Shown in pieces: positions 1 to 34,549 of a DNA stretch of 34,549 bases (position 1 is its first letter; each line of letters opens with the position of its first letter). Below the pieces are notes generated by a model that saw nothing but the letters and a program-made list of their open reading frames with translations, did no database searches and was not told where the DNA came from. Position numbers and translations under genes: made by a program. The stretch is taken from positions 1 to 34,549 of the forward strand of contig VAYM01000112.1 of the NCBI GenBank assembly GCA_005884945.1, in the 5' to 3' direction. This DNA is from Actinomycetota bacterium (GTDB lineage: Bacteria; Actinomycetota; Thermoleophilia; Gaiellales; Gaiellaceae).

Positions 1-2
1 AG

Positions 3-134
3 GTGGCGCCGGGGACGTACGAGAAGTCGGCCCCCGCGCTCGTGATGGTCGGACACTGGGGCGTGACGTTCGAGGTCACGCCGCGAGGCGGAACGCCGTT
101 CCAGGTGCTTCTCGTCGACAGGGCGTCCGGATGA
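3..134 (+). CDS. C-terminal fragment, probable YtkA/FixH-like secreted domain
   Basis: The frame is open from the window edge and stops at a TGA at 132-134, so only about 43 C-terminal residues are visible. The readable end has an 'ALVMVGHWGVTFEV' stretch followed by a Gly-rich turn and 'PFQVLLVD', which resembles the last two beta strands of YtkA-like/FixH-like domains, often found in copper-handling or cytochrome-oxidase-associated proteins. The stop overlaps the next ATG by four bases (ATGA), so the two are probably translationally coupled. The family assignment rests on a short stretch and is tentative. Confidence 0.5.
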   Translation: MAPGTYEKSAPALVMVGHWGVTFEVTPRGGTPFQVLLVDRASG

Positions 135-232
135 GCAGCGTGCGAGTCAGGCTCCTCGCTGCGGTCGCGGCGTTGCTGGCCGGCGCCGGGGCGTGGGTGC
201 TCGTGATCCTGCTGCTGGCCGGCCGGATCTAG
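131..232 (+). CDS. small single-pass membrane protein, 33 aa
   Basis: The ATG overlaps the upstream stop codon as ATGA, and the frame encodes 33 residues: a short basic head (MSSVRVR) followed by one hydrophobic helix running almost to the C-terminus. It ends tail-to-tail with the minus-strand gene that stops at 229, overlapping it by four bases. No homologue is recognised. It could be a small membrane partner of the truncated upstream gene, or a fortuitous frame; the tight coupling and the clean transmembrane character favour a real gene. Confidence 0.4.
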   Translation: MSSVRVRLLAAVAALLAGAGAWVLVILLLAGRI

Positions 233-1029
233 CGCACCGTCAGCGGCGTGCAGACGGGCGCGTTGTGGTTTCCTGGCGGATCCGTCGCGACGATGCAGAA
301 GCGCAGCGTTCCGGGCTTCAGCGACTTCGGCACCCGCCACGTCACGACGTGCGGCTTCTGGTAGACGGCCGACCGCATCGGTATCCGCAACACCGCCTTG
401 ACCGCGCGGCCGGCCGAGATGCGGATGACCTCACGCGTCCGCTCGCTGTCGTCCAGCACCGAGTACTTGAGGCGCACCGTCGAGCCGCGCTTCCCGCGCG
501 CGGGCTGCGTGTAGACCTGCGGCGGGCGGATGTCCTTCGAGCGGAGCGCGCCGGCGGCCGTGAGCCTCTGCGCCGCGGTCGCCGCCGTGCCGGTCAACGC
601 GTCGGCGGACTTCCCGGTGATCTCGAGCGGGTTGAGCACCGCTTGCTCGGCCGCCACGGGCCGCCCGCCGTCGAAGATGCCGAAGCCGGCGGGCATGACG
701 ATCACGAGCGGCCCGACGAAGATCGGGCTGAGCTCCTGCCCGAGGAATTTCGCGTACTGGGTCGGCTTGTTGAAGAGCTCGGGGACGGCCCCGAGGTCGG
801 CGGGGCTCGCGACCACGGCGACCTTGATCCGGTAACGCTTGGCGAACGCGGCCGCCACGTTCCGCTTCAGCGTCGCGACGGTCGCCTTCGACGGCGGCGG
901 ATACGGAACGAACACGTCGGAGACGTAGAGCACGTCGCTCGCAGGATCGCCGTCGGCGCGCGCGGTTTCCGCTGCGCCTGCCACGAGTGCCACCGCGAGC
1001 GCTGCGACGAGCAGAAGACGCACCGCCAC
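229..1029 (-). CDS. secreted hypothetical protein, TPM-like N-terminal half
   Basis: 266 aa. A signal peptide is clear at the N-terminus (a hydrophobic stretch to about residue 21, then ETARA). Residues about 30-120 look like an alpha/beta domain: strands such as 'IKVAVVASPADLG' and 'PLVIVMPAGFGI' with a helix that could be TPM-like, though I cannot confirm the family. The C-terminal half (about 165-266) is strand-rich and ends 'FCIVATDPPGNHNAPVC', like a bacterial Ig-like or CARDB-type domain; its two cysteines could form a disulfide outside the cell. It lies 17 bases downstream of the DsrE-like gene on the same strand, so it may be the last gene of the sulfur operon. Function unknown. Confidence 0.8.
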   Translation of the reverse strand: MAVRLLLVAALAVALVAGAAETARADGDPASDVLYVSDVFVPYPPPSKATVATLKRNVAAAFAKRYRIKVAVVASPADLGAVPELFNKPTQYAKFLGQELSPIFVGPLVIVMPAGFGIFDGGRPVAAEQAVLNPLEITGKSADALTGTAATAAQRLTAAGALRSKDIRPPQVYTQPARGKRGSTVRLKYSVLDDSERTREVIRISAGRAVKAVLRIPMRSAVYQKPHVVTWRVPKSLKPGTLRFCIVATDPPGNHNAPVCTPLTVR

Positions 1030-1046
1030 ACGGTAGCCGCAGCGGG

Positions 1047-1553
1047 CTACGTGAAGATCACCTGTGAGCCGGCCGCCTTCGCGTAGAACTCGCCGACGCT
1101 GATGATGTCCTCCACCTGCGGGACGAAGTCCTCCATGGTCAGCCCGAACATGTCGACGCTCGCCTTGCAGGCGTACAGCCGCACGCCCGAATCGGCGACG
1201 AGCTCGATGAACTCCGGGATCGGCGGGATGTCGATCTTCTCCATCTGCCGGGTCATCATCCTCGTCACAAGGGACGAGAAGCCCGGGAGTGCGCCAAGCA
1301 TCGTCGGCATGTGCAGACCGGGATTGCCGACCGTCGCGACCTTGATCTTCTCGTAGCGGTCCTTGCGGATCGCATCGAGCCCGAAGAAGGTGAAGAACAG
1401 ATCGGCTTCGATCCCGTCCATGCGGGCCCCGTTCGCCATGATCAGCGCGGGGTAGACACCTTCGAGCGAGCCTTTCGAGACGACGATCGACACCTTCTCG
1501 ATCGTCTTCGGCTCCACGACCTCGAGTTTCGGTTCTTCGAGCACGGTCGTCAT
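1047..1553 (-). CDS. DsrE/DsrF-like sulfur-relay family protein
   Basis: 168 aa. The body matches the DsrE/DsrF/DrsH-like fold: 'VSIVVSKGSLEGVYPALIMANGA' (strand and helix 1), 'EADLFFTFFGLD' (strand 2), and 'VRLYACKASVDMFG' carrying the single conserved cysteine, Cys129. That position is the persulfide-carrying Cys in active members of the family. The middle segment (about 78-112, Met-rich) is the insertion typical of DsrE2-type proteins. A Shine-Dalgarno AAAGGAGC precedes the ATG. It is the third gene of an operon with an SQR-like flavoprotein and a TusE/DsrC-like protein, which points to cytoplasmic transfer of sulfane sulfur made by sulfide oxidation. The substrate and direction of transfer are inferred. 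Confidence 0.9.
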   Translation of the reverse strand: MTTVLEEPKLEVVEPKTIEKVSIVVSKGSLEGVYPALIMANGARMDGIEADLFFTFFGLDAIRKDRYEKIKVATVGNPGLHMPTMLGALPGFSSLVTRMMTRQMEKIDIPPIPEFIELVADSGVRLYACKASVDMFGLTMEDFVPQVEDIISVGEFYAKAAGSQVIFT

Positions 1554-1567
1554 CGTGTCGCTCCTTT

Positions 1568-1885
1568 CTAGATGCAGCCCTTCGGCTTCGGGATGCCGCC
1601 GATCTTGGCGGCGAGCTTCGCGGGCCCCTTGGGAAACAGCTGGTAGAGCTCCTTGACCGGGACGCCGGACTCCTTGCCGAGCGAGCGGATCGACGGCGCG
1701 CTACCCGTCGTGAGGTAGCGGTCGCGCATGAAGCGCACGACGAGCCAGTGCCGCTCCGTCAGCTCCTCGATCCCGTTCTCGCGTGCGATCTCCTCTGCGA
1801 GGCGCTCGCTCCACTGCTGCGGATCGGTGAGGAAGCCCTCGGCGTCGCGGTCGACGCTCGTTGCGGAAATCGTTGCCGTTGTCAT
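1568..1885 (-). CDS. TusE/DsrC-family sulfur carrier, single-Cys form
   Basis: 105 aa, the usual length for the family. The C-terminus 'GIPKPKGCI' is the DsrC/TusE swinging arm with penultimate Cys104 (CysA). The second cysteine of true DsrC (CysB, at the position of Ala93) is absent, so this is a TusE-like carrier that can hold a persulfide but cannot form the intramolecular trisulfide used with DsrAB. The N-terminal part 'DAEGFLTDPQQWSE' and 'LTERHWLVVRFMRDRY' are also family hallmarks. GAGGAGG precedes the ATG. The gene is 12 bases downstream of the SQR-like gene and 14 bases upstream of the DsrE-like gene, so the three are almost certainly co-transcribed. Confidence 0.93.
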   Translation of the reverse strand: MTTATISATSVDRDAEGFLTDPQQWSERLAEEIARENGIEELTERHWLVVRFMRDRYLTTGSAPSIRSLGKESGVPVKELYQLFPKGPAKLAAKIGGIPKPKGCI

Positions 1886-1897
1886 GTCACTTCCTCC

Positions 1898-3142
1898 TCA
1901 GGTCGCGTGGACCGGCACTGGCCTCTTGCCGGCCGTGGGCATCGCTGGGCCGAGGCCCGGAACCTCACGGCCGGGAAGGAGCGCGTGCCAGTACACCCAC
2001 TGGAACAGCAGCTTCCCCATGTGGTTCAGCCGGGACTCCCGGAGGAGCGGCAGCGGGCCGAACCGGCCGGGCAGCGGCTCGGTCTCGTAGTTGAAGTCGA
2101 TCAGCAGCGCCTTGTGGAAGCCGGTCTCGATGAAGCAGTTCGCGTGCCCGTCGTAGCTCGTATCGAGGTCGCGGCCGTCGAAGTAGCGCGCGACGTTCTC
2201 CGTCAGCACCTCCGCCTCGAAGTGCGTGACCGAGCCGGCCTTCGACGTAGGCAGATCGGTCGCGTCGCCGAGGGCGAACACGTTCGGCTTCGCTGGCGTC
2301 TGGAGCGTCCGCTTGTCCGCCGGCACGAACCCTAGTACATCGCCAAGGCCCGGGGACCGCTCGACGTATGCGGCGCCGCCGTGGAGCGGAACCGTCACGA
2401 GCAGGTCGAAGTCGAGCTCGCGACCGTCGAACGCGCGCAGCACGCCGCCGACGCCGTCGACCTCGCCGGCGTTGAACTCCGTGACGAGCTCGATGTCCTT
2501 CTGCGTCAACAGGCCGCCGAGCCGTTGTGATGCGATCGGCTTCGTGAACGCGCCGTCGAGCGGCGTCGAATAGACGAGCTCGGTCCGCGTGCGTACGCCG
2601 CGCTCGCGCAGATACCAGTCCGCGAGGAATGCGAACTCCAGCGGCGCGACAGGGCACTTGATCGGCATGTCGACGAGGTTCACGACCAGGCGCCCGCCGT
2701 CGAAACGGTCGAGCGCTCCGCGGAGCGCCTCGGCACCCTCCGGCGTGTAGAAGGTGAAGACGCGCTCGTTCCAGCCGAGGCCCGACAGTCCCTCGGTCTC
2801 CTCGGGCTGGAGGCGTACCCCGGTTGCAACGACGAGCACGTCGTACGGAAGAACCGTGCCGTCGTCGAGTACGACGCGGTTGGTGTCGGTCTCGACCGAC
2901 TCGACGCCGCGTTGATGGAAAGCGATGCCACTCCGAAGTTGACGGCGTCGAGGACGCACGATCTCGTCGGAGTGCGCGAGGCCGAACGGGACGAACAAGA
3001 GCCCTGGCTGGTACACGTGCCGGTCGTCGCGATCGACGACGTGGATCTCGGCAGCGTCGTTCTCGAACCGCCGCCTGAGCCGGTTGGCCGTCATCGTGCC
3101 GCCGGTTCCTCCACCGAGGATCACGATCTGCTTCTTCGCCAT
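1898..3142 (-). CDS. sulfide:quinone oxidoreductase-like FAD flavoprotein
   Basis: 414 aa. The start at 3142 is chosen because AAGGAGGCC sits just upstream; the frame stays open further, but without a family-like sequence. The N-terminal dinucleotide fold is 'IVILGGGTGGT' (residues 7-16), 'VVATG' occurs at about 104-108, and the second FAD motif is 'NVFALGDATDLP' (287-298). Cys163 in 'MPIKCPVAPLEFAFLAD' and Cys336 match two catalytic cysteines of sulfide:quinone oxidoreductases; the third classical Cys is not visible. Such enzymes oxidise sulfide to sulfane sulfur and pass electrons to membrane quinone. The TusE and DsrE partners downstream support sulfide oxidation with delivery of the sulfur to carriers. 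A related NDH-2 or flavocytochrome-like role remains possible. Confidence 0.88.
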   Translation of the reverse strand: MAKKQIVILGGGTGGTMTANRLRRRFENDAAEIHVVDRDDRHVYQPGLLFVPFGLAHSDEIVRPRRRQLRSGIAFHQRGVESVETDTNRVVLDDGTVLPYDVLVVATGVRLQPEETEGLSGLGWNERVFTFYTPEGAEALRGALDRFDGGRLVVNLVDMPIKCPVAPLEFAFLADWYLRERGVRTRTELVYSTPLDGAFTKPIASQRLGGLLTQKDIELVTEFNAGEVDGVGGVLRAFDGRELDFDLLVTVPLHGGAAYVERSPGLGDVLGFVPADKRTLQTPAKPNVFALGDATDLPTSKAGSVTHFEAEVLTENVARYFDGRDLDTSYDGHANCFIETGFHKALLIDFNYETEPLPGRFGPLPLLRESRLNHMGKLLFQWVYWHALLPGREVPGLGPAMPTAGKRPVPVHAT

Positions 3143-3194
3143 GTCGGCCTCCTTGTTCGCGTCCACGCCAAGCTTGGATCGGGGGCCGCGATCC

Positions 3195-3237
3195 GGCATC
3201 GGTGGGCACTCGGAACCCGCGTGCGGACAACTACGCG
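3195..3237 (-). promoter_or_regulatory. CCGCA-N21-GATG promoter of the SQR operon
   Basis: Read on the minus strand, the 16-base box CGCGTAGTTGTCCGCA (3237 to 3222) is followed after 21 bases by GATGCC (3200 to 3195); the SQR start codon is 52 bases further. The same geometry recurs at seven other genes in this island. The box is one arm of an 11-bp inverted repeat shared with the divergent promoter. The function as an activator-dependent promoter is inferred from the recurrence. Confidence 0.7.
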
Positions 3238-3254
3238 GTTGAGTAGTTGTCCGC
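3223..3254. repeat. perfect 11-bp inverted repeat between divergent operons
   Basis: GCGGACAACTA (3223-3233) and TAGTTGTCCGC (3244-3254) are perfect reverse complements separated by 10 bases. Each arm is the AGTAGTTGKCCGCA-type box of one of two divergent promoters. No T-run follows, so it is not a terminator. It lies midway between the SQR operon and the plus-strand operon that contains an ArsR gene, so a dual role as an ArsR operator cannot be excluded. Confidence 0.85.
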
Positions 3255-3282
3255 AGCGACGATCAGCGGCCGTGCGGATGTC
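3240..3282 (+). promoter_or_regulatory. CCGCA-N21-GATG promoter of the 3330 operon
   Basis: Box TGAGTAGTTGTCCGCA (3240-3255), then 21 bases, then GATGTC (3277-3282); the ATG at 3330 is 47 bases further. It is the mirror partner of the SQR-operon promoter and shares the AGTAGTTG form of the box with the site at 8975. Confidence 0.7.
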
Positions 3283-3329
3283 CTCGGTCGCCGCACGCGC
3301 GACGATCCGAGCGAGACAGGAGGTGTCAG

Positions 3330-3908
3330 ATGAACCGCAAGCTGCTCTGGGCGGTGTTCGTCATCGGACTGGCACTCGTGATCGCGCCGTTCGCCTTGTC
3401 GTTGCCGTCGAAGGCAAGCGCGGGCGAGCGGATGCTCAACAGCTTCGAGCCGATCATGCAGCCGAATCAGGTGAGGACGACCGCCTACTTCTACAACGAT
3501 GTCTTCGTGCCACTCGGTCAGGTCACGCCGATGCTGAGCGCGCGGAACGTCGCGAAGTTCCAGGCGTACATGAAGGGATTCGCAGGTACGCGGGCCGACG
3601 CCGCGAAGCTGATCCCGATCCTCGCGCAGGCGCTGCACATGACGCAGGCGCAGGTGCAGGCGCTGATGCGGGCGCAGCTGCCGGCGATGGCCGGGATGCT
3701 GCAGAACCTGCCGGCGATGCAGCGCGATTTCGGCGGCCTGATGGGAACGATGCAACAGAACGTCGGCATCTTCAGCCGGGTCCCGGCCGGGCTGAGGCAC
3801 TACCAGCCGCTCGTGAAGACGATGCAGGCGAACGTGGACAACTTCAGGCAGGTCGGCCCGCTGGTGACGAGGATCGCCCTCCACCGCGCCCACCCGACCC
3901 CTGCGTGA
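3330..3908 (+). CDS. membrane-anchored or secreted hypothetical protein
   Basis: 192 aa with an N-terminal hydrophobic helix (residues 5-25) ending at 'SKASAG', either a signal peptide or an anchor. The rest is predicted extracytoplasmic, helical, and rich in Met and Gln ('MTQAQVQALMRAQLPAMAGML'). It may form a helical bundle. I do not recognise the family. ACAGGAGGTG precedes the ATG. It is the first gene of an operon with ArsR four bases downstream, and it is driven by the promoter at 3240-3282 divergent from the sulfide-oxidation operon. A sensor, chaperone or envelope role in redox stress would only be a guess. Confidence 0.85.
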   Translation: MNRKLLWAVFVIGLALVIAPFALSLPSKASAGERMLNSFEPIMQPNQVRTTAYFYNDVFVPLGQVTPMLSARNVAKFQAYMKGFAGTRADAAKLIPILAQALHMTQAQVQALMRAQLPAMAGMLQNLPAMQRDFGGLMGTMQQNVGIFSRVPAGLRHYQPLVKTMQANVDNFRQVGPLVTRIALHRAHPTPA

Positions 3909-3912
3909 CGAC

Positions 3913-4254
3913 ATGACTCAGCACCCGCTTCCCGACGACTTGATCGAGCTGATCGCGCGTCGCTTCCGCGTGCTCGCGGATCCGACTCGGATCAAACTGC
4001 TCGACGTGCTCCGCCGGGGAGAGGCGAGCGTGCACGAGCTGAGGGAGACGATCGGCACGACGCCGCAGAACGTCTCGAAGCATCTCGCTGTCCTGCTTCA
4101 TGGAGGGATCGTCGCTCGCCGCAAGGAGGGGAACTTCGTGTACTACTCGATCGCCGACGAGGGGGTCTTCTCATTGTGTGAGGACGTCTGCGGCAGCCTC
4201 GCGGAGGAGTTGGATTCGCTCCGCGAGGTCGTCGGCGTGGTGACGGGGCGATGA
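3913..4254 (+). CDS. ArsR/SmtB-family transcriptional regulator with CxxxC
   Basis: 113 aa winged helix. The helix-turn-helix is 'SVHELRETIGTTPQNVSKHLAVLLHGGIV' (39-67) and the wing is 'RRKEGNFVYYSI' (69-80). Near the C-terminal helix is a Cys89-x3-Cys93 pair, which could sense metal, persulfide or redox state; sulfide-sensing ArsR proteins of the SqrR/BigR type also use two cysteines, but at different spacings, so that analogy is weak. It is coupled to the upstream gene (4-base gap) and overlaps the next gene by four bases (ATGA). The divergent SQR operon is a plausible target. Confidence 0.92.
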   Translation: MTQHPLPDDLIELIARRFRVLADPTRIKLLDVLRRGEASVHELRETIGTTPQNVSKHLAVLLHGGIVARRKEGNFVYYSIADEGVFSLCEDVCGSLAEELDSLREVVGVVTGR

Positions 4255-4565
4255 TCGAGCTCTTCCAGGCGGAGTGGTGCCCGGCGTCCCGACGCGTGCG
4301 TCAGCGGCTGACCGAGCTCGGGATCGACTACGTCAACCGCCAGGTGCCCGTCGACCGTGAGGCGCGCGCTCTACTCCGGGACGCGGTCGGCGCCGACACG
4401 ATCCCGGCGCTCCGTCTGGAGAACGGGGCGGCGATCGTCGGCGAGGACAACATCCTCGCGTACCTCGGCGAGCACTTCGATGAGTCGCGGGAGGCGGAAG
4501 CGCACCGGGAGAGAGCTGCGGAGATGCGCGGGTCGTTCCTTGAACGCCGCGTCTTGGCGATGTGA
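4251..4565 (+). CDS. glutaredoxin-like thioredoxin-fold protein
   Basis: 104 aa. 'MIELFQAEWCPAS' gives beta1 and a monothiol-like CPAS active site (Cys10). 'DTIPALRL' contains the cis-proline, and 'IVGEDNILAYLGEHF' is the glutathione/low-molecular-weight-thiol binding end typical of glutaredoxins and GST N-terminal domains. The extra C-terminal helix is charged (residues 78-104). It overlaps the ArsR stop by four bases, so it is co-translated. Probable role: thiol-disulfide or persulfide exchange in the cytoplasm, in keeping with the sulfur genes across the divergent promoter. The natural thiol partner cannot be told from sequence. Confidence 0.88.
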   Translation: MIELFQAEWCPASRRVRQRLTELGIDYVNRQVPVDREARALLRDAVGADTIPALRLENGAAIVGEDNILAYLGEHFDESREAEAHRERAAEMRGSFLERRVLAM

Positions 4566-4586
4566 CGTCGGAACTCGTTCGAGCGG

Positions 4587-4628
4587 CTGCGGGAAAGCCG
4601 CAGCCGGATCCGCGCCGTGCCGGATGGC
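4587..4628 (+). promoter_or_regulatory. CCGCA-N20-GATG promoter of the cupredoxin-like gene
   Basis: The box CTGCGGGAAAGCCGCA (4587-4602) lies inside a perfect 8-bp hairpin, GGCTGCGG / CCGCAGCC, with loop GAAAG (4585-4605). GATGGC follows after 20 bases (4623-4628), and the ATG is 47 bases downstream. The hairpin has no following T-run, so an operator reading is preferred to a terminator. Confidence 0.65.
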
Positions 4629-4675
4629 GGGCGGTGCGGCGCGGCTCACACTTCGCGAGACATAAGGAGGTCTAG

Positions 4676-5101
4676 ATGAAGAGGAAGAAGCGAATTCGCG
4701 TTGTGACGTTGGCACTCTCGACCGCAGCGCTTGTCTTCACGGGGATTGCGTCGGCGCATGCGCCGAAGACGATTACCATCCGGCACCAGATGCGCGGCTG
4801 CCACATGTGGTCGTTCGCGAACGGTCCATACAAGGCGTCCTTGAAGATGAAGGTCGATCAGGACGCAACGCTGCGGTTCGTGAACGACGACGTCATGCCG
4901 CACAAGCTCATGCAGCTCGCCGGTCCGAAGACGGCGATCGCCAAGGCGAACATGAATCGCATCGGCGCCGTTGCCGTGCTGATGTTTCCGGGCAAGGGCG
5001 TTTACAGGTTCACGACGAAGCCCGGTGAGGACTACAAGGGCATGGCGATGAAGACGATCGGCAAGGACAACGTCCTGCGTCTGACGGTCGTCGTCACGTA
5101 G
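4676..5101 (+). CDS. secreted cupredoxin-like protein with altered metal site
   Basis: 141 aa. Signal peptide with basic head 'KRKKRIR', hydrophobic core and likely cleavage after 'ASAHA'. The mature part is about 113 residues of beta-rich sequence with a cupredoxin outline: 'LRFVNDDVMPHKLMQLAGP' places His76 where the first copper histidine sits, and 'FPGKGVYRFTTKPGEDYKGM' corresponds to the loop that normally reads Y-x-F-x-C-x-x-P-G-H-x-x-x-M. Here the Cys and His of that loop are replaced by Thr/Lys and Glu, while Met123 remains. A Cys42-His43-Met44 cluster near the mature N-terminus may supply other ligands. AAGGAGG precedes the ATG. Copper binding is inferred, not certain. Confidence 0.8.
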   Translation: MKRKKRIRVVTLALSTAALVFTGIASAHAPKTITIRHQMRGCHMWSFANGPYKASLKMKVDQDATLRFVNDDVMPHKLMQLAGPKTAIAKANMNRIGAVAVLMFPGKGVYRFTTKPGEDYKGMAMKTIGKDNVLRLTVVVT

Positions 5102-5115
5102 TAGGGTCGCCCGCG

Positions 5116-5439
5116 GTGCACGCATTCGGCGTCGCGGATGTCAAGGACAGACTCGTAGCCGCAGGGGGCGGCTACGAGATCGTCCACGAGTCGCCCGGCC
5201 TCGAGCTGGGCGTCTACGTGCTCGTCGCTCCCGAGCCGGACCGCCAACAGCCGCACGCGGACGACGAGATCTACGTCGTGCTCGAGGGCAGCGGCGTGCT
5301 CGACGTCGAGGGTACGGCCGTTCCCGTCAAGGAAGGCGACGCCGTCTTCGTGGAGGCCGGCGCCGATCACCGCTTCAGCGCGTACGAGCGGCTGAGCGTC
5401 CTCGTCATCTTCGAGCGGCGACCTGCGGCAAGCCCGTAA
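5116..5439 (+). CDS. cupin-domain protein
   Basis: 107 aa, GTG start 14 bases after the preceding stop. A single small cupin barrel: motif 1 is 'QPHADDEIYVVLEGSGVLDVEG' (His and Glu in ligand positions), and motif 2 is 'KEGDAVFVEAGADHRFSAYE' with a further His. These residues would bind one metal ion. No fused domain is present, so it could be a small dioxygenase, isomerase or sensor, and the substrate cannot be assigned. It appears to be co-transcribed with the cupredoxin-like gene. Confidence 0.85.
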   Translation: MHAFGVADVKDRLVAAGGGYEIVHESPGLELGVYVLVAPEPDRQQPHADDEIYVVLEGSGVLDVEGTAVPVKEGDAVFVEAGADHRFSAYERLSVLVIFERRPAASP

Positions 5440-5514
5440 CGCGTTCCGCGTGCACCCGGATGCGTACGGACCGGGACGCCGCAAACCTCGGGCGAAGCGT
5501 CGAAGGAGGGAGCG

Positions 5515-5835
5515 ATGAACAGGTTGATGATCGTGGCGCGGCTGCGCGCCGGCAAGCACGACGAGGCCGAGGCCCTGTTGCGAAGCGGGCCGCCATTCGA
5601 TTCCGAAGAGGCCGGGTTCCATCGGCATGCCGCGTATCTGACGCAGTCCGAGGTCGTGTTCTTCTTCGAGGCGCCGGAGGTCGAGTGGATCGTCAACGAC
5701 ATCGTGGACGACCCGGTCCTGTCGACGGCGTTTGCACCGTGGCGGGCGATCGTCGACGGGCCGCCGCGGATCGCACACGAGCTGTTCTTCTGGTCGCGCG
5801 AGCTCGAGGAGACCGGAGTTGGGCTCGGAGCCTAG
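5515..5835 (+). CDS. conserved hypothetical protein, ferredoxin-like outline
   Basis: 106 aa, preceded by AAGGAGGG. The pattern 'LMIVARLRAGKHDEAEALLRSGPPF' followed by 'HAAYLTQSEVVFFFEAPEVEWIVNDIVDDP' is strand-helix-strand-helix, like small alpha/beta barrels of the dimeric ferredoxin-like type. It has no cysteine or evident catalytic cluster. It ends four bases into the convergent response-regulator gene. It may be the last gene of the cupredoxin-cupin operon; the 75-base gap upstream holds no copy of the CCGCA-GATG promoter. Confidence 0.75.
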   Translation: MNRLMIVARLRAGKHDEAEALLRSGPPFDSEEAGFHRHAAYLTQSEVVFFFEAPEVEWIVNDIVDDPVLSTAFAPWRAIVDGPPRIAHELFFWSRELEETGVGLGA

Positions 5836-6485
5836 GACGTCGAGCCGGATTCGTCCTCGAGCAGCCCCTGGCCGAGCGCGTAGCGAACGAGCTCGGCGCG
5901 GGTCGAGAGACGAAGCTTCTGCATGATGTGCGCACGGTGCGTCTCCGCCGTGCGCACCGAGATGTAGAGCGTCTTCGCGATCTCCTGGTTCGTATGCCCG
6001 AGGGCGAGGAGTCGCAGCACCTCACGCTCGCGGTCGGATAGAGGGTCCGCCTCGGCTGCCGCGCGGGCCTCCGCTTCCGCCGTGACCATTCGCGCGCCCA
6101 GCGCGGGATGGACGTAGCGGCCGCCGTCCGCGATCTCCCGCACCGCTGCGACGACCTCCTCGTCCGCCGCCTCCTTGAGCACGTAGCCGCTCGCGCCGGC
6201 GGCGAACGCCTCGCGCACGTAGCTCGGGTCGTCCTGCATCGAGAGAACGAGCACCTTTGCATCCGGCGCCTCCTTGAGGAGACTCGGCAGCACTTCGATC
6301 CCGCTCGCGCCGGGCATGACCACGTCGAGCAGGATCACGTCCGGCTTCAGTGCGCGGGCGCGGAAGATCGCATCCTGCGCGTTTCCCGCCTCGCCGACGA
6401 CCTCGATGTCTTGCTCGCGGTCGAGAAGGAGCTTGATGCCCGACCGCACGACGGCATGGTCGTCCACCACGACCGCGCGGATCAC
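5832..6485 (-). CDS. NarL/LuxR-family response regulator (DevR/DosR-like role)
   Basis: 217 aa. The receiver domain is residues 1-120: acidic pair Asp8-Asp9, phospho-acceptor Asp54 in 'DVILLDVVMPG', switch Ser in 'VLVLSMQDD', and Lys in 'GYVLKEA'. The LuxR-type helix-turn-helix is at about 148-207: 'LSDREREVLRLLALGHTNQEIAKTLYISVRTAETHRAHIMQKL'. The recognition helix differs from that of mycobacterial DosR, so a different DNA box is expected. Its start overlaps the kinase stop by four bases. It lies in the middle of eight look-alike promoters and is the best candidate for their activator; this link is inference. Confidence 0.95.
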   Translation of the reverse strand: MIRAVVVDDHAVVRSGIKLLLDREQDIEVVGEAGNAQDAIFRARALKPDVILLDVVMPGASGIEVLPSLLKEAPDAKVLVLSMQDDPSYVREAFAAGASGYVLKEAADEEVVAAVREIADGGRYVHPALGARMVTAEAEARAAAEADPLSDREREVLRLLALGHTNQEIAKTLYISVRTAETHRAHIMQKLRLSTRAELVRYALGQGLLEDESGSTS

Positions 6486-8119
6486 GAGACCGGAACCTCG
6501 ACGGCGACAGTCGTGCCGGCCGACGACGACTCGACCGTCACCCGTCCGCCCAGCAGTGAGACGCGCTCGCGCATTCCGACGAGGCCGAGCCTTTCTTCAT
6601 GCGTGACGGATGAATCGAATCCTCGGCCGTCGTCTTCGACCACCGTGGTCACAGCTCCGCCCCGCCGCACGAGCGAGATGCTCACGCTCTTCGCCTCCGC
6701 GTGCTTGACGATGTTCGTCAGCGCCTCCTGCACTATGCGGTAGATCGTCGTCTCAGCGTCGGCCGGCAGCCGCTCCCGCCCCAGCTGCGCCTCGAGCTGA
6801 ACCTTCGTGTCCGTGCCTTCGCGGAACGTCTCGACAAGGCGCTCGAGCGCCGGCACGAGCCCGAAGTCGTCGAGCGCCTTCGGCCGGAGCTCGACCGCGA
6901 GTCGGCGCACGTCCTGCAGCGTTGCGACGACGAGCTCGCGGAGCTCACCGACTGCGACCCGTAGACCGTCGCTGCTCTCCGCGTCCTCCACCGCCTTCAG
7001 TCCGAGCAGGATCGACGTTAGCGCCTGACCCGTCTCGTCATGCAGCTCGCGCGCGAGCCGCTGCCGCTCGAGCTCCTGTCCTCTGACGACGCGCCGGAGC
7101 GAGTCCGATGCCACTCGTCGAGACAGATCGACCGCGATCGCAGCGCGCGCCGCGAACTGCTCCGCGAGTCGCAGGTCGTTGTCCCCGAAGCGTGGATCCG
7201 CACCAAGCTTGTCGTGCGCGATGATCACGCCGATCGCCTCGTCCCGCGCGAGGAGCGGCACGTAGAGACCGGTCCGCGAGCCGAACTGTCGCGTGGCGTC
7301 CTGGTGGACTTCGGGATCGTCGATCAGCGAGTCGATGCGCTCGCTGTGTCCGCGCGCGAGCACGCGTCCGGCCTTCGAAGAGGCGCGTGGAAGCGTTACG
7401 CCGATCATCGCGTCCGCATGCTCGCCTGCCGCCGCCTCGAAGCGGAGCTCCTCACCCGCGGGTAGCGCGATCGCGACGTTTCCCGCTTCGATCAGCTCGC
7501 GAAGGCGGCTCGCGATCAGGTGGAGGAGCCGCGCGAGCTCCAATTCTCCGACGAGCGCGTTCCCGATCTCGTTCAGCGACTCGAGCTGTCGCGACCACGC
7601 GGTCGCGGACTCGTACAGACGCGCGTTCTCGACCGCGACGGCAGCCTGCCCGGCGAGGAGCGTCACCAGCTCCTCGTCCTCTTCGTCGAAGTCCGAGCCG
7701 TCTTCCCTCTCGGTCAGGTACAGGTTCCCGTAGGCGACGCCGCGGAGCAGGATCGGGACGCCGAGGAACCGGTGCATCGGCGGGTGCCCCGGGGGAAAGC
7801 CGACGGAGCGCGGGTCCTCCCCGAGATCGTGCAGGCGAAGCGGCTGCGCGTCGTTGATCAGCACGCCGAGAATTCCGCGGCCGTGCGGCGGGTCGCCGAT
7901 CGACCGGACTGTCTCCTCGTCGAACCCGGTGGTAACAAAGCGCTCGAGGGCCGTCCCCGAGCGGTCGATGACCCCGAGCGCCGCGTACTGCGCCCCGGTC
8001 AGGGAGGCGGCCGCTCGCACGATCCGCTCGAGGACGCCGTCGAGCGAGAGCTCGGAGGTGATCGCCATACCGGTCTCGAGCAGCGTGCGGAGCCGGTCGG
8101 TCTCGCGCGCCGTGGTCAC
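6482..8119 (-). CDS. DevS/DosS-like GAF-GAF sensor histidine kinase
   Basis: 545 aa from the GTG at 8119. That start is chosen because a -10 element, TACGAT, ends six bases before it, giving a leaderless transcript; longer frames upstream lack family sequence. GAF-A is at about 27-169 and contains 'GRGILGVLI' and 'SVGFPPGHPPMHRFLGVPI', the segment that in mycobacterial DosS carries the heme-ligating His (here His112 would be the candidate). GAF-B is at about 194-332. The HisKA_3 dimerisation domain has H-box 'ELHDETGQ' (His360), then HATPase_c with 'EALTNIVKHAEA', 'VEDDGRGFD' and 'GLVGMRERV'. No transmembrane segment, so it is cytosolic. Likely signals are oxygen, NO or redox state, inferred from the DosS resemblance. 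Confidence 0.94.
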   Translation of the reverse strand: MTTARETDRLRTLLETGMAITSELSLDGVLERIVRAAASLTGAQYAALGVIDRSGTALERFVTTGFDEETVRSIGDPPHGRGILGVLINDAQPLRLHDLGEDPRSVGFPPGHPPMHRFLGVPILLRGVAYGNLYLTEREDGSDFDEEDEELVTLLAGQAAVAVENARLYESATAWSRQLESLNEIGNALVGELELARLLHLIASRLRELIEAGNVAIALPAGEELRFEAAAGEHADAMIGVTLPRASSKAGRVLARGHSERIDSLIDDPEVHQDATRQFGSRTGLYVPLLARDEAIGVIIAHDKLGADPRFGDNDLRLAEQFAARAAIAVDLSRRVASDSLRRVVRGQELERQRLARELHDETGQALTSILLGLKAVEDAESSDGLRVAVGELRELVVATLQDVRRLAVELRPKALDDFGLVPALERLVETFREGTDTKVQLEAQLGRERLPADAETTIYRIVQEALTNIVKHAEAKSVSISLVRRGGAVTTVVEDDGRGFDSSVTHEERLGLVGMRERVSLLGGRVTVESSSAGTTVAVEVPVS

Positions 8120-8125
8120 GGTCCA

Positions 8126-8131
8126 ATCGTA
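8126..8131 (-). promoter_or_regulatory. -10 element for a leaderless kinase transcript
   Basis: On the minus strand, TACGAT (8131 to 8126) ends six bases before the GTG at 8119, and no Shine-Dalgarno sequence is present. A TANNNT hexamer at this distance from a start codon is the usual sign of a leaderless mRNA in actinobacteria. The box at 8159-8174 lies about 30 bases upstream and could also act on this gene. Confidence 0.5.
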
Positions 8132-8158
8132 AGCCGCTGCCCGAACGCCGCAGAAACG

Positions 8159-8201
8159 CTGCGGAAAACCCACAGCGTCTCAGCGGCCGGCGTCCGATGC
8201 C
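8159..8201 (+). promoter_or_regulatory. CCRCA-N21-GATG promoter of the 8259 gene
   Basis: The box CTGCGGAAAACCCACA (8159-8174), with an ACGCTG/CAGCGT outer dyad, is followed by 21 bases and GATGCC (8196-8201). The ATG at 8259 is 57 bases further. It sits in the divergent region between the sensor kinase and the plus-strand gene, so it could support autoregulation of the two-component system. Confidence 0.65.
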
Positions 8202-8258
8202 GCCTGGCGGTGACGCGCCGAGACTCCGGACGAGAAGAACAACGCGAAAGGAGTCGCA

Positions 8259-8924
8259 ATGTTCACCAACAAGAGGTTCTTCGAGTGGGGCGGCATCGCC
8301 GCCAGCATGATCCTCGTGATCTTCGGGATCGTGGCGATCGTGCTGGGCGTGAGCGGCCGCGACACCGTGCGCTCGAGCCTGAAGCAGGAGGCGATCGTCG
8401 GCACGCCCGACATGACGCCGACCGCCATCAAGGCCGAGGCGAAGCAGGCAGGCCTGCCGGCCTCGATCAAGCTGCCGACGGAGAGCGTCGCCGGCAAGAC
8501 GATCAACACCGGGAGCGAGGCACGGGCGTTCGCGAAGTACATGCGAATCCACACGCTCGAGGCCACGAAGGGCTACACGTACGCCCAGATGGGGCGCTAC
8601 ATCGCGAAAGACGGCACTCCGCAGGCGCAGCTTGCCGCGGGTGGCGGGACCGACAACCCGCAGTACGCGCTCGTCGATCCGACGACGAAGCAGCCGGTGG
8701 CGAACGGCGCTCGTGACATCTGGGTGACCGAGACCGCGCTGACGACGGCGCTGAACACGTCGTACATGGCGGAGCAGCTCGCGAACTTCGGCATCGTCGT
8801 CGGGATCGCGTTCCTGCTCAGCGGGATCGGGTTCGGCGTCCTGACGCTGGGGGGCGCGCTGCGCAGGCAGAGCAAGGCTGCAGCCGAGGCGGCACCTGCT
8901 CGCAAGGTCGTGCCCGCAAGCTGA
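8259..8924 (+). CDS. two-TM membrane protein, unknown function
   Basis: 221 aa. One transmembrane helix at residues 10-33 ('GIAASMILVIFGIVAIVLGV') and a second at about 178-201, flanking a hydrophilic domain of some 140 residues that is probably outside the membrane. That loop holds 'GTPDMTPTAIKAEAKQAGLP' and 'GYTYAQMGRYIA', without cysteines. The short C-terminal tail is Ala/Lys-rich and cytoplasmic. GAAAGGAG precedes the ATG. Divergent from the sensor kinase and behind one of the shared promoters, it is a likely regulon member. A strong terminator follows. Confidence 0.88.
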   Translation: MFTNKRFFEWGGIAASMILVIFGIVAIVLGVSGRDTVRSSLKQEAIVGTPDMTPTAIKAEAKQAGLPASIKLPTESVAGKTINTGSEARAFAKYMRIHTLEATKGYTYAQMGRYIAKDGTPQAQLAAGGGTDNPQYALVDPTTKQPVANGARDIWVTETALTTALNTSYMAEQLANFGIVVGIAFLLSGIGFGVLTLGGALRRQSKAAAEAAPARKVVPAS

Positions 8925-8946
8925 GCGGCGACTCCGCTCGCGACGG

Positions 8947-8971
8947 AAGGGCGGCGAAAGCCGCCCTTTCT
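8947..8971 (+). terminator. rho-independent terminator after the two-TM gene
   Basis: A 9-bp stem, AAGGGCGGC (8947-8955) and GCCGCCCTT (8960-8968), with a GAAA tetraloop, is followed by a short pyrimidine tract, TCT. It lies 23 bases after the stop of the upstream gene and just before the next promoter, so it insulates the two transcription units. Confidence 0.85.
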
Positions 8972-8974
8972 CGT

Positions 8975-9016
8975 TCAGTAGTTGGCCGCAGACGGATCCG
9001 CGGGCGGCCTGATGTT
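8975..9016 (+). promoter_or_regulatory. CCGCA-N20-GATG promoter of the Cys protein-USP-OsmC operon
   Basis: Box TCAGTAGTTGGCCGCA (8975-8990), 20 bases, then GATGTT (9011-9016); the ATG at 9047 is 30 bases downstream. The box shares AGTAGTTG-CCGCA with the divergent sites at 3223-3254. Confidence 0.65.
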
Positions 9017-9046
9017 GCGGGAGCTGCCGGAGTCGAGACTCAGGGC

Positions 9047-9292
9047 ATGAGCGAACTCGAAACTCGGAACTGCACGCTTCGCTTGTCGGCACAGAACGTC
9101 GCCGAGCCGTGCCCGCGCGACCTGTGCGTTTTCTGGGAGCCGGGTGGGGCCGTCGTCGACGCGGCTTGCGGGCTGGAGCGGCTTGCCCTGGATGTCCGGC
9201 GTCCCGACGTGGCCGCCTATCTGCTCGAGCTTCGCGAGAGGCTCGACCAGGAGCGCGAGGTCGGCTCGAACTCGAAAGGAGGCTCGAGATGA
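9047..9292 (+). CDS. small four-cysteine protein
   Basis: 81 aa with cysteines at 9, 22, 27 and 41. 'CPRDLCVFWEPGGAV' followed by 'CGLERLAL' suggests a small metal- or disulfide-stabilised knuckle, then a C-terminal helix 'VAAYLLELRERLDQ'. I do not know a named family. Its TGA overlaps the ATG of the universal stress protein, so the two are translationally coupled. It is the first gene after one of the shared promoters, which makes it a probable regulon member, possibly a redox-sensitive partner of the stress protein. Confidence 0.75.
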   Translation: MSELETRNCTLRLSAQNVAEPCPRDLCVFWEPGGAVVDAACGLERLALDVRRPDVAAYLLELRERLDQEREVGSNSKGGSR

Positions 9293-9774
9293 ACCCAATC
9301 ATGCTCGCTACCGACGGTTCTCCGACCGCGGAAGAAGCGACGAAGATCGCAATCGAGCTCGCAGCGGCACTCGACGCGCCGCTACTCGTCGTCTCCTGCT
9401 GGGAGGTGCCACACCAGGCGGTGGCCTTCGGCTACGCCCCGATGGTCCCGGACCTCGATCGCATCGGCAAGGAAGAGGCCGAAGAGGTCGCCGAGCGCGC
9501 CGCCGAACGAGCGCGCGGCGCCGGAGCGGCGGCCATGGCGCTCGTCCGACGCGGCGACCCGGGGCGCGAGCTCTGCGCGATCGCCGAGGAGCGGGACGTT
9601 CGACTCATCGTCGTCGGGTCACACGGTTGGGGCGCATTGCGGCGGCTCGCGTTCGGAAGCGTCTCGACCGCCGTGCTGCACCACGCGCGTCAACCGGTGC
9701 TCGTGGTCCCGGAGACGACGGTCGCCGCCGAAACGAATGGCTGTCTGCGAGAAGCAGCTCGGAGCGCACGATGA
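9289..9774 (+). CDS. universal stress protein (UspA family)
   Basis: 161 aa. The start is fixed by AAAGGAGG and by the typical N-terminus 'IMLATDGSPTAEEATKIA'. The ATP-binding signature G-x2-G-x9-G-S/T is present as 'VGSHGWGALRRLAFGSVST' near residues 115-135, so it is of the nucleotide-binding type. It overlaps the Cys-protein gene upstream (ATGA) and the OsmC gene downstream (four bases), forming a tightly coupled operon. USPs are abundant in DosR-type dormancy regulons; this is one of three intact copies in the island, plus a degraded one. Confidence 0.95.
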   Translation: MNPIMLATDGSPTAEEATKIAIELAAALDAPLLVVSCWEVPHQAVAFGYAPMVPDLDRIGKEEAEEVAERAAERARGAGAAAMALVRRGDPGRELCAIAEERDVRLIVVGSHGWGALRRLAFGSVSTAVLHHARQPVLVVPETTVAAETNGCLREAARSAR

Positions 9775-10238
9775 ACACGCTCAAGGACTTCCGGTTCCGC
9801 GTCGAGGCAGCTCCGCTGACGCGCGGCCGCGTCCGCCTGACGTCGGACGGGAAGGCGCCGCTCGAGGCGGCCATTCCCGCGGAGTTCCGCGGCGGCACAC
9901 CCGGTATGTGGTCGCCTGAGGACCTCCTGGTCGCCGCGGTCACGTCCTGTTACGTGGTCACGTTGAGAGGCGTGGCGGAGCACCGCGGGTTGGCGATCCT
10001 CGGCTTGAACGTCGAGGGCGTGGGACACGTGACGCGCCGCGCGGAAGGACGGATTGGCTTCGTTGTGATCGAGCTTCGTGTCGACTTGACCGTCGACCCG
10101 GCCTCCATCGAGCAGGCCGAGCGCGCCGCCCGTGCCGCGAAGCAACGCTGCCTCGTCGGACACGCGCTGGACGTCCCGATCGAGCTCGAGCTCCAGGTTC
10201 GCGGCGCGGATTTGGTTCAACCGGCTCTCGCGGTCTGA
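9771..10238 (+). CDS. OsmC/Ohr-family peroxiredoxin
   Basis: 155 aa. Both family cysteines are present: Cys60 in 'DLLVAAVTSCYVVTL' and Cys127 in 'KQRCLVGHAL'. The Cys-based peroxidase site reduces organic hydroperoxides or reactive sulfur species using dithiols. The ATG overlaps the USP stop by four bases. Since OsmC-like proteins can also act on persulfides, the placement in an island with sulfide oxidation genes is suggestive, but the substrate is not decided by sequence. Confidence 0.92.
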   Translation: MNTLKDFRFRVEAAPLTRGRVRLTSDGKAPLEAAIPAEFRGGTPGMWSPEDLLVAAVTSCYVVTLRGVAEHRGLAILGLNVEGVGHVTRRAEGRIGFVVIELRVDLTVDPASIEQAERAARAAKQRCLVGHALDVPIELELQVRGADLVQPALAV

Positions 10239-10247
10239 GGTCGGCCG

Positions 10248-10358
10248 ATGTCGCCGCCGCCTCAGATCGTCGCGCGCCCGGTCCGAACGAAGCGGGTCGT
10301 CGGCGTCCTGTCGATCCTGGACGTCGCGGACGCGCTGTCGAACGAGAACGAATCATGA
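10248..10358 (+). pseudogene. CBS-domain remnant, 36 aa
   Basis: An open frame from ATG 10248, with TGAGGT just upstream, to a TGA overlapping the next ATG. It encodes 'TKRVVGVLSILDVADAL', the last strand and helix of a CBS domain; the rest of the CBS pair is missing. It looks like the 3' end of a CBS-domain gene trimmed to a stub but kept in register with its neighbours, so it may still be translated. Paired CBS proteins are common companions of USPs in hypoxia regulons. Confidence 0.5.
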
Positions 10359-11572
10359 CCGGTCGAGGCGCTCGCGACTCGCGCATGCGCGTCCTGATCG
10401 CGGGCGGCGGCGTCGCGGCGCTCGAGGCGATGCTCGCGCTCCGAGCTCTAGCCGCAGACCGTGTCTCGGTGGTCCTCGTGGCTCCGGATCGTGAGTTCGT
10501 GTACCGACCGCTTGCGGTTGCCGAGCCGTTTCGCCTCGGCGAAGTTCGCACGTTCCCCCTCGACCGGCTTGCCGACGCCGCCGGCGCGCGCGTGTTGCAC
10601 GACGCGGTTGTCTCCGTCGACCCCGATAGGCACACCGTCAGGACCGAGAGTGATGACGAGCTCGCCTACGACGCGCTGATCTTGGCGCTCGGCGCGCGTC
10701 CGCGCACGGCGGTTCCCGGCGCGACGACGTTCGCCGGTCCGTCGAGTACCGGCGCGTTCGGCGAGCTCCTGGATGCGGCAGTCGGAGGCTCTGTGGATTC
10801 GATCGTGTTCGCCGTTCCCGCAGGTGCGACCTGGCCGCTACCCCTCTACGAGCTCGCGCTGCTGACGGGTGCGGATTTCGCCGACCGCGGCACGCGCGGC
10901 GTCGAGCTCGCAGTCGTGACGCCGGAGGAAGCGCCGCTCGCGCTGTTCGGGAACGAAGCGAGCAATGCGATCCGAGAGTTGCTCGCGATCCGCGGCATCG
11001 CGCTGAGGACGCAGACGACTCCCGTCGAAGCCGGGGCGGGAACGCTGGCGGTCGTCCCGAAGGAGGAGATCCGGGCCGGGCGGGTCGTCGCGCTGCCACG
11101 GCTCGAGGGTCCGCGTCTACCGGGCATCTGGCACGACCTCAACGGGTTCGTGCCGACGGACGAGCACGGCCGGGTGCCGTCCGAGGTCGACGTCTACGCG
11201 GCCGGTGATATGACGCTGTTCCCGTTGAAGCAGGGCGGGATCGCAACTCAGCAGGCCGACGCCGCAGCCGCCTCGATCGCAGCCGCGGCCGGCGCCGAGG
11301 TGGAAGCGGCGCCGTTCCGCCCTGTGCTGAGGGGACTCCTGTTGACGGGGATGGTCCCGCGCTTCCTGCGCGCGGAGCCGGGGACTGCAGTGTCCGCCGT
11401 CGACACCGAGCCGCTCTGGTGGCCCCCCGGAAAGATCGTCGGCCGCTATCTCGCGCCGTTTCTCGCCGAGCGGCTCGGGCTACCGGAGACGCCCGCCGGT
11501 CGCGAAGGCGTCCGGGTCGAGGTCGCGCTCGACGCGCAAACCGCGGCTCCGCAGGTCGGATCGCCTGCCTGA
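10355..11572 (+). CDS. NDH-2/SQR-like FAD-dependent oxidoreductase
   Basis: 405 aa from the ATG that overlaps the upstream TGA; an internal ATG at 10385 (MRVLIAGGG) is an alternative start. FAD-binding 'VLIAGGGVAALEAMLAL' at about 13-29, 'LILALGARPR' at 108-117, and a second FAD motif 'VDVYAAGDMTLFP' at about 278-290. The chain has no cysteine in the SQR catalytic positions, so a quinone reductase of NDH-2 type, or an SQR relative without sulfide activity, is more likely than a true SQR. The C-terminal part 'EPLWWPPGKIVGRYLAPFL' is aromatic and may be the membrane-contacting helix. It is the last gene of the USP-OsmC operon. Confidence 0.87.
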   Translation: MTGRGARDSRMRVLIAGGGVAALEAMLALRALAADRVSVVLVAPDREFVYRPLAVAEPFRLGEVRTFPLDRLADAAGARVLHDAVVSVDPDRHTVRTESDDELAYDALILALGARPRTAVPGATTFAGPSSTGAFGELLDAAVGGSVDSIVFAVPAGATWPLPLYELALLTGADFADRGTRGVELAVVTPEEAPLALFGNEASNAIRELLAIRGIALRTQTTPVEAGAGTLAVVPKEEIRAGRVVALPRLEGPRLPGIWHDLNGFVPTDEHGRVPSEVDVYAAGDMTLFPLKQGGIATQQADAAAASIAAAAGAEVEAAPFRPVLRGLLLTGMVPRFLRAEPGTAVSAVDTEPLWWPPGKIVGRYLAPFLAERLGLPETPAGREGVRVEVALDAQTAAPQVGSPA

Positions 11573-11586
11573 GCCGCGGCTGAGTC

Positions 11587-11955
11587 CTACGCGGCGTTAC
11601 TCGCCGGGACGGCCGCGTGATCGCGGACGACGAACACGGGCCTGCCTGCACGACGCACGATCTCGGTCGAGACGCTTCCGAGCAGCACGCTCTTGAACCT
11701 GCCGAGCCCGCGGGAGCCGACGACGATCAGGTCAGCGTCCCGTTCGCGGGCGAGCGTCGCGATCGCCTCTGCAGGATCGCCCTCGAGTGTCTCCGCGGCA
11801 CAGGGGATTCCACGCTTGTCGGCGAGCCCGACACCAGCGGCGAGCGCGGCGCGAGACCTCTCCAGCTCCTTGGCCAGCGCACGCTCGTAGTACGGATGTC
11901 CCAGGACCGGCGACGGTACCGGCCGGACCGAGACGAACGTTACGGACGCCTTCAT
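11587..11955 (-). pseudogene. universal stress protein, 5'-degraded
   Basis: From the ATG at 11955 this gives 122 residues with a good USP C-terminus: 'DADLIVVGSRGLGRFKSVLLGSVSTEIV' is the nucleotide-binding signature and 'GRPVFVV' the last strand. The first strand and Asp-Gly-Ser loop are missing from this start. USP-like sequence continues upstream in the same frame ('DDGRSAAVDEGLALAES', to about 12006) but with no usable start codon, and the region overlaps a promoter box. It therefore looks like a gene that has lost its 5' end. A shortened protein from 11955 is possible, since a GATGAC element stands 45 bases upstream. Confidence 0.65.
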
Positions 11956-12000
11956 CGATTCGGCGAGGGCGAGGCCTTCGTCGACCGCCGCGCTTCGCCC

Positions 12001-12043
12001 GTCATCCGCGGCCCGGCGGATCGCGCTTGCGGGAAAGCCGCGA
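12001..12043 (-). promoter_or_regulatory. possible minus-strand partner of the 12,035 promoter
   Basis: Because the box at 12027-12044 is nearly palindromic, it also reads on the minus strand as GGCTTTCCCGCA ending at 12028. After 21 bases GATGAC follows (12006 to 12001). An ATG (11955) of the degraded USP is 45 bases further. The spacing fits the other sites, but the GATG lies in what was probably USP coding sequence, so chance is not excluded. Confidence 0.35.
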
Positions 12044-12069
12044 AGGCTCTTGGGTCCGGTCCGGATGCC
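12027..12069 (+). promoter_or_regulatory. CCGCG-N21-GATG promoter of the GNAT-ACD gene
   Basis: Box TTGCGGGAAAGCCGCG (12027-12042), 21 bases, then GATGCC (12064-12069); the ATG at 12106 is 36 bases downstream. This copy has G instead of A at the last box position. Confidence 0.6.
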
Positions 12070-12105
12070 GGCAGGACGGCCATCACGGATGCTTCGGGGC
12101 GAGCG

Positions 12106-14751
12106 ATGAGCTCGACCCTGGACGCGAACCCTTCGATGCTCGCCGACGTCGTTCTCCGCGACGGCTCGACGATGCGGCTGCGGCCGCCGGTTGACGGCGA
12201 CGCCGCGGATCTCGTCGGGTTCTTCGACGGCCTCTCCGATCGCAGCGTGTATCTGCGGTTCCACGGTCGTCCTTCGATCGACGAGGCACTCGTCGCGCCG
12301 GTCCTCGATCCAGACTGGGCCGAGCGTGGAGCATTGGTCGGCGCGGCAGGTGGGCAGATCGTCGCGCTTGCGAGCTTCGTCCGCCTGCGTGACATGCGAA
12401 CCGCGGAGGTCGCCTTTGCCGTCGCGGACGCGTTCCAGGGTCGCGGCATCGGGACGCGAATGCTCGAGCAGCTCGCAGGCGTCGCAGCGGGAGTTGGAAT
12501 CGAGGAGTTCGTCGCCGAAGTGATGGCCGACAACGTCGCGATGCTGCGTGTGTTCGCAGACGCAGGCTTCGAGGTCACGAGAGTCACGACGTTCGGCGAG
12601 ACGGAAGTTCGCCTGCAACTGCAGGCGACCGACACACTGCGTGCTCACGTCGACGAGCGCGACCACGTCGCGGTCGCCGCGTCGCTCCGTCCGTTCTTCG
12701 CCCCCGCCACGGTGGCCGTCGTCGGCGCTTCGGTGCGGCGAGGATCGATCGGCGGCGAGCTCTTCCGGAACGTCCTGCGCGGAGAGTTTGTCGGCGCCGC
12801 GTATCCCGTCAACCGGACCGCGGAACCGGTCGCCGGCGTCCAGGCGTACCCATCGGTCGGCGACGTACCCGCAGCCGTCGACCTCGCGGTGATCTGCGTT
12901 CCGGGCCCTGCTGTGCTCGACGCTGTCGCCGATGCGCTCGCCGCCGGCGTGCGCGCCATCTGCGTCATCTCTGCCGGCTTCGCCGAGACGGGTGAGGAGG
13001 GCGTCGAGCGCCAGCGCCGCCTGCTCGAGCTCGTGCGCGCACACGGCGCGCGGCTCCTCGGTCCGAACTGCCTCGGCATCGCGGTGGCAGGGCCGCGTCT
13101 GAACGCGACGTTCGGTCCGCGCGCCCTCCCACCGGGAAACGTCGGCTTCTCCTCGCAGAGCGGTGCGCTCGGCCTGGCGTTGCTCGAACGGGCGGACGAG
13201 CGGGGGCTCGGACTCTCGTCCTTCGTGTCGATCGGGAACAAGGCGGACGTCTCGTCGAACGACCTGCTCGAGTACTGGGAGGACGATCCGGAGACGGAGG
13301 TCGTCGTGCTGTACCTCGAGTCGTTCGGCAATCCGCGCAAGTTCGCGCGCGTCGCGCGCCGTGTGGCACGCACGAAGCCGATCGTCGCGATGAAGGCGGG
13401 CCGCACGGCAAGCGGTGCGCGCGCCGCGAGCTCGCACACGGCTGCGCTCGCGGGCTCGGAGGCAGCCGTCGACGCGCTCTTCCGCGAGGCCGGCGTCCTG
13501 CGTGTCGAGACGCTCGAAGAATTGCTCGACGTCACGTCGCTGCTTGCCGGTCAGCCGCTGCCGCGCGGGCGCAACGTCGCGGTGCTCACGAACGCGGGTG
13601 GGCTGGGGATCCTTTGCGCAGACGCGTGCGAGTCGGCGGAGCTTTCGCTGCCGGAGCTCGCGCCGGCGACGCGCGAAGCCCTTCGCGCCGTTCTCCCCGT
13701 CGAAGCGAGCATCGCGAATCCCATCGACATGCTCGGCTCCGCGACGGCCGAGACGTACGAGCGCGTGCTGCCGATCATTCTCGCCGATTCCGGCGTCGAC
13801 GCAGTTATCGTCCTCTTCGTGCCGCCGGTCGTCGCCGGCGCCGACGAGGTCGCCGAGGCGATCGCACGTGCTCTCGACGCCGCGCCCCACGACAAGCCGG
13901 TGCTCGCCTCGGTGATCAGCGCCGCAGGAACACCTGCCGCGCTGCGCCGCGGGCGCGCGACGCCGTTCGCCTACCCGGAGTCGGCGGCGCGCTCGCTCGG
14001 CCGCGTCGTCGAACGCGCGGAGTGGCTGCGTCGCCCGCAGGGCCGAGTGCCGAACGTCGCAGACATCGACCGTGAGGCCGCTCGCACGGTCGTGGCCGAC
14101 ACACGCGACCGCTGGCTCACGCCGGAGGAGACGCGCCGTCTGCTCAGCGCGTACCGCGTGCCCCTCGTGGCCGAGCGCCGGGTCGATTCGGTCGATGCCG
14201 CGGTCGCGGCGGCCATGGAGGTGGGCTTTCCGGTCGTCGTCAAGTCGGCGCTGCCGGGTGCGCACAAGACGGAGCTGGGCGCGGTTGCGCTCGACCTGCG
14301 CGACGACGAGGCAGTCCGCGCCGCCGCGGAGCGCATCGGAGCGCCGCTCCTAATCCAGCCGCTCGTCACAGGCGGAGTCGAATTGCTGGTCGGTGCAATT
14401 CAGGATCCCGTGTTCGGACCGCTCGTCGCGCTTGGTCCGGGCGGGACGCTCGCGGAGCTGATCGGCGATGCCGGCTTCAGGCTGGCGCCGCTCACGGATC
14501 TCGACGCGGACGAGCTCGTCTCGTCCGGAAAGGTCGGCGTGCTGGTCGACGGCTTTCGCGGCTCGCCACCAGCGGATCGGCGTGCGGTCGTCGATCTCGT
14601 CGTGCGCATCGGTCGCCTGGCTGCGGACGTGCCGGAGGTCGCCGAGGTCGACCTCAACCCGGTGATCGCCGGGCCCGACGGCTGTGTCGCAGTCGACGCG
14701 CGGATTCGCATCGCGCCGGCAACTCGGCGACGCGACGCCAAGACCTGGTAG
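12106..14751 (+). CDS. GNAT-fused ADP-forming acyl-CoA synthetase (PatA-like protein acetyltransferase)
   Basis: 881 aa. The start at 12106 begins the family sequence; the frame runs further upstream but there it is only the antisense of the stress-protein gene. N-terminal GNAT domain at about 15-170 with acetyl-CoA loop 'FQGRGIGTRML'. Then a CoA-binding Rossmann domain ('VAVVGASVRRGSIGG', about 200-330), a succinyl-CoA-ligase-like domain with 'GPNCLGIA' and phospho-His loop 'ASSHTAALAGSE', and a C-terminal ATP-grasp ('GFPVVVKSALPGAHKTELGA', about 700-880). Proteins with this architecture acetylate lysines, for example in acetyl-CoA synthetase, in response to energy state. The N-terminal GNAT order is the actinobacterial form. 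Confidence 0.93.
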   Translation: MSSTLDANPSMLADVVLRDGSTMRLRPPVDGDAADLVGFFDGLSDRSVYLRFHGRPSIDEALVAPVLDPDWAERGALVGAAGGQIVALASFVRLRDMRTAEVAFAVADAFQGRGIGTRMLEQLAGVAAGVGIEEFVAEVMADNVAMLRVFADAGFEVTRVTTFGETEVRLQLQATDTLRAHVDERDHVAVAASLRPFFAPATVAVVGASVRRGSIGGELFRNVLRGEFVGAAYPVNRTAEPVAGVQAYPSVGDVPAAVDLAVICVPGPAVLDAVADALAAGVRAICVISAGFAETGEEGVERQRRLLELVRAHGARLLGPNCLGIAVAGPRLNATFGPRALPPGNVGFSSQSGALGLALLERADERGLGLSSFVSIGNKADVSSNDLLEYWEDDPETEVVVLYLESFGNPRKFARVARRVARTKPIVAMKAGRTASGARAASSHTAALAGSEAAVDALFREAGVLRVETLEELLDVTSLLAGQPLPRGRNVAVLTNAGGLGILCADACESAELSLPELAPATREALRAVLPVEASIANPIDMLGSATAETYERVLPIILADSGVDAVIVLFVPPVVAGADEVAEAIARALDAAPHDKPVLASVISAAGTPAALRRGRATPFAYPESAARSLGRVVERAEWLRRPQGRVPNVADIDREAARTVVADTRDRWLTPEETRRLLSAYRVPLVAERRVDSVDAAVAAAMEVGFPVVVKSALPGAHKTELGAVALDLRDDEAVRAAAERIGAPLLIQPLVTGGVELLVGAIQDPVFGPLVALGPGGTLAELIGDAGFRLAPLTDLDADELVSSGKVGVLVDGFRGSPPADRRAVVDLVVRIGRLAADVPEVAEVDLNPVIAGPDGCVAVDARIRIAPATRRRDAKTW

Positions 14752-14757
14752 CGCGAC

Positions 14758-14800
14758 TGCGGGAAAACCCGCACCGCGAGTCCGGCCCGGCTCTGATGGC
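14758..14800 (+). promoter_or_regulatory. CCGCA-N21-GATG promoter of the 14,844 USP
   Basis: TGCGGGAAAACCCGCA (14758-14773) is a perfect 6+4+6 inverted repeat and the best example of the box. After 21 bases comes GATGGC (14795-14800), and the ATG is 43 bases downstream. The site begins six bases after the preceding stop codon. Confidence 0.7.
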
Positions 14801-14843
14801 GCGGGTGCGTCGGCGGCGGAGACTCAGGTCGAAAGGAGGAACA

Positions 14844-15299
14844 ATGTTCGAGAACGTGATCTGGGCCACCGACGGTTCAGAGTGCGCCGAGCGTGCGCTT
14901 CCCGTGGCGCTGGAGCTCGTCCGCGATGGCCACGGCAAGCTCTTCGTCGTCCACGCCGACGAGATCGTCGCCGGACGTTTCGGGGGCTACTCCGCGTACG
15001 CAGACGAGGAAGACGTCCGCGAGCAATTGCGTGCGAAGGTCGCCGCGCTCGTCGAAGACGGGGTCGACGCGGAGCTCCACCTCGTCAGCGGTCTCCAACG
15101 TGAGCCGGCCGACCTCATCGCAGGGGAGGCGCTGAAGCGCGGGGCCGACGTGATCGTCGTCGGCACGCGCGGCCACGGCCGCGCGGCGGGCATGTTGCTG
15201 GGGAGCGTTGCGCAACGGCTCCTGCACGTTTCGCCGTGCCCGATCCTCGCGTTGCCGATTCGCGCGCAGGTCCCGGCAGAGCCGGCGAGCACCCGGTGA
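14844..15299 (+). CDS. universal stress protein (UspA family)
   Basis: 151 aa, start fixed by AAAGGAGG and the N-terminus 'VIWATDGSECAERAL'. The nucleotide-binding signature is 'VVGTRGHGRAAGMLLGSVAQRLL' in the last third. A Cys follows the DGSE loop (Cys14), and there is another in 'VSPCPILALP', a common USP ending. It is the first gene behind the most symmetrical copy of the shared promoter and is followed closely by a small coiled-coil protein. Confidence 0.95.
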   Translation: MFENVIWATDGSECAERALPVALELVRDGHGKLFVVHADEIVAGRFGGYSAYADEEDVREQLRAKVAALVEDGVDAELHLVSGLQREPADLIAGEALKRGADVIVVGTRGHGRAAGMLLGSVAQRLLHVSPCPILALPIRAQVPAEPASTR

Positions 15300-15300
15300 C

Positions 15301-15678
15301 ATGTTCGTCGGGACTGCAGCGGGAGCCCTTGCGAGAAGCAGGAGCTCCCGCCGCGTCTCACGCCCCCCGCCTCTGCGGCCCGTCGCCCGGAATGTCGCGC
15401 CGCCGTACCGTCCGCTCCAGCTCGACGAGCTTGAGTCGCTCTGGCGCACGGCGCTGGATGCCGCGCGTAGGGCGATCTCGGCGGCGGAAGGCTGTTGCGA
15501 CATCGACCCGTCGGAGCTCGCCGAGCGGCGCCACACGCTTGCACGTGAAGGGGAAGAGACGGCGGCGCTGCTCGCGAAGCTGACGGCAGAGCACGTCGTC
15601 GTCCGCCGATCAGCAGAAACCCGCAGCCATGATCCTTCCGATCCCCGATGGCGCACCCGCGGCGTCGGCGGACACTGA
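15301..15678 (+). CDS. small helical protein, unknown
   Basis: 125 aa from an ATG two bases after the USP stop. The first 35 residues are Arg/Ser/Pro-rich and low complexity. Residues about 38-100 ('LQLDELESLWRTALDAARRAISAAE', then 'LAERRHTLAREGEETAALLAKLTAEH') form two amphipathic helices that may pair as a coiled coil. Its 3' end contains the promoter box of the ABC transporter. No family is recognised; the close coupling to the USP and the helical periodicity support a real gene. Confidence 0.55.
   Translation: MFVGTAAGALARSRSSRRVSRPPPLRPVARNVAPPYRPLQLDELESLWRTALDAARRAISAAEGCCDIDPSELAERRHTLAREGEETAALLAKLTAEHVVVRRSAETRSHDPSDPRWRTRGVGGH
15610..15652 (+). promoter_or_regulatory. CCGCA-N21-GATG promoter of the ABC exporter
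   Basis: Box TCAGCAGAAACCCGCA (15610-15625), with a weak left half, then 21 bases, then GATGGC (15647-15652). The ATG at 15686 is 33 bases further. The element lies within the 3' end of the preceding gene. It argues for the 15686 start of the ATPase over an in-frame ATG at 15629, which would lie upstream of the GATG element. Confidence 0.55.
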
Positions 15679-15685
15679 GGACGAC

Positions 15686-16414
15686 ATGAAGGATGGGTCT
15701 GACTCGATTCTCGTCGCCGAAGGCGTGCGGAAGGTCTACCGCTCCGGCGGCGACGAGGTCGTCGCACTCCACGGGCTCGACCTCACGGTCCCGCCGGGCG
15801 AGTTCCTCGCGGTGATGGGGCCGTCGGGATCCGGCAAGACGACGCTGCTCAACTGCGTCTCCGGCCTGGACGACATCGACGGCGGGCGTGTGCTCGTCGA
15901 CGGGCTCAGCATCCACGAGCTTTCCGACAAGGAGCGCACGCGGCACCGGGCACAGGAGATGGGCTTCATCTTCCAGGCCTTCAACCTCATTCCCGTGTTC
16001 ACGACGACGGAGAACGTCGAGCTGCCGCTGCTGCTCGCCGGCGTGCACGAGCGCGAGGCGCGCGCACGTGCCCGGGCGACGTTGGCGCGCGTGGGCCTGG
16101 CTCACAGGCTCGAGCGTCGACCCCCCGAGCTCTCGGGCGGCGAGCAGCAGCGCGTCGCGGTTGCGCGCGCACTTGCGGGACGGCCGCGCATCGTCTGGGC
16201 GGACGAGCCGACCGGCAACCTCGACTCCGAGATGGCCCAGAACGTCATCGAGCTCCTCGGCGAGCTGCACGCGGAAGGTCTGACGCTGATCCTGATCACG
16301 CACGATCCGACGGTCGCGGCACACGCGGACCGGCTGATCACGATCCGTGACGGCCGGCTCGTCGCCGACGAGCGCCTCGGGACGGGAGCGCCCGCGGCGG
16401 TGGGCGCCGGGTAG
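15686..16414 (+). CDS. MacB/LolD-type ABC transporter ATPase
   Basis: 242 aa. Walker A 'GPSGSGKTTLLN', Q-loop 'FIFQAFNLIP', signature 'LSGGEQQRVAVARAL', Walker B 'RIVWADEPTGNLDS' and H-loop 'LITHDP' are all intact. The 'ADEPTGNLD' form is typical of the MacB/LolD/FtsE group that works with FtsX-type permeases, here the next gene, seven bases downstream. GAGGA precedes the ATG. These ATPases drive mechanotransmission rather than classical transport, extruding lipids, peptides or lipoproteins. Substrate unknown. Confidence 0.95.
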   Translation: MKDGSDSILVAEGVRKVYRSGGDEVVALHGLDLTVPPGEFLAVMGPSGSGKTTLLNCVSGLDDIDGGRVLVDGLSIHELSDKERTRHRAQEMGFIFQAFNLIPVFTTTENVELPLLLAGVHEREARARARATLARVGLAHRLERRPPELSGGEQQRVAVARALAGRPRIVWADEPTGNLDSEMAQNVIELLGELHAEGLTLILITHDPTVAAHADRLITIRDGRLVADERLGTGAPAAVGAG

Positions 16415-16420
16415 CGCGCA

Positions 16421-19276
16421 ATGACCGGGGCCGCGCTCCTCGTCTCGCTCCTGGTCTCGCTGCCGTTCCTGTTCGTCATCGTCCGTCGCCCGATCCTGCG
16501 CCGGCTTGCGGTGCGGAACGTCGTCCGCCGTCCGCGGGAAGCGCTGCTCGTCGTCGTCGGGTCGATGCTCGGCGCGGCGATCATCACCGGCTCGTTCGTC
16601 ATCGGCGATGCCATGAACGCGTCGATCCGCGCCGTGGCGCGGCAGCACCTCGGCCCGGTGGACGAGTTCGTGCTCGCGCGCGACCAGACCACCTGGGACG
16701 ATCTGTCCCGGCGTCTGCGCACGCTGCCTCGCAGCGACGTCGACGGCGTGCTGCCCGTCTCGACGATGGACGCCGCCGTCACCGCGTACCGCGGCAAGCA
16801 GATCACGTCCGCACCGCACACGCAGGTGATCGGACTCGACTTCGCGCAGGCGCGCCGTTTCGGCGGAGATCCGCACGCAACCGGGATGCCGGCGCAGGCA
16901 CCGAGGCGGAACGACGTCGCAATCACGACCGATCTGGCGAAGGTGCTCGGTGTGCATCGCGGCGAGGCGATCTACGTCAACGCCTACGGGACGCGAACGA
17001 TGCTGATCGTCGGCGACATCCTCCCGCGTCGCGGCGTCGCCGGCTTCTCACTCGCACAGGGGCAAGAGTCGCGCAACGTGCTCGTCCCGTCATGGATGTT
17101 CGAGGAGATCCGCGGCATCGAGTCGACGTACGCAACGCCGCCGACAATGGCGGTTCTCGTCTCGAATCGCGGTGGCGTCGAAAACGGCGTCGGCCGAACG
17201 GACCGCGTCAAGGCGGAGATCGCTCGGGCCTCGCGCGGGCTCGATCCGCAGGTGATCGGTGTCAAGCGCCTCGTCCTCGACCAGGCCGAAGCTGCGGGCA
17301 AGGGCTTCACGCAGATGTTCACGACGATGGGAAGCTTCGGCGTCGTCGCAGGTTTGTTGCTGCTCGTCCAGCTGTTCGTGATGCTCGCCGCTGAGCGGAA
17401 ACCCGAGCTCGGCATGGCGCGCGCGGTCGGGATGAGGCGGAGCTGGCTCGTCGGCGCGTTTGCGACGGAAGGATGGATGTACGCGCTCGCCGCAACGGTC
17501 CTCGGCTCGGTTGCGGGGATCGGTCTCGGCTGGGTGCTCGTCGCGCTGTCGCAGCAGATCTTCGACACGAAGCACAACCGTTTCGAGCTCGTCTTCGTCG
17601 TCCGTCCGGCGAGCATCGGCCTCGCCTTCACGATCGCGTTCGTGATCGCGCTGACGACGATCGTCCTCACGAGCGCGCGCGTCAGCCGGCTCAACATCAT
17701 CCGCGCGATCCGCGAGATCCCGGAGCCGCCGCCACGGCGAAAGCGGCGTTGGCTCGTGATCGGAACCGCCGGTGCGGCGCTGGGGCTCCTGTGGACGATG
17801 GCTGCAGCGGGAAGCTCGGAGCCGTTCGGTCTGCTGCTGGGCCCCACGCTGCTTTTCTTCGGCGCCGCACCGCTCCTGTCGCGCGCATGGGCGACGCGGA
17901 GCGCCGTCTCGCTTCTGTCCGCGCTCACGGCCGGGTGGGGAGCCGTTGCGCTGGCGGTGTTCCCGAAAACGGCGGAAGGCGCTCCCGTCACGATCTACGT
18001 CGTGCAAGGGCTCGTGCTCGTCAGCGCGGCGGTCGTGTTCGCTGCGCTGCAGCAAGAGCGCGTCGGCACCGCGGTCAAGCGGGCGGGCGCCCAGGCGCTC
18101 GCGTTGCGACTCGGTCTCGCCTACCCGCTGGCGCGCAGGTCGCGCACGGCCCTGACGGTTTCGATGTACGCGCTCGTCGTCTTCATCCTGACGTTCATCA
18201 CGACGATCTCGCACATGATCGACGCGAGCGCCGTGCAGGCGAAGGCGGACGTCCGCGGCGGCTATTCGGTCGTGGTCGACTCGAGCACGTCCAACCCGAT
18301 CCTCGTCTCCGATCTCGCGCGGGTCCCCGGTGTCCGCAACATCGCGCCGCTTGCGCGCACGACCGCGAACTTCCAGGTCGAAGGAATGTCGAAGCCGGCG
18401 TTCTGGAACCTGACCGCGTTCGACGGGCGCTTCGTGGCGAACGGCGCGCCGGCCCTCGTCGATCGCGGCAAGTATCCGTCCGAGGCTGCAGCCTGGCGCG
18501 CTGTGCTCGCCGATCCGGATCTGATCGTCGTCGACCCGTCGTTCCTGCAGACGAGCGGCGGCCCGCCCGGATTCGAGGCGAAGATCGGGACGACGATGAC
18601 CGTCGCGGATCCCCAGACGGGTCGCAGCCGGGTTGTCCGCGTCGCGGCGATCTCGCACTCCGACATGTTCTTGAACAACGGGGCGTGGTACGGCCGGCCC
18701 GGCGCGAAGGCATTGTTCGGCGATCAGCTCGTAGCGGCGCGCTTCTACGTGACGCTCCAGGCGGGTGTCGACCCGACGGCGTTCGCGTCACGCGTGCAAG
18801 GACGGTTCGTCGACAACGGCGCGGAAGCGTCGGCCATCAACGACCTGATGGACGAAGCCTTCACGATGACGAACCAGATCTTCCAGCTCTTCGAGGGATA
18901 CCTGGCCCTCGGCTTGCTCGTCGGGATCGCCGGGATCGCCGTCGTGATGATCAGAGCGGTGCGAGAACGACGGCGCCCGATCGGAACTCTTCGCGCGCTC
19001 GGCTTTCCGTCGAAGACCATTGGCCGCAGCTTCGGCGTCGAGACGGGATTCATCGCACTGCAGGGGACGCTCATCGGCGCGACCCTCGCGCTGCTGACGC
19101 TTTACACGCTCGTGACTCGATCGGACGCGATGGGCGACGTGACGTTCTCGGTTCCCTGGATTCCGCTCCTCGTCCTGCTTGTCGCGACGGTGGGAGCGTC
19201 GCTCCTTGCGACCGTTGCTCCCGCCGTCACTGCGTCGCGGATTCGCCCTGCGGTCGCTCTCCGCACGACCGATTAG
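16421..19276 (+). CDS. FtsX/MacB-like ABC permease
   Basis: 951 aa. The N-terminal helix region ('LLVVVGSMLGAAIITGSFVIGDAMN') leads into a periplasmic core domain of MacB type. A first FtsX transmembrane block is at about 300-425, a middle membrane stretch at about 440-565, a second extracytoplasmic domain ('VRGGYSVVVDSSTSNPILVSDLARVPGVRNIAPLA') follows, and a C-terminal FtsX block begins at about 820 ('LGLLVGIAGIAVVMIRAVRERRRPIGTLRALG'). The double FtsX arrangement on one chain is the usual form for Gram-positive exporters. The partner ATPase is directly upstream. The last 50 bases overlap a convergent minus-strand gene. Confidence 0.94.
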   Translation: MTGAALLVSLLVSLPFLFVIVRRPILRRLAVRNVVRRPREALLVVVGSMLGAAIITGSFVIGDAMNASIRAVARQHLGPVDEFVLARDQTTWDDLSRRLRTLPRSDVDGVLPVSTMDAAVTAYRGKQITSAPHTQVIGLDFAQARRFGGDPHATGMPAQAPRRNDVAITTDLAKVLGVHRGEAIYVNAYGTRTMLIVGDILPRRGVAGFSLAQGQESRNVLVPSWMFEEIRGIESTYATPPTMAVLVSNRGGVENGVGRTDRVKAEIARASRGLDPQVIGVKRLVLDQAEAAGKGFTQMFTTMGSFGVVAGLLLLVQLFVMLAAERKPELGMARAVGMRRSWLVGAFATEGWMYALAATVLGSVAGIGLGWVLVALSQQIFDTKHNRFELVFVVRPASIGLAFTIAFVIALTTIVLTSARVSRLNIIRAIREIPEPPPRRKRRWLVIGTAGAALGLLWTMAAAGSSEPFGLLLGPTLLFFGAAPLLSRAWATRSAVSLLSALTAGWGAVALAVFPKTAEGAPVTIYVVQGLVLVSAAVVFAALQQERVGTAVKRAGAQALALRLGLAYPLARRSRTALTVSMYALVVFILTFITTISHMIDASAVQAKADVRGGYSVVVDSSTSNPILVSDLARVPGVRNIAPLARTTANFQVEGMSKPAFWNLTAFDGRFVANGAPALVDRGKYPSEAAAWRAVLADPDLIVVDPSFLQTSGGPPGFEAKIGTTMTVADPQTGRSRVVRVAAISHSDMFLNNGAWYGRPGAKALFGDQLVAARFYVTLQAGVDPTAFASRVQGRFVDNGAEASAINDLMDEAFTMTNQIFQLFEGYLALGLLVGIAGIAVVMIRAVRERRRPIGTLRALGFPSKTIGRSFGVETGFIALQGTLIGATLALLTLYTLVTRSDAMGDVTFSVPWIPLLVLLVATVGASLLATVAPAVTASRIRPAVALRTTD

Positions 19277-19496
19277 CGCCCGGGGCCAGGCCGACGACGA
19301 GCGACGTGACGTGGCGGACCCAGATGCTGGTCTCCTCGAGTCCGACTGCGCTTGCGAGCGCACTCGAGAGCACGCTGTCGCGGCAACGGACGGCGCCGAG
19401 AACCGTGACGATCCACCGGTTCGGATGGTCCTCGCGCTCGACGGTGAGCGGGAGCCCTCCGGGCGTTCTGCCGCGCCAGACCGCGTTCCGTGCCAT
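19227..19496 (-). CDS. small hypothetical protein
   Basis: 89 aa from an ATG at 19496. 'LPLTVEREDHPNRWIVTVLGAVRCRDSVLSSALASAVG' reads as a strand-turn-strand followed by a helix, and it has protein-like composition. The gene fills the gap between the permease and the next plus-strand gene and overlaps the permease end by 50 bases tail-to-tail. No family is recognised. Its start faces the divergent promoter region at 19,521-19,580. Confidence 0.5.
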   Translation of the reverse strand: MARNAVWRGRTPGGLPLTVEREDHPNRWIVTVLGAVRCRDSVLSSALASAVGLEETSIWVRHVTSLVVGLAPGANRSCGERPQGESATQ

Positions 19497-19520
19497 TGCC
19501 GGCGGACCTTCGAGGACCTC

Positions 19521-19580
19521 GCTAACCGGACGCTAACCGCGGTCGGGCTTGAACCTTTCGTTACATGTCCGGCGTACGTT
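19521..19580 (+). promoter_or_regulatory. direct-repeat operator and promoter of the DMFA-like gene
   Basis: GCTAACCG occurs twice with an 11-base period (19521-19528 and 19532-19539), the geometry of OmpR/PhoP-family boxes. Seventeen bases further is TTTCGTTACA (19556-19565), then nine bases, then TACGTT (19575-19580) as a -10. The ATG at 19588 is seven bases downstream, so the transcript may be leaderless. The TTTCGTWACA-N9-TANNNT pattern recurs at 33,500. Confidence 0.5.
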
Positions 19581-19587
19581 CGGAGAC

Positions 19588-21291
19588 ATGGGCATCGCCA
19601 TCGCTGCGATCCTCGCCGCCGGCTCGCTCGCCGCGGGCGCGCCGGCGAACCCGATTCAGGGCGAGAACGCGCTCCCGGGATCGGAGCCGGCGTCGTGGAT
19701 CCAGCCCGCGTACCCGCCGACGGCGATCGAGGGCTGGGCGTCGGAGGTCAGCGTCCTACCCGGGGAGACGGTCCATCTCCACGTCAGCACGGCGAGCGAT
19801 CGCTATCGCGTCGAGATCTACCGCCTCGGCTGGTACGGCGGTCTCGGCGCGCGGCTGGTGGCGTGCATCCCGAGTTGCAGCGGCGAGGAGCAAGGCGAGC
19901 GGTACGGGCGGGAGACCGGCGTCTTTCGCGCCGACTGGCCCGTGACGGACACGTACACCGTTCCCGCGTCGGCGGCGAGCGGCTACTACTACGCGCTCCT
20001 CCGCGACACGAGCCCCGGCGACAACCACGATGCGCGCGGCTGGGTCGTCTTCGTCGTCCGCGAGCCGCCGACGCAGCACTCGCGCATCCTCGTGCAGGTG
20101 CCCGTCAACACATGGCAGGCGTACAATCCGTGGGGCGGGAAGAGCCTCTACCCGTTCAACAGCACGGATCTGGTGCACGCGGTGCGCGTCTCGTTCGATC
20201 GCCCGCTCGCGTACACCGCGCAGGGCCCGTTCGACGCGGAGTACAACCTCGTACGCTTCCTCGAGCGCAACGGGTACGACGTCTCGTACCAGACGGACGT
20301 CGACACGGACGAGCATCCGGAGAGCCTCCTTCAGCACCGCCTCGTAATCGTCGCGGGACATGACGAGTACTGGACGAAGACGATGCGCGACGCGTTCGAC
20401 GCCGCGCGCGACGCGGGCACGAATCTCGCGTTCACAGGATCGAACGCGGCGTACTGGCAGATCCGGTACGAGAACGACCACCGGACGATCGTCGGCTACA
20501 AGGACTACCCCGACCCCGAGCCTGATCCGGCGTTGAAGACGAAGCTCTTCCGCGAGCTCGTGCCGCCGCGGCCGGAGTGCGAGCTGATGGGCGTCATGCA
20601 CATGGGGCTCAGAGAGCACGAGTACGGTCCCGTCGACTACACCGTCTCGCAGGCGGCCGCGACGGACCCGTGGTTCGCGGGCACCGGTTTCGCTCCCGGG
20701 GACAAGGTGCTCGACGTCGTCGGCAACGAATGGGACTCGCTCCCCCGGACGCCGCCGTCGGAGTGCGCGAAGCCGGGGATGACCGTGCTCTTCCAGTACC
20801 ACGGCCAGCCGGTCGACGCGGACGCGATCCGCTACACGGCTCCGTCCGGCGCGCGCGTCTTCGCAGGCGGCGCGCAGCAGCTGTCCTGGCCGCTCGACAC
20901 GTTCAACCTCGGCCGTTTCGGGCGCACGTTGCCGCCGGACACGCGCTTCCAGCAGTTCATGCGGAACGCGCTCGACGACCTGACGCGTCCGGCGTCGCCG
21001 ATCGCCGTGAGCGTGAGGGTCCGGCGTCGAACGACGACGATCGTCGTGCGCGCGCATTCGGATGCCCGGGTCAAGGAATACGACGTCTATCGCCATCCGG
21101 GAGCGCAGTCGTTCGCGCTCGACGCGTCCGATGTTCGGCTCGTGTGCCGAACGACGGGCGCCGCCTGTCGCCAGCGTCGGCTGAAGCCGGGCAGCTACCG
21201 GTTCGCCGCTCTCGCGGTCGACCAGTGGGGAAGCTCCTACCCGACGGTGACGCAGACGATCGTCGTCCGGCGCGCCCGCCGCGCGCGTTAG
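19588..21291 (+). CDS. secreted N,N-dimethylformamidase-beta-C-like protein
   Basis: 567 aa. The start at 19588 is chosen because it begins a signal peptide ('MGIAIAAILAAGSLAAGAPA'); a TTG further upstream is less likely. The bulk matches the DMFA large-subunit C-terminal-like family: 'IEGWASEVSVLPGETVHLHVS', 'YRVEIYRLGWYGGLGARLV', 'YYALLRD', and 'VIVAGHDEYWTKTMRDAFDAARDAGTNLAFTGSNAAYWQIRY'. The C-terminal 100 residues form a Big/fibronectin-like domain. Secreted members of this family are common in soil actinobacteria; hydrolysis of an amide is not demonstrated, and the true amidase active site is not identifiable here. Confidence 0.88.
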   Translation: MGIAIAAILAAGSLAAGAPANPIQGENALPGSEPASWIQPAYPPTAIEGWASEVSVLPGETVHLHVSTASDRYRVEIYRLGWYGGLGARLVACIPSCSGEEQGERYGRETGVFRADWPVTDTYTVPASAASGYYYALLRDTSPGDNHDARGWVVFVVREPPTQHSRILVQVPVNTWQAYNPWGGKSLYPFNSTDLVHAVRVSFDRPLAYTAQGPFDAEYNLVRFLERNGYDVSYQTDVDTDEHPESLLQHRLVIVAGHDEYWTKTMRDAFDAARDAGTNLAFTGSNAAYWQIRYENDHRTIVGYKDYPDPEPDPALKTKLFRELVPPRPECELMGVMHMGLREHEYGPVDYTVSQAAATDPWFAGTGFAPGDKVLDVVGNEWDSLPRTPPSECAKPGMTVLFQYHGQPVDADAIRYTAPSGARVFAGGAQQLSWPLDTFNLGRFGRTLPPDTRFQQFMRNALDDLTRPASPIAVSVRVRRRTTTIVVRAHSDARVKEYDVYRHPGAQSFALDASDVRLVCRTTGAACRQRRLKPGSYRFAALAVDQWGSSYPTVTQTIVVRRARRAR

Positions 21292-22379
21292 CCGATCGCG
21301 TAGACCGCGCGGGCGTTGTCGCGCAGGATCCTCCTGCCGGCGTCGGCCGCGTCGTCTGCGCTCAGCAGCTCGGGCAGCACCTCAGCGAGCCCTTCGCGCC
21401 ACCACTTCGCCGCGAGGTAGTACAGCTCGGGCGTCCGCGCCGCGTCCGATGCATACAGCAGCTTCGAGACGGGTGCGAGCTCGAGCGCCTCGCGCACTGC
21501 TTCGGCCGGACGCGCGACGTGCGGGATCGTCAGCGACAGGTCGAAGTAGACGTTCCCGTAGACGTGCGCGAGCCAGCCTGCCTCGCGGACGAACGGATAG
21601 CAGTGCAGCAGCACGAACGTCGTGTCGCGGAAGCGCTCGATCAGCGGCTTCAGATAGCCCGGATTCACGCGAGGCAGGAACAGGTCGGAGTCGCCGAAAC
21701 CCGCGTGGACCTGCACGGGCAGCGGACTGCCCGTCGCCTCGTTCGCCTCGAGCGCCGCCGTCAGCGTGTACTTGATGCGCATGCCCTCGATCCGATCGGT
21801 GCGCGTCGAGGGAACGAGCGCGTCGAAGTCGAGTCCGCCGCGATAGGCGGCGATCGTCTTCAGCGCGACGAATCCGTTGTCTCGTGCGCCGGAGATCTCG
21901 GCACGGACCCGCTCGAGCCCCGCTTCGCCCGACTCCTCCGCCACGCGCTCGATGCGCATCACCGGCCGCGCTTCGCAGCGCGCGAGCTCGCCGAGCTCGT
22001 CCCAGCTCGTCCCTTCGCCCGCAGGCGGATAGCCGTCGTCGACGAGCAGCAGCTCCGTTCCCGTCGCGCGTAACAGCGTCGACGCGTACTCGGCCGGATC
22101 CGTCGCTTGCCGATGCTCGTAGACCGCCGCTTCCGTCCCGTCGCAGCCGAAGAGCTCCGCCAGCTCGCGGATCGCGCGCCGGTAGGTCACGCCGGTCGCG
22201 ACGTGCGGCCACTGCCGCGGGTCGGAGCTCTCGGAGAAGAGCCCGCGAAACTCGTCGAGCGTCGGCCGTTCCCGCAGGATCCCGTGCGCGTGGTGGTCGA
22301 CGAGCTTGACGCTGTTCAGTACTTCGAGAAGTGGCCCTGCTGCTCGAATACCTCGTCTCCCGCGGAGTAGGTGGCCCAC
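21288..22379 (-). CDS. amidohydrolase-2 family enzyme (FluG N-domain-like)
   Basis: 363 aa from a GTG at 22379, inside the end of the upstream ligase gene. The recognisable domain begins only at 'VKLVDHHAHGIL' (about residue 23), and no better start or Shine-Dalgarno is visible, so the start is uncertain. Metal-site candidates in order are the HxH in 'DHHAHG', a Lys in 'VALKTIAAY', His in 'QVHAGFGDSD', His in 'VLLHCYPFV' and Asp in 'LLYASDAAR', a full TIM-barrel amidohydrolase set. Fusion of this domain to a glutamine-synthetase-like domain is known in the FluG family; here they are neighbouring genes. Likely role: hydrolysis of an amide or decarboxylation of an aromatic acid. Confidence 0.88.
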   Translation of the reverse strand: MGHLLRGRRGIRAAGPLLEVLNSVKLVDHHAHGILRERPTLDEFRGLFSESSDPRQWPHVATGVTYRRAIRELAELFGCDGTEAAVYEHRQATDPAEYASTLLRATGTELLLVDDGYPPAGEGTSWDELGELARCEARPVMRIERVAEESGEAGLERVRAEISGARDNGFVALKTIAAYRGGLDFDALVPSTRTDRIEGMRIKYTLTAALEANEATGSPLPVQVHAGFGDSDLFLPRVNPGYLKPLIERFRDTTFVLLHCYPFVREAGWLAHVYGNVYFDLSLTIPHVARPAEAVREALELAPVSKLLYASDAARTPELYYLAAKWWREGLAEVLPELLSADDAADAGRRILRDNARAVYAIG

Positions 22380-23665
22380 TCGGACCGGCGAACCGCAAGG
22401 TACGACTCTGCCAGGACGGGACCGAGCGCGGCGGTGAGCACGTCGTCCGCTTCGAGCGCGTCGAGCGCCTCTGCCTGCGTCGCCGGCAGCCGCACGATGC
22501 CGCGCTGCTCACGCTCCTCCTCCGGGATCGACGCCGGATCCACCTCGACCGGCTCGGGCGGCTCGAGGCCGTGCTCCAGTCCGTCGAGGCCGGCCGCGAT
22601 CAGTCCGCCGACCGCTACGTACGGGTTCGAGCTCGCGTCGGCGGCCTTCAGCTCGGCGTTCGTGGATGCCTCTTCCATCCCTCGGAACACCGACGGCACG
22701 CGCACCGGTGCCTCGCGGTTGTCGTGTCCCCAGCAGACGAATGCGCCGGCCCAGTACTGCGGGATGATCCGGTGGTACGAGTTGAAGCTCGGCGCCGTCA
22801 GGCCGCACAGGCCGGGCAGGTGCGCGAGCACTCCCGCGATGAACGCGCGCGCGTCCGCGGAGAGCCGGTCGGGCGCGTCGGCGTCGTGGAATCGGTTCCA
22901 GCTCGCGTCCGTGTCCCACAGCGAGAAGTGGATGTGGCAGCCGTTGCCGGCGTTCTCGGGCCACGGCTTCGGCGCGAGCGATGCGACGAGCCCGTGTCTC
23001 GTCGCGATCCCGCGGATCGTCTCGCGCACGAGCAGTTGCTCGTCCGCGGCCTGCAGCGCCGGCCTGTGGGGGGTCGAGATCTCGTGCTGGCCGTGCCCGA
23101 GCTCCGAGTAGTACTGCTCGAGCCCGATCTCCTGCGCGTCGAGTGCCGCGGCGAGGTCGTCGACGTAGTCCTGCGCCGCGGTTGCGCTGATCGTGGAGAA
23201 GCAGAGGCCGGAGTCGATCGGCACGTACTGTCCGTCGACCTGCGTCGCGAGCGAGAACTCGTTCTCGAACGCGACCTCGAGCCGCATCGAGCGCTCGGCG
23301 AGCCGGTCCTCCATCCGCTTGAGGAAGCAACGTTGGCACACCGGTGCGGGCTCGCCGTCGAGCTGCCGGTGGTCGACGAGCATCGCGCCGAGGTGGGGCG
23401 CGTACGGCAGGACGCGGAACGTGTCGGCATCCGGCACGAGCCGCACCTCGCCGACAGGCCCCATTCCCTCCACTGGCTGCAGCTGGTCCAGCGCGTTCAT
23501 CGCCTGCATGGCGACGGTCAGGCCGATGCCGCTCTCGATCCGTCCCTCGAGCCCGCGCACGGAGCTCGCCTTCGCGCGGATCGTTCCATCGTTGCCGCAC
23601 CAGAGAAAGCGGACGAGGCGGAGACCCGCCTCGTCCACCTTCTGTACGACATCGCGTGCTGTCAC
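22316..23665 (-). CDS. glutamine synthetase-family gamma-glutamyl ligase
   Basis: 449 aa, GTG start immediately next to the permease stop. Catalytic-core motifs are in order: 'FENEFSL' (metal Glu), 'SELGHGQHEIS', 'NGCHIHFSLWD' (metal His), 'PSFNSYHRI', 'NREAPVRVP' (substrate Arg) and 'NPYVAVGGLIAAGLDG'. It lacks the adenylylation loop and other signs of housekeeping GlnA and fits the gamma-glutamyl-amine synthetase/FluG-C group that ligates glutamate to an amine. Its product could be the substrate of the M20 peptidase or the amidohydrolase in the same operon. The amine is unknown. Confidence 0.92.
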   Translation of the reverse strand: MTARDVVQKVDEAGLRLVRFLWCGNDGTIRAKASSVRGLEGRIESGIGLTVAMQAMNALDQLQPVEGMGPVGEVRLVPDADTFRVLPYAPHLGAMLVDHRQLDGEPAPVCQRCFLKRMEDRLAERSMRLEVAFENEFSLATQVDGQYVPIDSGLCFSTISATAAQDYVDDLAAALDAQEIGLEQYYSELGHGQHEISTPHRPALQAADEQLLVRETIRGIATRHGLVASLAPKPWPENAGNGCHIHFSLWDTDASWNRFHDADAPDRLSADARAFIAGVLAHLPGLCGLTAPSFNSYHRIIPQYWAGAFVCWGHDNREAPVRVPSVFRGMEEASTNAELKAADASSNPYVAVGGLIAAGLDGLEHGLEPPEPVEVDPASIPEEEREQRGIVRLPATQAEALDALEADDVLTAALGPVLAESYLAVRRSEWATYSAGDEVFEQQGHFSKY

Positions 23666-25132
23666 TTACCCCGCTGGCGTCGGGGTAGGAGTCGGAACCT
23701 CGCGTCGATGCGTGTATTCGCTGATCGAGTAGATCGCGATCGCGACCGCCGCGGACAGCGCGACGATGATCGCGAGCCACACGCGCCAGCTGTGCGTCGT
23801 CCATTGCGTGACCCACGGCGTCTTGAACGTCACCACGGCGCCCACGACGGACGCAGCGATGCCGACGATTCCACTCCCGAGGAGCACCGGCGTCGGCGCA
23901 ACCTTCACTGCCTCGAACTTCTCGGGAAATGCGCGCTTCACGAGGTAGATGTCGGCGAAGAGCAAGACCATCGAGATGCACCAGATTACCGTGACGGCAG
24001 CCTGGAACATCCAGAAGATCTTGTTGGTGTTGTTGCTCCCGAACCACGGGCCGAAGGCGACCACCGTGATCCCAGAAGCGAGCACAGTCTGCAGGATGAT
24101 CGCGTTCACGGGAACGCGCGTCTTCTCGTTCACACGCCCCAGCGCCGTCGGCATCCGCCGCTCGAGGCCGGAGACGAACAGGAGCCGGCTGAACGAGTAG
24201 TTGTAGACGACGGTGTTCGAGACGAAGAACCAGAGCGCGATCAGCGCGATGATCACGGCCCACGTGTGCGAGCCCCAGAACGCGTGCTGGACTGCGACGA
24301 AGATGTCGGAGAGACCTCCCGTGCTCTTCGAGGCGGGCAGGTTCATCATCGTCCCGAACGTCGCCCAGAGATATCCGATCATCACGACAATCGAACCCCA
24401 GAACAGGTACTTCTTGATCGCCCGCAGGTCAACGATCTCAACGCCCATGTTCAACGGTACCTCGATGCCGAGGAGCGCCAGAATGACGAGGCCGAACAGT
24501 GTCCAGGTCCCAGAGTGCAGTGACCAGTTGCTGGCAGTGCCGAAGCCGCCGGTCGCCGAGTGGCCGTCGCCGATCAACCAAAGAATCCCGGCCAGGCCGA
24601 TGACGAAGATCGCCGCGCCGTAGAAGACCACTGCCACGTTCGCGTAGTTCTGCGTCATCCGCAGCCGGAGCAGCGAGATGACGGCCGAGAACCAGAGGAC
24701 GGCGAGGATCACGAGCCCCTGCTCCCAGTTCTTCGGCAACCCGCCCGTGTCGATGAACTGCCAGATCGTCACGACGGCGTCGCCGGTTGCGGCCATCACG
24801 AGAATTCCCGGCCACCAGGCGCAGAAGCCGGCGAAGAAGCCCCAGAACGGACCGAGCGCCTTCTGGGTCCAGACGTAGAGCGATCCCTCCTGCGGGAACA
24901 TCAGCCCGAGCTGCGCCGTCACGAGCGCCCCGGGGATCAGGAAGGCGAGGAAGCCAAGGATCCAGTACGTGTACGCGGCTGGGCCGGCGCGCTGGATCGC
25001 CGAGGCGTTCACGATGAAGAGGACGATCGCGACGAAGATGATCGTCATGTCCGCGGAATTAAGGACCCGCGGCAACATGCCGGGCGCGATCCGCTCGGAG
25101 ATCATCACGCGTTCGTCCGCCTGGGAAGCCAT
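23666..25132 (-). CDS. APC-superfamily amino acid/polyamine permease
   Basis: 488 aa with about 12 hydrophobic helices, for instance 'MTIIFVAIVLFIVNASAI', 'ILGFLAFLIPGALVTAQLGLMFPQEGSLYVW' and 'WPGILVMAATGDAV'. The early 'PGALVTAQLGLMFPQEGSLYVWTQKALG' segment is the usual APC substrate-binding region. The start at 25132 is taken because GGAGG lies seven bases before it; a GTG two codons earlier is weaker. Uptake of an amino acid or polyamine into a pathway with the ligase and amidohydrolase is the natural reading. Confidence 0.93.
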   Translation of the reverse strand: MASQADERVMISERIAPGMLPRVLNSADMTIIFVAIVLFIVNASAIQRAGPAAYTYWILGFLAFLIPGALVTAQLGLMFPQEGSLYVWTQKALGPFWGFFAGFCAWWPGILVMAATGDAVVTIWQFIDTGGLPKNWEQGLVILAVLWFSAVISLLRLRMTQNYANVAVVFYGAAIFVIGLAGILWLIGDGHSATGGFGTASNWSLHSGTWTLFGLVILALLGIEVPLNMGVEIVDLRAIKKYLFWGSIVVMIGYLWATFGTMMNLPASKSTGGLSDIFVAVQHAFWGSHTWAVIIALIALWFFVSNTVVYNYSFSRLLFVSGLERRMPTALGRVNEKTRVPVNAIILQTVLASGITVVAFGPWFGSNNTNKIFWMFQAAVTVIWCISMVLLFADIYLVKRAFPEKFEAVKVAPTPVLLGSGIVGIAASVVGAVVTFKTPWVTQWTTHSWRVWLAIIVALSAAVAIAIYSISEYTHRREVPTPTPTPAG

Positions 25133-25172
25133 AACCACCTCCAGGGTCGATGCGGTTGACGCGATTGTCGCT

Positions 25173-26237
25173 TTAGACGCCCGGGTTACGCAAGAGCCGC
25201 GACAGGAGCTGCGCGCGAACCGGTAACGACGGAAGCACGACGTGCTCGTCGGGAGCGTGCGCGCCGCCGCCCTCTGCGCCGAGGCCGTCGAGCACCGGAA
25301 CGCCGACCGCGCCGAGGAGGTTCCCGTCGGACCCGCCGCCGGACGACTCCTCGTCGAGCTCGAGCCCGAGCTCGCGCCCGTACGTCCGCGCCTGCTCGAA
25401 GAGGCGGCCGGCTCCCTCCGAGCGCTCGAGGGGCGGTCGCGTCCAGCCGCCGCCGAGCTCGAGCTTCGCCTCGGGATGCACCGGTTCGAGCTTCGCCAGC
25501 GCGCGCTCGATCTCGTCTCGATCCGCCATGGTCGCGACGCGCACGTCGACTCGCGCCTGCGCTTCGGCGGCGACGACGTTCTCGGACGTCCCGCCGCTGA
25601 CGACGCCGACGTTGAGCGTCGTCCCGCGCTCGGGGTCGTTCAGCGCGTTCAGCGCGTGGATCTGGTGCGCGAGCTCGTCGATCGCGCTCACGCCCTTGTG
25701 CCGGTGCGTGCCGGCGTGCGCAGGCCGGCCGTGAATCGTCAGACGGAATCGCCCGAGACCCTTCCGCGACGTCTTCAGCTTCCCGCTCGACCCCGGCGGC
25801 TCGACGACGAGCGCGGCGGCGACGCCGTCGGCCGCGGCTTCGAGCAGCGGCCGCGCAGTCGGGCTCCCCATCTCCTCGTCGGCGGTGAGGAACACGCGCA
25901 GCGTGCGCCGCTCGGCGCCGGCGAGGCGGATCGCTTCGACGAGCACGACGAGGCAGGACTTCATGTCGTACACGCCCGGGCCGAAGGCGTGGTCGCCGTC
26001 GACGCGGAACGGCATCGACTCGAGCGTCCCGACCGGCCAGACCGTGTCGGTGTGGCCGACGACGAGGAGAGGCTCGCCGGATCCGCCGAGCTCGGCGCGG
26101 AGGTGGTCGCCGTCGAGCATCGAGACGTTCGCGCCGAGCGTCGCGAGCTCGCTTCCCATGCGATCGGCGACGGCGCGGACGCCCGGCGTGTACGTCGGCG
26201 ACTCGATCTCGACGAGCTCGCGGAGCAGCTCGAGCAT
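25173..26237 (-). CDS. M20-family metallopeptidase (carboxypeptidase G2-like)
   Basis: 354 aa. Metal ligands in order: His in 'VVGHTDTVWP', Asp in 'GVYDMK', Glu-Glu in 'TADEEMGSP', Glu in 'LVVEPPG', and His in 'HAPDEHV' near the C-terminus. The lid domain has 'HGRPAHAGTHRHKGVSAIDELAHQI'. The whole set resembles glutamate carboxypeptidases, which release a C-terminal or gamma-linked glutamate. It is the first gene of the operon with permease, ligase and amidohydrolase, about 40 bases before the permease start. Confidence 0.93.
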   Translation of the reverse strand: MLELLRELVEIESPTYTPGVRAVADRMGSELATLGANVSMLDGDHLRAELGGSGEPLLVVGHTDTVWPVGTLESMPFRVDGDHAFGPGVYDMKSCLVVLVEAIRLAGAERRTLRVFLTADEEMGSPTARPLLEAAADGVAAALVVEPPGSSGKLKTSRKGLGRFRLTIHGRPAHAGTHRHKGVSAIDELAHQIHALNALNDPERGTTLNVGVVSGGTSENVVAAEAQARVDVRVATMADRDEIERALAKLEPVHPEAKLELGGGWTRPPLERSEGAGRLFEQARTYGRELGLELDEESSGGGSDGNLLGAVGVPVLDGLGAEGGGAHAPDEHVVLPSLPVRAQLLSRLLRNPGV

Positions 26238-26250
26238 GGCCGCAGCTTAA

Positions 26251-26302
26251 GGCGCCGCTTGCGGCGCCGGCCTCAGGACGCGTGGGCTTCGCCCATGCGT
26301 CC
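26251..26302 (-). terminator. tandem hairpins between the two minus-strand operons
   Basis: Two stems: GGCGCCGC-TT-GCGGCGCC (26251-26268) and a 12-bp stem with one G-T pair and a TTC loop (26276-26302). Both lie downstream of the lipoprotein gene that stops at 26350 and just upstream of the M20 gene. On the minus strand the second stem is read first and the other is followed by TTAAG. They probably end the lipoprotein transcript, though the T-tracts are weak. Confidence 0.6.
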
Positions 26303-26349
26303 GTCTGAAATGACCGGCCGACACGTTCGAGCTGTCACGTTAGACGCCG

Positions 26350-27825
26350 TTACGGGGTGATCGTCTTCGAGCGCGCCAGCTCGCGGCCGGTCGCGTCCAG
26401 CGCGACGACCGCGATGTGCTTCGCCTTGCGTGCCAGCGGCAGCGCGTTCTCGAAGTGCGTCTTGGAGATCGTCAGACCCGGCTGCCCGTCGAGCTCGAGC
26501 TGCCAGCGTGCGACGTCGGTGGCGCCGTTCCAGCTGACGAAGACCTTGTTGCCGCGAATCGCGATCGCAGGCTTGTCCGTCGGATGCCCGTGCCAGACGA
26601 AGCGATACGCGCGGTACGAGTCCGCGTCCTGGTTCGGCTTCGTGATCCGCGCCAGTCCTTTGCCGAAGCTGAGGTCGAGCACGACGCGGCCGCTCGCGTC
26701 GAACTCCGTCACGAACGGTACCGCGCCCCAGCCGACGAACACGTGGCCGTCGGGCAGGAACTGCGCGTTGCCCTCGAACGGCACGAGCAGCCGCTTCGGG
26801 TGGTGGTAGCTCCGCACGAGCGTTGCGCGCTTCGTCTTCGGGTCGGCGTGGAGGACGAGGATGCGGGTGAACTTCTCGGCGGGTGGGGCGGCGCCGTTGT
26901 CGAAGAGCGTGAGCGTCCCGTTCGGGTGCAGCCGAGCGTCGTGCTGCCATTCGAAGTTCGTCCCGTGGCCCATCCTGAAGTCGCTCTTCTTGCCGCCGAG
27001 TCGCCAGAGGATCTTTCCCGTCTTCCCGTCGATCTCGTAGACCGCGTGCGTGTTTCGCGCCGAGATGACGTAGTTGCCGTTCGGCTCGAGCTCGACGGAG
27101 TTGAGGTGGAAGTAGTCGTAGGGCGGCGCCTTCTTCCCCTTCGCGGGCGGCTTCGGCGCAGGGGCGTAGGACTCCTCGAGGCCGATCGCGGGCCAGCTAT
27201 GCCATTCGAAGAGCACGCGGCCCGTCTTGATGTTCACCTCTTGGAAGATCCCGTCGAAGATGCGGCCGTCCTTCGGGCCACCGACGGGCGTGAGGTCGAC
27301 GTGCAGCTGGTGGTAGATCGGGAAGAGCGCCGTGTTCCGGCGCGTGATCACGAAGTCGTGGATGTCGCCGGCGTAGCCGTGTCCGGCGCGCACCTGCGCG
27401 ATCTGGTGGTACGTGTCGTCGTAGATCACGTAACGGCCGATGCCGACGCCCATCGGCGCCTGGCCTCGCCACCACGTGAGCACCGGCTTCCCGTTGTACC
27501 GCTGCACGCGGAAGTCGCTGACGCCGTGCGTGTCGAGCGGATGGAACCACACGACCTGGCCGTTGTCGTCGAGGATCATCGGGCCCGCCTGGACGACCTT
27601 CATCTTCGGAGCGAGGAAGATGTACCCGGGGGCCGTCTGCGCGTCGGTCAACACGCGTACGGGCGGCGGCTTCAGATCCGGGCGCGAGAGGAAGTGCTGC
27701 GTCGGCGGCGGTGGGCCGGCGGGCTTCTTCGGCGCTGCGGACTTCTCCGATTTGCTGCTGCAGCCTGCGGCCAGCACCGCCAGCGCGACGAAGGCCGGCG
27801 CGAGGCGGTTCACGCGCGGGAGCAT
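26350..27825 (-). CDS. arylsulfotransferase-like (ASST) lipoprotein, copy 1
   Basis: 491 aa. Lipoprotein signal with lipobox 'VLAAGC' and a Pro/Lys-rich linker. The repeat-containing body carries 'RPDLKPPPVRVL', 'GYIFLAPKMKVVQAGPMILDDNGQVVWFHPL', 'ARNTHAVYEIDGKTGKILWRLGG' and 'FEWQHDARLHPNGTLTLFDNG', the hallmark of the arylsulfotransferase beta-propeller family. It is predicted to be anchored outside the cytoplasmic membrane. Most members have no proven substrate, and a sulfotransfer role should not be assumed. It has a tandem paralogue nine bases upstream. Confidence 0.88.
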   Translation of the reverse strand: MLPRVNRLAPAFVALAVLAAGCSSKSEKSAAPKKPAGPPPPTQHFLSRPDLKPPPVRVLTDAQTAPGYIFLAPKMKVVQAGPMILDDNGQVVWFHPLDTHGVSDFRVQRYNGKPVLTWWRGQAPMGVGIGRYVIYDDTYHQIAQVRAGHGYAGDIHDFVITRRNTALFPIYHQLHVDLTPVGGPKDGRIFDGIFQEVNIKTGRVLFEWHSWPAIGLEESYAPAPKPPAKGKKAPPYDYFHLNSVELEPNGNYVISARNTHAVYEIDGKTGKILWRLGGKKSDFRMGHGTNFEWQHDARLHPNGTLTLFDNGAAPPAEKFTRILVLHADPKTKRATLVRSYHHPKRLLVPFEGNAQFLPDGHVFVGWGAVPFVTEFDASGRVVLDLSFGKGLARITKPNQDADSYRAYRFVWHGHPTDKPAIAIRGNKVFVSWNGATDVARWQLELDGQPGLTISKTHFENALPLARKAKHIAVVALDATGRELARSKTITP

Positions 27826-27834
27826 AATCAGCCG

Positions 27835-29190
27835 TCAGTGCACGCTGACGGGAAATGACGTTCCGAGGACGCGGCCGCGGGCAGCGAGCGCCTCGACCGC
27901 GACTCGCCCGGCGTGGGGCGGGAGAGCGATCGCCGTCTCGAATCCCGTTCTCGGAACGGTGCGCCGGGCGCCGACGAGCCGCCACGCGGCGACCGCCGTC
28001 GCGCCGTTCCAGCTGACGTACGCCGTTCCGTGGTCGACCGCGACGGCCGGCCGATCGAGCGGCTTCCCGGTCCAGCGGAAACGGAAGGCGCGATACGAGT
28101 CGGCGCCGCGTCCGAAGCGGAGGTCCAAGAGCGTCCGGCCGTAGGCGTCGAACTCCGTCACGAACGGCTGGTGCCCCCAGCCGACGAGGAAGTGGCCGTC
28201 CGGGAGCAGTTGCGCGTTGCCCTGGTCGACTGCGACGAGTGGCGGCAGGTGCGTGAAGCTCCGGACGAGCGTCGCGCGTCGCCGGCGCAGGTCGAGGCGG
28301 AGGACGATCGCGCGTGACTGCGGTCCGACGCGCGGCGCGGCCTCGTTGTCGAAGAGCGAGATCGCCCCGTCGGGCAGGCGCCGCGCGTCGTGCTGCCACG
28401 CGAACCTCGCCCCGGGCCCGAACGTGAAGTCGCTCCGCTTGCCGCCGAGCCGCCAGATGATCCGGCCGGTCCGGCGGTCGATCTTGTAGACGGTGTGCGT
28501 GTTCCGCGCCGACACGAGCAGGTTGCCGTCGGTGTCGACGTCGATCGAGTTCACGTGGAAGTAGTCGTACGGGATCGACGTCTTCTTCGGCCGTGGCTCG
28601 TACGACTCGTCGAGCGCGACGTGGCCGAGGCTGTGCCACTCGAAGAGGACGCGACCGCTCGGGACGTCGACCTCCTGGAGCGCCCCCTCGAAGACGAGCG
28701 CGCCGTGGACGCGGACGCGATGGAAGATCGTCATCAGCGCCGTGTTGCGCTTCGTGATCAGAAACTCGTGGATGTCCCCGATGAGCCCGTTCCCCGGCCG
28801 AACGCGCGCGACCTGCCGGTACGACGTGTCGACGATCGCGTAGTTGCCGTCCCCTTTTCCGTTCGTCGGCCGGCCGCGCCACCACGTCAGCACCGGCTTG
28901 CCGCGGTAGCGCTGGACGCGGAAGTCGGTGACGCCGCGCGTGTCGAGTGGGCGGAACCAGACGACGTGCCCGCGGTTGTCGAGGATCAGCGGGCCCGCCT
29001 GAGCCACGTGCTTCTTCGGAGCGATGAAGACGAACCCGGGTGCGGTGTCGTGAGCAGGAACGAGGACATCGACCGGAGGAGGCTTCAGGTCCGGGCGTGA
29101 ACGAAAGTGCTGGTACGGCGGCGGGGTCCCGTGCGAGCCGCAGCCGGACGCGGCGACCGCGACCGCTGCAAGTGCGAGCGCGTGTTTCAA
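27835..29190 (-). CDS. arylsulfotransferase-like (ASST) lipoprotein, copy 2
   Basis: 451 aa, TTG start ('MKHALAL'), lipobox 'VAASGC'. Its body is colinear with the downstream copy ('SRPDLKPPPVDVL', 'GPLILDNRGHVVWFRPLDTRGVTDFRVQRY', 'TLVRSFTHL'), so the two arose by tandem duplication, with clear divergence since. The TTG start is chosen because it opens a typical lipoprotein head; no Shine-Dalgarno is visible. Its first base pair (29190) is shared with the divergent acyl-CoA ligase pseudogene's ATG, so there is no intergenic space for a promoter. Confidence 0.85.
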   Translation of the reverse strand: MKHALALAAVAVAASGCGSHGTPPPYQHFRSRPDLKPPPVDVLVPAHDTAPGFVFIAPKKHVAQAGPLILDNRGHVVWFRPLDTRGVTDFRVQRYRGKPVLTWWRGRPTNGKGDGNYAIVDTSYRQVARVRPGNGLIGDIHEFLITKRNTALMTIFHRVRVHGALVFEGALQEVDVPSGRVLFEWHSLGHVALDESYEPRPKKTSIPYDYFHVNSIDVDTDGNLLVSARNTHTVYKIDRRTGRIIWRLGGKRSDFTFGPGARFAWQHDARRLPDGAISLFDNEAAPRVGPQSRAIVLRLDLRRRRATLVRSFTHLPPLVAVDQGNAQLLPDGHFLVGWGHQPFVTEFDAYGRTLLDLRFGRGADSYRAFRFRWTGKPLDRPAVAVDHGTAYVSWNGATAVAAWRLVGARRTVPRTGFETAIALPPHAGRVAVEALAARGRVLGTSFPVSVH

Positions 29191-30711
29191 TGAGCAGAGT
29201 GGTCTATCGCAGCCCGCTTCCGGACGTCGAGATCCCGGACGTTTCGCTTACGACCTTCGTCCTCGAGCGGGCGTTCGAGCACCGGGACAGAGCGGCGCTC
29301 GTCGAAGTGCCGACCTCCAGGACGGTGACGTACGGCGACCTCGTGGACGGCATTCGTTGCTTCGCAGCCGGTCTGTCGCGACGCGGGTTTCGGAAGGGCG
29401 ACGCGCTGACGATCTACTCGCCGAATCTCCCTGAGTACGCGATCGCGTTCCACGGCGTCGCGTCGGCGGGCGGCGCCGTTCATCCGGCGAATCCGCTGTT
29501 GACGGCGAACGAGCTGCGCTTCCAGCTCTCCGACTGAGAAAGCGCGTGAGGCTGTCGAGGGAACCCCGGTCGAAGACGTCTTCGTGATCGGCGAGCGTTC
29601 GTTCGCATCGCTGCTCGAGTCGGAAGGAGAGCCTCCGACGGTCTCGATCGATCCGGCGGAAGACGTCGTGGCGCTTCCGTACTCGAGTGGGACGACGGGC
29701 GGCTGCAAGGGTGTGATGCTCACGCACCGCAACCTTGTGGCGAACATCTGCCAGCTCGGTGCGCACCTGGGCGCGGACGAGCAGACGGTGGCACTCGGTG
29801 TACTCCCGTTCTTCCACATCTACGGACTCGTGGTCGTGCTCAACAACACGTTGCGCGCGGGGGGCACGGTCGTGACGATGCCGCGTTTCGACCTCGAGGG
29901 CATGCTCGGAGCGATCGAGGAGCACGGGATCACGCACGCGTTCGTCGTGCCTCCGATCGTCCTCGCGCTCGCGCGACACCCCGCCGTGGAGGAGCACGAC
30001 CTCGGCTCGCTCTCGTTCGTCATGTCGGGAGCCGCCCCGCTCGGGGCAGATCTCGAGCAGGAGTGCATCGACCGCCTCGGGTGCAAGTTCCGGCAGGGCT
30101 ACGGCCTGACGGAGACGAGTCCAGTCACGCACATGGTCCCGCACGTGGCCGGCGCGGAGCGACTCGGGAGCGTCGGGCCGCCGATTCCGAACAGCGAGGT
30201 CAAGATCGTCGATCCGGCCACCGGCGAGCCCGTTGGGCCGGGCGGGCGCGGCGAGGTCTGGGTCCGCGGGCCGCACGTCATGAAGGGCTACCTCGCGAAC
30301 GAGGCCGCGACCGCGATCACGGTCGACGCCGACGGCTGGCTGCACACCGGCGACATCGGGCTCGCCGACGAGGAGGGTTACCTCACCGTCGTCGACCGGC
30401 TGAAGGAGCTGATCAAGGTCAAGGGCTACCAGGTCGCGCCGGCCGAGCTCGAGGCGGTGCTGCTCACGCACCCGGCGGTCGCGGACGCGGCTGTGGTGCC
30501 GAGCCCGGACGAGGAGGCAGGCGAGGTCCCGACGGCATATGTCGCGCTGCGGGCCGAGTGCGACGCGGACGACATCGTCGCGTTCGTGTCCGAGCGGGTG
30601 GCACCGTACAAGCGGATCAGACGGTGCGAGATCGTCGATGAGATCCCGAAGTCGGCTTCGGGCAAGATCCTCCGCCGCGTCCTCGTGGAGCAGGAACGCG
30701 CACGGGTCTAG
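29190..30711 (+). pseudogene. 4CL-like AMP-dependent acyl-CoA ligase, frameshifted
   Basis: The N-terminal frame (29190-29537, 115 aa) has the family start 'VEIPDVSLTTFVLERA' and reaches 'NELRFQLSD' before a TGA. The continuation is in another frame from 29536 ('EKAREAVEGTPVEDVFVIGERSF') to 30711, with box I 'YSSGTTGGCKGVMLTHRN', 'RQGYGLTETSP', 'DGWLHTGDIG' and the C-terminal Lys motif 'PKSASGKILRRVL'. The residues that normally join the two parts are missing, so the break looks like a short deletion not divisible by three, about 29535. A plain sequencing or assembly error is the alternative. Such enzymes activate aryl or fatty acids as CoA thioesters. Confidence 0.85.
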
Positions 30712-30744
30712 GGACCCCCGGGCGCGCTCACACGTATTCGCCGC

Positions 30745-31579
30745 ATGAACCGACGTGAGTTCGTCGTCGCCGCGGCAACCCTCGCGTTCGCACCGCGGGC
30801 GTTCGCGAGCGTCGGCTCACGCGTCGCCCTCGTGACCGCGGATCTCGAAGCGCGCCTCGTCGTCGTCGACCTCCCGAGTGGCCGCATCCGGGGGCACATC
30901 CGAACGCTTCCCTACCCGCGGAGCATCGAGACCGTCGGCAGCGTCGCGGTCGTCGCGCATTCGGACATCGGCGCGGTGAGCATCGTCGACGGACGAACCC
31001 TGAGGGTGAAACACGTGCTGCGCGGCTTCGGCGAGCCGAGATACACGGCCGGACATCCCGACCGACGCCACGCGTACGTCACCGACGCCGGGCGCGGCGA
31101 GGTGGCGGCGATCGACGTCCTGCGCGGCCGCGTCCTGCACCGGGAACCAGTCGGCGCGCTCGCACGGCACATCACGATCAACCCGTCAGGACGGACGCTC
31201 TGGATCGCGCTGGGCTCGAGGGCGAAGGAGCTCGCACTGGTCGACGTGTCCCTGCGTGCGCGCCCGCGCCTCCTCCGGCACTTCCGGCCGGACTTCCTTG
31301 CACACGACGTCGGTGTCGCACCAGACGGCCGTCATGTCTGGGTCACGTCGGGCGACCGCGACGAGCTGCGCTTCCGTACTCGAGTGGGACGACGGGCGGC
31401 CGCTGTCGCGCACCGTCGTGCCGGTCGGCTCCTACAACGTGCAGCACGCGGACGGCTGGGTGCTGACGCCGTCGCTCGGACACGGCGACCTCTGCATCCT
31501 CGACGACGAGGGCCGGGTGCTACGCAGCGAGAAGGTCGCGCGGTCGTCTCACGACGCCTGCGTCGTGACCGCCGCCTGA
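30745..31579 (+). pseudogene. Tat-exported YVTN-type beta-propeller protein, frameshifted
   Basis: The N-terminus 'MNRREFVVAAATLAFAPRAFA' is a twin-arginine signal. Propeller blades follow in frame 1: 'SVAVVAHSDIGAVSIVDG', 'AYVTDAGRGEVAAIDVLRGR' and 'VGVAPDGRHVWVTSGDRDEL'. Near 31,360-31,376 the coding sense passes to frame 2 ('VLEWDDGRPLSRTVVPVGSYNVQHADGW', ending 'SSHDACVVTAA' at 31579). A frameshift, possibly with loss of part of a blade, separates the halves. The 3' end overlaps the convergent aldolase gene by 31 bases. Its intact form would be a secreted repeat protein of unknown ligand. Confidence 0.8.
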
Positions 31580-32595
31580 AGCGACTTGCCGACGGAGCCG
31601 AGCTCCTGGCAGGCCTGCACGACGCGGGCGGCCATCGACTCCTCCGCCTTCTTCATCCACGCGCGCGGGTCGTACGCCTTCTTGTCGCCGACGCCGCCGT
31701 CGACCTTCAGGACCTCGCCGTAGTTGCGGAAGATGTGGTCTGCGGCGCCGCGCGTGTACGTGTACTGCATGTCGGTGTCGACGTTCATCTTCACGACGCC
31801 GTGGCGGAGCGCCTCGGAGATCTGCGCCTGGGTCGACCCGCTGCCGCCGTGGAACACGTAGTTGAACGCCGCCGCATCGCCGTATCGCTCGACGACCGCC
31901 TCCTTCAGGTCCCCGAGCACTTCCGGGCGGAGCTTCGTGTTGACGTCCGCGTAGACGCCGTGGACGTTGCCGAACGTGGCCGCGAGCATGTAGCGCCCGT
32001 CGGAGTAGCCGAGCGCCTCGATCGTCGCGAGCGCGTCTTCAGGCGTCGAGTAGAGCGCGGTCTCCGCGGCGCCGGTGTGATCCAGTCCGTCCTCCTCGCC
32101 GCCGACGAGGCCGATCTCGACCTCGAGGATGATGTCGACGTCGTTGCACCGTTCCAGGTACTCGCGTGAGAGGCTCAGGTTCTCGGCGCGCGGGAGCGAC
32201 GACCCGTCGAACATGTGCGAGTTGAAGAGCGGCCCCTCGCCGCGCTCCTTCCGTCGCTCGGACTCGTCGATCAGCGGGTTGAGGAAGTTGCCCGCCTCGG
32301 GCGGCGTGCAGTGGTCCGTGTGCAGCGCGATCAGCACCGGATACTTCTCGCCGACGACGTGCGCGAACTCGGCCATCGCGCGCGCGCCGGCCGCCATGTC
32401 GGCGATCGAGCCGGACGCGAACTTCGCGCCGCCTGTCGTCATCTGCACGATCCCGTCCGATCCGGCCTCGGCGTACCCGCGCATCGCCGCGTTGAGCGTG
32501 CTGGACGAGGTGACGTTGACGGCCGGGTATGCGTAGCCGCCGGCCCGCGCGCGCGAGAGCATCTCTGCGTACTGCTCCGGTGTCGCGATCGGCAT
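31549..32595 (-). CDS. class II fructose-bisphosphate aldolase
   Basis: 348 aa from 'MPIATPEQYAEML' at 32595, the usual family start; a TTG seven codons earlier is unlikely. Zinc ligands: His in 'LHTDHCTPPE', His in 'FGNVHGVYA' and His in 'YVFHGGSGS'. The phosphate-binding 'VFHGGSGSTQAQ' and 'KMNVDTDMQYTYTRG' are typical of the FbaA-type class IIA enzyme, which cleaves fructose-1,6-bisphosphate in glycolysis and gluconeogenesis. TATTCT lies about ten bases before the ATG and could be a -10 of a near-leaderless transcript. Confidence 0.95.
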   Translation of the reverse strand: MPIATPEQYAEMLSRARAGGYAYPAVNVTSSSTLNAAMRGYAEAGSDGIVQMTTGGAKFASGSIADMAAGARAMAEFAHVVGEKYPVLIALHTDHCTPPEAGNFLNPLIDESERRKERGEGPLFNSHMFDGSSLPRAENLSLSREYLERCNDVDIILEVEIGLVGGEEDGLDHTGAAETALYSTPEDALATIEALGYSDGRYMLAATFGNVHGVYADVNTKLRPEVLGDLKEAVVERYGDAAAFNYVFHGGSGSTQAQISEALRHGVVKMNVDTDMQYTYTRGAADHIFRNYGEVLKVDGGVGDKKAYDPRAWMKKAEESMAARVVQACQELGSVGKSLQAAVTTQAS

Positions 32596-32646
32596 CTCGC
32601 GCCGAGAATACGACAATGCGAGCCGGCGGCATAGACCGCAGTTCGG

Positions 32647-33117
32647 TTACATCTGCCCGCTGAGCCAGGGGTCGGCGCCGGGATCGCCGCCGGCAGCTGC
32701 GATCGCGAGGCGCGCGAAGTAGTGATCCCACCCGTGTGCGTGCGACTCGACGTTCTTCGCATCGGGCAGGTCCTTGTGCGTGAAGCGAAGCAACGTACCG
32801 TCGCCGTCGGCGACGAGCTCGATCTCGATCGTGCTCGAGCCCGGCGGAACCGGCCGCTCGCCTTCCTCGCCGGGCTCCCAGCCCCACGTCTGCACGAGCC
32901 GGTGCGGCGGGTCGAGCTCGACGAACTCGCCACGCGCGGTATGGCCCGGGATCACCTCGACGCGATAGACGCCGCCGGGACGCGGGTCGAGCGTTGCGGC
33001 CTGCCCCATCCAGCGCGTCGCCTTCTCCGGATCGACGAGGAACTGCCAGATCGTCTCGGGGCTCGCGTCGATCTCGATCTCGCGAACCAGAGACGTGGTC
33101 TCAGTTGCGCTTTCCAT
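32647..33117 (-). CDS. AHSA1/SRPBCC-family protein
   Basis: 156 aa. 'LVREIEIDASPETIWQFLVDPEKATRWMG' and 'VELDPPHRLVQTWGWE' followed by 'FTHKDLPDAKNVESHAHGWDHYFARL' are the activator of Hsp90 ATPase homologue 1 (START-like) pattern. It has a lipid/hydrophobic-ligand binding fold with no obvious catalytic residues. Its start overlaps the ArsR-type gene by 17 bases, so the two are one transcript. ArsR-AHSA1 pairs are common in actinobacteria, and the regulator is presumed to control this gene. Confidence 0.93.
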   Translation of the reverse strand: MESATETTSLVREIEIDASPETIWQFLVDPEKATRWMGQAATLDPRPGGVYRVEVIPGHTARGEFVELDPPHRLVQTWGWEPGEEGERPVPPGSSTIEIELVADGDGTLLRFTHKDLPDAKNVESHAHGWDHYFARLAIAAAGGDPGADPWLSGQM

Positions 33118-33421
33118 GCTTCTTCCTCTCCTCTCGTTCGGCCTCGCGCTTGAGCGCGTCGAGGCGGTCGCCCCAGAAATCGTCGAGGAACGCCTTCAAC
33201 TCGGCGAGGCCTTCCGGCCGCGCCCGGTAGAGGCGCCTCGTGCCGTTGCGTCGTTCGTCCACGAGCCCGGCCTCCTTCAGGACTTTCAGGTGCTGCGAGA
33301 CGGCGGGCTGCGTCACGTCGAAGTGCGACGCGATCTCGCCTGCCGAGAGCTCGGCATCCCAGACGAGCCGCAGCATCCGGCGCCGGTTGGGTTCTGCGAT
33401 CGCCTTGAGTGCCGTCTCCAC
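33101..33421 (-). CDS. ArsR-family regulator of the AHSA1 pair
   Basis: 106 aa, GTG start. The winged helix 'LSAGEIASHFDVTQPAVSQHLKVLKEAGLVDERRNGTRRLYRA' takes up residues 25-67. It has no cysteine, so it is not a classical metal sensor. The rest is an Arg/Lys/Glu-rich C-terminal helix ('LDALKREAEREERKK'). The start is supported by a promoter whose predicted transcription start falls at the GTG, with no Shine-Dalgarno sequence. It overlaps the AHSA1 gene by 17 bases. It is likely an autorepressor acting on the AT-rich repeats in its own promoter. Confidence 0.93.
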   Translation of the reverse strand: METALKAIAEPNRRRMLRLVWDAELSAGEIASHFDVTQPAVSQHLKVLKEAGLVDERRNGTRRLYRARPEGLAELKAFLDDFWGDRLDALKREAEREERKKHGKRN

Positions 33422-33426
33422 GACGC

Positions 33427-33465
33427 ATACTTAAGCAGATACTTATTTAAGTGTCAACTTAAAGT
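33427..33465 (-). promoter_or_regulatory. promoter and operator of the ArsR-AHSA1 operon
   Basis: On the minus strand TTGACA (33457 to 33452) and TAAGTA (33433 to 33428) are 18 bases apart, and the GTG at 33421 stands about seven bases after the -10, so the mRNA is probably leaderless. Inside the promoter is ACTTA-TT-TAAGT (33441-33452), ATACTTA is directly repeated (33427 and 33439), and AACTTAAAGT overlaps the -35 side. This AT-rich patch stands out in very GC-rich DNA and is a good ArsR binding site. Confidence 0.75.
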
Positions 33466-33499
33466 CGCACCCCTGAAAACGCGAACTTTGTGCTGATCG

Positions 33500-33546
33500 T
33501 TTCGTAACACGCTCGTCCTAGCGTCGCCGGTTAGCTGGCGATTAGC
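33500..33546 (+). promoter_or_regulatory. promoter with GGTTAGC/GATTAGC direct repeat
   Basis: TTTCGTAACA (33500-33509), nine bases, then TAGCGT (33519-33524) as a -10. Just downstream GGTTAGC and GATTAGC (33529 and 33540) repeat with an 11-base period. Its reverse complement is 14/18 identical to the GCTAACC repeat at 19,521-19,538, and the same TTTCGTWACA-N9-TANNNT pattern is shared. The following gene starts 71 bases after the -10. Confidence 0.45.
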
Positions 33547-33595
33547 ACTCGATGCGAACTTCCGCTCGAGCGCTCGAAGACGAAGGGAGACGGAG

Positions 33596-34549
33596 ATGTT
33601 GCGGTGCGCATTCGGCATCGGGGTCGTTGCGGCTGTCGTTCTTGGTATCTGGACAGCCGGGGCGGGCGCGGAGCCACCGGCGCCGGCGATCGTGACCGGC
33701 CTCGATGCCGGTTGGCCGGACGTGCACGGCTGGGACGCTTACGGCACTCAGGCGCGGCAGTGGGCGGACTGGGGCGAGTGGCCGCTTGCGTTCTCGCCGT
33801 ATCCGACGTACCAGCAAGGTGTGCGCGTCGCGATCGGCGACGTGAACGGCGACGGGCGCAACGAGATCGTGACCGCGCCCGGCACCTCCGCCTTCACGGA
33901 GTTGAAGGTCTTCGACGGACGCTCGTTCAGCCGGTTGGGCACGTTGCTGCCGTTCAAGGACGCGGCGTGGTACAACGGCGCGTTCGTCGCAACGGGCGAT
34001 ACGAACGGGGACGGGCGCGCCGAGGTGATCGATGGGCTCGACAGCGGCTGTTGCACGACGCTGCACGTGCTCGATGCGTTGAGCGGCGCAGACATGTCCG
34101 GATTCTTCCCGTACGGCGATCAGAGCCAGGTCGGCGCACGTGTCGCCGCCGCCGACGTGAACGGCGACGGCAAGGCCGAGATACTCGCCGTGGCAAAAGG
34201 AACGGGACGCGTCAACGTCTTCTCATCGTCGGGCGGTGCCGCCTTCCGCACGATCGACGCCTTCGGCTCGGAAGCGACGGGCGGTGCGTCGATTGCTGCC
34301 GGGAACCTCGTCGGCGACGCGCATCCTGACATCGTCGCGGCAGCGTCGACCGCGTCGGGTGCACAGGTGAAGATCATCGACGTCGGCAGCGGCGCAACAC
34401 GCGCGTCATTCTTTCCGTACGGCTCCATTCCAGTGTCGTCGCTCGAGGTCGCACTCGGCGACGTGGACGGGAACGGCAGCGAGGAGATCGTCCTCAGCGC
34501 CGCGACTCCGGGCGGAACCGAGGTGAAGGCGATCGAGGCGTCGGGGAGC
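33596..34549 (+). CDS. secreted FG-GAP/VCBS repeat protein, 3' end outside window
   Basis: The frame is open from the ATG to the edge of the window, 318 codons. A signal peptide ('MLRCAFGIGVVAAVVLGIW', then TAGAGA) is followed by FG-GAP-type repeats with calcium-loop motifs: 'GDVNGDGRNEIVTA', 'GDTNGDGRAEVIDG', 'ADVNGDGKAEILAV', a degenerate 'GNLVGDAHPDIVAA', and 'GDVDGNGSEEIVLS'. These are spaced like blades of a beta-propeller, as in integrin-alpha-like proteins. GGGAGACGGAG precedes the ATG. It is likely extracellular and calcium-binding; ligand and C-terminal anchor are not seen. Confidence 0.9.
   Translation, partial: MLRCAFGIGVVAAVVLGIWTAGAGAEPPAPAIVTGLDAGWPDVHGWDAYGTQARQWADWGEWPLAFSPYPTYQQGVRVAIGDVNGDGRNEIVTAPGTSAFTELKVFDGRSFSRLGTLLPFKDAAWYNGAFVATGDTNGDGRAEVIDGLDSGCCTTLHVLDALSGADMSGFFPYGDQSQVGARVAAADVNGDGKAEILAVAKGTGRVNVFSSSGGAAFRTIDAFGSEATGGASIAAGNLVGDAHPDIVAAASTASGAQVKIIDVGSGATRASFFPYGSIPVSSLEVALGDVDGNGSEEIVLSAATPGGTEVKAIEASGS

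Follow-up and report, generated by a model that had tools for sequence, protein, structure and literature searches.

Two direct repeats with an 11-bp period, located about 19.5 and 33.5 kb into the window (the whole stretch of 34,549 nucleotides analysed here), are probably operators for one kind of SARP-family activator, each lying within a promoter of its own. The argument is built on the anatomy of the element, its enrichment, its fixed register and its linkage to a single group of SARP genes, all of which can be read directly in the genome sequences. The features concerned are the following.

19227..19496, minus strand: 89-aa open reading frame (ORF) with coding-like codon-position G+C; ATG 9 nt past GAAGGT
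19506..19511, minus strand: putative -10-like element GAAGGT, 10 bp past the box and directed left
19522..19538, minus strand: SARP-type box GGTTAG-CGTCC-GGTTAG, two half-sites with an 11-bp period; exact family match
19556..19580, plus strand: separate promoter-like element TTTCGTTACA-N9-TACGTT
19588..21291, plus strand: gene for a secreted-looking DMFA2_C protein (PF20254, 300 bits); ATG 7 nt past TACGTT
33500..33524, plus strand: separate promoter-like element TTTCGTAACA-N9-TAGCGT
33529..33545, plus strand: SARP-type box GGTTAG-CTGGC-GATTAG; exact family match
33556..33561, plus strand: putative -10-like element GAACTT, 10 bp past the box and directed right
33596..34549 and continuing beyond the window, plus strand: gene for an FG-GAP repeat protein with a signal-like N-terminus; ATG 34 nt past GAACTT

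The initial annotation had paired the 18-mer GCTAACCGGACGCTAACC (19521-19538) with GCTAATCGCCAGCTAACC, the reverse complement of 33529-33546, and we confirmed on the sequence that the two agree at 14 of 18 positions and that each has an 11-base period. Read on the opposite strand, the repeat becomes GGTTAG-N5-GRTTAG, followed 10 bp downstream by a -10-like GANNNT. This spacing from the 3' GRTTAG word is fixed at 10 bp (8 bp if the repeat is counted as 2 bp longer): in searches that did not require GANNNT, the element occurred at +10 in all six exact repeat copies of the same genome and in all four from 20 relatives (one control match), that is, in 10 of 10 exact copies across 21 genomes. With the reversed pattern as control, the full element GRTTAG-N5-GRTTAG-N10-GANNNT gave 22 exact matches in 129 genomes of the order versus none, 21 of them falling in 7 of the 10 same-genus genomes and one in the 119 genomes outside the genus; the 3 kb of this sole exception (L147) contain no match to a SARP. 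Allowing up to two mismatches, the 10 genus genomes contained 29 matches versus 2 controls, and the 18-mer with at most one mismatch had 5 matches in the whole genome versus 0. These counts support the two window sites as related and specific. Since each repeat has its own -10-like GANNNT on the strand opposite to that originally read, the 19.5-kb box would form a divergent promoter, directed away from the DMFA2_C gene and into the 89-aa ORF, whereas the 33.5-kb box would form a second, tandem promoter for the secreted-looking FG-GAP gene. The 89-aa ORF, which has no match in Pfam or NCBIfam, is the probable target of the former.

The genes beside the boxes point to the regulator. Nine of the 29 genus matches (up to two mismatches) lie within 1.5 kb of the start of a SARP gene, and the six SARPs with boxes nearby fall into one group of seven among 44 (91/88), a clustering equalled in none of 500 shuffles. 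The tree drew on 53 BTAD rows, of which 48 were extracted and five weak ones skipped; four of the 48 were excluded as mis-framed or truncated, and one long-branched, probably mis-framed sequence (L110) was retained among the 44. These SARPs contain Pfam Trans_reg_C, an OmpR-type winged helix. One box-linked SARP of the same genome (G000:C175, 525 aa) is a fusion with a SIR2-like domain, and this gene starts 102-103 nt past a box in three of the four genus genomes that have it; the copy in G006 has no GRTTAG-type box before its own start. Of the 21 exact boxes in the genus, 17 are in the four genomes bearing the fusion. The other four, which like the boxless G006 copy count against the link, are in G001, G003 and G005, incomplete genomes (88, 71 and 77%) in which no SARP of the group was found.

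A related arrangement is conserved across the order, as judged by sequence, at loci encoding such SARP-SIR2 fusions. At 8 of 8 loci of a first set and at all 14 scored loci, 10 of them new, the gene divergent from the fusion is preceded by NGTTRG-like repeats in phase, then by GANNNT at +10 and an ATG 6-7 nt further; the arrangement appeared in none of 200 shuffles for either set. The repeats comprise three or four units at the scored loci; four loci (L153, L154, L157 and L158) have no GRTTAG box at up to two mismatches and carry NGTTRG-like repeats instead. Scoring covered the 14 of 26 order loci with a recognised SARP start. Left unscored were L177 and L181, where a cyclase-like stretch precedes the SARP and the DNA covered ended short of the gene's own upstream region, L172, L173 and L176, which matched the SIR2 model but no SARP, and six further loci matching neither model. 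The last of the 26, a locus of another family scanned later (L190 in G021), has a SARP-SIR2 gene without a phased box and thereby counts against the arrangement.

In the C175 product, Trans_reg_C (residues 24-87) is followed by BTAD (95-233), and the aligned SARP family matches AfsR (E 3e-63). The SIR2-like domain gives weak PDB matches (E 1.7e-5 to 6e-3) and PADLOC matches to ThsA (3.5e-10 and 5.2e-14). Active SIR2 NADases have a GAG loop together with a catalytic asparagine and histidine. Of eight aligned fusion proteins, none has the GAG loop and only one has the TTN(Y/F)D asparagine, whereas the KxHG-type histidine is retained in seven, so that by this sequence test of eight proteins the C-terminal domain mostly lacks the active-NADase signature. 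Separately, the cyclase-fused L177 retains GAG, TTNYD and an AHG. The domain resembles the SIR2 NADases of defence (ThsA, KomC and DSR2) weakly in sequence and differs from them in being fused to a transcription activator. The predicted structure of the fusion is confident in the SARP half, while the SIR2 half mostly has pLDDT below 60.

SARPs are best known for activating antibiotic clusters in Streptomyces. AfsR and its afs box in Streptomyces coelicolor (PMC10936776) are among the closest known systems: like the boxes described here, the afs box has a pair of direct repeats of 11 bp covering the -35 region, and its -10 element is poor. In SARP-dependent promoters the 3' repeat lies 8 bp from the -10 element, and the present half-sites would fall within the AfsR contact zones if GANNNT occupies -12 to -7. 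The two systems differ in the word, which is GRTTAG here, in protein architecture, the fusion having a SIR2-like domain where AfsR has NOD and TPR domains, and in targets, which look secreted or membrane-bound here as opposed to antibiotic-cluster genes. By analogy with AfsR, we propose a promoter in which two GRTTAG half-sites with an 11-bp period are separated by 10 bp from a poor -10 element (GANNNT). Two adjacent SARP protomers would occupy its -35 region, engage sigma region 4 and recruit RNA polymerase to this weak promoter. Transcription would start downstream of each GANNNT, the 33.5-kb box adding a regulated second promoter to the FG-GAP gene and the 19.5-kb box driving the 89-aa ORF, which diverges from the DMFA2_C gene. 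The regulator is likely to be one of the box-linked SARPs, and the first choice would be the SARP-SIR2 protein of C175, which has a box before its own gene.

Within this explanation, a different paralogue could serve the window boxes: the protein encoded at G000:C39, which consists of SARP, Guanylate_cyc and AAA parts and belongs to the same box-linked group. This SARP-cyclase-ATPase, a lesser but real possibility, has three exact boxes within 1.5 kb of its gene and also has the SLQN-[FYT]-[IV]S recognition-helix stretch in common with the group. Against it, G008 has three exact boxes and no gene of the C39 half among its SARP rows, and the same genome has a SARP-SIR2 gene with a box in front. 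The C39 protein is built like PimR, a SARP with a cyclase-like and a LAL-like half, and the accounts of PimR-type SARPs (PMC5930380, PMC3367932) describe 11-bp units as found here, two repeats being required for binding. PimR-type systems differ in word and targets, and the present host is an uncultured non-Streptomyces.

Response regulators of the PhoB/PhoP type also have an OmpR-type winged helix and 11-bp repeats, and PhoB-type boxes likewise lie near the -10 element, so that the register alone would suit PhoB-type activators. The initial annotation had envisaged operators of a PhoP/OmpR-type regulator activating one gene and repressing the other. Its structural half survives, in that an OmpR-type winged helix is present in the SARPs and the direct repeats fit both families alike, but we consider a response regulator unlikely and set it back once the SARP linkage emerged: 9 of 29 sites adjoin SARP genes of one group, the phased repeats recur at the SARP-SIR2 loci of the order, and the scanned box-linked proteins have BTAD and no receiver-domain match. 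The proposed division into activation and repression finds no support, the repeat having been read on the wrong strand; with a -10-like element for each repeat, a repression geometry is unnecessary.

The two TTTCGTWACA-N9-TANNNT copies noted earlier at 19556-19580 and 33500-33524 are the only ones in the window, with none in 100 shuffles, and their promoter-like appearance is upheld: the TTTC element looks like a second promoter element independent of the box. At up to one mismatch it has 4 matches in the whole genome versus 0 for the reversed pattern, while a version one base shorter was not enriched in the genus at the same threshold (18 matches versus 19 controls). The element matched no known promoter class and its regulator was not found; a sigma/ECF -35 reading was dropped because TTTCGTWACA ends 9 bp before TANNNT, too near for a -35. 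By eye, several copies have a TGAWC-like word at fixed spacing before the element, and the 33500-33524 copy is partly kept before a homologous gene in G004 (L087). A single composite element, combining repeat and TTTCGTWACA to control the downstream secreted gene, would accommodate the presence of both features within about 35 bp at both window genes, but is very improbable given that the 19.5-kb box is directed away from the DMFA2_C gene and that two further TTTC copies of the same genome (L008, L009) and those of relatives have no GRTTAG box among the genus matches. Chance matches, to which the weak enrichment of a looser repeat word alone might point (41 versus 28 controls at two mismatches), are refuted for the box family by the exact full element and its invariant GANNNT, and have almost no probability for the window copies, both exact members.

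More speculatively, the SARP-SIR2 protein may be a signalling module of one soil Thermoleophilia-like actinobacterial family, in which the SIR2 domain, its catalytic signature mostly lost, would sense an NAD-derived nucleotide and the protein would activate the divergent gene for an extracellular protein (DMFA2_C or M23) as well as, in the genus, a wider secreted set including the window genes. If so, the module would tie what happens at the cell surface to the cell's nucleotide or infection state. The recurrent fusion and its divergent partner name a testable regulator, operator and target, and the box offers a promoter signature that can be read in metagenome-assembled genomes. Overall, uncultured soil actinobacteria appear to place secreted and membrane proteins under a SARP-type box that has its own word.

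The paired direct repeats that the initial annotation placed 14 kb apart, at 19521-19538 and (as the reverse complement) at 33529-33546, are present there, with 14 of 18 positions identical and an 11-base period. TTTCGTWACA-N9-TANNNT (the TTTC element) likewise occurs at both places, with two exact matches in the window versus none in 100 shuffles. Across the bacterium's own genome (2.86 Mb, 198 contigs), the 18-mer repeat at ≤1 mismatch gave five matches versus none for the reversed pattern, and the TTTC element gave four versus no control match. The repeat is still best read as an operator, with the amendment that it probably carries its own promoter on the other strand. Deduced from genome copies, the core on the opposite strand is GGTTAG-N5-GGTTAG, found 11 times at ≤1 mismatch in the own genome (six exact; three control matches), with four exact copies in 20 relatives (one control match). 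GANNNT follows after a 10-bp spacer in all six exact own-genome copies and all four of the relatives, although it was absent from the query that found these 10 copies. At ≤2 mismatches, the full element has 29 matches versus 2 controls in 10 same-genus genomes; exact GRTTAG-N5-GRTTAG-N10-GANNNT has 22 versus 0 in 129 genomes of the order, 21 of them in seven of the 10 same-genus genomes and one in the other 119. The fixed spacing of GANNNT and the enrichment of the full element therefore argue for an operator with its own promoter. The window features are as follows.

19227-19496, minus strand: 89-aa ORF with coding-like codon-position G+C, opened by the ATG after GAAGGT
19506-19511, minus strand: GAAGGT, -10-like, after the box; ATG 9 nt further
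19522-19538, minus strand: box (the doubled GRTTAG), exact family member
From 19588, other side of the 19.5-kb box: DMFA2_C gene, ATG 7 nt after its TTTC promoter
33529-33545, plus strand: box, downstream of the TTTC promoter of the FG-GAP gene
33556-33561, plus strand: GAACTT, -10-like, 34 nt before the FG-GAP gene

The ORF at 19227-19496 has no family match. In 6 of the 22 exact copies, an ORF of at least 55 aa opens 6-9 nt downstream of GANNNT, and such short distances would fit leaderless transcripts; for the remainder, the first listed start lies 23 to 199 nt from GANNNT (at locus L053, the true gene may not be among the frames listed first). The own genome holds nine exact boxes, and the probability of at least two in a window-sized stretch under random scatter, counted after the fact, is about 0.006. 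Among the genes that follow genus boxes are those for a SARP-SIR2 protein (a putative AfsR-type activator, Trans_reg_C plus BTAD, fused to a SIR2-like domain), PD40 and BNR/sortilin propellers, PKD and DMFA2_C proteins, an amidohydrolase and a membrane protein with DUF2339, and many of the products have signal-like N-termini by eye. In three genomes (L056, L057 and L068), the gene behind a GRTTAG box encodes a conserved 64-aa protein, without a Pfam match for the one member scanned.

The same-genus genome G004 encodes a homologue of the FG-GAP protein (68.5% over 286 aa) whose gene retains TTTCCTTACA-N9-TAACGT with an ATG 8 nt on, and genome searches found neither an exact box nor a SIR2_2 match in G004. 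Judging from this one pair, the 33.5-kb box promoter thus seems to have been added to an older, TTTC-type promoter. In the own genome, an ATG lies 7-9 nt after three of the four TTTC copies and 71 nt after the 33.5-kb copy. As a -35 element the TTTC sequence was rejected, its position near -32 to -23 being unsuited. All six exact genus matches to a form one base shorter precede ORF starts by ≤71 nt, and five matches (three exact) precede one conserved gene in five genomes, with no Pfam match for the member scanned; at one mismatch this form is not commoner in the genus than controls (18 versus 19). That gene (L077, L078, L079, L081 and L082) has an MPRFLPVGKD-like N-terminus and a TTTCGTAAC-N10-TANNNT promoter in the five genomes. 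Elsewhere in the window, an ArsR-family regulator gene (33101-33421, minus strand) adjoins an AHSA1-like protein gene (32647-33117, minus strand), and several ACTTAA/TTAAGT words seen by eye near 33429-33464, upstream of both the ArsR-family and FG-GAP genes, are perhaps an ArsR operator. Glutamine synthetase-like, amino-acid permease and M20 peptidase genes form a row at 22316-26237 (minus strand).

The box points to a particular group of SARPs. The 10 genus genomes yielded 53 BTAD rows, and 9 of the 29 full-element sites (≤2 mismatches) are no more than 1.5 kb from a SARP start, a count in which one gene start (G009, contig C141) was set too far downstream. Six SARPs near boxes cluster in one group of seven in a tree of 44 rows (support 91/88); none of 500 label shuffles was as clustered, and the bootstrap had not settled. 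One half of the group consists of SARP-SIR2_2 fusions (four scanned) and the other of SARPs, both scanned members of which carry guanylate-cyclase and AAA domains. The recognition helix starts with SL[QH]N in six members, the seventh row being mis-framed there, and mostly with TLQV, MIQI or VLQN outside the group. SIR2_2 occurs once in each of four genus genomes, always within such a fusion. Of the 21 exact genus boxes, these four genomes account for 17 and G001, G003 and G005, which lack the fusion, for the other four; G002, G004 and G007 have none. Three of the four fusion-bearing genomes have a box 102 or 103 nt upstream of the fusion gene, an arrangement suggesting positive autoregulation; no box was found at such a position in G006. 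GTG[TC]TACAA, conserved 6-7 nt before the SARP start codon in both halves (L091, L092, L095, L096, L113 and L142), is perhaps a basal promoter.

Across the order, SIR2_2 was found in 31 of 129 genomes, and each SARP-SIR2 gene has a divergent neighbour encoding a secreted-looking product. At eight of eight loci, four 11-bp-phased hexamers of the NGTTRG-like kind, some of them degenerate, lie upstream of this neighbour, followed by N10, GACSGT, N6-7 and ATG; the repeats were spotted by eye and then listed by script. Three or four such repeats, in register, are present at all 14 loci where a SARP start was recognised (10 new; L169, L170, L171 and L178 repeat loci already read), every locus beating 200 of 200 shuffles; they are absent at L190, a SARP-SIR2 gene of another family. 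Scores within the group are 16-17 for the fusions and 9, 12 and 14 for the cyclase half; among 39 control SARP rows outside it (some mis-framed), 35 score ≤10 and four of one clade reach 14-16 with a different word. All 17 divergent proteins scanned matched DMFA2_C (12) or M23 (5, two below Pfam's cut-off). The pattern GTTRG-N6-GTTRG-N10-GANNNT-N6-ATG had five matches versus no controls in the 129 genomes, the three outside the genus being the boxes of L185-L187. As no GRTTAG box was found at ≤2 mismatches in L153, L154, L157 and L158, the window's doubled GRTTAG is, by this sequence comparison, this genus's form of a wider NGTTRG theme. Relatives of the fusion were seen in Actinobacteria MAGs and in one MAG of Thermoleophilia, so the bacterium probably belongs to class Thermoleophilia. 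Among the openly available papers listed on SARPs with SIR2, BTAD, Thermoleophilia or dimethylformamidase, no title or abstract opening described such a fusion or box.

AfsR protomers are reported to occupy two 11-bp repeats spanning -40 to -19, one next to the other, where they touch the leading 8 bp of each repeat and engage sigma region 4; the -10 and -35 elements of that promoter are poor (PMC10936776). PimR reportedly requires two repeats (PMC5930380). If GANNNT occupies -12 to -7, the two GRTTAG words would cover -39 to -34 and -28 to -23, within the AfsR contact zones so described. The aligned SARP-SIR2 family matches AfsR (E 3e-63) and EmbR (E 5e-56), and its SIR2 half is a weak match to SIR2 NADases. 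None of eight aligned proteins has the GAG loop, seven lack the asparagine and seven keep the histidine, so sensing appears more likely than catalysis for this domain. A cyclase-like stretch precedes the SARP in the SARP-SIR2 proteins of L177 and L181, and the SIR2 part of L177 retains GAG, TTNYD and AHG. In another SARP clade (L097, L098, L118 and L128), GCTGAA-N5-GCTGAA lies 47-58 nt upstream of the SARP gene and is followed at +10 by a -10-like element, and a third (L108, L111, L116 and L127) has divergent, GTGG-like 11-bp-phased repeats, the last GTTAC, with GATNNT at +10. Such words may be specific to each SARP lineage.
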